Assembly (NCBI GenBank): GCA_017525235.1
Contig: JAFXTC010000038.1
Coordinates: forward strand, 1-64,000
Reading direction: 5' to 3'
Source: Bacteroidaceae bacterium
Lineage (GTDB): Bacteria > Bacteroidota > Bacteroidia > Bacteroidales > Bacteroidaceae
DNA: 64,000 nt
Below are positions 1-64,000 of the stretch, in pieces; position 1 is the stretch's first letter; every line of letters begins with the position of its first letter. A program made the position numbers and the translations under genes. The notes below the pieces were generated by a model. That model saw only the letters and a program-made list of their open reading frames with translations. It did no database searches and had not been told where the DNA came from.

Positions 1-42
1 CGATGGTACTGCACACCCGTGGGAGAGTAGGTAGCCGCCGTT
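1..42 (+). rRNA. rrf: 5S ribosomal RNA, 3' end only
   Basis: The first bases match the 3' third of a bacterial 5S rRNA: GATGGTACTGC, then GGGAGAGTAGG, then GCCGCCG. The 5' part lies outside the window, so an rRNA operon on the + strand ends here. The exact mature end is estimated. Confidence 0.88.
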
Positions 43-56
43 TTTTAACGAAGAAA

Positions 57-85
57 CCCTTCGAGAGAAATCTCGGAGGGTTTTC
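57..85 (+). terminator. rRNA operon terminator
   Basis: A 9-bp stem with one G-U pair (CCTTCGAGA with TCTCGGAGG) closes a GAAA loop and is followed by TTTTCTG. Its place just after the 5S gene fits an intrinsic terminator of the rRNA operon. Confidence 0.8.
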
Positions 86-112
86 TGCGTTTATCAGGCT
101 ACCTCAATAAAT

Positions 113-148
113 CTCTAACCGCTAACCGCTAACCCTTAACCTCTAACC
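113..148. repeat. Heptamer array, CTAACCG-type
   Basis: About five 7-bp units related to CTAACCG, which is the reverse complement of the GGTTAGC arrays at 8655, 14523 and 16724. The remaining bases between the 5S terminator and the promoter at 290 are AT-rich, with no gene that I can see. Confidence 0.75.
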
Positions 149-289
149 ATTGAGGCCCCTAGCTTCCCGCCGTTTTTAAGTTTAACGTACTGGTTTGAAA
201 AAGGGAGATGTTTTTGCTTATGTTTTTTTTATTGTTAGGCATTTTTTTTCTATTATTGTCAAATAAGCACATTTTCTACTGGAAAACTA

Positions 290-320
290 TTGCATATTAC
301 GAATAATATAAGTAATTTTG
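290..320 (+). promoter_or_regulatory. Bacteroidetes-type promoter
   Basis: TAATTTTG at 313-320 fits the -7 consensus TAnnTTTG, and TTG at 290-292 is a weak -33 with 20 nt spacing. It lies 40 nt upstream of the start at 360. Confidence 0.5.
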
Positions 321-359
321 AATATTTAATTTATTACCATATTAATTACTATTACAAAA

Positions 360-2288
360 ATGAGATTGTTTTTTCGATTTAAAGCACTGCTCGTCTGGTT
401 ATTTTTATTTATTGGCGCGCGTGCATGGGCTGTGACGTACGAATTGTACACAGAAAACATTATTACGCCTGGAGAGTATTTACTTGTTGGTTATCAAAAC
501 AGTTCTGGTTTTTATTATGCAATGAACCATACATGTACTTCAGACCAGTACATGGGTATTACAAGGGTTTCGCCTAATAGTAATAATGAAATTTTAAACC
601 CTTCTGCTTCTCTTGTCTGGACGATAATTGCCTCGACCCATGGCTTTTATATCAAAGAAGGAGACAATTATCTTGATGACAACGCAACAAGTTCCAAGAA
701 CTATGTGCATGTGACAACCGCTCCTACAACCACAGCAGAGTGGTCCTTTGTCTACAATTCTTCTACACAAACATGGACGATTAAAAATTACGGGTCTTCT
801 ACTAATAGAAAGACCCTTTCGTTTAATGTCGGAGACTCTCGTGTGGCTTGTTACTCTAACATTCAAACTGGAAACGCATGCGTTTATCTTTACAAGAGAA
901 TGGATTATGGAGCACATACCGTGACATTTTCAATAAATGGATACGTCGATCCTGCCAACAGCCTTACGCTTGAAGAAGATCAAGTAATTTCTTTTCCCCC
1001 TAATCCAGACGGGTTAAATGGAAAGATCTTTGTAGGTTGGAAAAAAGGCGCGGCTATTGATGGAACAACCAATATCCGGCCTTCAATGATTAATACGGCT
1101 AAGGAGAAGATGGGACGTACTGATGTAATATACTATGCTGTATTTGCCATTCGGTCTGAGTCACCTGAGTTGTGGAGACGTGTTACGACAGTAAACAGCG
1201 AGGGCGTGTATGCGCTTCTCACCACAGATGGACATGTTTTTAGTGGGGCTGTCAGTTCTGGTCATGGTCAGGTTACTGCTAGTGCCTTCTCTTTTAATAC
1301 AGATGACGTTGCAACTTCTGTCCCGGATGGAATCTGTGAAATAACCTTTAGGGCAGTAACAGGTGGTTATGCGATGTACAATGAAGATTTAGGTTATTTG
1401 TATGCAAAATCAGCATCATCAGGGAGTCTGGCATGGAAGAAATCAGAAAATAGCTACTGGAAATATACATCATCTAACTGGGTGTATAACAGCAACACGG
1501 CTTATCTCCGTTCATATAATAACGGTTCTTTCCGCACCTACAGTAGTGCCAGTTACGGCTCCGTATTGAAGTTTGCTAAAAAGGAGGGTGGAATCAGTTA
1601 TTCGGACTACTGTACAGAGATATGTGGCACCCTTAACTTTATAGCTACTGATGGTGCTGCCAAATTTGCCACATTCAGTAATACAGACAACGTGATTATT
1701 CCTGCCGAAGACGAGACGGCATTTTACACGGTATATGCTGTGAGAGTTGACAATAATGGAAAACTTGATTTCTATGACTTTGTTGAGAATCTTGCCAATA
1801 AGGATGACGACGGAAATGCTATTGTGCCAGCAAACACTGGTGTGTTGGTAAAAGCTGTTGCCAAGAATGGCAAGACAGTGTCCTCTCTTACCTATTCTTA
1901 TTGCTTTACTGACGGAGGAAATTACGATGCGGTTTTCAATAACCTTGTGGCTTGCCCAACAGCTGGTATGTTTTTTGCTGAGGCTGACACAAAATATTAC
2001 AAACTTTCTTATGGAGATAATGCCAACAAGCAGAATCTTGGTTTCTACTGGGGGGCTGATAATGGAGGAGCATTCAAGGTAAAAGCAGGCGTTGCTGTTT
2101 TGGCCGTTCCTCAGAATATAAGTCTTGTTAAGGGATTCTGTTTTGAAGTTGTTGAGGATGAGACGATAATACCTAACATTGATAATAATTCATACGCGCC
2201 CTCTGCCATATATAATATATCTGGTCAACGCATGAATAAAAAACAGAGAGGTGTTAATATTATTGAAGGGAAGAAGATTGTTTATTAA
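360..2288 (+). CDS. Secreted modular protein with InlB-like repeat and sorting tail
   Basis: A 642-aa protein, probably secreted: residues 1-25 form a hydrophobic signal peptide ending near ARAWA. Two regions look alike and may be a duplicated all-beta, lectin-like fold (about 26-180 and 275-405); both have a Tyr/Ser-rich strand pattern and end in LYKR or FAKK. Between them, about 184-265, is a Listeria-Bacteroides (InlB B-repeat) type stretch with the FVGW motif. A further beta region (about 410-600) precedes a C-terminal segment, IYNISGQR to EGKKIVY, which resembles a type IX secretion (T9SS) C-terminal domain. It therefore probably ends up on the surface or outside the cell. No catalytic motif is visible and the ligand is unknown. 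It reads alone from its own promoter, with a small gene 67 bp downstream. Confidence 0.8.
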   Translation: MRLFFRFKALLVWLFLFIGARAWAVTYELYTENIITPGEYLLVGYQNSSGFYYAMNHTCTSDQYMGITRVSPNSNNEILNPSASLVWTIIASTHGFYIKEGDNYLDDNATSSKNYVHVTTAPTTTAEWSFVYNSSTQTWTIKNYGSSTNRKTLSFNVGDSRVACYSNIQTGNACVYLYKRMDYGAHTVTFSINGYVDPANSLTLEEDQVISFPPNPDGLNGKIFVGWKKGAAIDGTTNIRPSMINTAKEKMGRTDVIYYAVFAIRSESPELWRRVTTVNSEGVYALLTTDGHVFSGAVSSGHGQVTASAFSFNTDDVATSVPDGICEITFRAVTGGYAMYNEDLGYLYAKSASSGSLAWKKSENSYWKYTSSNWVYNSNTAYLRSYNNGSFRTYSSASYGSVLKFAKKEGGISYSDYCTEICGTLNFIATDGAAKFATFSNTDNVIIPAEDETAFYTVYAVRVDNNGKLDFYDFVENLANKDDDGNAIVPANTGVLVKAVAKNGKTVSSLTYSYCFTDGGNYDAVFNNLVACPTAGMFFAEADTKYYKLSYGDNANKQNLGFYWGADNGGAFKVKAGVAVLAVPQNISLVKGFCFEVVEDETIIPNIDNNSYAPSAIYNISGQRMNKKQRGVNIIEGKKIVY

Positions 2289-2355
2289 ATAAAAAAGCAC
2301 TCATTCCACCATCTTTGATGGATGATTAATAGTGTAATTAAACTAAGAAATAGTA

Positions 2356-2529
2356 ATGAAGAAATATATTAAGCCCAATACAGTATGGGTGGAATTGAAT
2401 AATGAATTTATGATAGCCCTTTCTAGTGGCGATAGTGTAAATGACACAGTCCCTACAGACGACGATGAGGATAATAGTTACACTAAGACTTTGATTACCA
2501 ATCACTGCACATGGGACAATGAATGGTAA
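2356..2529 (+). CDS. Small protein, 57 aa, possible peptide precursor
   Basis: Starts ATGAAGAAATATATT and ends in TGGTAA. The product begins MKKYIKPNTVWVELNNEF, has an SSG at residues 23-25, continues with an acidic middle (DDDEDN) and ends CTWDNEW. The first half resembles a conserved leader (MKKY-x-P, then hydrophobic, then SG) that I associate with short Bacteroidales proteins of unknown role; the second half is polar with one Cys and two Trp. It could be a processed or exported peptide, but no processing enzyme is next to it. It sits 67 bp after a secreted-protein gene and is followed by a strong hairpin, so it may be co-transcribed. Confidence 0.6.
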   Translation: MKKYIKPNTVWVELNNEFMIALSSGDSVNDTVPTDDDEDNSYTKTLITNHCTWDNEW

Positions 2530-2553
2530 TTTTTTATGATTAAAGACGTTTCT

Positions 2554-2585
2554 TTGGGGGGCAATTCTTTTGATTTGCCCCCCAA
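2554..2585 (+). terminator. Hairpin after the 57-aa gene
   Basis: A perfect 11-bp stem (TTGGGGGGCAA with TTGCCCCCCAA) with a 10-nt loop lies 24 nt after the stop. The T tract that follows is poor (ACATTATTTTC), so this may be a terminator or an mRNA-end stabiliser. Confidence 0.65.
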
Positions 2586-2629
2586 ACATTATTTTCTGTC
2601 GATTTTTGCAATTTTTTCTTCTGTTTATG

Positions 2630-2659
2630 TTTGTAGAAACAAAAAGATTACTATATTTG
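2630..2659 (+). promoter_or_regulatory. Promoter of the first giant GLUG protein
   Basis: TTTG at 2630-2633, 18 nt, then TATATTTG at 2652-2659. The promoter and about 60 nt of leader after it are nearly the same as those at 8873-8958, which drive the paralogue. Confidence 0.75.
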
Positions 2660-2718
2660 TACGCGAAAACACCGAAAACAATTAAATCTATAAATACGAG
2701 AAACCAATTTTTATCAAC

Positions 2719-5700
2719 ATGAAACAGAGATTACTCTACAGTCTTCTTTTGCTGTTCGTATGCTTTACGGGCAACATGAGAACGTGGGCACTGGAGCAAG
2801 ATGCTAACGGTGTCTTTCAGATTAGTACTGCGCAAGATCTGATTGATTTTGCCGATTACGTGAATGTGGGCGGTACAAACCAGGCGGCTAATGCCGTGCT
2901 GACTGCCGACATCGACATGACTGGGATGCCATGGGAAAATGCCATCGGTCACTATGCCCAAAGTAATGGATACAAAGGTCACTTCGACGGCCAAGGATAC
3001 ACCATCAGTGGACTGGAGTTCACTACGGTCAGGAACTACCACGGTCTGTTCGGCGTATTGGTTGGCAATGCCGTAGTTGAGAACTTCTCGGTGTATGGTA
3101 ACATCGTGAACGAGGAGTTTGATGCTATTGCAGTCATCTCTTACTCGAAGAACAGCGATTCCGACCCCAACTACATCCGTAACATCCACAGCTTCCTGAA
3201 CATTACCACTTCGGGTTCTGACAAGAAGGTGGGCGGTGTGCTTGGTAACGGTAACAATGGTACAACCTACGTTGACCGTTGTTCTTTCGGGGGTCACATC
3301 ACAGCCACCAACAAGACAAACTGCGGTGGTATCATTGCTTATATCCAGAACAACTCGAGCACTAATGTCTTTCTTTCCAACTGTATCTTCATGGGTACAC
3401 TGGAAAGTACAATAGCCACTACCTATTGCGGTGGTATGATTGGTTACATCGGTGCCAGCAGTAGCAAATACAAGGTTACCAACTGCTTGTCACTGGGTAG
3501 CATAACAGCTCCGATTGCCGGCTCTATCTTCGGTTATGTACGTAACGGCGGTGGCGGCTCAAGCAACAACTACTTCCTGGGCACTGCTACAAGCGGTAAG
3601 GTGGAAGGTACAGCTGCCGACTATACTGCTACATCTGTTTCTCCTGAGGAACTGATAAGCGGTGAGGTTTGCTTTGCCCTGAACGGCGAGAACAAGGACG
3701 AGGATATTGCCTTCTATCAGACACTGGGCGATGATCAGGTTCCTACGCTCGACCCCACACACAAGCGTGTATATGCCGTAGGTAAGAGATTGTGCGACGG
3801 CTCTTTCTCGGGCGAAGTGACATATACCAACGAGGAAAGCGGCAACGTGATTCCCGACCATGACTTTGAGGATGGTTACTGCGCTGTCTGCGGTCAGTGG
3901 GATGCAAGCTACATGACTCCTGTTGACGGTGTATTCGAAATCGGTACTGCACGTCAGCTGCGCTGGTGGGCCGACTATGTAAACAACGGTGCATTCGATG
4001 CTAAGGCTGTGCTGACCGATGATCTGGAACTCACCAACGAGGAGCAGATGGCCGTGATTGGTACCAGTCCCACGAATGCCTTCAAGGGTACCTTCGACGG
4101 ACAGGGTCACGAGATTGCCGGCTTCCACCTGGCACTGGAAAAGTTTGAGGCTGGCTACGGCTACGGTATGTTCGGTAACACGAAGGGTGCTGTGATAAAG
4201 AACTTCAGCATCAGCGGTGAAATGTCGTTCGAGTACGGCGGTGCCAAGCCAAGCTCCGACTTGGGCTGCGGTCTTGTTGGATGGCCTGAGGGCAGCACGC
4301 TGATTCAGAACATCAAGTGTGATATGAACATCTACGCCAACATCTCCTCTCACGTGGGTGGTGTTGTTGGTTCTCTGCGTGACGGCTCTATCGCTGACCG
4401 TTGCGAATTCTCGGGTAACCTGAACGGTCTGAGCTCTGCAAACGGTAATGCCGGTATCGCAGGTTATGCTAACTCGAGTACCATTAGCAACTGTATCTTC
4501 TCGGGTCATGTTGAGGGCGACGGAACCGGTTACTTCGCCGGTATTCTGGGCTATGTAAACAGCACCAAGGCAAAGGTTACCAACTGTCTGTCAGTAGGTA
4601 CGGTTGAAAACGAGAACTCGCAGTGGACTGCTGCACTGGTTGGCAGACTGAGAGCCATCGGCGAATATGCCTTCAACTACTACAAGGAAGGACTGCCTGG
4701 CGTTGGCGGCGGTGAGCTTGCCAAGGACGACAATGTGCTGAAGAACACCACCGAGGTGGACGACGAGAAGCTGGCAAGCGGTTATGTAACATGGGGCCTG
4801 AATGGTAACAACTATGTGATTCCCGCCTTCTACCAGAGCCTGGGACAGGATGACATGCCTGTACTTGACCCCACACACGACATCGTGTACATCACTGCCG
4901 ACGGCTATGCAAGCATGCAGGCTGACGAACCGCTGTACGACTTCTTGGAGAAGTTCGACGAAATGATGCAGATGTTCTCGGAGAAAGTGATTGCTACACA
5001 GCAGACTATCGACAACTATATGGAGGCCATCAAGCCCCTGCAGGACATTGAGACCTACGAAGAGTTCGTGGCTGCCTATTCCGAGCTGAGACCGCTGCTC
5101 GACTCCATCGAGGTTTCGACTCAGTACTATAAGGCTTACATGGATGCCTGCGCTACAGTTGCCGACTATATGGACAAGAACGATGTGGGCGGTAAGGAGT
5201 TCGATCAATTAGAGGAATACCTGACTACCGATGCTGAGCCCAGCGATGAGTTCCCCAACGGTACATACCATTATATAATAAGAACCCACACCCTGACAAA
5301 TGCTCAGGTTGAGGCTGAGAAGAACGACGTGGAGGCTCGCTTCCAGGCTGCCGTTGCCGCTAACTACAAGGAGAACAGCGACATCACCAACATGGTGGTG
5401 AACCCCAACTTCACGGACGGCATCACAGGATGGGAGGCTTCACGCACTCCTTCGGTTGCTACCGTAGAAAGCACTTCAGCTGCTCAGGTAACAAGTACCT
5501 TCACCATCACTCAGAAACTGACCGGCTTGAAGAACGGTATCTATATGCTGGGTCTGAATGCCTCACAGCGTGCAGGAAGCGACCTGTTCAGCCAGTTCTA
5601 TTCTTCACAGATTGTAGTGAACGACAATGTAAACTACATTCAGGTTCTCGGTGAGGATGTATCTGAAGAAAAGGTTGCCGACGACGATAAGGATTATATC

Positions 5701-8652
5701 TATGGTGACGACGAGGGCTATGTTCCTGCTTCTGCACAGGGCTTTGCCGCTGCTATGATTGCCAACCCCGAAAGATACCAGAACTACGTTGCTGCTCGCG
5801 TAACAGACGGCACACTGACTATCGGTATCCAGAACCCGGGTACGGGCTTAGGTACCGACCAAGTGCTGATGAGCAACCTGCGCCTTGTTTATCTGGGCAA
5901 GGGTGACACAGAATGTGAAGGCTTGGACGCTGTACTGGAGAGCTACCAGAAGAGAGCTGACGTAATCGTGAACTTTGAGTACAGCGACGCTGATGACTTT
6001 GCTCAGTACCCCAACATCTCTGCTGAACTGAAGGATGCCCTGATGGTATGCTCAGAAGCAGTAGAAGGCGCTGAGAGCGGTCTTGACAAGATTGCCTTGG
6101 TTGACAGATTCTCTGACCTGATGAAGGAAGTTTACGACTGCCGCAAGACTTACATCGAGTTGGTAACCGTTGCTGAGAAGATGAATTCACTGAGCGAGAC
6201 ACTGCTCAACATCGGTGTAATAGACGGTGAGGCTGCAACCGACCTTCAGGATCTGTGCGATGCTGCATGGACTGCTTATGCCGACGGTGAATACACCACT
6301 CAGCAGGCTAAGGATGCCATCAAGGCTATGCAGGAGTTCGGTAACCTGGTTCCTCCCACAGACGAGGAAGGTACTTACCTGATTTCTACTCCGCTGCAAC
6401 TGGCTGTATTCGGTGCGCTGATTACCGAAGGTCAGGTAAAGATTAACGCTAAGCTGATGAACGACCTCAATCTGGAAGGTCTGGAGTGGGCTCCAATGGG
6501 TCCTCAGGGAACCTATGGCTCGATTGACTCGGCTACTCCATTCGAAGGAACATTCGACGGACAGGGTCACAAGATTTCCAACCTTACCATTACAGACGCT
6601 GAAGGTGCTTACTTCGGATTGTTCGCTTGTGTAAGCGGTGTCCTCAAGGACTTCACCATCACCGGTGAAATCACTACCAGCAGAGCTGACTTTGTGGGCG
6701 GTGTTGTTGGTCAGATGAAGGTTGGTCAGATGCAGAATGTATACTGTTCTGTAAACATTGACTGTGGCGAAGGCTCTAAGCACATCGGTGGTATTGCCGG
6801 TGCTTTCACCAACGCGGCTACCATGACCGGCTGTAGCTACAGCGGTACACTGAACGTAGGTGCTAACGGCGACAGCTTCGCTGGTCTTGCTGGTTACGCA
6901 GGCGCCATGACCATGACAGAGTGTCTGTTCGACGGTGTAATAGAAGGCAATGAGGGCAACGAGGCTACATACGTAGGCGGTTTGATTGGTTACGCCAACA
7001 CCACAGATGCCAACATGGTTAACAACCTCTCTGTTGGTCAGGTAACACTTGCCAACGCTGCTGCCATAGCAGGTACCTTCCGTTCAAAGGCTCCCACTAC
7101 CTATATCAACAACTTCTGGATGACCGGCACTGCTGCAGGTGGCTTCAATGCCGACACCAGCCTGCCTTCTGTAACCGCCAATACCTTTGAGGTAAGTGCT
7201 GAGGTAGTAGCAGGCGGTGAGGTAGCATACAAGCTGAATCCCGAGAAGGAGACCTTCTTCTACCAGACTCTGGGACAGGATGCTTATCCTGTACTCGACA
7301 GTACACACGGCGTGGTTTATCCCGTTGGTGAGTTCACTTGCGACGGAGAACCTAAGGGCGAGCTTGCAGGCTACTCAAATGATCCTAAGGGTTACAAGCG
7401 CGATTCACACAACTACGTTGACGGTGCTTGCACCGAGTGTCACATGACTCCCGACGGATACCTTGGTATCAGAAACGCTGCTGAGCTGAGAGCATTCGTC
7501 AATAAGGTGAACCAGGGCAATCCTTCGCTGAATGCTAAGTTGGTAGCCGACATCGACCTCGCAGGCGAAATCACTGATGAGAATCCTTGGGTTCCTGCAG
7601 GTGACTGGGGTCAGAAGAGCGGTATCGCAAGTATGGCTTACAAGGGTCACTTCGACGGACAGGGCCACACCATCCGCAACTTCAACGCTGTTCCCACTGG
7701 TAACTACTTCGGTATCTTCGGTGTTGTATCAACTGGCGTTCTCATTGAGAACTTCACCATCTACGGTACAATCGACCATAGCGCTGCTCTCTCTGGCTCT
7801 ACCAAGACCTCTGGTGTAGTAGGTTATGCAAGAGATACCGAGACCACCATCCGTAACATTCACAGCTACCTGATCATCAACAACAGCGTGGGCAGCGCAA
7901 GACCCGGCGGTATCTTGGGTAGTGCTGTAAACGGTACCACAAACGTTGAGAACTGTACTTACTCTGGTACCCTCGATTGCGGTGGCAAGACTGGTAACTA
8001 TGGCGGTATCGTGGGTTATGTAAACAACAACACAGCTGCCATCGTGAATATCACCAACTGTCTGTTCGACGGTACGTTGCTTAACACCACAGATGCTGAC
8101 GGTCAGTGCGGCGGTATCGTAGGTTACAACAACGCAGGTATAGCAACCCTGAAGAACTGCTTGTCAATAGGTACTATTGAGGCTATGAGCAACAATATCG
8201 GTCAGTTCTTCGGTCGACTGAATGCTAACAACTCTACCTTCGAGAACTGCTACTATGTAGGCGAATATGTGAACGGTACAGCCGGTGCAGGTACTGCTAA
8301 GGGCACTGCTCCTACCAAGACAAATGCCGACAAGTTGGCAAGCGGCGAAATCTGCTACCTGCTGAATGGCGACAACCAGGATGACAACTGGGTTTGGTAT
8401 CAGAACCTGACTGGCGACGAGAAGGATGCTTATCCTGTTCTTGATCCCAAGCACATGCCTGTTATCTACAATGCTTACGACGGTTACCACAACCCATCGA
8501 AGGATGAGGAAGACGGTATTGTTAACGTTAACGAAAACGAAAACGATAACGAAAACCTGAACAAGGTTGGTATCTACAACTTGGCTGGTCAGCGCATCAG
8601 CAAGCTGCAGAAGGGCATCAACATTGTGAATGGGAAAAAGGTGCTTTATTAA
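2719..8652 (+). CDS. Giant GLUG/beta-helix surface protein A with sorting tail
   Basis: A 1977-aa secreted protein; signal peptide 1-25 (MKQRLLYSLLLLF to TWA). Four beta-solenoid modules each start with a line like 'I-TA-QL--FA--VN-G', pass through an FDGQG motif (near 89, 458, 1279 and 1645) and carry GLUG-like GG-VG repeats. Between modules 2 and 3 are a helical stretch (about 740-870), a galactose-binding-like domain beginning NPNFTDGITGWE (about 895-1065) and a second helical stretch (to about 1200). Modules 1 and 3 end in a linker with Cys and a DG-C--C knuckle. The C-terminus has an Asn/Glu linker, then GIYNLAGQR to GKKVLY, a T9SS-like signal. Known GLUG proteins are adhesin-like; binding to host or food glycans is an inference. 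No protease or glycosidase site is seen. Confidence 0.85.
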   Translation: MKQRLLYSLLLLFVCFTGNMRTWALEQDANGVFQISTAQDLIDFADYVNVGGTNQAANAVLTADIDMTGMPWENAIGHYAQSNGYKGHFDGQGYTISGLEFTTVRNYHGLFGVLVGNAVVENFSVYGNIVNEEFDAIAVISYSKNSDSDPNYIRNIHSFLNITTSGSDKKVGGVLGNGNNGTTYVDRCSFGGHITATNKTNCGGIIAYIQNNSSTNVFLSNCIFMGTLESTIATTYCGGMIGYIGASSSKYKVTNCLSLGSITAPIAGSIFGYVRNGGGGSSNNYFLGTATSGKVEGTAADYTATSVSPEELISGEVCFALNGENKDEDIAFYQTLGDDQVPTLDPTHKRVYAVGKRLCDGSFSGEVTYTNEESGNVIPDHDFEDGYCAVCGQWDASYMTPVDGVFEIGTARQLRWWADYVNNGAFDAKAVLTDDLELTNEEQMAVIGTSPTNAFKGTFDGQGHEIAGFHLALEKFEAGYGYGMFGNTKGAVIKNFSISGEMSFEYGGAKPSSDLGCGLVGWPEGSTLIQNIKCDMNIYANISSHVGGVVGSLRDGSIADRCEFSGNLNGLSSANGNAGIAGYANSSTISNCIFSGHVEGDGTGYFAGILGYVNSTKAKVTNCLSVGTVENENSQWTAALVGRLRAIGEYAFNYYKEGLPGVGGGELAKDDNVLKNTTEVDDEKLASGYVTWGLNGNNYVIPAFYQSLGQDDMPVLDPTHDIVYITADGYASMQADEPLYDFLEKFDEMMQMFSEKVIATQQTIDNYMEAIKPLQDIETYEEFVAAYSELRPLLDSIEVSTQYYKAYMDACATVADYMDKNDVGGKEFDQLEEYLTTDAEPSDEFPNGTYHYIIRTHTLTNAQVEAEKNDVEARFQAAVAANYKENSDITNMVVNPNFTDGITGWEASRTPSVATVESTSAAQVTSTFTITQKLTGLKNGIYMLGLNASQRAGSDLFSQFYSSQIVVNDNVNYIQVLGEDVSEEKVADDDKDYIYGDDEGYVPASAQGFAAAMIANPERYQNYVAARVTDGTLTIGIQNPGTGLGTDQVLMSNLRLVYLGKGDTECEGLDAVLESYQKRADVIVNFEYSDADDFAQYPNISAELKDALMVCSEAVEGAESGLDKIALVDRFSDLMKEVYDCRKTYIELVTVAEKMNSLSETLLNIGVIDGEAATDLQDLCDAAWTAYADGEYTTQQAKDAIKAMQEFGNLVPPTDEEGTYLISTPLQLAVFGALITEGQVKINAKLMNDLNLEGLEWAPMGPQGTYGSIDSATPFEGTFDGQGHKISNLTITDAEGAYFGLFACVSGVLKDFTITGEITTSRADFVGGVVGQMKVGQMQNVYCSVNIDCGEGSKHIGGIAGAFTNAATMTGCSYSGTLNVGANGDSFAGLAGYAGAMTMTECLFDGVIEGNEGNEATYVGGLIGYANTTDANMVNNLSVGQVTLANAAAIAGTFRSKAPTTYINNFWMTGTAAGGFNADTSLPSVTANTFEVSAEVVAGGEVAYKLNPEKETFFYQTLGQDAYPVLDSTHGVVYPVGEFTCDGEPKGELAGYSNDPKGYKRDSHNYVDGACTECHMTPDGYLGIRNAAELRAFVNKVNQGNPSLNAKLVADIDLAGEITDENPWVPAGDWGQKSGIASMAYKGHFDGQGHTIRNFNAVPTGNYFGIFGVVSTGVLIENFTIYGTIDHSAALSGSTKTSGVVGYARDTETTIRNIHSYLIINNSVGSARPGGILGSAVNGTTNVENCTYSGTLDCGGKTGNYGGIVGYVNNNTAAIVNITNCLFDGTLLNTTDADGQCGGIVGYNNAGIATLKNCLSIGTIEAMSNNIGQFFGRLNANNSTFENCYYVGEYVNGTAGAGTAKGTAPTKTNADKLASGEICYLLNGDNQDDNWVWYQNLTGDEKDAYPVLDPKHMPVIYNAYDGYHNPSKDEEDGIVNVNENENDNENLNKVGIYNLAGQRISKLQKGINIVNGKKVLY
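8521..8562 (+). repeat. Translated hexamer array (AACGAA/AACGAT)
   Basis: Repeats of AACGAA, AACGAT and GTTAAC encode a linker of alternating Asn with Glu, Asp or Val just before the tail. The same hexamers occur untranslated at 8690-8716, 16759-16788, 18334-18352 and 23371-23392. Confidence 0.8.
8563..8652 (+). repeat. C-terminal tail cassette, copy 1
   Basis: 90 bp encoding KVGIYNLAGQR to GKKVLY. It looks identical in DNA to 14431-14520, and identical to 16557-16636 up to where that copy is interrupted. Confidence 0.9.
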
Positions 8653-8782
8653 TGGGTTAGCGGTTAGTGGTTAGCGGTTAGCGTTTAGAAAACGATAACG
8701 AAAACCAAAACCAAAAAAGGCTCTCGCCCTTACGGGAGAGCGGGGAGAGGGTCTTAAAACGGTAAACGGTAACCAAAGAAAA
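8653..8782. repeat. Composite repeat-rich 3' flank, copy 1
   Basis: No gene lies here. It holds five GGTTAGC-type heptamers (8655-8689), AACGAA-type hexamers (8690-8716), a G/C-rich palindromic element CTCTCGCCCTTACGGGAGAG with trailing CGGGGAGAGGGTCTT (8719-8755), and a second short array of GGTAAAC/GGTAACC (8760-8774). The same order of parts follows gene B at 14521-14637. Confidence 0.85.
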
Positions 8783-8819
8783 AGAAGGTGCAGCATGAAA
8801 GTGCTGCGCCTTCTTTTTG
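8783..8819 (+). terminator. Terminator of giant gene A
   Basis: A 13-bp stem (AGAAGGTGCAGCA with TGCTGCGCCTTCT, one G-T pair), 6-nt loop, then TTTTTG. A near copy follows gene B at 14644. Confidence 0.88.
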
Positions 8820-8872
8820 TAACTGAACATGTCATTTTGATAAAGAATCTAGTATTTTTTGCATTTTTTTCG

Positions 8873-8902
8873 TTGAAAAAAACAAAAAGATTACTATATT
8901 TG
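8873..8902 (+). promoter_or_regulatory. Promoter of the second giant GLUG protein
   Basis: TTG at 8873-8875, 19 nt, then TATATTTG at 8895-8902, followed by a leader almost the same as that at 2660-2718. Confidence 0.75.
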
Positions 8903-8958
8903 TGCGCGAAAACACAGAAAACGTTAAATCTAAAAACTATAAACCAAACTTTGTTAAC

Positions 8959-11900
8959 ATGAAACAGAAACTTTACTCTCTTTTCCTGACTGCTCTGCTA
9001 TGTCTGGCAGGCAGTAGTGTGGCAATGATGGCACAGATTCCTGAGCCTACAGCCAAATGGACTTTTGAGAACACCGAGGACCTGATGGCTCCACAGGTAG
9101 GTAGTCTGACAATGACACCTTGCCTGATAGGAAGCTACTCCATCACGCCCTCGACGCTCAGTGAAACAGGCATCGTCTCGGCTGACGGTCCCACAGAAGG
9201 CAGCAAGTCACTTTACATGCCTAAGGCTGCTGCCCTGAAGGTATCACGTGCCGAAGGTGCTGAGACTTCGACCTCGTACACCATCTTGATGGATATCATG
9301 GTGCCTAATGCAGTCGATTTCAACGGTTTGCTGCAGATGGACGAGGCTAACAACAACGACGGCGACCTGTTTACCAACAAAAACCAGATTGGTATCGGTT
9401 CTATGGGCTATGCAGGCAACATCAAGAACGATACATGGTATCGCGTGGTGTTTACCTACAACGAAAGCAACCCCGCAGGTTCACAGGCCAAGCTCTATGT
9501 AAACGGAATAAAGATTAAGGAGGGCGGTGCGAACACACGTCATGTGATGGCCCCCTTCGGCTTCTATCTGCTCTGCGACGAATCTGGCGAAAAGGTGGAC
9601 TATACCCATATCGCCACAGCAGCCTTCTGGGAAACACCCCTCACCGATGAGGAGGTAAGCGAACTGGGAGCTGCTGTCCCCGCTGAAGTGGTGGAGATTG
9701 GCACAGCCGATGCGCTGCGCGACTTTGCTGCAGCCGTAAATAACGGCGAGGATTTGAGTGCCGTGCTGACAGCCGACATCGACCTGGGCGGTGCATGGGA
9801 AACACCCATCGGTACCAGTGAGAACAACTTCAGCGGCACATTCAACGGTCAGGGCTATAAGATTACAGGCTTCAACGCTACTTGTGACGTTGACGGCGGC
9901 GGCCTCTTCGGTATGACCAACGGTGCTGTCATCAAGAACTTCAGCATCTACGGTAGCCTCACTCCGACCAACGGAACGGGCTTCGGTGTGATAGGTTATC
10001 CCTCTGGCAGTAACATCTCGGGCATCCACTCTTATCTGGAGATTGAGGTTCCTGCATCATCAAACGCTATCCACCATGTGGGCGGCGTTGTAGGTTCCGC
10101 TCGTGGCAATAACACCATTACAGGCTGTACCTTCCACGGCTCTATGCAGGTGGGCGATGGCAACCACGACAACTTTGCCGGTGTCGTAGCCTATCTGGGC
10201 GGCGACAAGGTAACATTCTGTGCCAACTACGGTACCATCACCTTCGACACCCCAAGCTGTGCAGCAGGCGGTATAGCAGGCTACTGCAACAACGAGGGCT
10301 CGTGGGTTCAGGGCTGTCTGAACATGGGTAAGGTGAGCTGTAGCGACCCAGAGGCAAATACCGGTAATACAGGTGCCATCGTTGGTCGTCTGCGTACCCA
10401 CGACGCTGCAAAGATGACAGGTAACTGCTGGCTCGAAGGCACTTCAGCAGCTGCCGCCAAGGATGCAGGCACTGTCAAGATGGAGACAGCCTTCTGCTTC
10501 AACGAGGCTCAGTATGTAAGCGGCGAGGTGTGCTACAACCTGAATGGCGACCAGACACTCATCGGATGGTACCAGACACTTCCTGGCGACAATGCTCCCG
10601 TACTTCTTGACCCCACGCACGGACAAGTCTTTAAGAACGGACGTCTGCATTGTAACGGCGATCCCTGCGAAGACACCGTATTCTCGAATGAGAACATTGG
10701 TACCACACAGGATGCCCACAACGTGGTGGACGGCTTCTGCGACTATTGCGGATTGTTCTTCCCCGACTTCAAGGTGCCCAATGCCGACGGATTCTACGAG
10801 ATTGCCAATGCAAGACAGCTTGCATGGTTTGAGTACAAGGTGAACACGGGCGAACTGACAGCCAATGCCATACTGACTGCCGACATCGACTTTGCCGACA
10901 TGATGCCCGAAGGTGCTAATCCCGAGGAAACGCAGATTGCCTGGACTCCCATCGGTGACTGGGGTAATACCCGCGGAGTTGCCAGTGCAGGGTTCAAGGG
11001 TCACTTCGACGGAAAGGGCCACACCATCAAGAACCTGAATACTACAGCAAAGCAGAACTTCTTCGGTCTGTTCGGTGTGCTCTCTTCGGGAGCTCTCATC
11101 GAGAACTTCACCATCTACGGTACATATAACACCATTTACCAATACACCGGTGGTATTGCCGCTTATTTGCGCGACGAGAGTCCCACCCTGCGCAACATAC
11201 ACAGCTATGTGAACATCAACAACACATGTGTTGGCGGCCGACAGGGCGGTATCATTGGCGGCGCAATGCTTGACAATGCCAACTTTAAGACCACTATCGA
11301 GAACTGTATCTACTCAGGTACACTCGACGGTAACGATGCCGGCGGCGGCGGTAACTATGGCGGTATTGTGGGTTATGTAAACAACAACAAGGCCAATGTT
11401 ATTGACATCACCAACTGTCTGTTCGACGGTGAAGTGGTGAACAACAACGAGACCCCCGGCGGCTGTACCTTCGGTGGTATCGTAGGTTACAACAACGGTG
11501 GTACTGCCACCATCAAGAACTGTCTGTCACTCGGTAACGTAAGTGCTGCTGAGAACAAGTACGGTCAGTTCTTCGGTGCCCTGAACGGCAACAACTCAAC
11601 GTTTGTCAACTGCTATTATGTAGGCAGCTTCATCAACGGAGCTTCAAGCGGCGGCAAGGCCAAAGGCGACACACCAGTATTGGTTGACAACTACACGCTT
11701 GCCAGCGGCGAGGTTACATGGAAGCTGAACGAGGAGGAATTCTTGGATGCCGTTTGGCGTCAGGAAATCGACAAGGACGTGTATCCACAGCCCACAGGCG
11801 TTGGTGCCTTTGTTTATCAGATTCCCGACGGATATGCAAGCGTTTCGGCAGACAACCCCGAATCATTTACAACCTTCCGCGACGGCGTTATCGAGAACGA

Positions 11901-14520
11901 GATAGCCTTTGTTGAAAGTGACGAACTGGTAGCTTATCAGGCTTTGGTTGATAGCTATAAGGAAACTATCGAGTCGTGGGAGGATATCGACAACATCGAT
12001 GACTTCCTGGCTGCCTACAGGGCAGGACTTGAGACCAAGGAAGCTATCAAGACCTCGGCTACCAACTATGCTGCATACGCAGAGGCTTGTGAGGCTGCTG
12101 CAACATATATGAAGGAGAATACTCCCGAGGGTCCATGGGCTGACTTCCTGAATACCTATCTGGAGGAGGGTGTTGAGCCCAGTCAGGATTACCCCAACGG
12201 TAGCTATCCGTACATCATGGAGACCCGCAACCTTGACGACGAGGCTCTTGCTGAGGAGGTTGCCTTTGTTGACCAGATGCTGCAGAACGCCATTGCAGGC
12301 GGTATCACAGCAGGAACCGAGATTACCCGTCTGCTTGTCAATCCTACCTTTACACAGGGTGAGGATAAGTTCGAAGGCTGGAATAAGGAAGCAGACAACG
12401 ATGCCAGCTTCGCTACCGGCGGTGTACAGGAAATTATGAATATTGCACGCGGTAAGAACGGAACCTTCGACATCAACCAGACCGTAACAGACCTGCCCAA
12501 CGGTATCTACATGTTGGCTTTGAACGGTTTGTTCCTCGACGGCGGCGACATCTACTCTCAGTTCAATGCCGGTCAGCTCTATCTGAACAATACCTACAAC
12601 TACTTCATGACCTCGAGCGAGGATATTATTGACGAATCAGTTGCGGTAGACAAAGAGAACTGCCTGATGGGTGACGACAAGGAATATTTTGACGGTGATG
12701 CGTTTATCGGTTATGTTCCTGCCACATTCAATGGCTGCTCTTATGCCTTCAATGCAGGCCGTTATCAGAACTTCTGCGCAGCAGAGGTAACAGACAGCAC
12801 ACTTACCGTTGGTATACGTAGTCTTGGCGCACGCCTCAAGGACGACTGGCTGCCTTTCGGTAATATGCACATTTATTACATGGGTACTGCCGACGAGGCC
12901 AACGAGGCACTCGCTGAGGTATTGGAAGGTTTTGTTGCCCGCGCTGAGGCAATCTTAGCCATTGAAGTTACCGATGAGGAAATTGACAGATATCCCAACA
13001 TCTCTGCTGACCTGAAGGGTCGCCTTGAAACTGCTATAGCTGCTGTGGATGGCGCTACTACCGGTGAGCAGAAGTTGGCTCTCATCAATACCTTCTCAGA
13101 AATCTTTAATGAGGTTCATGCTTGCCGTAAGGCTTACGTGGCTATGTTCAAGGCCAGCGGAGCTGCTTCCGACTTGGTTAATACACTTATTGACCGTGAA
13201 CTCATCGATGAGGAGGAATCTGACAGAATTATGAACCTCATAGATGACACATACGATCATTATATGGATGGCGATATTTCAGCCGAAGAGGCAATTGCCA
13301 TTACCGAAGAGCTGAACATCATGGATAAGATGCTGCCAAACGTTGACGGTTATTATCAGATTTCTACAGCCGTACAGCTGATGCTCTATGATATGGTGGT
13401 GAACGAAGGTCAGAACACCTCGAACGCTGTATTGGTTAACGATATTGATATGGCAGAACTGGTGACACTATATGAAGAAGAGGAGTTGGATCTGGGTTGG
13501 ACGCCTATAGGTTTCTGGGGCAACAACAGTATTGGCTTCAAGGGTCACTTCGACGGACAGGGTCATACCATCAAGAACTTCAAGAGTTCTTCGACCCAGA
13601 ACTTCTTCGGCTTGTTCGGTGTTATCTCTACAGGTGCTGTTATCGAGAACTTCACCATCTACGGCGATATTGCTACAAATCAGCAGTACACTGGTGGTGT
13701 AGCCGGTTACTCACGCGACACAGAAACCGTCATCCGCAACGTACACAGCTATGTGAACATCAACAACACTTGTGCAGGCGGCAGACAGGGCGGTATCTTG
13801 GGTACAGCACAGAATGGTACGGCAACTGTTGAGAACTGTACCTACTCTGGCGTGCTGGACGGCAACGATGCTGGCGGTAGCGGTAACTATGGCGGTATCA
13901 TCGGTTATGTAAACAACAACTCTGCTGCCATCGCTATTATCAACAACTGTCTGTTCGACGGCGAAGTGGTGAACAACAACGCATCGCCCGGTAACTGTAC
14001 CTTCGGTGGTATGGTCGGATACAACAACTCGGGTAAGGTAACCATCATGAACTGCTTGAGCATCGGTACAGTACGTTCAACCAGAGCTTCTCAGTTCTTC
14101 GGTGCCCTGAACGGCAACAACTCAACATTCGAGAACAACTACTATATGGGCACCAACATTAACGGTCCTGGTAGTGGTGGTACAGCAGCCGGCCCTGCAC
14201 CTGTTATGGTAACATCCGATCAGTTGGCAAGCGGCGAGGTTTGCTTCAAGCTGAACGGCGAACAGGAAGTTCCTGCATGGTATCAGAATCTGACAGGCGA
14301 GGATAAGGATGCTTATCCTGTACTCGACCCAACCCACAAGACGGTACTGTATGACGTGACCAAGGGTTACTACAATGCAGATGATGATCCAGACGGCATT
14401 GTTAACGTTAACGATAACGAAAACCTGAACAAGGTTGGTATCTACAACTTGGCTGGTCAGCGCATCAGCAAGCTGCAGAAGGGCATCAACATTGTGAATG
14501 GGAAAAAGGTGCTTTATTAA
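8959..14520 (+). CDS. Giant GLUG/beta-helix surface protein B with LamG-like N-terminus
   Basis: The start is set at 8959, not the in-frame GTG at 8902, because that GTG overlaps the promoter and the ATG gives a signal peptide (MKQKLYSLFLTALLCLAG) matching protein A. The 1853-aa product has a concanavalin/LamG-like domain (about 25-235), a first beta-solenoid module (FNGQG near 296), a second (FDGKG near 683), a helical stretch (about 960-1085), a galactose-binding-like domain starting NPTFTQGEDKFEGW (about 1128-1300), more helix, and a last module (FDGQG near 1530). The tail is the same T9SS-like cassette. Modules 2 and 3 are close in DNA to the last module of gene A, which suggests duplication or gene conversion. 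Likely a surface adhesin or glycan-binding protein; ligand unknown. Confidence 0.85.
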   Translation: MKQKLYSLFLTALLCLAGSSVAMMAQIPEPTAKWTFENTEDLMAPQVGSLTMTPCLIGSYSITPSTLSETGIVSADGPTEGSKSLYMPKAAALKVSRAEGAETSTSYTILMDIMVPNAVDFNGLLQMDEANNNDGDLFTNKNQIGIGSMGYAGNIKNDTWYRVVFTYNESNPAGSQAKLYVNGIKIKEGGANTRHVMAPFGFYLLCDESGEKVDYTHIATAAFWETPLTDEEVSELGAAVPAEVVEIGTADALRDFAAAVNNGEDLSAVLTADIDLGGAWETPIGTSENNFSGTFNGQGYKITGFNATCDVDGGGLFGMTNGAVIKNFSIYGSLTPTNGTGFGVIGYPSGSNISGIHSYLEIEVPASSNAIHHVGGVVGSARGNNTITGCTFHGSMQVGDGNHDNFAGVVAYLGGDKVTFCANYGTITFDTPSCAAGGIAGYCNNEGSWVQGCLNMGKVSCSDPEANTGNTGAIVGRLRTHDAAKMTGNCWLEGTSAAAAKDAGTVKMETAFCFNEAQYVSGEVCYNLNGDQTLIGWYQTLPGDNAPVLLDPTHGQVFKNGRLHCNGDPCEDTVFSNENIGTTQDAHNVVDGFCDYCGLFFPDFKVPNADGFYEIANARQLAWFEYKVNTGELTANAILTADIDFADMMPEGANPEETQIAWTPIGDWGNTRGVASAGFKGHFDGKGHTIKNLNTTAKQNFFGLFGVLSSGALIENFTIYGTYNTIYQYTGGIAAYLRDESPTLRNIHSYVNINNTCVGGRQGGIIGGAMLDNANFKTTIENCIYSGTLDGNDAGGGGNYGGIVGYVNNNKANVIDITNCLFDGEVVNNNETPGGCTFGGIVGYNNGGTATIKNCLSLGNVSAAENKYGQFFGALNGNNSTFVNCYYVGSFINGASSGGKAKGDTPVLVDNYTLASGEVTWKLNEEEFLDAVWRQEIDKDVYPQPTGVGAFVYQIPDGYASVSADNPESFTTFRDGVIENEIAFVESDELVAYQALVDSYKETIESWEDIDNIDDFLAAYRAGLETKEAIKTSATNYAAYAEACEAAATYMKENTPEGPWADFLNTYLEEGVEPSQDYPNGSYPYIMETRNLDDEALAEEVAFVDQMLQNAIAGGITAGTEITRLLVNPTFTQGEDKFEGWNKEADNDASFATGGVQEIMNIARGKNGTFDINQTVTDLPNGIYMLALNGLFLDGGDIYSQFNAGQLYLNNTYNYFMTSSEDIIDESVAVDKENCLMGDDKEYFDGDAFIGYVPATFNGCSYAFNAGRYQNFCAAEVTDSTLTVGIRSLGARLKDDWLPFGNMHIYYMGTADEANEALAEVLEGFVARAEAILAIEVTDEEIDRYPNISADLKGRLETAIAAVDGATTGEQKLALINTFSEIFNEVHACRKAYVAMFKASGAASDLVNTLIDRELIDEEESDRIMNLIDDTYDHYMDGDISAEEAIAITEELNIMDKMLPNVDGYYQISTAVQLMLYDMVVNEGQNTSNAVLVNDIDMAELVTLYEEEELDLGWTPIGFWGNNSIGFKGHFDGQGHTIKNFKSSSTQNFFGLFGVISTGAVIENFTIYGDIATNQQYTGGVAGYSRDTETVIRNVHSYVNINNTCAGGRQGGILGTAQNGTATVENCTYSGVLDGNDAGGSGNYGGIIGYVNNNSAAIAIINNCLFDGEVVNNNASPGNCTFGGMVGYNNSGKVTIMNCLSIGTVRSTRASQFFGALNGNNSTFENNYYMGTNINGPGSGGTAAGPAPVMVTSDQLASGEVCFKLNGEQEVPAWYQNLTGEDKDAYPVLDPTHKTVLYDVTKGYYNADDDPDGIVNVNDNENLNKVGIYNLAGQRISKLQKGINIVNGKKVLY
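14401..14430 (+). repeat. Translated hexamer array in gene B
   Basis: Same type as 8521-8562 but two hexamers (12 bp) shorter, encoding VNVNDNENLN. The length difference between paralogues is what slippage or recombination of a hexamer array would give. Confidence 0.78.
14431..14520 (+). repeat. C-terminal tail cassette, copy 2
   Basis: DNA identical, as far as I can read, to copy 1 at 8563-8652, while the coding sequence just upstream differs between the two genes. Confidence 0.9.
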
Positions 14521-14643
14521 TGGGTTAGCGGTTAGTGGTTAGCGTTTAGGAAACGATAACGAAAACCAAAAACCAAAAAAGGCTCTCGCCCTTACGGGAG
14601 AGCGGGGAGAGGGTCTTAAACCGCTAACCGCTAACCGAAAAAG
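14521..14643. repeat. Composite repeat-rich 3' flank, copy 2
   Basis: Same parts in the same order as 8653-8782: four GGTTAGC-type heptamers (14523-14550), hexamers, the CTCTCGCC/GGGAGAG palindrome (14581-14617) and a CTAACCG array (14620-14637). One heptamer fewer than the first copy. No gene. Confidence 0.85.
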
Positions 14644-14679
14644 GAAGGCGCAGCATGAAAGTGCTGCGCTTTCTTTTTC
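14644..14679 (+). terminator. Terminator of giant gene B
   Basis: A 12-bp stem (GAAGGCGCAGCA with TGCTGCGCTTTC, one G-T pair), 6-nt loop, then TTTTTCT. Close copy of the terminator at 8783. Confidence 0.88.
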
Positions 14680-14680
14680 T

Positions 14681-14743
14681 ATTCCGTTCGGAAAAGAAAA
14701 ACAAACTTTTCTTTTGCTTTTCTCTCACTTCTTCGTACCTTTG
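14681..14743 (+). promoter_or_regulatory. Palindrome-borne promoter, upstream copy (P1)
   Basis: CCGTTCGGAAAAGAAAA faces TTTTCTTTTG across a short loop. TTTTG at 14712-14716 serves as -33, then 19 nt, then TACCTTTG at 14736-14743. GAGAC-TAC-GTCTC at 14743-14755 follows at the likely transcription start. Confidence 0.65.
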
Positions 14744-14763
14744 AGACTACGTCTCTAACTTAC

Positions 14764-14828
14764 TCACGCTCGGGAATAAAAATAAAAGTAATTTTATTTT
14801 GTATTCCGCTCGCTTATTCGTAACTTTG
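14764..14828 (+). promoter_or_regulatory. Palindrome-borne promoter, downstream copy (P2)
   Basis: CGCTCGGGAATAAAAATAAAA faces TTTTATTTTGTATTCCGCTCG with a 4-nt centre. TTTTG at 14797-14801, 19 nt, TAACTTTG at 14821-14828. Same architecture as P1, 85 bp downstream, and 21 nt from the endonuclease start. Confidence 0.7.
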
Positions 14829-14849
14829 AAACCCAAAGTAACGAAGAAG

Positions 14850-16649
14850 ATGAAAAGATATAGAACTTTAATCACTCTTGTGGTGCTGATGTGCTTTGTC
14901 GGCACATGGGCTGGTGTGCCCTATGAGTACTACGTGAGCGTGAATGGCAAGAAGAAAGCGGAGCTGAAGTCGGCGTTCTACAGTGTTATTAATCCTCACA
15001 CAAGAATAGGGTATAGTGGTCTTTGGGCTGCCTACGAGAAAGTGGACTATCTGGAGAATACAAATGCTAAAGGTCAGCATCAGGTAATGGACTACTACAG
15101 CGATGAGGTGTACTACTTCGAGGGCAACGGCGCGGCTGTGGGCGGCATGAATAAGGAACATGTGGCTCCCCAAAGTTGGTGGGGTGGTGGAACAAGCATT
15201 GCTGTGGGCAATGACCTTATTCAGGTTATCCCATCGGACTCGAGGGCAAATAATGCAAAGGGCAACTACCCTCTGGGTGTGGTGAAAGGCTCTGCCTCTT
15301 ACCCCTCAAATCCCAGCCTGAATACACGTATGAAGACGGGGAAAAATGCTAACGGGGAGTTGGTGTTTGAACCATGCGACGAGTATAAGGGTGACTTTGC
15401 ACGAATCTATTTCTATGTGGCAACTTGCTACCCTGATGTTAACTGGGAGAACCGCAATGATGTGAATGTGTCGTTCAAAAAAGAAGATTACCCGACGCTG
15501 AAGTCGGACATCCTGCCGATGCTGCTGCAATGGTCGAGACAAGACCCTGTGTGCGAGTGGGAGATTATCCGCAACGAACGTGCGTACGGAGTACAAGGTA
15601 ACAGAAACCCCTTTGTTGACTTCCCTAATCTGGCAGAATATATCTGGGGCGACAGCGTGAATTATGCCTTTGATTTGTATACAACAACCACCGGTATTCC
15701 CAGCGGCGAACAGGAACCGCCTGTATTCGAGGTTGAGCCCGACAATTTCGTCTTTGCTGCTTTCCCCGGAGAACCCAGCGAATCCCGTTTGGTGACGGTG
15801 AAGATGGTAAACACAGTGGAACAGAATTTTACGGCTCAGGTGGAGGGACCGTTTGAGATTTCTGACGATCCGGATGCCGATGATGAGGACTGGTCGAAGA
15901 CCATGATGCTGCGCGGTTCACAGAAGGGCTCGTCCTTCTATATACGCCTCTCAGCCCAAGAAGAGGGTAGGTATACTGGCACCATTACATTCAGCACAAG
16001 GGGCGTGAAGGATGTTGTGATTACCCTGACGGGTAACGTGCGTGAGCAACAGGGTGAATTGATTTCGTTCCTTGAGGACTTTGAAAAAGGCTCGAAGCCC
16101 AGCTATGCCGCAGCTTCTGTTGACTGTACGGCTGCTACGTGGATGTTGACAGATGCCCTCCTTAGTAAAGAACAGAACACCAACGGCACCACTTCTGTGA
16201 GGATGAAGGGCTCGGGCACATTGGAGATGATGACAGATAAAGAGGGCGGCTGCGACTCGCTGTGGTTCTATGCAGGCAACTATAACAACGATTCGGGTGC
16301 GACGCTGACGGTCAGCTATTCTTTGGACGGCGGACAGACATGGACGGAGGTAGGAAGCTTGCTGTCGTTCGACGGTTGGCAGCGCTATGCCTTTGCCATT
16401 CAGCAGCCGGGCAATATCCGTCTGAAGTTCACGGGCGGTGGTGTAAGCAAAATGCGTGTGAACATTGACAATATTGAGATGAGCGGCTTCAATAACGAGC
16501 CTGTGGATCCGGACGGCATTGCTATTGTTAACGAAAACGAAAACTGGAACGAAAACAAGGTTGGTATCTACAACTTGGCTGGTCAGCGCATCAGCAAGCT
16601 GCAGAAGGGCATCAACATTGTGAATGGGAAAAAGGTTGCGATTAAGTGA
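14850..16649 (+). CDS. Secreted endonuclease I family protein with anchor and sorting tail
   Basis: Start 14850 chosen because it begins a signal peptide (MKRYRTLITLVVLMCFVGTWA); the frame is open further upstream but crosses the promoter. The 599-aa product has an endonuclease I (EndA/Vibrio Dns-type) domain at about 25-285, with the catalytic-histidine motif NKEHVAPQSWWG and the DLIQVIPSDSRANN-K-N-PLG segment typical of the family. A beta domain follows (about 305-405), then a choice-of-anchor J-like domain (about 412-560, EDFEKG start, VNIDNIEMSGF end), an Asn/Glu linker and the GIYNLAGQR tail. It should cut extracellular DNA or RNA. The tail ends GKKVAIK rather than GKKVLY because another sequence replaces the last codons (see 16637). 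Confidence 0.88.
   Translation: MKRYRTLITLVVLMCFVGTWAGVPYEYYVSVNGKKKAELKSAFYSVINPHTRIGYSGLWAAYEKVDYLENTNAKGQHQVMDYYSDEVYYFEGNGAAVGGMNKEHVAPQSWWGGGTSIAVGNDLIQVIPSDSRANNAKGNYPLGVVKGSASYPSNPSLNTRMKTGKNANGELVFEPCDEYKGDFARIYFYVATCYPDVNWENRNDVNVSFKKEDYPTLKSDILPMLLQWSRQDPVCEWEIIRNERAYGVQGNRNPFVDFPNLAEYIWGDSVNYAFDLYTTTTGIPSGEQEPPVFEVEPDNFVFAAFPGEPSESRLVTVKMVNTVEQNFTAQVEGPFEISDDPDADDEDWSKTMMLRGSQKGSSFYIRLSAQEEGRYTGTITFSTRGVKDVVITLTGNVREQQGELISFLEDFEKGSKPSYAAASVDCTAATWMLTDALLSKEQNTNGTTSVRMKGSGTLEMMTDKEGGCDSLWFYAGNYNNDSGATLTVSYSLDGGQTWTEVGSLLSFDGWQRYAFAIQQPGNIRLKFTGGGVSKMRVNIDNIEMSGFNNEPVDPDGIAIVNENENWNENKVGIYNLAGQRISKLQKGINIVNGKKVAIK
16557..16636 (+). repeat. C-terminal tail cassette, copy 3 (interrupted)
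   Basis: Matches copies 1 and 2 through GGGAAAAAGGT and then diverges. The missing end (GGTGCTTTATTGATGGG) resumes at 16709. Confidence 0.9.
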
Positions 16650-16711
16650 GAGAAGAACTGAGCTCGCTCGAGTTCTTCCGAACGTGAGCAAGCTCGAGCG
16701 AAGCTCAAGGT
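16637..16711. repeat. 75-bp palindromic insert with AAGGT direct repeats
   Basis: Compared with copies 1 and 2, 75 bp are added here. AAGGT occurs at both edges (16632-16636 and 16707-16711), like a 5-bp target duplication. The interior has GAAGAACT facing AGTTCTTC and further GCTCGAGCG/CGCTCGAG palindromes. It supplies the last codons VAIK and the stop of the endonuclease. It is too short to encode a transposase, so a non-autonomous element, or a deletion in the other two copies, are both possible. Confidence 0.7.
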
Positions 16712-16838
16712 GCTTTATTGATGGGTTAGCGGTTAGTGGTTAGCGGTTAGCGTTTAGAAAACGATAACGAAAACGATAACGAAAAAGGCGTTAGCGTCAA
16801 TAACCAATAAACAATAAACTAAGAAAGAACAGTAAACC
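16712..16838. repeat. Repeat-rich 3' flank, copy 3
   Basis: Five GGTTAGC-type heptamers at 16724-16758, then AACGAT/AACGAA hexamers to about 16788, then AATAAAC units near 16806. The palindrome and terminator present in copies 1 and 2 are absent, so transcription may run on into the next gene. Confidence 0.78.
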
Positions 16839-17420
16839 ATGTATAGAATTTTAGTTATATTTTTCATACTTCTGGGAGGCTGCTGTAATGTTTCTGCTCA
16901 GCAGGTGAAGATGCGCGATGTGTTTGCCCAGACTCCCGACAGCATCATCCCGCTGATGACAAAAAACAACAAGCTGGATTGTATCGACTTTATCGAGAAC
17001 AATATGAGGGCAAGGGTAAAGAACAAGTTCGATTCCTATTCTGAGCTGACGGCTCTCACAACCGATTATCTCCGACTTCAGGTATCCGAAAAGAGCTCTA
17101 TTGAGATGAAAATCTTTAACGATTCGCTTCTTTGTCTGGTCAGAACCTACTACGGCCCGGCTGCCGACAGCGAAGTATATATATATAATGTAAGGTGGCA
17201 GCCTGTCTCTTATACCATAACCCGCCCCAAGGCCGACGATTTCTTTCAGCCAGATGCCGATGCTGAAGTCTGTGGTATGCTCCGCCAACTTCCACTCATA
17301 AAAGCTACCCTCTCGCCCGACGACACCACCCTGACATGGGAGCTTCAAATCACCGACCTGACAGAAACGCAGCAAAGAACCATAGAACACTCCCTAAGTT
17401 CTATTGCAGTTAAATTATAG
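16839..17420 (+). CDS. DUF3256 family exported protein
   Basis: A 193-aa protein with a signal peptide (residues 1-21, ending VSAQ). The body, beginning VKMRDVFAQTPDSIIPLMTKNNKLDCIDFI, matches my memory of DUF3256, a Bacteroidales-only periplasmic family of unknown function. Conserved Asp and Asn residues and a mixed alpha/beta pattern are visible but no catalytic motif. The EamA transporter starts 14 bp after its stop, so the two are probably co-transcribed. Confidence 0.78.
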   Translation: MYRILVIFFILLGGCCNVSAQQVKMRDVFAQTPDSIIPLMTKNNKLDCIDFIENNMRARVKNKFDSYSELTALTTDYLRLQVSEKSSIEMKIFNDSLLCLVRTYYGPAADSEVYIYNVRWQPVSYTITRPKADDFFQPDADAEVCGMLRQLPLIKATLSPDDTTLTWELQITDLTETQQRTIEHSLSSIAVKL

Positions 17421-17434
17421 ACTAAAGTCTAATA

Positions 17435-18313
17435 ATGTGGATCATATATGCTTTTCTTTCTGCAGCTTTGCTGGGCTGTTATGATGTTTGCAAGAAGCAT
17501 TCGCTGAGGGACAATGCTGTTATTCCCGTTCTGTTTCTGAACACCCTGTTCTGCTCTCTCATCTTCCTGCCTTTAGCCCTATCAGTTCCCGTTGGAGGGT
17601 GGGCGGTACAAAAGTACATTATACTGAAAGCCTGTATTGTACTCAGCAGTTGGATTCTGGGTTATATTGGCATAAAATACCTGCCGCTTACTTTGGTGGG
17701 CCCCATCAATGCCACACGGCCCGTAATGGTGCTGTTGGGCGCCTTGCTGATATTTGGCGAACGACTGAACCTATACCAGTGGATAGGTGTAGCATTGGCC
17801 ATTCTCAGTTTCTTTCTCCTAAGCCGTAGCGGCAAGAAAGAAGGGATTGATTTTCGCCATAACCGTTGGATATTCTGTATTGTAGGCGCAGCCATAACCG
17901 GAGCCTTGAGCGGTTTGTATGACAAATACCTGTTAGCCTCTCCCCAAGACGGTGGCGTGGGATTGGATAAACTCACCGTACAGAGCTACTACAACTTCTA
18001 CCAATGCCTGATGATGGGTATTGTACTCTTAACACTCTGGTATCCGCGCAGGCAGAAGAGCACACCTTTTCGTTGGGTATGGAGTATACCCCTCATAAGC
18101 ATCTTCCTGAGTATAGCCGACTATGTATATTTCTGCTCTCTGCACGAGGCAGGAGCACTGGTCAGCGTAGTCAGCATGGTGCGCAGAAGCAGCGTGGTAG
18201 TAAGTTTCATGATTGGTGCCTTCCTCTTTCACGAGAAGAATCTCCGAAGCAAAGCCATCGACCTTTTCCTTGTCCTCTTAGGAATGGTCTTCTTGTTCTT
18301 AGGAACGATTTAG
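17435..18313 (+). CDS. EamA/DMT family inner-membrane transporter
   Basis: A 292-aa, very hydrophobic protein with about ten predicted membrane helices in two halves (1-135 and about 145-292), the pattern of the drug/metabolite transporter superfamily. The motif GPINATRPVMVLLGALLIFGE near 88-108 is typical of EamA repeats. Substrate cannot be told from sequence. It follows the DUF3256 gene closely and faces truA convergently. Confidence 0.85.
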   Translation: MWIIYAFLSAALLGCYDVCKKHSLRDNAVIPVLFLNTLFCSLIFLPLALSVPVGGWAVQKYIILKACIVLSSWILGYIGIKYLPLTLVGPINATRPVMVLLGALLIFGERLNLYQWIGVALAILSFFLLSRSGKKEGIDFRHNRWIFCIVGAAITGALSGLYDKYLLASPQDGGVGLDKLTVQSYYNFYQCLMMGIVLLTLWYPRRQKSTPFRWVWSIPLISIFLSIADYVYFCSLHEAGALVSVVSMVRRSSVVVSFMIGAFLFHEKNLRSKAIDLFLVLLGMVFLFLGTI

Positions 18314-18333
18314 GTTAAGGCTGTTTCAACGAT

Positions 18334-18352
18334 AACGTTAACGAAAACCTAC
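18334..18352. repeat. Hexamer array between convergent genes
   Basis: AACGATAACGTTAACGAAAA, the same hexamer class as in the Asn/Glu linkers of the secreted proteins, here untranslated. Confidence 0.65.
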
Positions 18353-18374
18353 TAAGCTATTAACCTATCAACTG

Positions 18375-19103
18375 TCAATATGCAATCTCCACCAAAAACA
18401 GCGCATTACCCGGTACACTTTCACCGGCAGAGCAACGGTCTTTCTGCTCTATTACCTTGCAGAACTCTTCCTTCGTCATGCGGCCACGCCCTACTTCAAG
18501 CAGGGTTCCTACTATGGCGCGAACCATATTGCGCAAGAATCGGTTGGCAGTGATGGTGAAGCGCCACTGACCGGGGGCTATCTCATCCCAATGTGCTTCT
18601 GTAATGGTACACAGGTTGGTCTTGGTGTCTGTGTTCACCTTCGAGAAACTGGTAAAGTCCTGATACCGAAGCAGCATCTGTGCCGCTTCGTTCATAGCCC
18701 CGAAATCTATCTTCCCATGCAGAAGCCAGCTGTAATGACGACAGAAGGGATCCTTCTGCGTATGCACAAAATAGTGATAGGTCCTACTCGTGGCCGAGAA
18801 GCGGGCATGCATATCATCTGCCACTTGTTCTACCTTCTGCACCGCAATGTCTTGGGGCAGAATCTTGTTCAGTCGGTATGCAAGCTGAGGGCAATCCACA
18901 GCCTCCTCAACATCAAAGTGCGCCACCATCATACGGGCATGCACGCCGGCATCGGTCCTACCCGCTCCCACCACTTCTATTTCCCGTCGCAACAAGGTCG
19001 AGAGTCCCTGTTGCAGCGTCTCTTGCACACTAACCCCGTTGGGCTGAATCTGCCAACCGTGATAGCGTGTACCGTCGTAAGAGAGTGTTATAAAATAGCG
19101 CAT
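18375..19103 (-). CDS. truA: tRNA pseudouridine(38-40) synthase TruA
   Basis: 242 aa from the ATG at 19103 ([18 protein letters not shown]); an in-frame upstream ATG at 19130 would overlap the previous gene and adds no conserved sequence. The catalytic Asp lies in [11 protein letters not shown], and the [20 protein letters not shown] motif near the end is typical. It converts uridines 38-40 of the tRNA anticodon stem to pseudouridine in the cytoplasm. It begins 14 bp after the nuclease gene stop, on the same strand, so it may share that transcript. Confidence 0.95.
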
Positions 19104-19117
19104 ATCGTTCACTCTCA

Positions 19118-20038
19118 TTACCAGCTCCACTCGGCAAGGTTGCGGGTTGCTTCCACTTGATTCTCCACATCGTCGGGCAGGTTAGGGAAGAAGTTGATAC
19201 CCGTTCGTGCCTCCAGTTCGTCGATGCTGATGGTATAGTCCTTTATGTTGCTGGCCTTATTGTTCCTGTGCTCAACCCAGAAGGCGATGGCGTGGTACTG
19301 GTTGTTGTTGTCTAACAAAAGAATCGCCATCCAGAAGTATTTGGGAACGGGAATAGTGATTCTGCTATCCGCGATAAACGGATTTGCCACGCTTTCGGTT
19401 ATTGTTGTTGAGCCGCCTTTCGCCAAATAGAGCGCTTTACGCTTGCTTTTGGTGAACCCTAGCTTATGTACCCAGTTCTCCATATTCAGCCAGATACCCG
19501 AGTTAAAGTCGTAGAGCTGAGGCTGGATATTAGAGAGGTAATAAGTCTGTCCGTTGGCATTTTGAGACATCAGACGGTCTTGCGAGTTGACGATATGTCC
19601 GCGTGTATAGCCGCTACCAGAGTAGTTCGACAAGCGTGTGCGGTACATCAGCGGAATGATAGAATCCTCCTGAAACGGGTCGCCGTCCCAATAGGCGCCC
19701 TTCCACGTGGTTCCCTTCCAGTTGTTGCGGTTCCAGTTGGTGACTGCATTCAGGTCGGTTACGGCGTATGCTGCCCAACGCTGTGTTTTCTGATCCTTGT
19801 CCCACTCCTCGGTGTAGGTAACGCCGTATCTGTTTGTGCCGTGCACAATAAACATGTTCAGGTCCTTTACCTCGGGCACCTCCATGCGTTGTTGGTAGTC
19901 TCGGGCTCCAGTACCAATAATGGAAAACAGACGGTCGCTGTTTTGGTTTCCGTTTTGGCTTCCGTTATCATCTTTATTGCATGCTGCAAGGCAAACTATT
20001 GTGCAGAGCAACGTCAGAAAGAAATAGCTTTTCTTCAT
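19118..20038 (-). CDS. Lipoprotein DNA/RNA non-specific endonuclease
   Basis: Start set at 20038 ([20 protein letters not shown]), which gives a clear lipobox LAAC; the frame upstream has no conserved features. After the Cys comes NKDDNG, an acidic stretch like the surface-export signal of Bacteroidetes lipoproteins. The 306-aa product has the NUC domain: [12 protein letters not shown] (the family DRGH motif with T for D, catalytic His kept), and [14 protein letters not shown] with the metal-binding Asn. It probably degrades DNA or RNA at the cell surface. Third gene after L31 on the minus strand; truA follows directly. Confidence 0.88.
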
Positions 20039-20146
20039 TGTGTGGGAATGGGTTAGGTTTTCTTGGGAAAGAAAAAGAGGTGCAGACGTTCTTCTCATCT
20101 ACACCTCTCCTCCTGTTATTTTCTTTGTCTTGAGGCTCGCTCGGAA

Positions 20147-20398
20147 TTACTTCTTCATGCGAGCGTAGCGGCTCATGAACTTATCAACACGACCGGCTGT
20201 GTCAACCAGCTTGCTCTTACCAGTATAGAAGGGGTGAGAGGTGTTACTGATTTCCAACTTAATCAAGGGGTAAGTTTCGCCCTCGAACTCAATGGTGTCA
20301 TTGCTCTTTGCAGTAGAGCGGCTCAGGAACATATCGCCGTTGCTCATGTCCTTGAACACTACGGGGCGATAGTTTTCGGGATGGATTCCTTCTTTCAT
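20147..20398 (-). CDS. rpmE2: 50S ribosomal protein L31 type B
   Basis: 83 aa from the ATG at 20398 ([17 protein letters not shown]); the open frame extends upstream without L31 similarity. It lacks the Cys pairs of zinc-binding L31, so it is the type B form, and carries TSHPFYTGK and AGRVDKF. It is a large-subunit protein in the central bridge. A promoter-like element lies at 20474-20481. Confidence 0.95.
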
Positions 20399-20473
20399 TT
20401 TTTCTTTTGTTTTATGCTCCCGAATTTCCGTAAACGGAAGGTGATAAGGAGCTGTTATTAATGATTTTGCGTG

Positions 20474-20505
20474 CAAAGGTATGTCTTTTTTCTGTTTCCA
20501 CCAAG
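20474..20505 (-). promoter_or_regulatory. Promoter of rpmE2
   Basis: On the minus strand TACCTTTG at 20481-20474, with CTTG at 20505-20502 as a weak -33. Confidence 0.6.
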
Positions 20506-20545
20506 AGAATCGCGAAATATTTTGTGGGGTGCTGCCTTTTGGGCA

Positions 20546-20579
20546 TAATAAAAGGGGCAAGATTGAAAATCTGCCCCTT
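20546..20579 (-). terminator. Terminator of the small beta-barrel gene
   Basis: On the minus strand AAGGGGC-AGATT pairs with the other arm with a single bulge, followed by TTTTATTATG. It lies 31 bp past the stop at 20610. Confidence 0.75.
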
Positions 20580-20609
20580 ATAATTAAATTAAAGTCTGAT
20601 GTCTAAATC

Positions 20610-21173
20610 TTAGAACATGTAACCTACGTTGATGTAGAGGTTTCTGTTCTTGCTAGTACCCCAGTTAGTTGTCTTAAGCAGACCGAAGTCATAACCAATA
20701 CGCAGCTGGAACTTCTTGTATTCAGCACCAACACCTATGCCGAGACCGAAATCAAATTTCTTGCCATCCCAACCATCAGCGCTAAAGATCTTGGTGTCAT
20801 AGTACTTACCAGCTATACCAATAGCCATGTAAGGACCAAACTCTCCAAACAGAGAGAAGTCATCGTTGAAGCTATAGCGGTAACCGCCCTTGATGGGGAT
20901 TTCCAGGTAGTAAGGCTTTGCTTTTTCACCTCCGGCATCCTTATATCCCTTCTGTGAGATTCCGAGACCTAATGTTGCGAACCAGTGGTTGCTGAAGTTG
21001 TACTCACCGCGAACACCTGCATTAAAACCAATCTTATTAGCACCGCCAGCATTGTCGGTAACTGTAGAAACGTTTAAACCTACTGTAGGACCAAAACGGA
21101 ATTTCTTGAAGTCCTGAGCGCTAATTGTCAATGTAACAAGCGCAAGTGCTAACACTGTAAAAAGTTTTTTCAT
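20610..21173 (-). CDS. Small outer-membrane beta-barrel protein
   Basis: 187 aa; signal peptide MKKLFTVLALALVTLTISAQ, then alternating strands with Gly/aromatic residues typical of the 8-stranded OMP_b-brl_2 (PorT-like) family, for example FRFGPTVGLNVS near the start and LYINVGYMF at the end. It should sit in the outer membrane; its function is not known. It has its own promoter and terminator, so it is a single-gene unit. Confidence 0.82.
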   Translation of the reverse strand: MKKLFTVLALALVTLTISAQDFKKFRFGPTVGLNVSTVTDNAGGANKIGFNAGVRGEYNFSNHWFATLGLGISQKGYKDAGGEKAKPYYLEIPIKGGYRYSFNDDFSLFGEFGPYMAIGIAGKYYDTKIFSADGWDGKKFDFGLGIGVGAEYKKFQLRIGYDFGLLKTTNWGTSKNRNLYINVGYMF

Positions 21174-21234
21174 AATGGATAATGTTTTAGTTAGTAATTA
21201 TGTTAAAAACTCGCTTTTCTTTTAATTGTTTTTG

Positions 21235-21266
21235 CAAATATAGTCGATTTCGCAATATCATCCAAA
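21235..21266 (-). promoter_or_regulatory. Promoter of the small beta-barrel gene
   Basis: On the minus strand TATATTTG at 21242-21235 with TTTG at 21266-21263, 20 nt apart. Confidence 0.7.
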
Positions 21267-21310
21267 CAAATTTTAACTTTTCTGCAAATTTGTGTCATTT
21301 TTTTTAATGA

Positions 21311-21342
21311 ATAAGGGGCAAAAACTGATTTTTGCCCCTTAT
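21311..21342 (-). terminator. Hairpin after the OB-fold lipoprotein gene
   Basis: A perfect 14-bp stem (ATAAGGGGCAAAAA with TTTTTGCCCCTTAT) around CTGA, 14 bp past the stop at 21356. No T run follows on the minus strand, so it may act by stem strength or stabilise the mRNA end. Confidence 0.65.
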
Positions 21343-21355
21343 GATGTGTTAAAGA

Positions 21356-23347
21356 CTATTTTATTCCAAAGAAGATGATGCGTTTTTCTGATGTTACGGT
21401 TACCGTTGTCTGTGCTGCAACCTCGAACTCGTATTTATCATCCTCTGTAACGGTGATGGTGTAGGGTGAGTTCTGAGCTGCGCCATCGTTGGGTTGAACA
21501 GTAACTTCCTTTATTAATTCTTCGCCATTCTTTAGGAGTACTTTAGCGGGATCTCCTCCCTTCCAAGTGATAGCATAGAAGGTGTGCTTGCCGGCAGGAA
21601 CGCTGAGGGTGAAGTCGCCAGCTGCCTTAGAAGTACCAATCTTTAGGACTTTGCAATCAGCTACGCCGTTGATGGTGGCTACTCCATTGTCGTAGAAGTT
21701 GGTGCCGCCTGTGTAAGAGAGGCTGATGCCGTACTCTGATGTGTCACCACTATCGCCGCCGCCACCTTCATCTCCGCCTTCTCCGGCCTCGAGGATTTCA
21801 ACGTTGGCATTCTTAATTTCAGGAGTAACGACGCCCTCCTTGACGTACTTCATCAGGTTTCCGGTAATCTTAACCTTAGAGCCTTTGACAAATTTGCTTA
21901 CGCCCTCGGGCAGATTAGCCCAATATGCCTCGAACATATTGTCGCCATCCTTGGTGTCAGCCATCCAGAATGTCTGCTGGTTCTTGCTAACGCTTCCTAC
22001 AACCTCAGTGATATAACCGGTTACGGTATAAACCTCGGTAGATGTGCCACCATCGGCTAAAGCATTAGCCAGTTCAACAGCCTGAGCACAAGTAACGGGT
22101 GTTCCTTCTACGATATCGCCACCACCGCCGTCGCCAGCTTCAAGGATTTCAACCTTTGCATTTTTGATTTCAGGAGTAACAGCACCGGTAGTCTTATTAA
22201 CGTACTTCATGAGCTGACCGGTAATCTTAACCTTAGAGCCCTTAACGAATTCTGTTACTCCTTCTGGCAGATCTGCCCAATATGCCTCGAACACACGACC
22301 GCCATCCTTGGTGTCAGCCATCCAGAATGTCTGTTGGTTCTTGCTAACGCTTCCTACAACCTCTGTAATATAGCCAGTAACGGTATAGGTCTCGGTTGAG
22401 GTTGCGCCATCAGCCAGTGCGTTGGTCAGTTCAACAGCCTCGGCACAGGTAACGGGTGTTCCTTCTACGATATCGCCACCGCCGCCGTCGCCAGCTTCGA
22501 GGATTTCAACCTTTGCATTTTTGATTTCAGGAGTAACAGCACCGGTAGTCTTATTAACGTACTTCATGAGCTGACCGGTAATCTTAACCTTAGAGCCCTT
22601 AACGAATTCTGTTACGCCTTCTGGCAGATCAGCCCAAAATGCCTCGAACACACGACCGCCATCCTTGGTGTCAGCCATCCAGAATGTCTGTTGGTTCTTG
22701 CTAACGCTTCCTACAACCTCTGTGATGTAACCTGTAACGGTGTAAACCTCAGTAGAAGTTGCGCCATCTTCCAGTGCATTGGTGAGTTCAACAGCCTCGG
22801 CACAAGTAACGGGTGTACCTTCTACGATGTCACCACCGCCCCCACCTTGGGCATTGATAGAATAAACATAGGCTTTACCCTTGCCAACGGTTTCGGGAGT
22901 ATTGCCTTTGTAGTTAACAACCTTACCGTAGACAACTACCTCATCACCCTGTTTAATATCAGAAACAGCGGTGAACTTCTTGTTGCCCGGTCCATAAACT
23001 TGGAAGGCGGTAAAGGTCTTGCTCTTGTTGCCCTCATCAATCATGGTGAAGGTCATGTTTCCATACTGGCTGATAGTTGACTCTGTTGTGGTGTTGGATG
23101 CCACCTTACCCTTAACGTAAACAGCCTGCTCAGATTCTACATCGGCATCTAACTGACTGATGTATGCCAAAACGCCAGCCACGTTAAACGGATTCTCTAA
23201 TGTACCGTCTCCAGCGGGAGCAACTTCGACGTCAGGCTCTTTTTCTTCGTGGCCTGGAAGTACATACGGTGCAGGAACGTCCTCGCAGCAGGTGAAAGCA
23301 AATACGCCTAACAAGGCGAGGATGGTGCTTTTAAAAGTCTTTTTCAT
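21356..23347 (-). CDS. DUF6359-like OB-fold lipoprotein with three near-identical repeats
   Basis: 663 aa. The N-terminus MKKTFKSTILALLGVFAFTCC is probably a lipoprotein signal, though the lipobox is weak. Residues about 40-165 (GDGTLENPFNVAGVLAYI to VYSINA) look like the DUF6359 OB-fold type. Three 119-aa repeats follow (about 175-530), each GTPVTCAEAVEL, VYTVTGYITEVVGS, TFWMADTKDG, KGSKVKITGQLMKYV and a Gly-rich hinge; the third is the most divergent. A C-terminal beta domain (about 550-663) ends FFGIK. OB folds of this kind bind nucleic acids or glycans; which one applies here is unknown. It sits just downstream of a DUF5689 lipoprotein and a TonB-receptor-like barrel on the same strand. 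Confidence 0.8.
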   Translation of the reverse strand: MKKTFKSTILALLGVFAFTCCEDVPAPYVLPGHEEKEPDVEVAPAGDGTLENPFNVAGVLAYISQLDADVESEQAVYVKGKVASNTTTESTISQYGNMTFTMIDEGNKSKTFTAFQVYGPGNKKFTAVSDIKQGDEVVVYGKVVNYKGNTPETVGKGKAYVYSINAQGGGGGDIVEGTPVTCAEAVELTNALEDGATSTEVYTVTGYITEVVGSVSKNQQTFWMADTKDGGRVFEAFWADLPEGVTEFVKGSKVKITGQLMKYVNKTTGAVTPEIKNAKVEILEAGDGGGGDIVEGTPVTCAEAVELTNALADGATSTETYTVTGYITEVVGSVSKNQQTFWMADTKDGGRVFEAYWADLPEGVTEFVKGSKVKITGQLMKYVNKTTGAVTPEIKNAKVEILEAGDGGGGDIVEGTPVTCAQAVELANALADGGTSTEVYTVTGYITEVVGSVSKNQQTFWMADTKDGDNMFEAYWANLPEGVSKFVKGSKVKITGNLMKYVKEGVVTPEIKNANVEILEAGEGGDEGGGGDSGDTSEYGISLSYTGGTNFYDNGVATINGVADCKVLKIGTSKAAGDFTLSVPAGKHTFYAITWKGGDPAKVLLKNGEELIKEVTVQPNDGAAQNSPYTITVTEDDKYEFEVAAQTTVTVTSEKRIIFFGIK
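21747..22818 (-). repeat. Three 357-bp direct repeats inside the OB-fold lipoprotein gene
   Basis: The landmark CCTTCTACGAT begins at 22104, 22461 and 22818, exactly 357 bp apart (119 codons). The two upstream units are nearly identical in DNA; the last diverges after the KYVNK position. The repeats are long and similar enough for homologous recombination to change their number. Confidence 0.92.
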
Positions 23348-23370
23348 TGTTGTATATTTTTTTGTTTTTA

Positions 23371-23392
23371 TTTTCGTTTTCGTTTTCGTTAC
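23371..23392. repeat. Hexamer array, TTTTCG x3
   Basis: Reads AACGAA-type on the minus strand; it starts at the stop region of the DUF5689 gene and forms the leader of the next gene. Confidence 0.7.
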
Positions 23393-24237
23393 TCAACGAT
23401 ATCACTCATGAAACGCATGCCTAACTGCCATCCGCCGTTGTAGCGACCGAGTACGCCATAGATGGTGTACACGTGACCTTCCTTGATGGGATAGCTGGCA
23501 AAATCGGCGTATGTGCTTGTACGCAGGTCGAGTGTGCCTCCACCCTCCAGATTGATGGTGTTGGTAACACCGTTACCTGTATCGGCATCTTCGGGTGCAG
23601 CCAAAACCCAACGCTCTGTGCTCTTGGGTGTAATGGAACCCCTTACGCGGACAATACATCCTGTCCACTGGTCTTTGCTGCGGTCTTTAACATCGGCAAA
23701 GTCGAGTGTATCGATACGTGAGGGATCGGGAGCGCCCAAGAATTTAACACGACTCCAGAAAGCCTGCTGGCTCATACGTCCGATGCGCTCTGTTCCTGCC
23801 GCATTCTTGGTGGGGTAGCCCAACTGGGCGTTGCTGCCGTAACCGCCGATATAAACATCCTTCAGGCTGAACAGAATCTCTTGTCCGGGCTGGATGTAAT
23901 TATAAATAGCATTCATGTTTACGCCGATAATCAGGAAGCCCGGATCCTGCTTGGTGCCGTCTTGCAGCACAATCTGTTGGGTCAGGTTTCCTCCGTCATC
24001 TGTGCAGATGACAGTTCCGCGCAACATGCTGTCTGTGGTAATCTGCTCAAACTTGTTTGAGCCTGTAGTATTGCTGTATAGTGTCTTCAGTTCCTGAATG
24101 GAGATAACGTTATGCTCCAGAAGTTTCTTGTTCCAGATGGTGTAATTGGTGTATACGTCGTCTTCCCAACCAGTATTCTGGCAGGCAGAAGCCGCAAAGC
24201 CCAAAACCAAGGTGAGCAGTATATAACTCTTTTTCAT
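23389..24237 (-). CDS. DUF5689 domain lipoprotein
   Basis: 282 aa; signal MKKSYILLTLVLGFAASAC with lipobox ASAC, then QNTGWEDD (acidic, surface-export-like). The body begins with ISIQELKTLYS and has strands DSMLRGTVICTDDGGNLTQQIVLQDG and GQEILFSLKDVYIGGYG, which I recognise as DUF5689, an OB-like family seen beside TonB receptors in Bacteroidetes. By position it may be the surface partner of the barrel at 24274, but it is not a SusD protein: there is no SusD-like helical core. The barrel gene ends 36 bp upstream, so they are likely one operon. Confidence 0.82.
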   Translation of the reverse strand: MKKSYILLTLVLGFAASACQNTGWEDDVYTNYTIWNKKLLEHNVISIQELKTLYSNTTGSNKFEQITTDSMLRGTVICTDDGGNLTQQIVLQDGTKQDPGFLIIGVNMNAIYNYIQPGQEILFSLKDVYIGGYGSNAQLGYPTKNAAGTERIGRMSQQAFWSRVKFLGAPDPSRIDTLDFADVKDRSKDQWTGCIVRVRGSITPKSTERWVLAAPEDADTGNGVTNTINLEGGGTLDLRTSTYADFASYPIKEGHVYTIYGVLGRYNGGWQLGMRFMSDIVE

Positions 24238-24273
24238 ATCTCTTCTGTATTTATATATAATAATGTATAGGGG

Positions 24274-26946
24274 TTAGAAGCGGTAGTTGATGTTCAGCAT
24301 AAAGTTGAATCCCTGAGCATAGAACTTCTTGGGGTTCTTGCTGAAGTCATAAATACGCTCGTTGCCCTGTGTTCCGTTCTTGTTGGTGCTGTAGTTACTA
24401 CGGCTCTGCTCGTAACCGCCTGTGCAGATTTTGCGGTTGTTGAGTATGTTGGTAAGTGTAAGGTTGATGCTCAGGGGGTGATGAGCTACGAAGAACTGTC
24501 GACCGATGCTGGCATCCAGCATAAAGCCTCCGTTTCCTCTGGCCTGTGCGGGGACAGCTTTATCGTTGATGGTCTGTGCGCCAGTAACCAAGTCTTCTGT
24601 AACATAGGGAGTCCCAGATGCATCCACAGGATTAAAGGTCTTAAGTGTTTCGTGGTAGCGCAGACAGGGGCTGTAAGAGAGGTAGATGCGGTCGTAGTAG
24701 TTACCTATGAGTGACAGGTACCACCTCTTTATGCGGTAGTTGATAGCTAAGCTATAAGCAGAAAGCGGTGTGCCGCTCTCGCGCATACCCTTGTTGCGAC
24801 AAATATCTTGGTTCTCTGTACCGTATGTGCTGAGTGTATAGACACACTTTGAGTCGTCGTTGTACTTATTGTCGCTCCAGGTTCCCATAGCGGTGATGTC
24901 GAGGCTGCTGGTAATCTTGAACTTAGCTCCCCATTCAACACCATAATAGTCTCTGCTGACATCGGTAAGAGAAACGTAGGTAAAGCTGTTAACATCGTCG
25001 AAGTAGAAATTCTGCCACTCTGTTCCGTGATATGTGTGGGTGTAGTAACCTGTGACGTTCAGTTGCAGCCAGTTGTTATTCAGGCGGTAGCCCACCTCTG
25101 CAGATGTGATTTTCTCGTTGCGCAGGTTCTTGACGAAGTTGTTGTTCATCTCGGGACTTACGAAAGCTGTGCTGGCAAAGGGGGCGCGGGTCTCGAATCC
25201 AAGTCCTAAGGCAATGCCATGACCCTTGCCCAGATTGAATGTGGCTCCCATTTTAGTTCCTCCGTCCAGGAAGCCAGCCTTTTTGCTTTCTCCGTATGAG
25301 AACTTCACTTCGCGGCCGTTCTCGTCAACAAAGTTGGGGCAGATACCATTGTTCATCTTACCGTCGCGCCACATCTGTGTACCGCCAATCTTGGCAGAGA
25401 TGAAGTAGTGGGTTATACCCTTATCGAACGTGAACGAGGTCCAAGCTTTTGCGTCGCGGACAAAGATGTTGTAGTCGTAACCATAACGGTCGCCCTCGCC
25501 AATCTGATGTGGACTGGTAAAGAGCTTGTCGTAAAGGTTGTAGTATGTTTCGTTGGCACCAGGCATATAGGCGCCAATGGCGTAGTTATTGACGTTAGTC
25601 ATGTATTTGGCTCCCAACATATCCTCGATAGTCTGGTAGTGCATACCCTTGTTGGTGCCTAACTGAATACCTGTACGCCACTTGATGTTCTGAGTAATAG
25701 TGTAGTCGAAAGTGCTACCCAGGCGCAGATTCAGGTGGTCGTTGTGCTTGGCAGAGATGAAGTAAGCAGCATCCTTGCCCAGCGCATTGTTGGTGTGGTT
25801 GGCTGCATAGAGGCGGTCGAAGTTAATTTGGCGGTTAGCCTCGCTGCGTGTCCAGTAATCGTAGCTATCCTGCCATGCACCCACTCCGTATTCCCAGTTC
25901 TGGATGTTTCCTCCATTGCCATCTACATCTGCAACATCCCATACATCATATTGGCTGCTGGGGAAGTTCTTCCAGTAGTCGGGGGCAGGGTTCTGCGAAT
26001 CGTTGTACTGCAGACGTGTGGCGCTGTATTTAACGTACTTGCCAACAAGGCTGGTGGTAAGCTTCATCTTGTCGTTAATCTTATAATCCCAAGTCAGCAA
26101 GAGGGTGGGCTCAAAGTTGTTAACAACACGACTGGAGCGCATCTTACCGTTCTGGTAACCCCAGTAAGGGTTGTACTGGCGGTCGTTGGCGAGCCAGTAA
26201 GCCTCGTCGGTCGAGGCACCCTGCTGTGCACGTTCTGTGGGGTTGCCCCATGTGGCAATATTAAATGAATGCTTGTCGTTAATAACTTTCTGCAAGCTCA
26301 GGAAGTATCCCAGGCTGTTGTAGAAGGTACCCTTAACGGCAGCCGTCTGCATGTTGGCCCAGCGGTAACCGATAGTGCCGAAGAAAGCCCATCCCTTATC
26401 CGTAAGTCCTGTTCCGAATGTATACATTGCTCGGATGGTATAGTTACGGTTGGCTCCTGAAAGAGTTACCTTATGCCCGGCAGGCATCATGCTGGCGCGG
26501 AAGTTGTAGTTGCCGCTTCCTCCCAGGTTGGGAACGCTGAAGGAATTGTCCTCGAACGGGCTTGAAATATCCTGATTACGTGTGGCGTCGTTCATACCGC
26601 CAATGGTGGAGAAATTAAAACGTCCGTTCTCGATGTTATTAACCATTACACCATTCATGTACATATCATTGTAACGTGAGTCGTACGAACGGAACTTGAA
26701 GCGTACCGGACTCCACTGATAACCGATGTTGTTGGTGTAAACATTATTGGCAGAGCCAACCTGAATGATGTTGACTGTCTGGTCATCATCTTCGCCCAAC
26801 TGCGACTCCGACAAGACAAAGGATGACCCCTCCTCGTGGATTTCATCCTCTAAGTTACTGACAGAAATCGTGTCAGTTTTCGTCTGAGCGAAACAGAATG
26901 GTGCGGCAAACAATGCCAGAACCAAAAGCTGATGCTTCTTTCTCAT
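24274..26946 (-). CDS. TonB-dependent receptor-like outer-membrane protein
   Basis: Start at 26946 (MRKKHQLLVLALFAAPFCFAQ) because it yields a signal peptide; the longer frame to 27012 overlaps the promoter. The 890-aa product has a plug-like stretch (about 40-150, including RFKFRSYDSRYNDMYMNGVMVNNIENGRF) followed by a long barrel with aromatic-ended strands, closing in NINYRF, a typical final strand. It lacks the N-terminal carboxypeptidase-like domain of SusC proteins. It should import a substrate across the outer membrane with TonB energy. Neighbours are two OB-fold-type lipoproteins downstream and a divergent nuclease-family gene, so oligonucleotides or a phosphate-containing substrate are possible. 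Confidence 0.82.
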   Translation of the reverse strand: MRKKHQLLVLALFAAPFCFAQTKTDTISVSNLEDEIHEEGSSFVLSESQLGEDDDQTVNIIQVGSANNVYTNNIGYQWSPVRFKFRSYDSRYNDMYMNGVMVNNIENGRFNFSTIGGMNDATRNQDISSPFEDNSFSVPNLGGSGNYNFRASMMPAGHKVTLSGANRNYTIRAMYTFGTGLTDKGWAFFGTIGYRWANMQTAAVKGTFYNSLGYFLSLQKVINDKHSFNIATWGNPTERAQQGASTDEAYWLANDRQYNPYWGYQNGKMRSSRVVNNFEPTLLLTWDYKINDKMKLTTSLVGKYVKYSATRLQYNDSQNPAPDYWKNFPSSQYDVWDVADVDGNGGNIQNWEYGVGAWQDSYDYWTRSEANRQINFDRLYAANHTNNALGKDAAYFISAKHNDHLNLRLGSTFDYTITQNIKWRTGIQLGTNKGMHYQTIEDMLGAKYMTNVNNYAIGAYMPGANETYYNLYDKLFTSPHQIGEGDRYGYDYNIFVRDAKAWTSFTFDKGITHYFISAKIGGTQMWRDGKMNNGICPNFVDENGREVKFSYGESKKAGFLDGGTKMGATFNLGKGHGIALGLGFETRAPFASTAFVSPEMNNNFVKNLRNEKITSAEVGYRLNNNWLQLNVTGYYTHTYHGTEWQNFYFDDVNSFTYVSLTDVSRDYYGVEWGAKFKITSSLDITAMGTWSDNKYNDDSKCVYTLSTYGTENQDICRNKGMRESGTPLSAYSLAINYRIKRWYLSLIGNYYDRIYLSYSPCLRYHETLKTFNPVDASGTPYVTEDLVTGAQTINDKAVPAQARGNGGFMLDASIGRQFFVAHHPLSINLTLTNILNNRKICTGGYEQSRSNYSTNKNGTQGNERIYDFSKNPKKFYAQGFNFMLNINYRF

Positions 26947-26981
26947 GATAATAGTAGTTTGTTTGTTGTTATATATTTCTG

Positions 26982-26989
26982 CAAACTTA
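26982..26989 (-). promoter_or_regulatory. -7 element of the TonB-receptor operon
   Basis: TAAGTTTG on the minus strand, 36 nt from the start at 26946. No good -33 is seen. Confidence 0.5.
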
Positions 26990-27073
26990 CAAAAAATATT
27001 TCGACTTACCATACGTTATAATAAAAAAAAGAGAAAAAATCCAAAATGTTATGTATGTTATATAAAAAAGTCT

Positions 27074-27081
27074 TATCTTTG
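27074..27081 (+). promoter_or_regulatory. -7 element of the divergent nuclease-family gene
   Basis: TATCTTTG, 58 nt before the start at 27139; the -33 region is not clear. With the element at 26982 it makes a back-to-back promoter pair. Confidence 0.55.
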
Positions 27082-27138
27082 CAAGGATTCAATTAATGTG
27101 CATAACTATAAACAATAAACAAATACCATAGAAAAGGG

Positions 27139-28176
27139 ATGAAGAAAATAGCATTTACCTTTGTGTGTGTGATGTTGCTTGCTGCATCAGCTTGTGTACG
27201 AGCTCAGATTCAGTGTCATGCAGTGTGTTTCTACAATCTAGAGAACATTTTCGATACGGTTCATGATTATGGCAAGAACGATTTCGACTTCCTGCCAAAC
27301 GGCTCGTATCATTGGACCAAAAACAAATATGAGAACAAGCTGAAGAATATGGCTCAGGTGATTTGCGACCTAGGTACTGACAAAGTGCCGTACGGAGCCA
27401 GCATTATAGGTGTTTCCGAGGTGGAGAACGACAAGGTTATGGAGGATCTTTGTTCTCAGCCCAACATGAAGAAGCGCGGCTATAAGTTCATTCATTTCGA
27501 AGGTCCGGACAAGCGAGGTGTTGACTGTGCTCTTATCTATAATCCCAAGGCCTTTCAGGTAACTAAGGCTTTCCATAAACTATATGTCTATGAGGACGGA
27601 GACACGACGCATGCCACTCGCCCCTTCCTGTGTGTTCAGGGCATTTTGGCCGGCGACCCCTTAACTGTTATCGTATGCCACTGGCCCAGTAGAGGTGCTG
27701 AAGGTATCTTCCGTGAATATGGAGGCCGTCAGGTGCGTGCCCTTACAGACAGCATTCGTGCTGCCGACCCCGATATGCGCATCATGGTAATGGGCGATAT
27801 GAACGACGATCCCGACAATGCTTCTATGGCTAAGTGTCTGGGCGCCAAGCGTAAAATGAAAGATGTGGGCGAAGGCGATTTCTATAATCCCTGGTGGGAT
27901 GTATTGCGTAAGGACGGTCAGGGAACCCTCTCTTATCAGGGAGCCTGGAACCTGTTCGACCAGATTGTACTCAGCAAGAATCTGCTGGATTTGGACGGCG
28001 CAAAGGACTATAGCCATTTAACCCTTTTCAAGTACCATATCTTTAAGCGCGATTATCTGATACAACAGGAAGGCAAGTACAAGGGAACCCCCAAGCGTAC
28101 CACATCGGGCGGCGTATGGCTGAACGGATACAGCGACCACCTGCCCACCGTTACCTATCTTGTAAAGAAATTGTAA
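27139..28176 (+). CDS. Secreted endonuclease/exonuclease/phosphatase family protein
   Basis: 345 aa; signal peptide MKKIAFTFVCVMLLAASAC-VRAQ, where both lipoprotein processing at SAC and ordinary cleavage after RAQ are possible. The EEP fold motifs are present: FYNLENIFD (metal-binding Asn), GVSEVEND (metal-binding Glu), VVCHWPSRG, VMGDMNDDPDN (catalytic Asp/Asn) and GYSDHLPT (catalytic His). Family members cleave DNA, RNA or phosphate esters; the substrate cannot be told. It is transcribed away from the TonB-receptor operon from a shared intergenic region, and I infer a joint role. Confidence 0.88.
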   Translation: MKKIAFTFVCVMLLAASACVRAQIQCHAVCFYNLENIFDTVHDYGKNDFDFLPNGSYHWTKNKYENKLKNMAQVICDLGTDKVPYGASIIGVSEVENDKVMEDLCSQPNMKKRGYKFIHFEGPDKRGVDCALIYNPKAFQVTKAFHKLYVYEDGDTTHATRPFLCVQGILAGDPLTVIVCHWPSRGAEGIFREYGGRQVRALTDSIRAADPDMRIMVMGDMNDDPDNASMAKCLGAKRKMKDVGEGDFYNPWWDVLRKDGQGTLSYQGAWNLFDQIVLSKNLLDLDGAKDYSHLTLFKYHIFKRDYLIQQEGKYKGTPKRTTSGGVWLNGYSDHLPTVTYLVKKL

Positions 28177-28180
28177 AATA

Positions 28181-28210
28181 ATTATCAATTATCAATTGTC
28201 AATTATCAAT
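28181..28210. repeat. Heptamer array, CAATTAT-type
   Basis: About four 7-bp units of CAATTAT/CAATTGT directly upstream of a T run and the aldolase promoter; its TTG at 28196-28198 falls at the -33 position. Confidence 0.75.
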
Positions 28211-28226
28211 TTTTTTTGTACCTTTG
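28196..28226 (+). promoter_or_regulatory. Promoter of the aldolase gene
   Basis: TACCTTTG at 28219-28226, with TTG at 28196-28198, 20 nt upstream, inside the heptamer array. Confidence 0.65.
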
Positions 28227-28240
28227 CAGCCGCAAATCGG

Positions 28241-28274
28241 ACTTTAGGCTATAGACTATAGACTTTAGTCTGTT
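28241..28274. repeat. Heptamer array, ACTATAG-type
   Basis: ACTTTAG, GCTATAG, ACTATAG, ACTTTAG in the untranslated leader of the aldolase gene, a different unit from the array 30 bp upstream. Confidence 0.7.
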
Positions 28275-28324
28275 GAAAGAATGAAAATTGATTGAAATTC
28301 AAATATAACTAAATTAAAAATCCT

Positions 28325-29323
28325 ATGACAAGTTACAAGGAATTGGGTTTGGTAAACACCCGTGAAATGTTTGCCAAGGCAGTAGCAGGTGGCTATGCAA
28401 TCCCCGCATTCAACTTCAATACATTGGAGCAGATGCAGGCTATCGTACAGGCAGCAGTAGAGACCAAGTCTCCCGTTATCATGCAGGTTTCTAAGGGTGC
28501 TCGTAACTATGCTAACGGTACTATCCTCCGTTACATGGCTCAGGGTGCTGTTGAGTATGCTAAGGAGCTGGGTTGCGCTAATCCTCAGATTGTTCTTCAC
28601 CTGGATCACGGTGATAGCTTCGAACTCTGTAAGGATTGTATCGACAATGGTTTCTCAAGCGTAATGATCGACGGTTCAGCTCTTCCTTATGAGGAGAATA
28701 TCGCTCTTACAAAGAAGGTTGTTGAGTATGCTCATGCTCACGATGTAACCGTTGAGGCTGAGTTGGGTGTTTTGGCAGGTGTTGAGGATGAGGTTGCCAG
28801 CGAGGTATCTCATTACACAAAGCCTGAGGAGGTAGAGGACTTCAGCAAGCGTTCTGGTTGCGACTCTCTGGCTATCTCTATCGGTACAAGCCACGGTGCT
28901 TACAAGTTCACTCCTGAGCAGTGCACACGTGACCCCAAGACTGGCAAGTTGGTTCCTCCTCCATTGGCATTCGATATCCTGCACGAGATTGAGAAGCGTC
29001 TTCCCGGTTTCCCCATCGTACTGCACGGTTCTTCATCAGTTCCTCAGGAAGAGGTTGATACCATTAACGCTCACGGCGGTAAGTTGCCCGATGCAGTAGG
29101 TATACCCGAGGAGCAGCTGCGTGAGGCTTCTAAGAGCGCTGTTTGCAAGATTAACATCGACTCTGACTCTCGTCTGGCTATGACTGCTGCTATCCGCAAG
29201 CACTTTGATGAATATCCCAGCCACTTCGATCCTCGTCAGTATCTGAAGCCCGCTCGCGAGAACATGAAGAAGATGTACATGCACAAGATTATTGACGTGC
29301 TGGGCAGCAACGACAAGCTTTAA
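28325..29323 (+). CDS. fba: Class II fructose-bisphosphate aldolase
   Basis: 332 aa. Zinc-dependent aldolase: HLDHGD at 92-97 (zinc and catalytic residues), EAELGVLAGVEDE, SIGTSHGAYKF and VLHGSSSVP (the other zinc His and phosphate-binding segments). It splits fructose 1,6-bisphosphate into dihydroxyacetone phosphate and glyceraldehyde 3-phosphate in glycolysis and the reverse in gluconeogenesis. Codon use looks highly biased, as for strongly expressed genes. It is a single-gene unit with its own promoter and terminator. Confidence 0.96.
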   Translation: MTSYKELGLVNTREMFAKAVAGGYAIPAFNFNTLEQMQAIVQAAVETKSPVIMQVSKGARNYANGTILRYMAQGAVEYAKELGCANPQIVLHLDHGDSFELCKDCIDNGFSSVMIDGSALPYEENIALTKKVVEYAHAHDVTVEAELGVLAGVEDEVASEVSHYTKPEEVEDFSKRSGCDSLAISIGTSHGAYKFTPEQCTRDPKTGKLVPPPLAFDILHEIEKRLPGFPIVLHGSSSVPQEEVDTINAHGGKLPDAVGIPEEQLREASKSAVCKINIDSDSRLAMTAAIRKHFDEYPSHFDPRQYLKPARENMKKMYMHKIIDVLGSNDKL

Positions 29324-29343
29324 TAGACTTTAGTCTTTAGCAT

Positions 29344-29378
29344 AAATAAAGGAGGCAGACAATATGCCTCCTTTATTT
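29344..29378 (+). terminator. Terminator of fba
   Basis: A perfect 14-bp stem (AAATAAAGGAGGCA with TGCCTCCTTTATTT) around a 7-nt loop, then GTTTGTT, 20 bp after the stop. Confidence 0.88.
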
Positions 29379-29405
29379 GTTTGTTATAATGTGTTGTTTT
29401 TTGCA

Positions 29406-29485
29406 TGAAGTACTCAAGTTGGATTACTCAAGTACTTACACTGGAGTACTGGAGTACTTACGTGAGAGTACTGGAGTACTTCCCA
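29406..29485. repeat. Cluster of six AGTACT palindromes
   Basis: AGTACT begins at 29409, 29431, 29445, 29453, 29467 and 29475, so spacings are 22, 14, 8, 14 and 8. GGAGTACT occurs in pairs. It lies between the fba terminator and the stop of the convergent gene. Purpose unknown. Confidence 0.8.
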
Positions 29486-29497
29486 ATAGGTACTGAT

Positions 29498-29932
29498 TCA
29501 GTCGTACCAGTTTATAATCTCTTCGTACTTATCGAACGGCATCTTTTCTGTAACGCCGGCCTTGCCAAGGGCTTCGAGTATGATCTCCTGTTCCTTAGGT
29601 GATAGAGGAGATTCGCCTCGACGACGCTCGAAATAGGCATTGCGTCCAAACTTTCCGATTAGTGTGTACATGAAAGTTTCGTATTGCGCAGGGAACATCT
29701 TCTTTTGGAAATTAGTGAATCCAAAAGCATATGTCACAGGCTTAGAATCACGATAGAATGTACATTCTTTATCCTTAGAACACATCTCAGGATTGATGAG
29801 ACGCAGAATAGTCTCTTTCTTCAGCAATTGAGAATAAGCTATCTGATGAAGGCATGTTGCCGCCATCGGACAATTTGTGTGCAAACAAACCCTATAGTCT
29901 GTGGGCAGTTCTCTGTATGTCTTTTTGGGCAT
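29498..29932 (-). CDS. DUF6078-like Cys-containing protein
   Basis: 144 aa, no signal peptide. Cys residues in VCLHTNCPMAATCLHQ (15-30) and MCSKDKECTFYR (about 50-60) may bind metal. The later part (FQKKMFPAQYETFMYTLIGKFGRNAYFERRRGESPLS) is strongly conserved in what I recall as DUF6078, a Bacteroidales family of unknown function, and the last third looks helical with an SPKEQEIILEALGKAG segment. A heptamer array lies directly upstream, between it and the DUF4831 gene. Confidence 0.7.
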   Translation of the reverse strand: MPKKTYRELPTDYRVCLHTNCPMAATCLHQIAYSQLLKKETILRLINPEMCSKDKECTFYRDSKPVTYAFGFTNFQKKMFPAQYETFMYTLIGKFGRNAYFERRRGESPLSPKEQEIILEALGKAGVTEKMPFDKYEEIINWYD

Positions 29933-29934
29933 CG

Positions 29935-29968
29935 CTAAAGTCTAAAGTCTAGAGCCTAAAGTCTAAAG
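29935..29968. repeat. Heptamer array, AAAGTCT-type
   Basis: Four to five 7-bp units (AAAGTCT, AAAGTCT, AGAGCCT, AAAGTCT) filling the gap between two minus-strand genes. Confidence 0.75.
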
Positions 29969-29969
29969 C

Positions 29970-31037
29970 TTACTTCATAATATCCTTGGTGCCACCTGTG
30001 CTTTGGAAGAAGGTGACCTTGGTGTTGGCTTGTTTGTCGAAGAGAATATTGGAGAGTATTTCTACAACGCCAAACTGGGCCATGGGAGTCTCTATGGCGT
30101 AGAACTCCTGCTGGTTGTTGAAGACGCTAACCTTTGTGCGCACAGGAACATTATAATATACTCCCTTGTCCATCTTGGCTTTCTTCTTGGCTATGTCCTC
30201 GTCGGCAACTGTCTGGGGAAGCGACTCAGTACATTTTACGCTAATATAAACGGGAGCGCCAGCCAAATCGTCAGCCTCTAAAACACCCAGTTTTTGGGAG
30301 AAGCGGAAAAGAACCTCCTTGTCGGTTTCCTGATTTGTGAGAAAGTTGAACGAGGTAACTTCTGTGCTGGTCAGTTGACTGCCCTTGAACATAGATTCCA
30401 AAGCGGAAATCTGCTTGTCGAGTTGGTTCAGCATAAGCTGCAGTTGTGCCCCGTCTTTGGGCATATTGTCGGCTTCGCCTTTGATGAGGGCATTTCTGCT
30501 GTCGCGAAGGTCGTAAATTTCTTCGGCGCAGAGTTCAGCCATTTTGGCGGTACTGCCGGCAGTCAGCATCTCTTGAGTCATGTAAGAGCGAGGGTCTTCG
30601 GGCTTTGCAGCAGGGATGGCTTCGGGCAGTTCCGGCAAAGTCTCTTCCTCGGCTTCTGTGTTGATGCTCAGCAATATGCCGTCAGAGCTCAAGCCTACCA
30701 AAGGTGCCACAGTCTTGCTTTTAATCTTGATGCTGTAGGCCTTGTTCTTGTCGGGCACGCCAAAAGGTTCCAGCTTAATGCTTTTGATGCTCCAAACTTG
30801 GCTTTCTTCTGTAGGTACGTTAGGAAGCCGCATGTAGCGGTTTGCATACTTGTAGAAATCTCCTGGCTTTATTACCGTCTTTTCAGTTACGATTGTAATG
30901 CGGAAAGCTGTCTTGGGCAGGAAGTAGGAAACGCCCTCCAAGGTACTGCCAGGTACAAATGTTGTTACTTCGGTCTGAGCTTGCATCCATAAGGAGGAAA
31001 CGCAAAGCGCAAGTCCTAAAATGTGTCTTAGCTTCAT
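29970..31037 (-). CDS. DUF4831 family exported protein
   Basis: 355 aa; signal peptide MKLRHILGLALCVSSLWMQAQ. The sequence TEVTTFVPGSTLEGVSYFLPKTAFRITI matches DUF4831 as I know it, a Bacteroidales periplasmic or outer-membrane-associated family without known function. Motifs include KPGDFYKYANRYM and the RDSRNALIKGEADNMPKDG helix pair, followed by a beta-rich C-terminal half. Its promoter is well formed (31058-31088). It may share a transcript with the DUF6078-like gene, 37 bp downstream. Confidence 0.82.
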   Translation of the reverse strand: MKLRHILGLALCVSSLWMQAQTEVTTFVPGSTLEGVSYFLPKTAFRITIVTEKTVIKPGDFYKYANRYMRLPNVPTEESQVWSIKSIKLEPFGVPDKNKAYSIKIKSKTVAPLVGLSSDGILLSINTEAEEETLPELPEAIPAAKPEDPRSYMTQEMLTAGSTAKMAELCAEEIYDLRDSRNALIKGEADNMPKDGAQLQLMLNQLDKQISALESMFKGSQLTSTEVTSFNFLTNQETDKEVLFRFSQKLGVLEADDLAGAPVYISVKCTESLPQTVADEDIAKKKAKMDKGVYYNVPVRTKVSVFNNQQEFYAIETPMAQFGVVEILSNILFDKQANTKVTFFQSTGGTKDIMK

Positions 31038-31057
31038 AAATCTTTGTATTTACAATG

Positions 31058-31088
31058 CAAAGATACAATAAATTTGCGGTTTTGCAAT
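31058..31088 (-). promoter_or_regulatory. Promoter of the DUF4831 gene
   Basis: TATCTTTG at 31065-31058 and ATTG at 31088-31085 on the minus strand, 19 nt apart. Confidence 0.7.
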
Positions 31089-31138
31089 CTACCATTTATA
31101 ATTTATTTCTCATTTTTCACTTCTCGTATGTAATTTGT

Positions 31139-31164
31139 GAATTATGAATTATGAATTGTGAATT
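31139..31164. repeat. Heptamer array, GAATTAT-type
   Basis: GAATTAT, GAATTAT, GAATTGT, GAATT then T8, just before the hpt -7 element TAACTTTG (31173-31180). Confidence 0.72.
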
Positions 31165-31172
31165 TTTTTTCG

Positions 31173-31180
31173 TAACTTTG
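31173..31180 (+). promoter_or_regulatory. -7 element of hpt
   Basis: TAACTTTG, 27 nt before the start at 31208. The -33 region falls in the heptamer array and is weak. Confidence 0.6.
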
Positions 31181-31207
31181 CCCGAAATTAACGTAATATT
31201 GGATAAC

Positions 31208-31747
31208 ATGCAGACAATAAAGGTTAAGGACAAGTCTTTTTCCCTCTTCATTCCTGAAGAGAAGATTCTGGCAGCAGTAAAGCGCATAGCGGAGCAGATA
31301 AACAAGGACTATGAAGGGAAAGAGCCTGTTTTTCTGGCTGTTCTGAACGGCTCGTTTATCTTTGCATCTGATTTGATGAAGGAGGTGAACATACCGTGCG
31401 AGATATCATTTGTGAAACTTGCATCGTATCAGGGAGTCAGCACAACAGGGCAGATACGCGAGGTAATAGGGCTGAACGTGGACCTTACAGGCCGACCCGT
31501 TATCATTGTAGAGGATATTGTCGATACGGGCTTGACTATGGCTCACATGCTTGAGGTGATGGAGAAGCAGAATCCTGCCAGCATAGACATCTGTACCCTG
31601 TTGTTGAAGCCTGGAAAGTTGCAGGTGAATCTGGATATTAAATACTGCTGTATGGAGATTCCCAACGACTTTATTGTGGGATATGGTCTGGACTATGACG
31701 GGTACGGACGCAATACGAGGGACATTTATACTTTGGTGAAGAGTTGA
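31208..31747 (+). CDS. hpt: Hypoxanthine phosphoribosyltransferase
   Basis: 179 aa from the ATG at 31208 (MQTIKVKDKSFSLFI); the frame upstream overlaps the promoter. The PRPP-binding loop is VIIVEDIVDTGLTM and the substrate region FIVGYGLDYDGYGRN, both diagnostic. It converts hypoxanthine (and guanine) plus PRPP to IMP (GMP) in purine salvage. First gene of a row with adk, obgE and pgeF, three of which act on purines or adenylates. Confidence 0.94.
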   Translation: MQTIKVKDKSFSLFIPEEKILAAVKRIAEQINKDYEGKEPVFLAVLNGSFIFASDLMKEVNIPCEISFVKLASYQGVSTTGQIREVIGLNVDLTGRPVIIVEDIVDTGLTMAHMLEVMEKQNPASIDICTLLLKPGKLQVNLDIKYCCMEIPNDFIVGYGLDYDGYGRNTRDIYTLVKS

Positions 31748-31770
31748 CAGTTGACAGTTGACAGTTGAGA
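31743..31770. repeat. Heptamer array, TTGACAG x3
   Basis: Three exact TTGACAG units plus TTGAGAA between hpt and adk; the first overlaps the hpt stop codon. Confidence 0.75.
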
Positions 31771-31842
31771 ATCTGATTACTCTGAGTACTCGGATTATTC
31801 CGATAAAAAAAAACAAGAACAAAATATAGTTAAAGTAAAAGG

Positions 31843-32415
31843 ATGAAGAATATTATTATCTTTGGCGCACCAGGTTCTGGTAAGGGAACCTACAGTGATG
31901 AAATTGTAGCAAAGTACGGAATGGGTCACATCAGTACAGGTGATGTGCTGCGTGCAGAAATCAAGAACGGTACGGAACTTGGTAAGACCGCTAAGGGCTA
32001 TATCGACAACGGACAGCTGATTCCCGACGAGCTGATGATAGACATTCTAGCTAAGACATACGACAGCTTGCCTGCCGGTAAGGGTGTTATCTTCGATGGT
32101 TTCCCCCGCACCATTGCTCAGGCTGAGGCTTTGAAGCAGATGTTGGCCGAGCGCAAGCACGATATGGGTGTAATGATAGAGTTGATTGTTGACGAGGATA
32201 CGCTGATGAAGCGCTTGCTGAACCGTGCTATCGAGCAGGGACGTGCCGATGATAACGAGGAAACTATCAAGAAGCGTTTTGCCGTTTATCATAGTCAGAC
32301 GGAGCCTCTGGCAGCATGGTTCCAGAAGGAAGGCATACGCCACACTTTCACATGGGAAGGCAGCAAGGAGCTGATGCTGGCCAATATCTTTGCCTTCCTT
32401 GACACATTGAAATAA
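31843..32415 (+). CDS. adk: Adenylate kinase
   Basis: 190 aa, the short-lid form. P-loop GAPGSGKGT at 7-15, AMP-binding HISTGDVLR, GFPRT, and the short lid between RLLNRAIEQGR and DDNEETIKKR. It interconverts ATP + AMP and 2 ADP in the cytoplasm. obgE starts 5 bp downstream. Confidence 0.96.
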   Translation: MKNIIIFGAPGSGKGTYSDEIVAKYGMGHISTGDVLRAEIKNGTELGKTAKGYIDNGQLIPDELMIDILAKTYDSLPAGKGVIFDGFPRTIAQAEALKQMLAERKHDMGVMIELIVDEDTLMKRLLNRAIEQGRADDNEETIKKRFAVYHSQTEPLAAWFQKEGIRHTFTWEGSKELMLANIFAFLDTLK

Positions 32416-32420
32416 AATAA

Positions 32421-33584
32421 ATGGCTGAAAGCAATTTTGTAGACTATGTGAAGATTTGCTGCCGCTCTGGTAAAGGCGGTCGCGGATCTATGCACATGCA
32501 TCGAGCCAAATATGTTCCTAACGGAGGACCTGATGGCGGTGATGGCGGTCGTGGTGGTCATGTATTCCTGCGTGGCAACCATAACTACTGGACGCTTTTG
32601 CACCTCCGTTATGAGCGGCATGTCTTTGCCACACATGGTGGTAACGGCGGCAAGAGCGGCAGCACAGGAGCTGATGGTGAGGATCGTTATATAGACGTAC
32701 CATGTGGCACCGTAGTCTATAATGCTGAAACAGGCGAATACATCTGCGATGTAACAGAAGACGGACAGATTGTCATGCTTCTCAAAGGCGGTCGTGGCGG
32801 TTTGGGCAACAAGCATTTTGCCACCAGCACCAATCAGGCTCCGCGTTTTGCCCAGCCGGGTGAACCCATGCGTGAGCTCACCATTATTCTGGAGCTGAAA
32901 CTCTTGGCCGATGTGGGTCTTGTGGGATTCCCCAATGCAGGAAAGAGCACTTTGTTAAGTGCCTTGAGTAGTGCCCGCCCCAAGATTGCCGGCTATCCGT
33001 TTACTACACTTGAGCCTTCGTTGGGTATTGTTTCATACAGAGACGGACAATCGTTTGTGATGGCTGACATACCTGGCATCATAGAAGGAGCGGCTGAAGG
33101 GCGTGGCTTGGGTTTGCGCTTTTTGCGTCATATAGAACGTAACTCGCTCTTGCTCTTTATGGTTCCTGGTGATACGGATGATATCCGCAAGGAGTACGAG
33201 ATTCTGCTGAACGAGGTGAAGACCTTCAATCCAGAACTGCTCGACAAACAGCGCGTCTTGGCAATCACCAAGACCGATTTGCTGGACGAAGAGTTGCAAC
33301 AGATGCTGGCAGAGGATTTTCCAGAGGATTTGCCGCACGTTTTCATCAGCGCCGTTGCCAATAAGGGGCTCACAGAACTGAAGGATGTCCTGTGGCTGGC
33401 CTTGAACAGCGAGAGTAATAAACTGCAGGCTATCACGCAGCAGGAAACAATTGTACACAGGAACAAGGACCTTGCCTGGCTACGCTCCGAAATGGAGGAT
33501 GAAGGCGAGGATGAGGAGATTGAATTCATCGATGAGGACGAGATAGAAGACCTTGAGGATTTTGAATACGAGGAAGACGAATGA
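32421..33584 (+). CDS. obgE: GTPase Obg
   Basis: 387 aa. Gly-rich Obg fold (1-158: [29 protein letters not shown]), then a G domain with GFPNAGKST (G1), TTLEP (G2), DIPGIIEG (G3), TKTD (G4) and SAVAN (G5). The C-terminus is a long acidic tail ([19 protein letters not shown]) rather than an OCT domain. It works in 50S ribosome assembly and stress control. The stop overlaps the pgeF start by 4 bp (ATGA), so translation is coupled. Confidence 0.96.
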
Positions 33585-34261
33585 TATATGAAACACCTTC
33601 GTGGCTATTGGCCTTCTCGGTGGGGAGGGGCGTTCATGGGACTGAACCTGGAACAGATGCCCGTGAAACAGGCTTGCAAGGTGATAATTTACTGATTAGT
33701 CCCGAGCACATTATGATTCCCCGTCAGACGCACAGTACAAACGTCAGATGGGTGAACACTTTTGGAGAGGTGCCCGATACGGATGCTGTTATAACATCAG
33801 AGAAGGACTTGTGCATAGCCGTTAAGACGGCAGACTGCATACCTATTTTAATATATGATGTACGCAAGCAACTCATTGCAGCCGTCCATGCAGGCTGGAG
33901 AGGAACGGTGGGGCGCATCATAGAGAAAACGCTTCGGCAGATGAACAGCAAGGCAGAGGACCTGTATGCTATTATCGGGCCTGGCATTTCAGAAGAAAGC
34001 TTCGAGGTGGGCGACGAGGTGTATGAGCAGTTCCTTCAGGCAGGCTTTCCTATGCCGCTTCTGGCAAAAAAATATCCCGGTCGGGATGGGGAACGGTGGC
34101 ATATCAATCTAAAGGATGCCAACCGTTGGCTGTTGGAACAAAACGGGGTGGGGGATATTCGGGTTTCTGACATAGATACCATGCAAAGCCCGCTCTATTA
34201 CTCTGCCCGTCGTGAAACAATTAATACAGGAAGAAATATTAATGGAATAATGATAATATAG
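33581..34261 (+). CDS. pgeF: PgeF/YfiH (LACC1-like) purine nucleoside phosphorylase
   Basis: 226 aa. The multicopper-oxidase-like family with zinc/copper ligands in [19 protein letters not shown] and [12 protein letters not shown]. Once called polyphenol oxidase, family members are reported as purine nucleoside phosphorylase/adenosine deaminase and as a peptidoglycan editing factor. Overlaps the obgE stop by 4 bp. Confidence 0.9.
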
Positions 34262-34315
34262 CCTAGCTAAACTACTCAGACTAGTTAAACTAGAAAACCT
34301 GAAAACTAGTAATAC

Positions 34316-37300
34316 ATGAAAAAAATATTCTTACTTCTTATGCTTTGCCTCCCGTTGGGCATGATAGCAGCCAACAAGAAAACGACTGTCTCTAGAGTTG
34401 CTACGCTTGTTACGCTGACAGATAATGTTGATTATCAGATAACAGGTGCAACACCATTTACGGATGAAGGCATGGTGAATATCGAGAACACAGACCATGC
34501 TGTTCTTATCCTTGCCCAGATAAAACCTTCTGTTGCCATCAGCAACTGGCTCAGCAAGGTTCAGATTAACGGAGAAAAGGCTGTCAATAACGGCAATTGT
34601 CAGGTGAAACTATACAACCGGGGATGTATTATTATGCCTTATGGCAGGAACTATAAGCCTTTGACTGTTTATGACGGGCAGAATTTTGAAGGTGAGAGTT
34701 GTAGCGACTTCGGCACAGAAAATTCTGGTGGCTATATGAACACGCTGTCTGCCAAAAAGCTGAACAACCGCATCCGTTCCTTCAAACTGAAGAGAGGTTA
34801 TATGGTAACGTTTTCAACGCGTGCTCAGGGACGAGGCTATAGCCGTTGTTTCATTGCGGCAAGCAAAGACCTTGAGATGGCAACCCTTCCAGCTGTACTG
34901 GACAAGAAGATTTCCTCTTACCGTATCTTCAAATGGTACGATACAGGTAAGCCTCAGTTGGCGGCAAGGGGAGGCGACAATGCCATCTGTTCAGCCTTGA
35001 ATGTTACCAGCACTTATACGTGGGGTACCACCAGCGATATGTCACCCGATGTTGAGAACGTTCCCCATCATATCTACGAGAACTATCCGGCACCAGCGAC
35101 AGTAGGAGCTTGTACTACTTCGCCTCACATGAAGACCAATAACGAGCCCATGAACAAGGATGATGATCCTAAAGGCAAAACAGAGGACGTGGATGCCGTG
35201 TTGGCAAATTGGGAGGATTTGATGGCAACAGGTATGCGACTCTGCTCACCCTCTTCATGGGATGGGAGCGATTATACAAACGGCACAGGCTTCATCAAGC
35301 AATTCATCGACAGCATAGATGCACGTGGATGGCGTTGTGATATCATAGACCTCCACTGCTACTGGCCAGAGAGCAACTTTGGCACCATTAGGAACTGGAC
35401 CAATTCAACGGGGCGGCCAGTGTGGATATCCGAATGGGTGTGGGGTGCTTCTTGGAATAACAACGGCGCTTTTGCCAGCGGAGTAACCGAATCGCAAAAT
35501 GCTGAGACCCTAAAACGAATCTGTCCTGTGCTAAACAACAATGACTGCATAGAACGTTATTACTATTGGCACGAAGAGCGTGACCCCTCCAAACTCTACA
35601 AAAACGGTAGTCTTACAGAAGCTGGCACATACTATGCTAGCATCAACTCTGGGGTGGGTTATAACGGCAAGTATGACTTTATTCCCACTACGCCTCCGCA
35701 ATACGGCCCGTCGAATTTTACTCGGAAAGTACTTTCTACAGGCAAGACTCGTCTTTCGTGGAGAGACTCCAACGGAGAATTTAACCAGTTGATGGAAATT
35801 CAGATGAAGGATGAACAAGGTCAGTGGGTGGTTCTTGATACCATTGCACAGAAAGAAGCGGCCTCAAACTACACATATGATATTGACAATGATGACGAGG
35901 ATGTTATCTACCGTCTTCATCTCATAGACCTCAATGGTAAGGAATACTATACGTACGACGAATTAGAATTGGGAGATGCCTTTGAGATAGACGGACAAGT
36001 TCTATATGCTGGTGGAAACCTGTTCCCCAACGGAGACTTTGACCTAGGTTTTACGGGCTGGATCAATGGAGCAGGAAAACCTCTTTCCGAACCTCAGTTC
36101 CAGGCAGTGGGTGATGGCGGCTATCAGGGAGGTGCTTATTTGCAATCCCATCTCAATGGAACAGCCAGTAGTGTGGCTTCCATTAAGACGGTTGTCAATC
36201 TTGTTGCTGGAGAGAATTATGTGTTCCGCATAGTGGCTCGCAACGGAAGCAATTATCTTAAATTCAGTCTTTCTGACAATGGTTCTACGCTTTCAAAGGA
36301 GGTTGCCAAAGCCGCAAATACAACAGAATGGGGTGTTAATACTTTCCAGTTTAATGCCGAAACCTATACCTATGGTATACTTTCCTGTTATGCGTTGGCT
36401 GCTAAGGCTCAGATTGATGATGTGCAGTTACGGCAACTCTTCCCCACACGTGAAGCTGCTATTGCCGATGGAGTAGAGAAGGCTCGCCTTAGAGCCGAAG
36501 CGCAGAAAGCCTATAATACGGAATATTCCTTCCTCAATGATGATTTGACTGCCCGGATGTCTGCTATTACGGAATCTGATGAGGCGGCATTGGAACAGGC
36601 TAAGACCGTGTTGGCAGAGCATCTGACAGCGATAGGGAAAAAGGCGGAGACAAAAGTCTTGGCTACCACGCTGAAAGCTGTGAAGCAGAAACCGTGTCCG
36701 GCCTATGATGATATGCTGTCCCTCATGAACAGTGCCGATGAGGCTCAGACTGCCGAGGAGGTGATTGTATCGGTTAATCAGTTGCTGGCATTGATGGATA
36801 AATACCTCGCCTTCACCCGCTCTAGCAAACAGCCGAAGACTCCTTCCTTTGCAAACGAGAAGTCTGATGGTTGGCAGGTTAAAGCAGGAACCTATAAAGA
36901 TGGTGACCAACGGACAGCTACCAAATTTGGAAAGACTTGTTGGAATGCATGGTGGAGTACAACCCGCCAAGATGCTACTATGGAGATTAATCAAACCCTT
37001 ACCAACTTGCCTGAGGGTTATTACCAATTGGAGTGCAAGGCTATGACGGAGCATTTCTGCATATCAGACCAGCATGGTTTCCTCAGAAGTGGTGGGGTGG
37101 AGGCTGTAACGCCAACAATCCGCAAAGGCTATTTTGACATGCCTGTCCCCAATCCTTGGGACACCCTGACCACAACACCTTTATATGTTGAGGCTGGCGG
37201 TTCGCTCACTATTGGCTTTGTCGGTTCAAAGGAGGGAGCAGAAACCGGAAAGTGGCATTCTTTCGGCAATGCCTCAGGTACCAGTGACAATCGTGAAGGC

Positions 37301-37525
37301 TGGTGGATTGCCACAGATTTTGTGCTCAAGTACCATGCCATCGATTCTGAGGACGGCTTGATAAATGAAGAATTAAGAGTGAAGAATGAAGAATTGCCTG
37401 ACGCTGTGTATGACCTTAGCGGCCGCAGAATCAATTCTCAATTCTCAACTCTCAATTCTCAATTACCCAAGGGAATATATATAAAGGTAGAGAACGGACG
37501 AGCGAAACGGGTTGCCGTCAGGTGA
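34316..37525 (+). CDS. Secreted GH128-like glycoside hydrolase with CBMs and sorting tail
   Basis: 1069 aa; signal peptide 1-19. After a beta N-terminal part (to about 215), residues about 230-440 form an Asl1-like/GH128 catalytic domain: YTWGTTSDM, MKTNNEPMN (likely acid/base Glu), IDLHCYWPES and PVWISEWVWG (likely nucleophile). GH128 members act on beta-1,3-glucans; that specificity here is an inference. Then come a fibronectin-like part (about 455-560), a CBM4/9-like domain (NLFPNGDFDLGFTGW, about 565-705), a helical part, and a second CBM-like domain (about 840-1010). The C-terminus VYDLSGRR to LPKGIYIKVENGR is T9SS-like, but heptamer arrays are written into it (37367-37394, 37431-37465). 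Confidence 0.85.
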   Translation: MKKIFLLLMLCLPLGMIAANKKTTVSRVATLVTLTDNVDYQITGATPFTDEGMVNIENTDHAVLILAQIKPSVAISNWLSKVQINGEKAVNNGNCQVKLYNRGCIIMPYGRNYKPLTVYDGQNFEGESCSDFGTENSGGYMNTLSAKKLNNRIRSFKLKRGYMVTFSTRAQGRGYSRCFIAASKDLEMATLPAVLDKKISSYRIFKWYDTGKPQLAARGGDNAICSALNVTSTYTWGTTSDMSPDVENVPHHIYENYPAPATVGACTTSPHMKTNNEPMNKDDDPKGKTEDVDAVLANWEDLMATGMRLCSPSSWDGSDYTNGTGFIKQFIDSIDARGWRCDIIDLHCYWPESNFGTIRNWTNSTGRPVWISEWVWGASWNNNGAFASGVTESQNAETLKRICPVLNNNDCIERYYYWHEERDPSKLYKNGSLTEAGTYYASINSGVGYNGKYDFIPTTPPQYGPSNFTRKVLSTGKTRLSWRDSNGEFNQLMEIQMKDEQGQWVVLDTIAQKEAASNYTYDIDNDDEDVIYRLHLIDLNGKEYYTYDELELGDAFEIDGQVLYAGGNLFPNGDFDLGFTGWINGAGKPLSEPQFQAVGDGGYQGGAYLQSHLNGTASSVASIKTVVNLVAGENYVFRIVARNGSNYLKFSLSDNGSTLSKEVAKAANTTEWGVNTFQFNAETYTYGILSCYALAAKAQIDDVQLRQLFPTREAAIADGVEKARLRAEAQKAYNTEYSFLNDDLTARMSAITESDEAALEQAKTVLAEHLTAIGKKAETKVLATTLKAVKQKPCPAYDDMLSLMNSADEAQTAEEVIVSVNQLLALMDKYLAFTRSSKQPKTPSFANEKSDGWQVKAGTYKDGDQRTATKFGKTCWNAWWSTTRQDATMEINQTLTNLPEGYYQLECKAMTEHFCISDQHGFLRSGGVEAVTPTIRKGYFDMPVPNPWDTLTTTPLYVEAGGSLTIGFVGSKEGAETGKWHSFGNASGTSDNREGWWIATDFVLKYHAIDSEDGLINEELRVKNEELPDAVYDLSGRRINSQFSTLNSQLPKGIYIKVENGRAKRVAVR
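37367..37394 (+). repeat. Translated heptamer array, GAAGAAT-type
   Basis: GAAGAAT, TAAGAGT, GAAGAAT, GAAGAAT within the coding sequence, encoding EELRVKNEEL. Same kind of unit as the intergenic arrays, here in frame. Confidence 0.78.
37431..37465 (+). repeat. Translated heptamer array, TCAATTC x5
   Basis: Five 7-bp units (TCAATTC, TCAATTC, TCAACTC, TCAATTC, TCAATTA) encode NSQFSTLNSQL between the GRR and LPKGIYI parts of the sorting tail. 35 bp is not a multiple of 3, so unit number matters for the frame. Confidence 0.88.
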
Positions 37526-37568
37526 GACAAGTCCTTCTGTGAGTTAGAAGCAGCAGTAGGGTATACTT

Positions 37569-39113
37569 TTATCTGTTTTTGTATATCTTTCTGGTGGTTC
37601 CGTCCCTCCTTTGCTCTATGCATAAACCAAACGGCTTATCCAGACGTCGCCCTTGCAAGTCGTAATAGATGCTATTGGAGGGTTTGCTGTCTGCTATTAG
37701 CGGACTGATAGCGTCTTCTTCCTCATGGTCTATTATAAAGATGAACGTGTTCAGACTCCGTTCGGGCATACTGAATGTTAGTTCCTGTACAGGCTCATCT
37801 ATTTCAATGGGTGTTGCCTGGCAGAGTTTCGCTGTTTCGTTTCCAGTAGACAGCAGGTGTGTACCGCTTTTCACCTTAACAGGCAGTCTAAGCTTCAGCT
37901 CGTTGACCGTATTGGCTGTGTCGATAGCCATGACAATGAGAGAGTCCCCCTTGATATAGGCAGATGTTTCGAATTCGGACTCTGTACCTGTGGAAACATT
38001 GGTTTTGGTGCCTAAACGTGTGGAGCCTGTTACATGTTTTGAGAAGTGCGACATGACATAGGCACGGGGCAACATTTTGTTCTTTGTGTTACCGGAGATG
38101 GTGATTTTCCTCCCGTCAATCTCAACCTGTTCACCTGTACCGATAAAGGCCCAGTGGGCACGCATGTACCAGTAAATATAGCCGGTACAACCTGCCAACA
38201 TACATTCATTAAGTTCCTCGGCAAAGATTAACTGTTCGTGCCAAGTGGGAAGATGGTCGATATGATCGGTTACGGAGTGTTCTGTCATCCATACCTCTTT
38301 GTTATATTTGGAGGCTAATGTGGAAGCACTCTTCATGTTTCCCAAAGGTGGATGTCCGTAAAGGTGACCCGCAATGATGTCAATCTGCTTGCGTGCTGTT
38401 GCATCTTTCATTAGCATGTCGGAATACTTGGGGTCGAATCCCAAAGGCTCGGCACTTATGAGGCGGACGCCAGGATATTTCTCCCTGTCAAGCATGTGGG
38501 CATAGTTTTTCACCAGATTCAACTGTTGCTCGGGCGTGTAGAGACAGCCAGAGTAATTGACCCACCAGTCGGGCTCATTCTGAATGGAAACAGCATCCAC
38601 GTTGACACCCTTCGATTTCATATACTCCAGAAACATGTTCAGCCAAGGGAAGAATTTCTCATAGCAGTCTTGACGCAATTCTCCACGTTGCTCGTTCTCA
38701 TCTCCTGTTTTGCCTCCAGAGGCAGAACCGTTAGTCTTGTACTCTCCTGGTGGGGACCAAGGCGTACCGAAGACAATGCCTCCGCGCTGTTTCACAATCT
38801 TGGCAGATGGTACAGAGCCTTGCCAGTCGTAGGGGGAGTCATAGTTGCCCCACTCAGGAATAATGATATCACCTTCGAAGTTGGGCGATATCTCCATGCG
38901 CATAATATTCAGACCGATCTTTGAAGATGGTCCGTAGAGCATTTTTACGGGTTGGGTGTCTGTTCCATAGGGACACATAGCACCCTCACTGCACGCTGCT
39001 CCGAAGCCTGTAATCGTCTGATAGTGTGTATTGTTTACCATCACTATTATTGTCTTTGCTTGAACGGTTGCAATAACAGCCAGTACAGAAATTGCTATAA
39101 ATAATCGTTTCAT
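37569..39113 (-). CDS. Secreted GH30-like glycoside hydrolase
   Basis: 514 aa; signal peptide 1-19 (MKRLFIAISVLAVIATVQA). The (beta/alpha)8 domain carries ITGFGAACSEG at the start, IQNEPDWWVNYSG (acid/base Glu near 179) and VWMTEHSVTDH (nucleophile Glu near 276), a layout most like GH30 subfamily 8 glucuronoxylanases. The C-terminal beta domain (about 390-455) is the usual GH30 side domain. A short T9SS-like tail follows (YYDLQGRRLDKPFGLCIEQ). It probably cuts substituted xylan outside the cell. It is convergent with the GH128-like gene, so the pair may act on plant cell-wall glucan and xylan but are not one operon. Confidence 0.85.
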   Translation of the reverse strand: MKRLFIAISVLAVIATVQAKTIIVMVNNTHYQTITGFGAACSEGAMCPYGTDTQPVKMLYGPSSKIGLNIMRMEISPNFEGDIIIPEWGNYDSPYDWQGSVPSAKIVKQRGGIVFGTPWSPPGEYKTNGSASGGKTGDENEQRGELRQDCYEKFFPWLNMFLEYMKSKGVNVDAVSIQNEPDWWVNYSGCLYTPEQQLNLVKNYAHMLDREKYPGVRLISAEPLGFDPKYSDMLMKDATARKQIDIIAGHLYGHPPLGNMKSASTLASKYNKEVWMTEHSVTDHIDHLPTWHEQLIFAEELNECMLAGCTGYIYWYMRAHWAFIGTGEQVEIDGRKITISGNTKNKMLPRAYVMSHFSKHVTGSTRLGTKTNVSTGTESEFETSAYIKGDSLIVMAIDTANTVNELKLRLPVKVKSGTHLLSTGNETAKLCQATPIEIDEPVQELTFSMPERSLNTFIFIIDHEEEDAISPLIADSKPSNSIYYDLQGRRLDKPFGLCIEQRRDGTTRKIYKNR

Positions 39114-39127
39114 GATATAATTAGGTG

Positions 39128-39379
39128 TTACTTATGTCTGTTAGCACGCTTTTTGCGGATATCGGCTTTCATCTTGGCCGACCCGCTACCATGTGCTCCT
39201 GTGATGTATTGTTTCTTCTTAGCCTTGGTCTTTATTTTGCCCTGCTCTTCATGCTTGGCTCCTTTGTTGCCGCCTTTGAAGGTGATGCCGTTAAGAATAA
39301 CGGAAGCGATGTCGTCAGACCCACCCCCGCCCCCTCCCATAAGGGAGGGGTGCGCTTGATTGTTATTTTTTTCTCTCAT
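39128..39379 (-). CDS. Small basic protein with a repeat-derived N-terminus
   Basis: 83 aa, 14 bp upstream of the GH30 gene on the same strand. The N-terminal third (PSLMGGGGGGSDD) is translated from a G/C-rich palindromic repeat; the rest is very basic (KIKTKAKKKQYITGAHGSGSAKMKADIRKKRANRHK) and has no signal peptide. I do not recognise a family. It may be a real short gene whose N-terminus was changed by a repeat, or a remnant of a longer gene. Start uncertain: an internal ATG is available within the repeat. Confidence 0.4.
   Translation of the reverse strand: MREKNNNQAHPSLMGGGGGGSDDIASVILNGITFKGGNKGAKHEEQGKIKTKAKKKQYITGAHGSGSAKMKADIRKKRANRHK
39318..39356. repeat. G/C-rich palindromic element in coding sequence
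   Basis: CCCTCCCATAAGGGAGGGG (plus strand) with CCACCCCCGCC before it; the reverse complement matches the form at 39595-39630 and resembles 8719-8755. Confidence 0.75.
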
Positions 39380-39432
39380 GTATTATCTTTATTATAGTTT
39401 CAATAACATGCTCTGTATCAAATATTATTTCT

Positions 39433-39564
39433 TCATTCGAAAAACGAATCAGTTTGCTCCCATAGAACGGTTTCTGCGTTTGTGGGGTGCTTCCTATTTT
39501 GACGAGCTAGGTCCTTTAACAAAGAATATCTGTCACTCGCTGCCCATTTCAACTCATCATTCAT
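39433..39564 (-). pseudogene. DUF559 gene remnant, N-terminal 43 aa
   Basis: Reading from ATG at 39564 gives 43 codons then TGA. The peptide (MNDELKWAASDRYSLLKDLA, then RQNRKHPTNAETVLWEQ) matches the start of DUF559 proteins, which resemble very-short-patch repair endonucleases and are usually about 120 aa. The catalytic part is missing; sequence after the stop is AT-rich. A G/C-rich repeat lies on the other side. Taken as a decayed fragment. Confidence 0.6.
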
Positions 39565-39594
39565 CAATATTTTCTTTGTATTCCCCTTTTATGT

Positions 39595-39630
39595 CCCCTC
39601 CCTCACGGGAGGGGGCGGGGAGGGTCTCTT
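39595..39630. repeat. G/C-rich palindromic element
   Basis: CCCTCCCTCACGGGAGGG then GGCGGGGAGGGTCTC, ending next to the stop of the AICAR formyltransferase gene. Same family as 8719-8755 and 14581-14617. Confidence 0.8.
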
Positions 39631-39631
39631 T

Positions 39632-40813
39632 TTAATGGTGGAATAGTCTGACACCCGTGAAGGTCATGGCGATACCGTACTTGTCGCAGGTGTCGATAAC
39701 ATGGTCGTCACGAACACTGCCACCTGCTTGTGCAATATACTGTACACCACTCTTGTGGGCACGCTCTACGTTATCGCCGAAGGGGAAGAAGGCATCGCTA
39801 CCCAAACATACGTTCGTGTTCTGGGCAATCCACTCTTTCTTCTCCTCGCGAGTGAGAGGTTCGGGTTTCTCGGTGAAGAACTTCTGCCATTCGCCATCGG
39901 CCAGCACATCCATATAGTCGTCGCTGATGTAGATGTCGATGGTGTTGTCGCGGTCGGCACGACGGATATTAGGCAGGAAGGGTAAAGCCATAACCTTAGG
40001 ATTCTGACGTAGCCACCAAATGTCGGCCTTGTTACCTGCCAGACGGGTACAGTGGATGCGACTTTGCTGACCGGCACCTATACCAATGGCTTGACCGTCT
40101 TTGACGTAGCACACACTGTTGCTCTGGGTGTACTTGAGAGTGATGAGAGCAATGATGAGGTCGCGCTTGGCATCGGCAGGGAAGTCTTTGTTCTGGGTGG
40201 GGATGTTTTCGAAGAGAGCGGGATCATCCAACTTAACCTCATTACGACCTTGCTCGAAGGTGATGCCAAAGACCTGCTTACGTTCTATGGGCTCAGGCTT
40301 GTAGGCGGGATCTATCTTGATAACGTTGTAAGTACCCTTACGCTTTTCGCGTAGAATCTGCAGTGCTTCTTCGGTAAATTCAGGAGCAATCACACCATCG
40401 CTAACTTCTGGCTTGATGAGTAGGGCCGTTGCCTTGTCGCAGCAGTCGGAAAGAGCAATGAAATCGCCATAGCTACTCATACGGTCAGCACCACGAGCTC
40501 TGGCGTATGCACAAGCCTGAGCACTCAGTTCGCCAATGCTTTCTGGAACGAAATAAATGTGGCGTAGCGTGTCAGAGAGGGGAAGACCAACAGCAGCACC
40601 CGCAGGACTAACGTGCTTGAAGCTTGCAGCAGCAGGCAGACCTGTAGCAGCCTTGAGCTCCTTTACTAACTGCCATGCGTTCAGAGCATCAAGAAAGTTG
40701 ATGTAGCCAGGACGACCGTTTAATACTTCGATGGGAAGTTCGCCTCCCTCCATGTAAATGCGAGAGGGTTTCTGGTTGGGATTGCATCCGTACTTAAGTT
40801 GTAAATCCTTCAT
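39632..40813 (-). CDS. AICAR formyltransferase, stand-alone (no IMP cyclohydrolase domain)
   Basis: 393 aa, starting MKDLQLKYGCNPNQKPSRIY. It covers only the AICAR transformylase part of PurH: FKHVSPAGAAVG (catalytic Lys-His and folate site), YTQSNSVCYVKDGQAIGIGAGQQSR, FFPFGDNVERAHKSGV and the closing AGGSVRDDHVIDTCDKYGIAMTFTGVRLFHH. Usual PurH is about 510 aa with an N-terminal IMP cyclohydrolase; here the gene begins directly with the second domain, a form also known in other bacteria. It formylates AICAR with 10-formyl-THF, the step before the last in IMP synthesis. Confidence 0.93.
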   Translation of the reverse strand: MKDLQLKYGCNPNQKPSRIYMEGGELPIEVLNGRPGYINFLDALNAWQLVKELKAATGLPAAASFKHVSPAGAAVGLPLSDTLRHIYFVPESIGELSAQACAYARARGADRMSSYGDFIALSDCCDKATALLIKPEVSDGVIAPEFTEEALQILREKRKGTYNVIKIDPAYKPEPIERKQVFGITFEQGRNEVKLDDPALFENIPTQNKDFPADAKRDLIIALITLKYTQSNSVCYVKDGQAIGIGAGQQSRIHCTRLAGNKADIWWLRQNPKVMALPFLPNIRRADRDNTIDIYISDDYMDVLADGEWQKFFTEKPEPLTREEKKEWIAQNTNVCLGSDAFFPFGDNVERAHKSGVQYIAQAGGSVRDDHVIDTCDKYGIAMTFTGVRLFHH

Positions 40814-40840
40814 TGTTTTATTTGTATTTTAATTATTGAA

Positions 40841-40868
40841 CATTTACTGTTTACTGTTTACCGTTTGG
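40841..40868. repeat. Heptamer array, TGTTTAC-type
   Basis: CATTTAC, TGTTTAC, TGTTTAC, CGTTTGG between the formyltransferase start and the MBOAT stop. Confidence 0.72.
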
Positions 40869-40884
40869 TAACTTTCATTCTTCA

Positions 40885-42294
40885 TTAAAACTGATAGTAC
40901 AAGAATGGTGTGATGTTACTGTCGTGAAACTCTATGACCAATTGGACGGCGCAGGCGAATGCTAGCAGTTTCATGAGCCAAGGAGAATAGATGAAATTTA
41001 TCATCATCCTGTTATAATACCTTTCTTTTATACAGAGCAGCAAACCACAGCCAACCATCATCATCAACCAGGTTGGGCGCATTGCGATGAAAGCGGGAAT
41101 GCTCTCGGTGCGGAAATTGGTAAATATCTGTTTGAAGAGTGTATAGACCGTGTCAATATCTGGTGAACGGAAGACCGTCCAACTACACACAATAAAGATA
41201 CCTGTGAAGATAATACAGAAAGGTTTTACAAACCATGTATCAGGAATCCTATGGAGTAAATGTTGCAAGCTTTTGTGAATGACCAATGCCAAACCGTGCA
41301 GCAATCCCCACAGGGTAAACATGAAGGTGCTTCCGTGCCAGAGACCAACCAACAGAAAGGTTATAAGACAATTTAGACCTGTCGCTATCCTTCCTTGTTT
41401 ATTACCTCCCAGTGGGATATACACATAGTCTCTGAACCATGTAGAAAGCGAAATGTGCCACCTGCGCCAGAATTCGGTAACATTCAGACTCTGATAAGGG
41501 AAACGGAAGTTTTCGCGCAGGCGAATGCCCATAAGGGCTGCCAGTCCGATGCTTATATCGCTATATCCCGAGAAGTCGAGATATATTTGCAAAGAGAATC
41601 CCAGCATGCCCATGAGGTTCTCGAAACCGGAATATGTGAGTGGGGAGTCGAATATCCAGTTGTTGTATTGTGCAATGTAATCAGCAACAACGGCCTTCTT
41701 GAGGATTCCTAGAATAATAAGCCAGAGTCCTGAGTACATAAGTCGTTCACTCACTGTTTGCTTTCTCTGTATCTGTGGAAAGAAGGTCTCTGCCCTTGTG
41801 ATAGGTCCTGCAAAGAGGAGAGGAAAGAAGGAAAGGTAGAAGATGTATTCCAGAAAACTGACATCAAGGATAAATTTCTTTCTATATACATCCATAGAAT
41901 AGCTGATAGCTTGGAAGGTATAGAAAGAAATTCCAACGGGCAGTGCGATGTCAGGCAGCGAGAGGTTTCCTTCTATAAGGCGGTTTAGGTGGAAGAGTGT
42001 TGCACCTGCATATTTGAAGTAAACCAAAGGTGCCAAGTCCAGTAAGATTATGCTCAGCAGGAAGGTCTTTCGCTTGAAACCCGTGTATTGTTTCATGATT
42101 CTTGTCAGTGACCATGAAACAAGAGCCGTTAGGGGCAGCAACTGCATCAGCCACCCGTTGACAGAATAGAAGAATCCCAGACTAACGATGGTTACATAAA
42201 GCATCATTCCTGTCCGTGTGGAACGGCGCAGGAGAGCAAATATCATCAGAAAGATGATAAATATGGCCCAAAACTGAATGCTTGTAAATATCAT
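40885..42294 (-). CDS. MBOAT family O-acyltransferase
   Basis: 469 aa, about ten membrane helices. The DltB/AlgI-type MBOAT signature is present: NFRFPYQSLNVTEFWRRWHISLSTWFRDYVYIPLGGN and the putative active-site His in GLWHGSTFMFTLWGLLHG. AlgI-like proteins pass acetyl groups across the inner membrane for O-acetylation of polysaccharides. The next gene downstream in reading order lies at the formyltransferase; upstream, 32 bp away, is an SGNH hydrolase, the usual partner. Likely acetylates a surface polysaccharide, perhaps that made by the locus at 43.7-64 kb. Confidence 0.9.
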   Translation of the reverse strand: MIFTSIQFWAIFIIFLMIFALLRRSTRTGMMLYVTIVSLGFFYSVNGWLMQLLPLTALVSWSLTRIMKQYTGFKRKTFLLSIILLDLAPLVYFKYAGATLFHLNRLIEGNLSLPDIALPVGISFYTFQAISYSMDVYRKKFILDVSFLEYIFYLSFFPLLFAGPITRAETFFPQIQRKQTVSERLMYSGLWLIILGILKKAVVADYIAQYNNWIFDSPLTYSGFENLMGMLGFSLQIYLDFSGYSDISIGLAALMGIRLRENFRFPYQSLNVTEFWRRWHISLSTWFRDYVYIPLGGNKQGRIATGLNCLITFLLVGLWHGSTFMFTLWGLLHGLALVIHKSLQHLLHRIPDTWFVKPFCIIFTGIFIVCSWTVFRSPDIDTVYTLFKQIFTNFRTESIPAFIAMRPTWLMMMVGCGLLLCIKERYYNRMMINFIYSPWLMKLLAFACAVQLVIEFHDSNITPFLYYQF

Positions 42295-42326
42295 AACCCT
42301 AATCTCTCAACTTTCAATTTTCAACT

Positions 42327-43100
42327 TTATTTAACAGGTTGCAGCAGGTGTAAGGGGTACTTCCGTGTTGCCTTATGGGTTGGTTTTTGCATCTGAATGG
42401 GATATCGGTCTTGCATCCATACAGCAATGCTGTCCATCCACAGGCTGGCAGCACCGAATGTAGGGTGAACTTGGTCGGAACAGCGCTTGAGCGTAAGTTT
42501 GCTGCTATCGAAATACCTCTTTTCTCCCACATATTTTTGTAACATACTGTTAAAGCCTGTATCTTTTTTCCAAGCAGGGACACCTATCCAGACGAAAGGC
42601 GTATTTCCAAAAGTACCAATAATCTTGTGTATGTACTTTTCTTTTTCGGAAGGATTCTTTAAAAACTGCTCATTTCCTCCGATACAGACCATAATGAATG
42701 TGGGTTGGTATCTGTTGATGAAATATTGCAGAGTATCGGATGTGGCCCATGATTGTGTGGTGGAATTGTACCATACCACACGTGATAGCTCATATCCGTT
42801 TTCCTGGGCATAGTCTGCCATGCGACGCACCAATCCCTCAGCCATAGAATCGCCCAAGAAAAGGATGCGCTGGGGGACACTGTCAGAGAATGCCTCCTCC
42901 GTCACCTCCAAAGGAGGGGTAATTGAACAAGGTGCGACAGAGTCTTTCACCTCTCCTTTGGAGGGGATAGGGGAGGCATTTAAATCTATTTTACTGAGTT
43001 TCCAGTTTGGAGGAGGAAGTTGGATAGGGCATAATGCATAGGCAACCACAAATAAAAGTGGCAACGCTAAAATGGCAATTACCTTAGCATACAACTTCAT
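42327..43100 (-). CDS. SGNH/GDSL hydrolase, probable MBOAT partner
   Basis: 257 aa from the ATG at 43100 (MKLYAKVIAILALPLLFVVAYAL, a membrane anchor). The longer frame to 43169 runs into tmRNA and is not used. SGNH blocks: FLGDSMAEGL (nucleophile Ser), CIGGNEQF (Gly/Asn) and SDQVHPT (Asp/His). It should act in the periplasm as an O-acetyltransferase or esterase with the MBOAT protein, as AlgX/AlgJ do. Residues about 40-70, between the anchor and the catalytic domain, are encoded by a pair of inverted G/C-rich repeats (42889-42981). Confidence 0.86.
   Translation of the reverse strand: MKLYAKVIAILALPLLFVVAYALCPIQLPPPNWKLSKIDLNASPIPSKGEVKDSVAPCSITPPLEVTEEAFSDSVPQRILFLGDSMAEGLVRRMADYAQENGYELSRVVWYNSTTQSWATSDTLQYFINRYQPTFIMVCIGGNEQFLKNPSEKEKYIHKIIGTFGNTPFVWIGVPAWKKDTGFNSMLQKYVGEKRYFDSSKLTLKRCSDQVHPTFGAASLWMDSIAVWMQDRYPIQMQKPTHKATRKYPLHLLQPVK
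42889..42981. repeat. Inverted repeat pair inside the SGNH gene
   Basis: ATGCCTCC...CCTCCAAAGGAGGGG at 42889-42920 faces CCTCTCCTTTGGAGGGG...GGGAGGCAT at 42946-42981, each arm also palindromic (CTCCAAAGGAG). It encodes the ASPIPSKGEVK and TPPLEVTEEAFS parts of the linker. Confidence 0.82.
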
Positions 43101-43138
43101 ACGAATCCTAGTTGCTTTCCCTATCCTCTCATAATGAG

Positions 43139-43537
43139 TGGAGCTGGAGGGGATTGAACCCTCGTCCAAACAGGGACGTCCTATGCTTTCTACACGCTTA
43201 TCCCAGCCTTCGGTTTTCGAGTGCAGACAAGACCTGGGCCACCAATCTGCACCTTATCCTCTAAATTTCACCCATAACGCGAGGCCATTATGAACTATCC
43301 CCGATTTAGCTGTGCCACTTTGCCTGGACGCTTCGGAGCAACAGCTCCAGAGTGACATCTCGTCTCAGCACCTGGTGCCGGGATAAAGCCAGAAATCTAC
43401 TGTACTTCGATTAGGCAGCGAGAGCGTAGTTGTTTTCGCCAGATAAATTCTTGACAATCATTGATTATAGAGAGCGGTTGCCAACTCTCTGCGTGCTTAC
43501 ACAACACCTCATCCTGCTGTCAAATCCAGTCAGCCCC
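43139..43537 (-). ncRNA. ssrA: tmRNA (ssrA)
   Basis: The 5' end GGGGCTGACTGGATTTGACAG pairs with the 3' end CAGCTCC (acceptor stem, one G-U pair), and the T-arm GGTTCAATCCCC is intact. The tag frame at 43440-43411 reads GENNYALAA then TAA, a Bacteroidales-type degradation tag. After the discriminator A the DNA reads CTC, so CCA is not encoded and must be added. It rescues stalled ribosomes with SmpB, which is not in the window. Confidence 0.96.
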
Positions 43538-43561
43538 GGCGTGCTTATGCTTAATAGACTG

Positions 43562-43569
43562 CAAAAGTA
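43562..43569 (-). promoter_or_regulatory. -7 element of ssrA
   Basis: TACTTTTG on the minus strand, 24 nt before the tmRNA 5' end; the longer distance suggests a short precursor leader. Confidence 0.5.
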
Positions 43570-43679
43570 GACAAAAATATCCGCTTTTTGTTGGGATAGA
43601 GAAAAAAAGTGTGTTAATTTGCAATAATTTAACGTGACTTGCAGTTTTTACATTAAATATAAATAAATAATATAAGGTT

Positions 43680-46247
43680 ATGACATCAAAATACGGAGTG
43701 TTCTCCAAGGCCCTTTTGGTTGTTTTGTTAATGGCGGTTTCTGTGGGTGCTTATGCTCAGTCGATGACAGACAGTCAGGTTATTCAGTTTGTGCAGCAAG
43801 AGCAGCAAAAGGGTTCTGACCAACAAACGATTGTTACAAAGCTTTTCCAAAAAGGTGTTACGACAGAACAGTTAAGAAGAATCCGTAAGAAGTATGAAGC
43901 CCAGAAGAATATGTTAGGTGCAGTAGATTTGCAGGAGTCAAACGGCAATGCTAACAATACAGCTGGCAGGATGCGGACTAACAAGGAGAAGGCTTTGGAA
44001 AAGTTGAACCAGCAGAATGGCTATATGATTCGTTCCCAGCGTGAAGAGTTGGAAGCAAAAAAAATGTCAAGAGCCGATAGGCAAAGTGAACTGAACGACG
44101 AGATAGCCTTTATGGACATTGACTCGTTGATTTATTATCAGAATTATTTCCGTAATGAGAACCAGGTGTTCGGTAGGAATATATTCAACAATAAGCTTCT
44201 TACCTTTGAGCCTAACCAGAACATGGCAACGCCTGCCAACTATTGTTTGGGTGCCGGTGACAAAGTGGTTATAGATGTTTGGGGCGTCAGCCAACAGACT
44301 TTCGAAGGAACCATCTCGCCCGATGGGGTGATAGTGATAGATGGCGTAGGGCCCATAAAACTGGCTGGGTTAACGGTAAAACAGGCTACTCAGACCATTA
44401 AAAGCAAGTTAGGCAAATACTATTCCGATTGCAATTTCAGTCTTTCTGTTGGTGACACCCGTAGTATTCAGGTACAGGTGGTAGGTGATGTGGTGATGCC
44501 AGGAACTTATACACTTAGCAGTTTAAGCAGCGCTTTCAACGCCCTGTATGCCGCAGGTGGTATCAACGAGATAGGTACTTTGCGTGACATTAAGGTTTAT
44601 AGAGGAGGCCGCCAGATTGCAACCATTGATGTCTATGACTATCTCTTAAATGGTAACCAAAAGGGTGATGTCCGCTTGCAGGACAACGATATCATACAGG
44701 TTGGTCCTTATGAATGTCTGGTGAATGTGAGAGGTAAGATAAAGCGCCCGATGTTTTATGAGATGAAACGCTCCGAGACAGTAAAGCAGTTGCTCAGTTA
44801 TGCAGGAGGCTTCTCTGGCGATGCTTATACCAAGAATGTTAGGTTAAGCCGTAAGTCGGGACAGGAATACAGTATGCACACCATTGATGAGTTCCAGATG
44901 GGCAATTTCAATGTGATGGATGGCGACTCTTTGTTTGTGGACAGCGTGATAGCCCGTTACAGCAATATGGTGGAGGTCCGTGGTGCTGTTAAACATGCAG
45001 GTCAGTATCAGTTGGGAGGCGAAATTCAGACGGTTCGCGGTTTGCTGGAGGTTGCAGAAGGTTTACGCGAGGATGCTTTCCGAAATCGTGCTGTCATGCA
45101 TAGGGAGAAGGATGACCTTACATTGGAGATGGTGACAGTGGATGTTGATGGAATTCTGAATGGTACGGTAGCTGATATCCCATTGAAGAAGGGTGATGTG
45201 CTTTTTATCCCTAGCAAAGTGGATATGAAGGGCGAACAAGTATTGAAGATTAGCGGAGAAGTTATATATCCTGGTACTTACCAGTATGCTGAAAATACCA
45301 CCATCGAAGATCTTATTCTGCAGGCAGGAGGCTTGACAGAAGCTGCTTCGATGGCAAAGGTAGATGTGTTCCGTAGAATTAATGACATCAACTCAACGGA
45401 GAATACCGGCAAGATGGCAGAGTCGTTTAGCTTTGCCATAGAAGACGGTTTCCGTGTAAGCGAAGGTGGATTCAAACTGCTTCCCTATGATGAGGTGGTC
45501 GTACGCCGTAGTCCTTCGTATAGCGAGCAGAAGAACGTATCCATTACGGGCTGTGTGAACTTTGAGGGGCAATACTCCATGACCAGCAAAAGTTTCCGGT
45601 TAAGCGACTTGGTTAAAGCCGCCGGAGGTGTAACATCATTGGCCTATACAAAGGGTGCCCGTCTGACTCGTGTAATGACACCTGATGAGCGTTTGCAGCG
45701 GGAAAGTTCTTTGCGTGCTGCCCAGATTCAGTTGTACGAAGAGGCGCTTTCAAGCGAAAAGAGTTTCGACAAGGCGCAGGCAGACTCGCTTCTGCAAATG
45801 AAGATGGACTTAGGTTACACTTATCCCGTTGCTGTGAACTTAGAGAAGGCTATGGCTAACCCGGGATGTTCAGAGGACATTGTACTACGTGAAGGTGACC
45901 AAGTAGAGATTCCCCAGTTTAGTAATACTGTTAAGGTTAGTGGTGAGGTAAGCTATCCCATCAGTATGAATTATAAGAAGGGAGAGGCGTTGGGATATTA
46001 TATCAAGCGTGCCGGTGGTTATGGCAATCGCGCCAAGAAGAAAGGCGTTTATGCTATTTATATGAATGGTGCAGTAGAGAAGATCAACAAACATAGCGGT
46101 AAAGCCATCGAGCCTGGTTGTGAGATTGTAGTTCCAACCAAGAAGCAGGGCAAAAAGATGAGTACTAGTGAGATTGTGGCCCTAACTTCTGGCGCTGCAT
46201 CCATATCCAGTGTGGTTGTAGCACTTGTCAGCTTGCTCAGGAAATAG
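43680..46247 (+). CDS. Wza-like polysaccharide export protein with several SLBB domains
   Basis: 855 aa; signal peptide 1-26 ending AYAQ, no lipobox Cys, unlike Escherichia coli Wza. Residues about 30-150 are helical and polar. The polysaccharide export domain begins YCLGAGDKVVIDVWG (about 182-270). It is followed by at least five SLBB domains with the VxG-V--PGTY pattern (VVGDVVMPGTY, VRGKIKRP, VRGAVKHAGQY, ISGEVIYPGTY, ITGCVNFEGQY, VSGEVSYP) and a C-terminal hydrophobic stretch (about 830-850). It should form the outer-membrane exit for the polysaccharide. First gene of the + strand part of the locus; the chain-length protein follows 43 bp on. Confidence 0.9.
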   Translation: MTSKYGVFSKALLVVLLMAVSVGAYAQSMTDSQVIQFVQQEQQKGSDQQTIVTKLFQKGVTTEQLRRIRKKYEAQKNMLGAVDLQESNGNANNTAGRMRTNKEKALEKLNQQNGYMIRSQREELEAKKMSRADRQSELNDEIAFMDIDSLIYYQNYFRNENQVFGRNIFNNKLLTFEPNQNMATPANYCLGAGDKVVIDVWGVSQQTFEGTISPDGVIVIDGVGPIKLAGLTVKQATQTIKSKLGKYYSDCNFSLSVGDTRSIQVQVVGDVVMPGTYTLSSLSSAFNALYAAGGINEIGTLRDIKVYRGGRQIATIDVYDYLLNGNQKGDVRLQDNDIIQVGPYECLVNVRGKIKRPMFYEMKRSETVKQLLSYAGGFSGDAYTKNVRLSRKSGQEYSMHTIDEFQMGNFNVMDGDSLFVDSVIARYSNMVEVRGAVKHAGQYQLGGEIQTVRGLLEVAEGLREDAFRNRAVMHREKDDLTLEMVTVDVDGILNGTVADIPLKKGDVLFIPSKVDMKGEQVLKISGEVIYPGTYQYAENTTIEDLILQAGGLTEAASMAKVDVFRRINDINSTENTGKMAESFSFAIEDGFRVSEGGFKLLPYDEVVVRRSPSYSEQKNVSITGCVNFEGQYSMTSKSFRLSDLVKAAGGVTSLAYTKGARLTRVMTPDERLQRESSLRAAQIQLYEEALSSEKSFDKAQADSLLQMKMDLGYTYPVAVNLEKAMANPGCSEDIVLREGDQVEIPQFSNTVKVSGEVSYPISMNYKKGEALGYYIKRAGGYGNRAKKKGVYAIYMNGAVEKINKHSGKAIEPGCEIVVPTKKQGKKMSTSEIVALTSGAASISSVVVALVSLLRK

Positions 46248-46290
46248 CATAAGTAAAAATACCTTATTATATTTGTAATTCGAGACTTGC

Positions 46291-47364
46291 ATGGGGGAAA
46301 TTAATAATCAACAACAGCAGACTATTGACCTAAGGAAGGTCGTTAGTCTTCTTTGGTCAAAGAAAAAGACTTTTCTTAAGGTGTGGGTGGTGACATTTAT
46401 CCTTTCCTGTATTTGGATTTTACCACAACCGAGATATTATGTTTGTGAGGTGAAATTGGCGCCAGAAATAAATGGAACAGACATGTCGGGAGGCCTTTCT
46501 TCTATAGCATCTTCTTTTGGTTTTAATTTGGGAAAATTAGGTGGAGAAGATGCTATTTACCCAGTTTTATATCCAGACCTTTTTGAGTCTCCAGAATTTA
46601 CCACGGCATTATTTGACATACAGGTAGAAACAATAGATGGTGATATCTCTACTGATTATTACACCTATTTGTTAAAACATCAGAAGAAGAATCCGCTTAC
46701 GCAACCATTTGTCCGAGGCTATAATTGGTTGAAGGACTTGTTTGAGGAACCATCTAAAGATGGAGGGAATGGCATTCATGATCCGTTCCGTCTGAGCAAG
46801 AAGGAGCAGACAATAATGCTCAAGGTCCAGAAGAAGATACTTTGCAATGTTGATAAGAGGACTGATGTTATCAGCATATCTGTCAAAGACCAGGATGCAC
46901 TTGTTTGTGCGACTATGGCAGATAGTGTAATGTCGCATCTTCAGGAATTTATTACAAACTATAGGACCAAAAAGGCAAGACTGGATTTGGAGTACTATCA
47001 GCATCTTTCTGATAGTGCGCGAATAGAATATGTTTTGGCACAGAAGGAATATAGTGACTATTGCGATGCTCACAATAACGTGTTGCTTCAAGCTTCTATC
47101 TCGCAACGTGACAGATTGGAAAATGAGTTGTCAATGAAGCTTAACACATATCAGGCAATGATGACGCAACTGCAGGCCATGAAGGCAAAGGTTCAGGAAA
47201 AAACTCCCGCCTTTACCACTCTGAAAAGTGCTATTGTTCCCATAAAACCTGCTGGTCCAAAACGTATGATATTCGTTGTGTCTGTACTCTTCTTCTCAAC
47301 AATCGGCACTTCTTTATATATCTTTAAGAGAGGAATTACAAATCTAATCTTAGGAAACGACTAA
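46291..47364 (+). CDS. Wzz-like polysaccharide chain-length/co-polymerase protein
   Basis: 357 aa. Helix 1 near 34-52 (VWVVTFILSCIWIL), periplasmic Wzz domain with a long coiled middle (about 190-300), and helix 2 near 320-340 (MIFVVSVLFFSTIGTSLYIF) preceded by the Pro-rich segment AIVPIKPAGPKR typical of the family. No kinase domain; the Wzc-type kinase is separate, at 61629. It should set chain length with the polymerase that follows 18 bp later. Confidence 0.88.
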   Translation: MGEINNQQQQTIDLRKVVSLLWSKKKTFLKVWVVTFILSCIWILPQPRYYVCEVKLAPEINGTDMSGGLSSIASSFGFNLGKLGGEDAIYPVLYPDLFESPEFTTALFDIQVETIDGDISTDYYTYLLKHQKKNPLTQPFVRGYNWLKDLFEEPSKDGGNGIHDPFRLSKKEQTIMLKVQKKILCNVDKRTDVISISVKDQDALVCATMADSVMSHLQEFITNYRTKKARLDLEYYQHLSDSARIEYVLAQKEYSDYCDAHNNVLLQASISQRDRLENELSMKLNTYQAMMTQLQAMKAKVQEKTPAFTTLKSAIVPIKPAGPKRMIFVVSVLFFSTIGTSLYIFKRGITNLILGND

Positions 47365-47382
47365 ACAGTAATATTTTACGAA

Positions 47383-48678
47383 TTGGGTAATATTTTTATA
47401 ATACATACCAATAAAATCAAGGGCCTTTTCCTTGTTTCAAAACCAGATATCTCAAAATGGATGATATTATCTGTTAGGGATATTGCTCTTTGGCTATTCT
47501 TCGCAGCTTTTTTATTAATCTATTATACATCTTTGACCCCCTGGTTTTTGTGGAACATATATTCCTATGCCTCATTTCTTGCTTTTTTCCCAATAGTTCT
47601 TTCCTATCTTATATCAAGACATTTACAAGAGCCGATATTTACAAGAACAAATTATGTCTTCCCATTATTATGTTATTTTTTATATATCATTATTTCGGGA
47701 ATCTTAAGTGGGAAAAACATTAATGGTTTTATCGGTGATTTCTTTAATTTCGTTGCTGTATTATTTCTGTTTAGGATTAACACGGAGGACTTAGTTAAAT
47801 TTGGGAATGTGTTATCTATTTCCATGGGTGCATTATTATTGCCATCCTTGTTTTTTTACGCATTGTATCTTCTTGGATTCTCTTTGCCCAATTACTATAT
47901 TGATAATCCATTGGCAGAATACTCTTATGAGAACTATTATTTCTTTCTTGTTAACTTAAATGAGGCCTGGACCATTATTCCACGTTTCCAGTCTGTTTTT
48001 GTCGAACCTAGTCATTTGGCAATGGCTTGTATTGTCTTACTTTTAACACAAGTTGGCAATTGGAAAAAATGGTACAATGTCACTATGTTTGTCGCTATTT
48101 TTATATCTTTCTCATTAGCAGGATATTTATTTCTTATCATTGTACTTTTTGCTTCAGCTTGGATGAAAGGAAGAAATATTTGGAACAAGCTATTAGCTCT
48201 TGTGGGTTTCTCATTTCTCATAGGCATATCCGCAATTTTTTACAACGATGGCGACAATCTTGTCAATCAACTTATTGTCCAAAGATTAGTCGTTAATGAT
48301 GATGGAAAATTAGAAGGTGATAACCGTGTCACAACGGAATTTGAAACTGCTTACAACGATTTTGTCAAGTCAGACAAACTACTTTTTGGCGAGGGGACTG
48401 AGAAGTTGGAGCAGTTCGGTTGGGGAAATGCAGGGTATAGGGTTTATATTTATGTTTATGGCTTAATCTCTCTCGTGTTTCTTCTCTTCTTCCTTCTTGC
48501 AATTTCTATAACAGGAACCAGCAAACGTGGTATATTTGTAATGTTATTAATTCATGCCATTTCTTTTATTCCTCATGCGATAACTCTGAAATTCTATTTT
48601 TTCACCCCTTTATATATTATTGCATTTAGGAGAGTATTTAAAAAAAACGAGGAGGAAGAGACTCCCATGCTGGACTAA
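47383..48678 (+). CDS. Wzy-like O-antigen/EPS polymerase
   Basis: 431 aa if the TTG at 47383 is the start; the ATG at 47461 is the alternative and loses 26 residues. About ten to twelve membrane helices with a large loop (about 295-350) containing RVTTEFETAYNDF and GEGTEKLEQFGWGNAGY, like the periplasmic loop of O-antigen polymerases. Sequence conservation is low in this family, so the call rests on topology and position between Wzz and Wzx. AT-rich compared with flanking housekeeping genes, as is usual for exchanged polymerase genes. Confidence 0.78.
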   Translation: MGNIFIIHTNKIKGLFLVSKPDISKWMILSVRDIALWLFFAAFLLIYYTSLTPWFLWNIYSYASFLAFFPIVLSYLISRHLQEPIFTRTNYVFPLLCYFLYIIISGILSGKNINGFIGDFFNFVAVLFLFRINTEDLVKFGNVLSISMGALLLPSLFFYALYLLGFSLPNYYIDNPLAEYSYENYYFFLVNLNEAWTIIPRFQSVFVEPSHLAMACIVLLLTQVGNWKKWYNVTMFVAIFISFSLAGYLFLIIVLFASAWMKGRNIWNKLLALVGFSFLIGISAIFYNDGDNLVNQLIVQRLVVNDDGKLEGDNRVTTEFETAYNDFVKSDKLLFGEGTEKLEQFGWGNAGYRVYIYVYGLISLVFLLFFLLAISITGTSKRGIFVMLLIHAISFIPHAITLKFYFFTPLYIIAFRRVFKKNEEEETPMLD

Positions 48679-48684
48679 GGATTT

Positions 48685-50202
48685 ATGGAACGTACAAAAC
48701 TCATATTTGTCAATACCATTTCCCAGTATCTTCGGACGGGATTATGTATGGTCCTCTCCCTGTATTCTACTCGACTGATACTTGCTGTATTAGGTCAATC
48801 AGATTTTGGCATATACGCATTGATTGGTAGTTTAGTTACGATGCTGAGTTTCATTACTTCTTCACTTGCTACTAGTACACAAAGATTTTTTTCTTATTCA
48901 TGGGGAAAGAATGATATAAACGAGATAAAGGTCATTTTCAGTAACGCTCTGGGACTTCATTTCATTATTAGTCTATTGTTAACGCTTGTTTTACTTTTGA
49001 CAGAACAAGCCATTGTGCACGACTATATGAAAATTCCACCTGAAAGAATAGAGGCTGCAGATTTTGTTTATTACACCATTGTGCTGATGCTTGCCCTTAC
49101 ATTTATGACAGCTCCTATTAGAGCGCTTTTTATTGCTAGGGAAAACATCGTATATACTTCAATAGTTGATGTCGCTGATAGTATTCTTAAACTTATCGGA
49201 GCGATATCATTGACATACATCACGTATGACTCTCTGAAAGTGTACTCGTTACTCATGGCAGGCATTTCTGCTTTTACATTTTTAGCCTATAGCATATATG
49301 CATTTATTAAATACGAGGAGTGTCACATTCCACTCATTTCTGAATTTTCATCAAATCACATTCGACAATTGTTTTCATTTACAGTGTGGAATGTCTATGC
49401 CGTAGGAAGTACTATTATTAGGACACAAGGACTTGCTGTCATCCTCAATAAATTCCTTGGCACCATTGTTAATGCAGCTTATGGTATTGCGCTTCAAATA
49501 TCAAATGCCGTCAGTTCTGTTGCAGCCAGCATACTAAATGCCATGAATCCACAACTAATGAAGGCAGAAGGCGGAGGAGATAGAACTAAAATGTTGCAAT
49601 ATGCCACTAAGGAAAGCAAATACTCCTACCTGATGTTGTCTTGCATTTTGATTCCCATAGTAATTGAGATGCCTGCAATTCTTACAGCATGGCTCAAGGA
49701 ATATCCACCATATACAATAGAATTCTGCAGAATGGTTGTCATTGCAACCATTTTTGACCAAGCAACAATTGGACTAACATCTGCCAATCAGGCGGAAGGG
49801 AACATCCGTAATTACTCTCTAATTACAAGTACAATTCGTCTTATAATCATACCCTCCACATGGATGTGTCTTTACTACGGGTTTCACATCCCAAGTGTAA
49901 TCTGTTGCTACTTGTTTTTTGAGTTGACCTGCGGACTATCACGTATACCACTTATTCATCATACGTCAGGACTTAACGTAGGAGATTATTGCACGGAGGT
50001 ATTTATCAAATCCTTAATCCCTATTATCGGAAATATAGCTGCATGCGTCCTGCTAATCCATTTGATGGATGGAGCATTACGTTTCTTCGTTACGGAATCT
50101 GTCGGGATACTTATTACCGGAATACTCACATACTGTTTTTCTTTGGATCGGGCAGAAAAGGCTTGGATCTTCCATCACATAACACATTGGAGACATGATT
50201 AA
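48685..50202 (+). CDS. Wzx-like oligosaccharide flippase
   Basis: 505 aa, about twelve to fourteen membrane helices, with the MATE/polysaccharide transporter pattern (FVNTISQYLRTGLCMVLSLYSTRLIL at the N-terminus; a second inverted half from about 240). It should move lipid-linked repeat units across the inner membrane. Starts 6 bp after the polymerase stop and overlaps the next gene by 8 bp, so it is part of a tight operon. Confidence 0.88.
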   Translation: MERTKLIFVNTISQYLRTGLCMVLSLYSTRLILAVLGQSDFGIYALIGSLVTMLSFITSSLATSTQRFFSYSWGKNDINEIKVIFSNALGLHFIISLLLTLVLLLTEQAIVHDYMKIPPERIEAADFVYYTIVLMLALTFMTAPIRALFIARENIVYTSIVDVADSILKLIGAISLTYITYDSLKVYSLLMAGISAFTFLAYSIYAFIKYEECHIPLISEFSSNHIRQLFSFTVWNVYAVGSTIIRTQGLAVILNKFLGTIVNAAYGIALQISNAVSSVAASILNAMNPQLMKAEGGGDRTKMLQYATKESKYSYLMLSCILIPIVIEMPAILTAWLKEYPPYTIEFCRMVVIATIFDQATIGLTSANQAEGNIRNYSLITSTIRLIIIPSTWMCLYYGFHIPSVICCYLFFELTCGLSRIPLIHHTSGLNVGDYCTEVFIKSLIPIIGNIAACVLLIHLMDGALRFFVTESVGILITGILTYCFSLDRAEKAWIFHHITHWRHD

Positions 50203-51385
50203 GATTCAAGATAAAAAAGAATGCTGTGGATGTACTGCTTGTGAGCAGATATGCCCTAGACGTTGTATCTCCATGAAAGAAGATGGCGAAGGATTCTTAT
50301 ATCCTGTCGTAGACGTTGAATCATGCGTTGATTGTAATCTATGCGAGAAAGTATGTCCTGCGATATATCCCTTTACGCCAGCACAACAACTTCCACAAAG
50401 CTACGCCTGTAAGGCTCACAGTGAAGACACCAGACTCAACAGTTCTTCTGGAGGCATGTTTACCATCTTGGCTTGCAAGGTTATCAATATGGGAGGAGTT
50501 GTTTTTGGGGCATGTTTCCAAGAGGACTGGACCATTGCCCACGACTTCACAGAAACACTGCAAGGACTTGACAAGTTCAGAGGTTCCAAATACGTTCAAA
50601 GTTTCATTGGTGATACTTATCAGAAAGTAAGAGATTTCCTAAAAGAAGGCAGAAAAGTTTTGTTTTCTGGCACGCCATGCCAAGTTGCAGGTTTAAATCA
50701 TTTCCTTGGGAAAAAATATGAGAATCTATACACTATAGATGTCGTATGCCACAGCATTCCAAGCCCTCTTGTTTGGAAAATGTACTTAGAAAATAAACAA
50801 AAGAACAATAGCATCAAACATGTCACTTTTCGAGACAAGTCTGCAGGATGGCGGAATTATGGCCTAACAATCAGCAATGAATCTCAAATTATTGAACAAG
50901 GTACGAAAGAAGAAAATCTGTATATGCGCGGGTTTTTAGAGAACCTTACGGTAAGGCCTTCCTGTTTTGCATGTCCAGCCAGGAATTATACTTCCGGCAG
51001 TGATATCATGTTGGCAGATTGTTGGGGATTGGAGAAGTATCATCCGGAGATTGATGATAACCGGGGGATGTCACAAGCATTAATATTGACAGAGAAAGGT
51101 CAAAAATTGTTTGATGATTGTCAAAACGATATTTTCACGCTTTGCATTCCTTATGAAGAGGTGGAAGACAAAAGCCTTCACTTGCCCATTACTGCATCAA
51201 CGCGTCCACATCCTTATCGGGATTACTTCTTCGCTAACATTAGGAAACAACCTATTGAAGACCTCATAATCTTTTGCCTTAAGAAGGGAGACTTGCGTTC
51301 AAAGAGAATTGCGAATATCAAAAAAATCGGTAAAGTATTCGGACTTGACAAAATATATAGGATATGGAAGGACAAGGGAAAATAG
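50195..51385 (+). CDS. Coenzyme F420 hydrogenase/dehydrogenase beta-subunit family iron-sulfur protein
   Basis: 396 aa. Two 4Fe-4S motifs at the N-terminus (CCGCTACEQICPRRC and CVDCNLCEKVCPA), then the FrhB N- and C-terminal domains (SSGGMFTILACKV, GTPCQVAGL, RPSCFACPARNYTSGSDIMLADCWG). This protein type is often found beside polysaccharide pyruvyl transferases in capsule loci, where its reaction is not settled; a redox step on a sugar or on the pyruvyl donor is possible. It overlaps the pyruvyl transferase gene by 22 bp, which supports joint function. Confidence 0.88.
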   Translation: MIKIQDKKECCGCTACEQICPRRCISMKEDGEGFLYPVVDVESCVDCNLCEKVCPAIYPFTPAQQLPQSYACKAHSEDTRLNSSSGGMFTILACKVINMGGVVFGACFQEDWTIAHDFTETLQGLDKFRGSKYVQSFIGDTYQKVRDFLKEGRKVLFSGTPCQVAGLNHFLGKKYENLYTIDVVCHSIPSPLVWKMYLENKQKNNSIKHVTFRDKSAGWRNYGLTISNESQIIEQGTKEENLYMRGFLENLTVRPSCFACPARNYTSGSDIMLADCWGLEKYHPEIDDNRGMSQALILTEKGQKLFDDCQNDIFTLCIPYEEVEDKSLHLPITASTRPHPYRDYFFANIRKQPIEDLIIFCLKKGDLRSKRIANIKKIGKVFGLDKIYRIWKDKGK

Positions 51386-52482
51386 CATTATTCACATGTC
51401 ATGAAGACCCTAATTATGGTAGCATGCTACAAGCCTATGCGCTTGTGGCAGCCATTAAATCATTTGGTTACGAAGCCGAGTATATTTCTTATAGGAACTA
51501 TCCCTATCAGTCTTGGTTGATAAGGGTAATTAAGACGATTGTAAGACATTTGGGATTAAAGAAAAGTGTACATGAGTTCAGCTTCTTTGATACGCCTGAA
51601 TTTGCCGACACGCTGAATGCCTTTAAGAGGTTTCATCGTCGATATATCCCATCCTCAAAAAAAATCTACTACAGCAATACTATCAGAACAATTACAGAGC
51701 ACAACGAATACACCAACTATATTATCGGAAGCGATCAGTCTTGGAGTCCATATCTATATGATAGCCGAAAACCATATTTCCTTGACTTTGCAGAGCTCCC
51801 CAAACGGAATGCCTATGCTCCTAGTTTAGGAACCACCAACATATCCGTTGAATATAAGCAACTGCTCCAACAGAAATTATCATTGTTTAATCATCTGTCT
51901 TGTAGAGAAAACTCTAATAGCGAAATGCTCTCTTCTCTTATCGGAAGGGAAGTGAAGAATGTTCTTGACCCGACATTGTTACTTTCCTTTAAAGAATGGG
52001 ATAAGATTGCAACAACTCCAAAGATTAACGGAGATTATATCCTAGCATATATTCTGGGCGAAAAAGACACAATTATAAAATTTGCCGATAACCTTGGTAA
52101 CAAAACCGGTCTACTCGTATATTATATTGTTACCCGCCCAAAACACAAGAATCACAAAAATACGTTGACAGGCATTGGGCCTGATGACTTTGTGGGACTG
52201 GTCAAGCATGCAAAATATGTTGTAACAGACTCTTTCCACGGCACCCTGTTCTGTATTATCTACAAGGTTCAATTCTATGCCTTCAGTAAGCAGAAGGGCG
52301 ATATGAATAACAAGGATAACATTCGAATATTAGAATTCCTAAAGACATTGCGCCTAGAAGAGAGGTTTCAAGATGATAATCACGCGTTTCTATTGGAAAA
52401 CGTGAATTATGAAGAATCCCACCATATACTTCTTTCAATGCAAAAAGAATCTGTTGCGTTCTTAAAATTATGTGTTGAATAA
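51364..52482 (+). CDS. Polysaccharide pyruvyl transferase family protein
   Basis: 372 aa. CsaB-like: GKIALFTCHEDPNYGSMLQAYAL at the N-terminus, IIGSDQSWSP, and the C-terminal DSFHGTLFCIIYKVQFYAF motif typical of the family. It should transfer pyruvate from phosphoenolpyruvate to a sugar of the repeat unit as a ketal, giving the polymer a negative charge. Coupled by overlap to the iron-sulfur protein gene upstream. Confidence 0.9.
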   Translation: MEGQGKIALFTCHEDPNYGSMLQAYALVAAIKSFGYEAEYISYRNYPYQSWLIRVIKTIVRHLGLKKSVHEFSFFDTPEFADTLNAFKRFHRRYIPSSKKIYYSNTIRTITEHNEYTNYIIGSDQSWSPYLYDSRKPYFLDFAELPKRNAYAPSLGTTNISVEYKQLLQQKLSLFNHLSCRENSNSEMLSSLIGREVKNVLDPTLLLSFKEWDKIATTPKINGDYILAYILGEKDTIIKFADNLGNKTGLLVYYIVTRPKHKNHKNTLTGIGPDDFVGLVKHAKYVVTDSFHGTLFCIIYKVQFYAFSKQKGDMNNKDNIRILEFLKTLRLEERFQDDNHAFLLENVNYEESHHILLSMQKESVAFLKLCVE

Positions 52483-52500
52483 TTATCGGAGTCTTGTAAA

Positions 52501-53670
52501 ATGAAAATTGCATATATATTAAATACCACGACGTCTTATAGCGGTGATTCCAAGGCATTTCTGTCTTTGTTGAAAGGTTTGGTCTTAAAGGACATACAAC
52601 CTGTTATCATCGTTCCTAATAGCGATGATATATACCAGACATTCAGGTCTCAGGGGGATAAAGTTTATGCTCTTAAATATAAACATTCTACCTATCCTAA
52701 TATAAATGACATAAAAGATGTATTTTTATTTGTACCAAGAATCTTGGGGCGTCTTTTGCTAAACTACATTGCAACGAGAAAGCTCATTAGCATCTTAAAA
52801 AAAGAGAATGTACAATTGGTTCACACCAACGTGAGTGTAATCAATATTGGTCAACGAGCAGCAAAAGAACTTAGTTTGCCACATATATATCATTTCCGCG
52901 AATATGCTGATCTTGTTGGATTCAGACATTTTCCAAGCAAGGCTTCTTTCCTCAGTTCTATTTGCGAAAAAAACAACTATGCCATTTGCATCACTAGAGG
53001 TGTTCAGCAATACTATCACCTAAACAATTCACATTCTATGGTGATATATGATGGCGTTAGAAGGAAGTCCGAGAATATGCCTATAAGTACTAAAGAGAAT
53101 TATTTCCTTTATGTAGGTAGAATAGAACCGAACAAAGGGTTGCTTGATTTGTTAAAAGCTTACAACAACGCTCAAACACCCAATTATCCATCTTTTCCCA
53201 AGATGAAGGTCGCAGGTGCTTTTTCAGATGTCTCTTATTCGCAAATTATAAATCGTTATATTGAAGAGAATCATCTTGAGAATAATGTTGATTTACTTGG
53301 CGAGCGTAAAGACATAGACCAGCTTATGCAGCATGCACTGGCTTTAATTGTTCCTTCCAAGTTCGAAGGATTTGGCTTCTGCATGGCTGAAGCTATGTTC
53401 AATGGATGTATTGTAGTTGGATATAATGATACTGGAACAAAAGAACAATTCGAAAACGGATTACAACAGACAGGAGAATCCATAGGATTCCCATATAATA
53501 ATAACGAAGAGCTTATCGATTTACTTACGCGGCTTTCTTCCACTCCAGACATTGAGTTAGCTCCTATTCGAGAACGGGCTTTCCATACAGTAAATGAATT
53601 GTATTCTATTGAAAACAATGTCCAGAAAATACATAATTTTTATAAACAACTCAACTTGTTGGCATCATGA
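52501..53670 (+). CDS. Glycosyltransferase family 4
   Basis: 389 aa. GT-B fold: Rossmann-like N-terminal half with TSYSGDSKAFLSLLKGL, and the C-terminal donor-binding half with YFLYVGRIEPNKGLLDLLKAY and the EX7E-type stretch VPSKFEGFGFCMAEAMFNGC (about 283-302). It adds one sugar to the lipid-linked repeat unit on the cytoplasmic side. The stop overlaps the next start by 4 bp. Confidence 0.9.
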   Translation: MKIAYILNTTTSYSGDSKAFLSLLKGLVLKDIQPVIIVPNSDDIYQTFRSQGDKVYALKYKHSTYPNINDIKDVFLFVPRILGRLLLNYIATRKLISILKKENVQLVHTNVSVINIGQRAAKELSLPHIYHFREYADLVGFRHFPSKASFLSSICEKNNYAICITRGVQQYYHLNNSHSMVIYDGVRRKSENMPISTKENYFLYVGRIEPNKGLLDLLKAYNNAQTPNYPSFPKMKVAGAFSDVSYSQIINRYIEENHLENNVDLLGERKDIDQLMQHALALIVPSKFEGFGFCMAEAMFNGCIVVGYNDTGTKEQFENGLQQTGESIGFPYNNNEELIDLLTRLSSTPDIELAPIRERAFHTVNELYSIENNVQKIHNFYKQLNLLAS

Positions 53671-54755
53671 AACCAAGAATATTTGCATATTATCTGCCCC
53701 AATATCATCCTTTCCCCGAAAACGATGAATGGTGGGGAAAGGGATTTACGGAATGGACCAATGTGGCCCGAGCACGTAAACTGTTCCCAGGACACAACCA
53801 ACCACATATTCCTGCCGACCTTGGTTTCTATGACCTCCGTCTTCCCGAAGTGCGCGAACAGCAGGCAGATTTGGCCCGTAAGGCCGGAATCGAAGCATTT
53901 TGTTACTACGAATACTGGTTCGGAAATGGCAAACAACTGATGCAACGTCCTTTCGAGGAAGTTGTTGCATCCGGCAACCCCGATTTCCCATTCTGCCTCT
54001 GTTGGGCAAATCACTCTTGGTACAAGAAATTGTGGGACCCGAATAAACCGGGAAAAGACATTCTTCTTGCAGAGCAAACCTATCCCGGAGAGAAAGACTA
54101 CACCGAGCATTTCCATCACCTCCTGTCCGCATTCAAGGACAAACGCTACGTGAGGGTCAATGGAAAGTTATTCTATGTCATTTATGATGCCATCGGTTTT
54201 AAGGATATTGAAACATTCATTAGCATATGGCGTCGGCTTGCAAAAGAAAATGGCTTGAATGATTTCTTTTTTGTGGCTACCGATTATAATTCTGAGCACA
54301 AAGAGAGCCTACTTGCAAAGGGATTCGACGCCATCAACAACGTGGACTACATCAATATATATCACGTTGCTCCGACGTGGAAGAAAGCTCTTCAGACTAT
54401 AGGAAGAAAGTATCTGGGCATTCCCATGATATATAAATACAAGGATGCAATCCGATATATGCTTCACCCTTCTTGCGTGGAGCGCGAAGTGATTCCCGTT
54501 ATTGCTCCGAACTGGGATCATACGCCTCGTTCGGGTAGAAAGGGTCTTGTTTTTACCCATTGTGCACCGAAGTATTTCAAAGAACTCGCATTCAAAGCCT
54601 TTTCCATGTTGAAGAACAAACCAGCAGAAGAACAGATAGTGATGGTGAAATCATGGAACGAATGGGGTGAGGGCAATTACATGGAACCGGATCTTGAATA
54701 CGGACACGGATATATTGACGCACTTCACGAAGCAGTCATTGAGTCTGACAAATAA
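53667..54755 (+). CDS. WbsX-like protein (GH99-like domain)
   Basis: 362 aa, no signal peptide. Begins KPRIFAYYLPQYHPFPENDEWWGKGFTEWTNV, the hallmark of the WbsX/glycoside hydrolase family 99-like group; KSWNEWGEGNYMEPD near the C-terminus is also conserved. Such proteins are common in O-antigen and capsule loci and are annotated as glycosyltransferases although the fold is that of GH99; the true reaction is not established. Overlaps the GT4 gene by 4 bp. Confidence 0.88.
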   Translation: MKPRIFAYYLPQYHPFPENDEWWGKGFTEWTNVARARKLFPGHNQPHIPADLGFYDLRLPEVREQQADLARKAGIEAFCYYEYWFGNGKQLMQRPFEEVVASGNPDFPFCLCWANHSWYKKLWDPNKPGKDILLAEQTYPGEKDYTEHFHHLLSAFKDKRYVRVNGKLFYVIYDAIGFKDIETFISIWRRLAKENGLNDFFFVATDYNSEHKESLLAKGFDAINNVDYINIYHVAPTWKKALQTIGRKYLGIPMIYKYKDAIRYMLHPSCVEREVIPVIAPNWDHTPRSGRKGLVFTHCAPKYFKELAFKAFSMLKNKPAEEQIVMVKSWNEWGEGNYMEPDLEYGHGYIDALHEAVIESDK

Positions 54756-54772
54756 ACTGTCAGTTTAATCTC

Positions 54773-56494
54773 ATGAAAACGAGGATTGCAATTATAATAA
54801 CTACCATTCTGTTGATGTTGGTAATATGCCAGTCAACATCTGCAACGGATTATCTGTTTCTTAACGGGAAATCCGACTATTCCATAGTTATTCAAGACGA
54901 CGCATCCGTTTCCGAACACACTGCAGCAAAGGATTTTCAGTCTGTCATAAGGCAAATCAGCGGAGTCACTTTGCCAATTGTCACACGTTCTGCCAGAAAA
55001 GGTATCTATATCGGATGGACGCCGCAAACAGGTGTGCCACAACCCAAAAACACCGACGAGTCCTTCACACACAAAACAATTGGCAACAGTCTTTATATCT
55101 TCGGAGGTTGTGAGCGTGGAACCATGTATGGTGTATTTCGCTTTCTTGAACGGGAACTGGGTGTGCATTGGTACACCAGTTCGTTCACCAAGATTACAAA
55201 AAGGAAAAATTACGCGCTACCCTCTCTTTCACATAGCGAAAAACCCGTCATCCGCCAACGGTTGGATTTCTATTATGATGCTTTACGACATCATGATTGG
55301 GTTGCACACAATCTGCTGAACACACAATACCTGCTCGCAAACACCCCGTATGGAAATATGTCATCCTACTGGGGCATACATACATTAGAGAAACTAATAC
55401 CACCGAGCAAATATTTCCGCACACATCCGGAATATTTTAGTGTATATAAAGGACGGCGTTCAGACAAAGCTCAGCTCTGCTTGAGCAATGCATCAATGCT
55501 TCGCGAGCTGACGAAGAACTTGTTGGAAGCCATTGCGAAGAATCCCGGTTACTGGTGCTATGACGTGTCACAAAACGACAATCCATGGCCATGTGAATGT
55601 CCTGCATGTCAGCGACTGACAAAAAAGTACGGTGGGCATTCTGGAGCCATGATTTGGTTTGTCAATCAAGTTGCTAACCAGGTGAAACAAATCTATCCCG
55701 ATATATACATCGGCACGTTTGCATATAAATACACCCGGCAAGCACCGAAAAGCGACATTAAGCCTGCCGGCAATGTCGTAGTTCGTCTCTGCGATATTGA
55801 GTGCTGCATGGCACATCCATTGGAAACATGCGAGAAAAACCGCGATTTCCTGTCAGATATGAATGACTGGCGTAAAATAACCAAGAACATATATATCTGG
55901 GACTACACGACAGGTTTCCGTCATTATCTCCTCCCTTTCCCCAATTTCACTGTGCTTGCGGCCAATTTCAGGTATTTCAGCAAATCAAGCGTTATCGGCA
56001 TACTTGAAGAAGGGGTTCACAATGTGCCTTGGGGGGAGTTCTCCGAGTTAAAACAATGGCTTATCGCCAAACTGATGTGGAATCCCTATCAGAACACAGA
56101 TTCACTCGCCACGCAGTTTATCAATGACTACTATGGCAAAGCTGCACCATATATAAAAAGGTATTATGATTTATGCCAGCGACAAGTTTCTGACAGCAAT
56201 CATTTTTCTGTTAAATTAGATTATAATGCAGACATTTTCAGTAAAAGATTCATTGATGAAGGAATGGTGTTGATACAGCGAGCTTTAACTGCGGTAGCCA
56301 ACAATTCCACTGAACTGAAACGCACTCAACGCATCGCTGCTCAACTATATTACCTGAAGTTGCGTAGAAATACCACGACATCCACTATTGATGGAACAAT
56401 TAAACAATTGCAAAACATTATTAAGGATGACCATACGACCATTGACGAACAGGGCACGACCATTGACGAATTTCTGAAAATACACAAACTATGA
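54773..56494 (+). CDS. DUF4838 domain exported protein (glycosidase-like)
   Basis: 573 aa; N-terminal signal sequence (MKTRIAIIITTILLMLVICQSTSA), so it acts outside the cytoplasm, unlike its glycosyltransferase neighbours. Residues about 30-140 resemble the alpha-glucuronidase (GH67) N-terminal domain (VSEHTAAKDFQSVIRQISGV, YGVFRFLERELGVHWY). The DUF4838 core follows, with SQNDNPWPCECPACQ and GILEEGVHNVPWGEFSELKQW. Probably a carbohydrate-active enzyme that edits or cuts the polymer. The C-terminal end contains a short direct repeat (TTIDEQGTTIDEF). Its stop overlaps the next gene by 4 bp, so it is translated in the same operon. Confidence 0.82.
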   Translation: MKTRIAIIITTILLMLVICQSTSATDYLFLNGKSDYSIVIQDDASVSEHTAAKDFQSVIRQISGVTLPIVTRSARKGIYIGWTPQTGVPQPKNTDESFTHKTIGNSLYIFGGCERGTMYGVFRFLERELGVHWYTSSFTKITKRKNYALPSLSHSEKPVIRQRLDFYYDALRHHDWVAHNLLNTQYLLANTPYGNMSSYWGIHTLEKLIPPSKYFRTHPEYFSVYKGRRSDKAQLCLSNASMLRELTKNLLEAIAKNPGYWCYDVSQNDNPWPCECPACQRLTKKYGGHSGAMIWFVNQVANQVKQIYPDIYIGTFAYKYTRQAPKSDIKPAGNVVVRLCDIECCMAHPLETCEKNRDFLSDMNDWRKITKNIYIWDYTTGFRHYLLPFPNFTVLAANFRYFSKSSVIGILEEGVHNVPWGEFSELKQWLIAKLMWNPYQNTDSLATQFINDYYGKAAPYIKRYYDLCQRQVSDSNHFSVKLDYNADIFSKRFIDEGMVLIQRALTAVANNSTELKRTQRIAAQLYYLKLRRNTTTSTIDGTIKQLQNIIKDDHTTIDEQGTTIDEFLKIHKL

Positions 56495-57645
56495 ATATAG
56501 CCTATTTAGGAAAAATACAGTTATCAGATGTAGACCTGTCTTATCTGCACGAAGCACAGAAATTGGCAGATATTACCTACATCATGGAAATATGCCCGCG
56601 CTTCCTTAAAGGACCCGCCTTCAATATAGAGCGTGTCTACAACAAATCAGGCATCTTCAAAGCTGTTGACATCTATCCAGATTTCCGAAGATATGCAGAG
56701 TTTATTGACATCAACAAATTCTACGTAGTCAACACTTGCGGCAGACTATGGCAACTGAAGTCGTTCTGGACACATTTCCTGCTACTTTTATTTCTGATAC
56801 GTCATCGTTTCAATATTATTCATTTAGTATGGCCTCCCAATATCTATGAGTTTACCATTTATGTTTTACGACATAAAATGATACTCACTGTGCACGATCC
56901 ATTCCCACATTCTGGTCTGGATACTTTCATTGTGCGACTGAGAAGAAGATTTGCCTTCTGGTTTATACCACGTTTTATCATACTAAACAAGACTCAGCGA
57001 AAAGATTTTTTGGATTTCTACCATCTGCCTGAACAACGTGTTATCAACAGCCAACTGAGTTGTTATACATACTTACGCACCATTGATACATCACACTGCG
57101 ACAGGCTTTTTGGGCGATACATCCTTTTTGCGGGAAAGATTTCTCCGTATAAAGGTCTTGATTATCTGTTACCTGCCATGAAGAAAGTTCATCATGTCTG
57201 CCCTGACTGTCGGCTCGTTGTTGCTGGCGGGGGAAAATATCACTTCGATATCAGTCAGTATCAGGCTCTCGATTATATCGATATTCGTAACCGCTTTATA
57301 CCCGATGAGGAATTAGTGACGCTCATCAAGCATTGTGCTTTTATGGTATGTCCTTATACCGATGCTACCCAGAGCGGTGTCATTATGTCTGCATTTGCTT
57401 TTAACAAGCCTGTTATTGCCACAAATGTTGGTGGCTTACCCGAAATGGTTCTACATGAGCGTTATGGATTAATCATCAAAGAGAAGGATATCGATGCACA
57501 AGCAGAGAGTATTATAAAGCTTTGGCAAAATCCAGATAAGGTGAACCAATATTCTGAGGAGATAAAACATAGCTATAACAATGGTGAATTGTCATGGGGA
57601 AAGATTACTGCAAATATGATTAAAATTTATAAAAGTTCTATTTAG
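56491..57645 (+). CDS. Glycosyltransferase family 4
   Basis: 384 aa. GT-B fold with LFGRYILFAGKISPYKGLDYLLPAM (donor-half start) and VCPYTDATQSGVIMSAFAFNKPVIATNVGGLPEMV (the EX7E region, with the first Glu replaced by Thr-Gln-Ser-Gly, a form seen in several GT4 enzymes). Adds another sugar to the repeat unit; donor unknown. Coupled to the DUF4838 gene. Confidence 0.88.
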   Translation: MNIAYLGKIQLSDVDLSYLHEAQKLADITYIMEICPRFLKGPAFNIERVYNKSGIFKAVDIYPDFRRYAEFIDINKFYVVNTCGRLWQLKSFWTHFLLLLFLIRHRFNIIHLVWPPNIYEFTIYVLRHKMILTVHDPFPHSGLDTFIVRLRRRFAFWFIPRFIILNKTQRKDFLDFYHLPEQRVINSQLSCYTYLRTIDTSHCDRLFGRYILFAGKISPYKGLDYLLPAMKKVHHVCPDCRLVVAGGGKYHFDISQYQALDYIDIRNRFIPDEELVTLIKHCAFMVCPYTDATQSGVIMSAFAFNKPVIATNVGGLPEMVLHERYGLIIKEKDIDAQAESIIKLWQNPDKVNQYSEEIKHSYNNGELSWGKITANMIKIYKSSI

Positions 57646-57681
57646 ACCAATAAACTTTGTTGCGAATAAAAAGTAAAACGT

Positions 57682-58473
57682 ATGAAAAATATTTTGTCCG
57701 TTGTCATTGTTGAATATCATAGTATAAAAGAGATCATGCAGTGCGTGACATCTTTTAAAACATATATCAATATACCATATGAAATAATAGTATCTTCCAA
57801 CTCCTGTTATACTGAGCAGCAACAAGAGAATATCGACCAGTCAGATGCCAATGTGCGCTGGCTATTTAATGAGCGCAATGGTGGTTTTGCCTACGCTATG
57901 AATGAAGGACTACGTCAGGCAAAAGGCGACTATCTGGTTATTATGAACTCAGACTGCACCTTGGAATCTGACCTTGGCAAAATGATGGATTTTATGGCTA
58001 AGCATCCTAAAGTGGGTGCAATTGCTCCGCAGATGAAAGACTCCGATGGAAACATTCAAGACACGGCTCGCCCGTATGTTAATGTGTCAAGATATGTTGT
58101 GCGACAGTTGAAACGTATAATCGGGAAACGTGAGAGTGTGCTGGATCACATGGATTACAATCGCGTGCAGACGGTGGATTGGCTCATAGGGGCTTTCATC
58201 ATGGTATCCCGTGAAGCGTATGAACGTACAGGAGGATTAGACGACAGTTTTTTTATGTATGCAGAGGATCTGGACTGGTGTACTCGCATTCGTCAAAAAG
58301 GATTGGAGATTGTGTATTATCCACATTGTGTCATCACCTATAAGGGTACACGCCGGGCCAGAAATAATTGGAGATATGCCCGGATTTTCATTCGAAGTCA
58401 TTTCATCTATTGGCGTAAGTTCGGCTTTTTCTCGGGTTATCCGCGTAGAAGGAAGCTTTTCTTTGATGATTGA
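57682..58473 (+). CDS. Glycosyltransferase family 2 (rhamnosyltransferase-like)
   Basis: 263 aa. GT-A fold: LSVVIVEYHSIKEIMQCVTS at the start, NGGFAYAMNEGLRQAKGDYLVIMNSDCTL with the metal-binding NSD (DXD-like), and FMYAEDLDWCTRIRQKG typical of rhamnosyltransferase-like GT2. Last + strand gene of the locus; its 3' end overlaps the convergent WecA-like gene by 37 bp. Confidence 0.9.
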   Translation: MKNILSVVIVEYHSIKEIMQCVTSFKTYINIPYEIIVSSNSCYTEQQQENIDQSDANVRWLFNERNGGFAYAMNEGLRQAKGDYLVIMNSDCTLESDLGKMMDFMAKHPKVGAIAPQMKDSDGNIQDTARPYVNVSRYVVRQLKRIIGKRESVLDHMDYNRVQTVDWLIGAFIMVSREAYERTGGLDDSFFMYAEDLDWCTRIRQKGLEIVYYPHCVITYKGTRRARNNWRYARIFIRSHFIYWRKFGFFSGYPRRRKLFFDD

Positions 58474-59549
58474 GCTGCTGTCTGCCCTACATGCAAAAGT
58501 GCTGTAATCACAGAAGCATAGATGAGCACGTCTACCAAAAGAATAATGGGCAAGATAAAATGGGATTGCCATAGGGCATAATTAATGCCACATATTAAAC
58601 CGAAAAGCACTAAAATACAGGTCAGGGTGCTATGCATTGACAAACCTGCCGCCATGAAGAGATGATGGATATGCGTCTTGTCAGGTTGGAAAATGGCACG
58701 CCCTGAAAGAAATCGCTGAAACGTTACCCGTATAACATCCAGGACAGGAATAAGAAGGAGGGTAACGGATATAAGCATCTGCTCTTCACCGCAATCTACA
58801 GGAGCAATGGGGTGCATAAGACTTTTGATACTCATATAAGCACATATATAGCCTAAAAAAAGGCTTCCAGCATCGCCCATGAAGATTTTATTGTGCCCGA
58901 TTTTTCCAAACACATTAAAGCACCAGAACACTACCAAAGAGCCTACAATAGCGGCATCTAATGATGCGATTAAGGGAAAATCACTCTTTGCGAAGACGTA
59001 GGAATACGCGGATAGAATAAAGATACACAACCCCGATGCAAGGCCATCGATACCATCAATGAGATTTATGGCATTGACAATGGTCATTATGAGAAGCACC
59101 GTGAGCGGATATCCTACCCATATAGAAATCTCATGCATACCAAGGATTCCGTTTAGGTCTGTGATAAGAAGACCGCATAAGGGAAGAAATAATGCTGAGA
59201 TACCTTGTATGACAAATTTATGACTGGCTTTCATTCCAAAGCGGTCATCGAAGATGCCAATGAAATAGACAAGAAATGCTCCTGCCGCCATAACGAGAGT
59301 GGAAATACTAACTATGACCCCAGTTTCTGCCATATCTTCAATGGCATAAAGCGATGCGCTTAAACCTATAATTGCCGCAGGCATAAATACAACGCCACCT
59401 AAACGGGGCACAGGATTCTTATGTACTTTGCGAATGTTGGGACGGTCGAAATAACCGTTTCGTTTACACAAGCATAGAATCCATGGCATTAGCAGCATGG
59501 ATATTAACGCAGATGTAATGAAAGATATGATAATGTAGAATGCAGTCAT
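58437..59549 (-). CDS. wecA: WecA/TagO-like undecaprenyl-phosphate sugar-1-phosphate transferase
   Basis: 370 aa, about eleven membrane helices. MraY/WecA family motifs: RKVHKNPVPRLGGVVF, AINLIDGIDGLASG (catalytic Asp region), GKIGHNKIFMGDAGSLFLGY and the His motif DKTHIHHLFM. It starts repeat-unit synthesis by putting a HexNAc-1-phosphate on undecaprenyl phosphate. Encoded opposite the glycosyltransferase genes with overlapping 3' ends. Confidence 0.92.
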   Translation of the reverse strand: MTAFYIIISFITSALISMLLMPWILCLCKRNGYFDRPNIRKVHKNPVPRLGGVVFMPAAIIGLSASLYAIEDMAETGVIVSISTLVMAAGAFLVYFIGIFDDRFGMKASHKFVIQGISALFLPLCGLLITDLNGILGMHEISIWVGYPLTVLLIMTIVNAINLIDGIDGLASGLCIFILSAYSYVFAKSDFPLIASLDAAIVGSLVVFWCFNVFGKIGHNKIFMGDAGSLFLGYICAYMSIKSLMHPIAPVDCGEEQMLISVTLLLIPVLDVIRVTFQRFLSGRAIFQPDKTHIHHLFMAAGLSMHSTLTCILVLFGLICGINYALWQSHFILPIILLVDVLIYASVITALLHVGQTAAQSSKKSFLLRG

Positions 59550-59645
59550 ATATCCGTTTATATAATATAAACGTTCTTTAGACTTTTTTTATTGTTCTAA
59601 ACACTGGTTTTTTGTGGGAACAAGCAGACTTTTTGTAAAGTTCCC

Positions 59646-60095
59646 TTAATACTTGCGGAAACGTAGCGTGCCTTCCTCGCCAGAAAGCACCATTGCGTCA
59701 GAGTTCAGTACGTCAATGTGGAGACGGCCGTTATTAGGAATGCCATATCTTCGTAAAGAGTCAATGTGATAGCAGGTTTTATCTAATTCTGCATCAATGA
59801 CAATTTTGTCTGGGTTGATAATAAGGCTGTCTGAAGTTTGGCGATAGTATGTAAGATAATAACGGCCTTCTTCGCCTGGTAGTTCTTGCAGAACAAGTAA
59901 ATTGTTACGTACCTTATAATATATGGTTGTATCTGGTTTGTTGTAGGCAATGGAGCCGTCTGTCGCTCTCCATTCCACAAGTTGCCACATGCCGCCCAAT
60001 GTACTGTTATCTCGTTTGTTCTCACAACTGGTGTATATGACCAGGGATATAAGTGAGATAATACAATATAGGAAAAAATGCTTTTGATTTTTCAT
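59646..60095 (-). CDS. Lipocalin-like small lipoprotein
   Basis: 149 aa; signal MKNQKHFFLYCIISLISLVIYTSC with lipobox TSC, then ENKRDN. The body starts LGGMWQLVEW, a lipocalin-like first strand, and ends in strands IDVLNSDAMVLSGEEGTLRFRKY, giving a small barrel. Ligand unknown. It sits 3 bp after the Wzi gene stop and 96 bp before the WecA-like start, so it may be a capsule-attachment accessory. Confidence 0.78.
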   Translation of the reverse strand: MKNQKHFFLYCIISLISLVIYTSCENKRDNSTLGGMWQLVEWRATDGSIAYNKPDTTIYYKVRNNLLVLQELPGEEGRYYLTYYRQTSDSLIINPDKIVIDAELDKTCYHIDSLRRYGIPNNGRLHIDVLNSDAMVLSGEEGTLRFRKY

Positions 60096-60098
60096 TTA

Positions 60099-61628
60099 TT
60101 ATTTTGTTTTGTTAATCCATCCGCTATAAGATACGGATAGCATGCCGCCGTTGCTTTTGCCAAGGATTTCTCCGTCGTTATGACCATAGCTTGCTGTGAT
60201 GCCTAACCCTTTCACTTGGCGGGGCTTATAGATAACTTCTGCCATAAGATAGTTGGCTTTCTGTGGATCTGGTGTGGGGGTATAGTAGGAACCTAAACTT
60301 TTTTCGTGAGTGTAAAGGAATCGCCATCCCCATTCCTCTGTGGGTTGTCCACATAGGCCTATATGATGAGCATTGATTCGGTTGTGGTAAACCATCAGGT
60401 TATGATTGAACTTGCCGTTTGCAAGTTTGTCGTTATACATGGGGGAGGAGAGTAGTGGATTTCCCATTACGTAGCCCGAATGTTGCCAGGCACCATAGAT
60501 GTGATGGTTGTAGTATTGGTCACATCCGCTAATCTGTTCTGGTATGACAGCCGTCTTGTCATGATAGATGGCACCACTTTGGTCCATGGTGCCAATGTGT
60601 TCATAAACAAGACTACTTAGGAACGGATTCTTGGGTAAGTTTATTTCTACGCCCCAGAGCATATCTTTCCAACCATACTGCCAGAACATTTGGCTTTCGT
60701 CTTCGAAGAAGTGCTCCATATAGGCGGCTACGCTCCAGCCTTTGCCGTGATAGTCGGCGCGTAGATGCCAACTTCCTAGCTGGTTTCCTTCCCGGTTAGC
60801 ATAAATGTTACCATCATTAACGTCGCTTCCTCCAGGAATGAATGCATTCCAGAAACTCTTGAAGCCGTTAAGCAGATTTACGTTTTCTTCTATCGTAGCA
60901 TCAAAACCAGACCTTTGCCAAATGTTATGTCCTGTGCCACCAAATTGGCAGCTCATCTCCAGCCCGCCAGTAACGGTAAGGGGGAACTTCTCTTTATTGC
61001 CTATGCGCAGAAATGCAGCCTTTGAGTGATAAAGAGAGCCTGTGGTATAATAGAAAGCTTTGTTATTACCGTTATACTCGCGTTGCCAGGCATTGTCTGT
61101 GTACCATCCATACGCAATATGTGCCTTGAGGGCCAGCCAATTCTTCGTGCCAGGAATTATCCAAAAATCAGGTAACTCCAATCGAATTTGAGGGAGCGGA
61201 CGTGCGTTGATACCTGTGGTCATGGCACCACTACTGAGGGCTTGATTCTTTAATTCAAGAGGTCGTTCCTTCTGACCTAAACTTAGTCGAAGGACCTTCC
61301 ACTGAATATCGGCGTAAAGCTGTTGTATTATAAAGTGTTTACTTCCCATTCCAACAGCCACAGCTATGTCTGCCCCATATCCTATGCGCCATTTTCGCAG
61401 ACTGTCGGCCATAACATCCCTTCCGATTGCACCACGCAGATAACCATAGTTGTTATGGTGGGAGCTAAGACCGTATCTGTTGCTGGTAAACCAGAACGGA
61501 GCAAAATCTCCGCCACTAAATGCGCTGGTAACGGTCCCCTCGTAGCGTATGTCTTTCCCTAAGCGACTAATTTGTGCTTCAGAGACTATGGGAAGGATGA
61601 TGAAAACAGTTATTAGAAGTCGCTTCAT
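60099..61628 (-). CDS. Capsule assembly Wzi family outer-membrane protein
   Basis: 509 aa; signal peptide MKRLLITVFIILPIVSEA. Long barrel with features of the Wzi family (FAPFWFTSNRYGLSSHHNNYGYLRG, DIQWKVLRLSLGQKERPLELKN, LELPDFWIIPGTKNWLALKAHIAYGWYTDN). Wzi holds the capsule polymer on the outer face of the outer membrane. It starts immediately after the Wzc stop (no gap) and is followed by the lipocalin-like gene. Confidence 0.9.
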   Translation of the reverse strand: MKRLLITVFIILPIVSEAQISRLGKDIRYEGTVTSAFSGGDFAPFWFTSNRYGLSSHHNNYGYLRGAIGRDVMADSLRKWRIGYGADIAVAVGMGSKHFIIQQLYADIQWKVLRLSLGQKERPLELKNQALSSGAMTTGINARPLPQIRLELPDFWIIPGTKNWLALKAHIAYGWYTDNAWQREYNGNNKAFYYTTGSLYHSKAAFLRIGNKEKFPLTVTGGLEMSCQFGGTGHNIWQRSGFDATIEENVNLLNGFKSFWNAFIPGGSDVNDGNIYANREGNQLGSWHLRADYHGKGWSVAAYMEHFFEDESQMFWQYGWKDMLWGVEINLPKNPFLSSLVYEHIGTMDQSGAIYHDKTAVIPEQISGCDQYYNHHIYGAWQHSGYVMGNPLLSSPMYNDKLANGKFNHNLMVYHNRINAHHIGLCGQPTEEWGWRFLYTHEKSLGSYYTPTPDPQKANYLMAEVIYKPRQVKGLGITASYGHNDGEILGKSNGGMLSVSYSGWINKTK

Positions 61629-64000
61629 TTATTTCTCTGTATGTTCACGACTTCCTTGGTTTCCGTAATGGCCGTAGATACCATAGTGGCCATATTTGCC
61701 ATAACCATAGCCATATTTTCCGTACTTGCCATATTTTCCGTACTTGCCATACTTTCCGTATCCATAATAATAGCCGTATTTCTTCTTCTTAAGGTCTACA
61801 CCATTAAGAACTAAGTTCACCTTTGGCAACTTATTGTTCTCACACAGACTGTTGATAAGAGCGAAGTTTGAACGTGGTGAATAGTCTGCACGACAAACGA
61901 CTAACGTAACTTCTGCTACACGTGAAATAGACAATGTGTCGCTTACGAGTCCGATAGGAGGCGTGTCGAGTACTATGTAGTCATAGTGTTCCTTAAGCAT
62001 TGATATGGCCAAATCAAGTTGCTCGCGCGTAATCAATTCACCTGGATTGGGAGGAATCACACCTGCCGGGAGTACGTCAAGGTTGGGATTGCCAATACCG
62101 TGGGCAATCTGGGCCTCCAACAGGTCATATTTCGTTTCGTTGCTGGAAAGGAAGGTCGTAATACCGTTTTTGCTCACAGGTATTCCGAACAACTTCACCA
62201 AACGAGGCTTGCGGATATCCAGACCAACAATAATAACTTTCTTACCCATCAGGGCCAAAGACATTGCCAAGTTTGTTGAAACAAATGTCTTTCCTTCTCC
62301 TGGAATACAACTTGTACAGCAAATGACTTTCTCATCGTTATTCTGTACAAAGCGTAGATTGGTACGTAATCCACGGAATGCCTCTTCCATGGTGTTATTG
62401 GAGTTTTCGTGTACAACCAAAGCCCGTTCGCCATCCACAACTTTATCTCCCAATGGGATATCTGCCAAGATGGGAATCTTTGTTAGTTTCTCCATGTCGT
62501 CTCGGCCTTCAATATGATAGCGTAAAAGATTACGCAGGAAAACAATTCCGATGGGGAATCCGAAACCAAGTATCAGAGCCATCAAGAATATAATCATTCT
62601 TTTGGGAGCAACCTGTCCTCCATATTGAGGTGAGTCAATGATTCTTGCTTTTGCTGCAGTACTGGCTAAGGAGATGGCATTCTCCTCTCTTTTCTGCAAA
62701 AGCATCAAATACAGGTTGGCCTGAATTTCTTGCTGACGCATAATGTTAGTCAGAGCACGCTCTTGAGTTGGAGTACTCTGAATACGGCTGTTAAACATGT
62801 GGAACTGACTGTCGGCACTCTTCTTTCGGGTCATCAGGTCGTTCTTTATGGCTTCCAGACTGATTCTAATGGAAGGCCACATTTCTTCCAATTCTGATGT
62901 GATGCGCTGTACGTAGGGGTTGTCTTCGCTTGAGGACTTTATAAGTCGGTTGCGCTGCAGAACGCCTTCATTGTATTTGCTGATTGATTGGTTCAGATTT
63001 GCATCCTGAAGTCCTAGGTTAGCTGGGATGACTTGCATGGCATTGGCTGGGTTGTTGGTGTAGTTTACCAATGCTGTAATAAGATTCAACTGAGTCTCCA
63101 GCTCCACTTGCTGTGATTGGTATTCGGTTGTCTTTGCCAAGGAGTTTGTAGCATCGTTGGTCAGGTTAATCAAGTCGTTGTTTTTCTTGTATTGCTCCAG
63201 GTTACTTTCTGTGATATCCAAGTCTCCACGAATGTTTAGCAGACGTTCTCTGATGAACTCGTCGGTCTTGGTTGCTACCTCGTTCTTGTCCTCATTGGCG
63301 TCATCATTATAACTCTTCAAAAGTTCGTTAAGATAATCCAAGGAACGTTGAACCTGTGTGTCTGTAAACGTGATGGCTGCAACCGTTGTAGTCTTACTGG
63401 TTGCTGCAGCATTAAGCTTGGCGGTATAAATTCTTCCTGCTGCGTCAAGAGGCATGATAACTGCATACAATGTGCGGTCCTCTGACATTTTGCTGGCAGG
63501 GTTCTTTTGGAAAATCACCGTGCCAACAGGAGTGGTGATGTTACCTGGCAGTTTTTTTATCTCACGATCAAACTCGATTTTTTCTTTGCTGCCTTTAATG
63601 GGTACTTCTCCCTTGATTATATATCCACCTTTCTCGTTTTTCTTGATTTCCAAACTGACAGGTGTCTGTAATACCGCTAATTGGCTTTCAGGCATGTCGA
63701 TAATTAACGGATTGTTGTTGTAGAGCTCTCTTTTACGCACACTTCCGTCAATAGCGTACGAAACATACAACTTTAATGCTTTGACAACTCGGGTATTGAT
63801 GTTGGTGCTCCGCAGTATTTCCAACTCGTTGTCAAAACCGTTACTGTTGGAAAACAAACCAACGTTTTCCAAATTCATCTGACCTGCCGACATTTTTCCT
63901 TTCTTATCATCATCCTTGATAAGAATCTTCATTGATGAAGTGAAAACGGGATTTGTGTATCGGAGATAGCAAAATGCCAAGCCTAAAGCAATAACGACGG
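61629..64000 (-). CDS. Wzc-like polysaccharide co-polymerase/tyrosine autokinase (5' end cut off)
   Basis: The frame is open to the window edge (VVIALGLAFCYLRYTN), so the start and first membrane helix are outside; about 790 residues are visible. Wzz domain, coiled coils (about 220-400), GNVR-type segment, helix 2 with GGQVAPKRMIIFLMALILGFGFPIG, then the BY-kinase: Walker A CIPGEGKTFVSTNLA, Walker A' VGLDIRKPRL, Walker B YDYIVLDTPPIG. The C-terminal Tyr cluster is unusually long: about 16 Tyr in a KYG/HYG/IYG repeat. It controls chain length and export by autophosphorylation. Head of the minus-strand genes Wzi, lipoprotein and WecA. Confidence 0.93.
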   Translation of the reverse strand, partial: VVIALGLAFCYLRYTNPVFTSSMKILIKDDDKKGKMSAGQMNLENVGLFSNSNGFDNELEILRSTNINTRVVKALKLYVSYAIDGSVRKRELYNNNPLIIDMPESQLAVLQTPVSLEIKKNEKGGYIIKGEVPIKGSKEKIEFDREIKKLPGNITTPVGTVIFQKNPASKMSEDRTLYAVIMPLDAAGRIYTAKLNAAATSKTTTVAAITFTDTQVQRSLDYLNELLKSYNDDANEDKNEVATKTDEFIRERLLNIRGDLDITESNLEQYKKNNDLINLTNDATNSLAKTTEYQSQQVELETQLNLITALVNYTNNPANAMQVIPANLGLQDANLNQSISKYNEGVLQRNRLIKSSSEDNPYVQRITSELEEMWPSIRISLEAIKNDLMTRKKSADSQFHMFNSRIQSTPTQERALTNIMRQQEIQANLYLMLLQKREENAISLASTAAKARIIDSPQYGGQVAPKRMIIFLMALILGFGFPIGIVFLRNLLRYHIEGRDDMEKLTKIPILADIPLGDKVVDGERALVVHENSNNTMEEAFRGLRTNLRFVQNNDEKVICCTSCIPGEGKTFVSTNLAMSLALMGKKVIIVGLDIRKPRLVKLFGIPVSKNGITTFLSSNETKYDLLEAQIAHGIGNPNLDVLPAGVIPPNPGELITREQLDLAISMLKEHYDYIVLDTPPIGLVSDTLSISRVAEVTLVVCRADYSPRSNFALINSLCENNKLPKVNLVLNGVDLKKKKYGYYYGYGKYGKYGKYGKYGKYGYGYGKYGHYGIYGHYGNQGSREHTEK
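61653..61790 (-). repeat. Tyr-rich KYG repeat region of the kinase tail
   Basis: Tandem 9-bp-based repeats (CCATATTTT/CCGTACTTG on the plus strand) encode KYG units; the repeat can lengthen or shorten in frame. Confidence 0.82.

Follow-up and report, generated by a model that had tools for sequence, protein, structure and literature searches.

Gene content of the locus

The window, i.e. the whole 64,000-nucleotide stretch analysed here, contains an operon for an outer-membrane barrel and two lipoproteins, a divergent gene for an exported EEP-family enzyme, and two further exported nucleases. The features are as follows:

14850..16649, plus strand: exported endonuclease I (EndoI) with a C-terminal extension (PF04231, 8.6e-44), a looser member of the cluster
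19118..20038, minus strand: NUC-type (Endonuclease_NS) lipoprotein (PF01223, 5.5e-35); the open reading frame extends to 20098, but the start at 20038 is likelier
21356..23347, minus strand: 663-aa lipoprotein with OB fold (PF01336, 2.5e-10) and repeats (repeat alignment)
23389..24237, minus strand: DUF5689 lipoprotein of 282 aa with a predicted tandem OB fold (PF18942, 5.4e-43)
24274..26946, minus strand: TonB-dependent-receptor-like outer-membrane barrel; the open reading frame extends to 27012, but the start at 26946 is likelier
26947..27138: divergent promoter region shared by the barrel and EEP genes, read directly from the sequence
27139..28176, plus strand: exported EEP-family enzyme, divergent from the barrel (PF19580, 5.7e-94)

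Pfam scans bore out the preliminary description in that the three exported nucleases belong to unrelated families (Endonuclease_1, Endonuclease_NS, and Exo_endo_phos_3) and that EEP is divergent from the operon of barrel, DUF5689, and OB-fold lipoprotein, a position that recurs in other genomes. SusD had been described as absent, and none was found among the 37 window proteins scanned; as the scanned neighbours of the barrel include no SusD-family protein, an ordinary glycan locus of the SusCD type was rejected. Two labels had to be dropped, since profile scans found neither the sorting tail assigned to the window EndoI nor a DUF6359 match for the lipoprotein called DUF6359-like. A sorting tail is present in three variant-B relatives.

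The barrel scores 26.6 bits against the TonB-receptor Pfam family, just below the 27-bit cut-off. Its AlphaFold model, with a pLDDT of only 67, resembles TonB-dependent transporters (TBDTs) in Foldseek (Fiu, 1.7e-23; a further 204 matches reach E ≤ 0.001), and as modelled the barrel has a TBDT fold. Sequence searches of the PDB gave no relatives of the barrel outside the CarboxypepD_reg part. This N-terminal domain has no Pfam match in the window barrel; inspected by eye, the barrel alignment of 22 rows shows it in 14 and lacks it in eight. Because barrels of the same clade lack CarboxypepD_reg, we did not treat it as defining.

Directly downstream of the barrel, the DUF5689 gene encodes a lipoprotein that is probably located at the cell surface and that matches the NCBIfam family lipo_M949_1556 at 5.1e-14, far below the family cut-off. 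Its model is a tandem OB fold (pLDDT 78), and the best PDB fold matches are the DNA-binding proteins Teb1, HIN-200, and RPA. All 21 fold matches at E ≤ 0.001 are Teb1, RPA, or HIN-type tandem-OB proteins, as typed partly by title, with low TM-scores. By sequence, the PDB gave no convincing relative (best E 0.07), and DUF5689 is mentioned by name in one paper of the PMC literature searched. The 663-aa lipoprotein has a nucleic-acid OB fold (tRNA_anti-codon) near its start, with the match at 2.5e-10 for the whole protein and no single stretch passing, and three near-identical repeats of ~115 aa each.

The nucleases carry motifs that we take to have catalytic meaning: NLEN, SEVEN, GDMND, and SDHLP in EEP, TRGH and YLSN in NUC, and EHVAP in EndoI. 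In the NUC lipoprotein, the lipobox cysteine is followed by acidic residues (CNKDD). EEP shows a weak match to the extracellular nuclease ExeM/NucH (6.1e-05, far under the cut-off), and no PDB relative of it was found by sequence at E ≤ 0.01. EndoI lies ~5 kb from the last gene of the barrel operon, on the opposite strand.

Conservation of the locus

Strong DUF5689 matches occur in 57 of 119 Bacteroidales genomes (window genome included), with an EEP gene within 10 kb in at least 40 of the 57. Strong barrel and strong DUF5689 matches are found in the same 28 of 198 Bacteroidota genomes (own included), adjacent in 27 of them, and a strong barrel match is present in only 78 of the 151 genomes of the window's family. 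Within 10 kb of 59 DUF5689 places there are 19 genes for EndoI or NUC against 0.79 expected, compared to two nearby nucleases at 86 control EEP loci from 70 genomes of the same sample. The co-occurrence of barrel, DUF5689, EEP, and nucleases in Bacteroidales, as raised in the preliminary description, recurs above chance. NUC and EndoI homologues recur at the barrel loci of further genomes. In three genomes (loci L034, L041, and L049), the genes for NUC, EEP, barrel, and DUF5689 are co-directional, and some DUF5689 domains at variant loci are fused to EndoI. The preliminary description had named occurrence of the trio without nucleases as part of what would refute it: 43 of the 57 DUF5689 genomes have no EndoI or NUC within 10 kb, an upper bound as these are draft genomes, although EEP itself belongs to a nuclease family.

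The purine genes reported downstream are present (Pribosyltran, ADK, and Cu-oxidase_4, i.e. hpt, adk, and pgeF, and AICARFT at 39632-40813). Their proposed link to the locus found no support, as hpt-adk-obgE-pgeF are not shared neighbours and form no cluster common to at least four of 41 neighbourhoods; most of the stretches compared end before AICARFT. The neighbours that do recur, named by eye, are a glycosyltransferase (12/41), a dihydroorotase (12/41), and a MORN-type lipoprotein (8/41), all taken as housekeeping. Phage origin was rejected, with no PHROG match for three locus proteins.

Relationship to the Riemerella anatipestifer transformation pair

In R. anatipestifer, a related bacterium of ducks, deleting RA0C_RS04915 (barrel) or RA0C_RS04920 (DUF5689) leaves no detectable transformants (PMC8459023). 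The window barrel aligns with the R. anatipestifer barrel over 902 columns (BLASTP 272 bits, E 5e-82, 26% identity), and both fall in one clade of 42 of the 51 rows, with support of 93/92 against the tool's mark of 95. Judged by sequence, the window barrel and DUF5689 are the counterparts of RA0C_RS04915 and RA0C_RS04920. The gene order at the R. anatipestifer locus L105 (ComEC, a 145-aa protein, a carboxyltransferase, EEP, barrel, DUF5689) fits the tags RS04895 to RS04920, placing the locus four genes from comEC.

In PMC8459023, homologues of the essential genes are described as widespread in Bacteroidetes, especially Flavobacteriaceae; another passage gives the RS04915 homologue only in Flavobacteriaceae, and F. 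johnsoniae has homologues yet gave no transformation in the conditions that were tried. Within the PMC literature searched, the need for the pair in natural transformation is in print only for R. anatipestifer. According to PMC8383284, tonBA and tonBB mutants of R. anatipestifer have lower transformation, the tonBB effect being attributed to iron by its authors, and removing phosphate also lowers transformation in this species.

The window genome encodes ComEC, DprA, and a triple-HhH protein; comEC is near the locus in R. anatipestifer but on another contig (C51) in the window genome. By raw counts, competence genes lie near nine of the 171 loci examined, not all of which hold the barrel. ComEC accounts for four of the nine (one genus label, with L094 and L105 seemingly from the same genome), DprA for four (including the variant-B locus L172), and RecA for two, one shared with DprA; the loci with DprA or RecA are L091, L092, L163, L168, and L172.

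Proposed function of the locus

Taken together, we consider it fairly likely that the locus imports DNA through the outer membrane with energy from TonB, as the equivalent in Bacteroidales of the R. anatipestifer pair, and import probably serves natural transformation. The OB-fold lipoproteins would capture extracellular DNA, the exported nucleases (EEP, and here also NUC and EndoI) would cut, trim, or process it, and the barrel would hand it on to the periplasm, where the triple-HhH ComEA-like protein, ComEC, and DprA could take over; the organism would be transformable. The 'cut, bind, import' scheme of the preliminary description is well supported by nuclease recurrence beside DUF5689, the EndoI fusions, and the tandem-OB DNA-binder fold. 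Points against DNA import are that OB folds can bind other ligands, the low TM-scores, the 26% barrel identity, the F. johnsoniae result, the 43 genomes lacking EndoI or NUC within 10 kb of DUF5689, the strong barrel match in only 78 of 151 family genomes, the iron explanation for tonBB, and the antigenicity link of M949_1556.

The preliminary description had proposed nucleic-acid scavenging, of which the import machine stands and the purpose gives way to natural transformation as the likelier one. Import of DNA or RNA fragments for phosphate, nucleosides, or carbon, with transformation as a by-product, is in our judgement unlikely, even though it accords with the three exported nucleases, the EndoI/NUC enrichment near DUF5689, the weak ExeM/NucH match, and the fact that nucleases could destroy transforming DNA. 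Transformation is likelier because R. anatipestifer cannot be transformed without the two counterparts (PMC8459023) and their locus there is close to comEC, and the fall in transformation without phosphate (PMC8383284) is contrary to the prediction of uptake under phosphate starvation. The hpt, adk, and pgeF genes, not being shared neighbours, also speak against scavenging.

EEP-fold enzymes include phosphatases, and the ligand of a TBDT cannot be read from the fold; the barrel could import a different, perhaps phosphorylated ligand with EEP as a phosphatase, the loss of transformation in R. anatipestifer being an indirect effect on envelope or nutrition. The iron explanation for tonBB (PMC8383284) and the link of M949_1556, namesake of the NCBIfam family, to antigenicity and pathogenicity in a paper title agree with this. 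We regard it as improbable, given that two more nuclease families are repeatedly linked to the locus, the EndoI-DUF5689 fusion, and the uniform tandem-OB fold matches. Exported nucleases for defence or removal of matrix (neutrophil or biofilm DNA), near an unrelated uptake operon by a habit of surface-gene regions, would suit the distance and strand of EndoI but are very improbable in view of the control EEP loci and the co-directional runs.

DNA import for transformation could also apply more widely. Whether Bacteroidota share a general pilus-free DNA entry, built of a TonB barrel, HIN-200-like tandem-OB lipoproteins, and exported nucleases in two interchangeable versions (a separate DUF5689 lipoprotein or a secreted DUF5689-EndoI fusion), we consider evenly balanced. 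In P. gingivalis, a 2024 paper describes DNA import into the periplasm as unclear, with ComEA and ComEC essential (PMC11532111). DNA passage across the Bacteroidota outer membrane is an open question to which the locus suggests a possible route, and connecting the pair with a locus that is conserved in Bacteroidales and combines nucleases with a DNA-binder fold provides named candidate genes and bears on gene flow among Bacteroidota.

Comparison with known systems

The window locus shares with the R. anatipestifer pair a barrel followed by a DUF5689 lipoprotein, a divergent EEP gene, and homology along the barrel length. It differs in a barrel without CarboxypepD_reg, which R. anatipestifer L105 has, in a DUF5689 protein of 282 aa rather than 469 aa, and in having the OB-repeat lipoprotein and NUC and EndoI nearby. 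SusCD-type and other Bacteroidota TBDT/lipoprotein uptake pairs likewise combine a TonB-dependent barrel with a lipoprotein partner, but here there is no SusD, the five ordinary barrels scanned gave no Pfam Plug match, and the partner is a predicted tandem OB fold. ComEC, DprA, and an HhH protein are in common with the Type IV pilus/ComEA/ComEC/DprA machinery, whereas the proposed outer-membrane step would use a TonB barrel instead of a pilus with secretin. Finally, the S. pneumoniae competence nuclease EndA is a surface Endonuclease_NS enzyme that acts on incoming DNA, and the window NUC, a Gram-negative lipoprotein near the barrel operon, may have a similar, putative role.

Gene set in the window

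The preliminary description of exported nucleases, and of an operon for a barrel, DUF5689 and an OB-fold lipoprotein divergent from the gene for an endonuclease/exonuclease/phosphatase-family enzyme (EEP), holds when the genes are assigned by Pfam.

Genes of the set, as assigned by Pfam
14850-16649, endonuclease I (EndoI)
19118-20038, Endonuclease_NS-type lipoprotein (NUC)
21356-23347, 663-aa lipoprotein with a nucleic-acid-type OB fold, divergent from EEP
23389-24237, DUF5689 lipoprotein, divergent from EEP
24274-26946, TonB-receptor-like barrel, divergent from EEP
27139-28176, exported Exo_endo_phos_3 enzyme (EEP)

The 663-aa lipoprotein carries three repeats of ~115 aa each, whose near-identity looks like a sign of recent duplication. 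A small outer-membrane barrel and ribosomal protein L31 are encoded on the same strand between its gene and NUC, whose end is overlapped by truA. Elsewhere in the window, two very large ORFs just upstream of EndoI (8902-14520 and 2719-8652; 1872 and 1977 aa) had zero Pfam matches. The AICARFT gene (39632-40813) aligns to the bienzyme family at positions 76-311 only and may encode the formyltransferase part alone. An exopolysaccharide/capsule-type cluster (SLBB/Poly_export, pyruvyl transferase, glycosyltransferases, Wzi and a GNVR/AAA tyrosine-kinase-type protein) occupies 43680-63980. The assembly itself (2.6 Mb, 69 contigs, 72.7% complete) is Bacteroidales-type, judged by its gene content and relatives.

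Conservation and nuclease enrichment

Strong DUF5689 matches (E <= 2.5e-24) were found in 57 of 119 genomes of the order, the window's own included, and at least 40 of these 57 have EEP within 10 kb. The pairs are divergent in 37 of the 40, with a gap of 2.9 to 4.4 kb between matches that is space for the barrel gene, while in the remaining three (L034, L041 and L049) NUC, EEP, barrel and DUF5689 are consecutive in one direction. Across the phylum, a profile of 22 barrels (A1) matched at E < 1e-200 in 28 of 198 genomes, again including the window's own, and strong DUF5689 (E <= 4.9e-43) was confined to those 28 genomes; barrel and DUF5689 genes adjoin each other in 27 and are separated in G135. 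Divergent EEP was present in 16 of the 20 foreign loci read, out of 27. Weaker matches extend wider, to 66/198 genomes for the barrel (E <= 1e-30) and 33/198 for DUF5689 (E <= 1e-15). In the family of genome G130 (Weeksellaceae by named match), the barrel occurs in 114 of 120 genomes, and EEP in 19 of the 20 loci read. Carriage in the window's own family is patchy, as the barrel matched in only 86 of 151 genomes at E <= 1e-100, or 78 at <= 3.3e-242.

EndoI and NUC nucleases accompany the barrel/DUF5689 set above chance. Around the 59 DUF5689 places of the 57 genomes, 19 such genes fall inside 10 kb (start to start), versus 0.79 expected from uniform placement (Poisson 5e-20, with genomes taken as independent), and 17 without the window (3e-17). 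The genomes were sampled evenly; six family labels occur twice among the 57. The control set, 86 further EEP loci from 70 of the sampled genomes, had two such genes, one of them at the fusion-variant locus L171. The 19 genes are spread over 14 genomes (12 family labels), and within 10 kb of DUF5689 no EndoI or NUC gene was found in 43 of the 57.

Six loci (L171-L175 and L181) were picked for EndoI and a weak DUF5689 match within one reading frame. A related TonB barrel lies directly upstream of a secreted EndoI-DUF5689 fusion in L171, L172, L173 and L175; L174 begins within the fusion, and L181 has no barrel at the fusion locus. Pfam on three fusions gave EndoI, DUF5689 and a secretion tail, with the DUF5689 score above cut-off in L171 and L175 and below it in L172. 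In the tree, the four variant barrels fall outside the 42-row clade containing the window and R. anatipestifer barrels. The glycosyltransferase gene (c3) found after the fusion in five of the six loci is the one that comes after the ordinary pair elsewhere, so the two versions occupy a common genomic slot. The barrel with its secreted fusion is a second version of the system (variant B).

Predicted folds

The DUF5689 model (pLDDT 78, pTM 0.72) gave 21 PDB matches at E <= 0.001, which we take to be Teb1 (1.3e-5), RPA and HIN-200-type domains. With low TM-scores (0.23 to 0.48), and with most OB folds in the PDB belonging to nucleic-acid binders, these tandem-OB-type matches support DNA binding rather than prove it. 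For the barrel, the model (pLDDT 67, pTM 0.70) gave 205 matches at E <= 0.001, and the 50 listed are all TonB-dependent transporters.

Relation to transformation in R. anatipestifer

Within the PMC literature searched, DUF5689 was found by name only in PMC8459023, an R. anatipestifer transposon screen, in which transformation became undetectable once RA0C_RS04915 (barrel) or RS04920 (DUF5689) was removed by markerless deletion. The gene order at this locus in strain CCUG25054 (L105) is ComEC (PF03772, 1.9e-57), a 145-aa gene, carboxyltransferase, EEP, barrel and DUF5689, consistent with the tag steps from RS04895 (ComEC) to RS04920, so that RS04910 is probably EEP. The window and L105 barrels share 26% identity across 902 aligned columns (272 bits, E 5e-82) and fall in one clade (support 93/92). 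The window DUF5689 scored 51.9 bits against NCBIfam lipo_M949_1556, far below the 475-bit cut-off. R. anatipestifer tonBA and tonBB mutants show lowered transformation (PMC8383284), the tonBB effect being attributed by the authors to iron. DprA or RecA lies near barrel/DUF5689 loci L091, L092, L163 and L168 and variant locus L172; in a Flavobacterium (L168:13927-17851), recA and dprA are just downstream of the pair.

Proposed role

Most likely, the OB-fold lipoproteins would keep DNA at the cell surface, the exported nucleases would create or trim its ends, the barrel would carry it inward on TonB energy, and an HhH protein, ComEC and DprA would finish uptake; binding, passage and the order of steps are what we infer. 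The conserved set, the nuclease enrichment, the transformation link and the folds all strengthen the import idea of the preliminary description. Its nutritional, scavenging purpose is the less likely one. Against the proposed mechanism, the exported nucleases could feed a nutritional pathway equally well, and F. johnsoniae has the homologues, but transformation was not observed there (PMC8459023).

The window's own genome encodes ComEC, short at 385 aa, along with DprA and a single ORF that has three HhH units and resembles RS02645, an essential three-HhH protein of R. anatipestifer (PMC8459023). For P. gingivalis, how DNA gets through the outer membrane is called unclear in PMC11532111, and for Bacteroidota our finding supplies a testable answer to that question.
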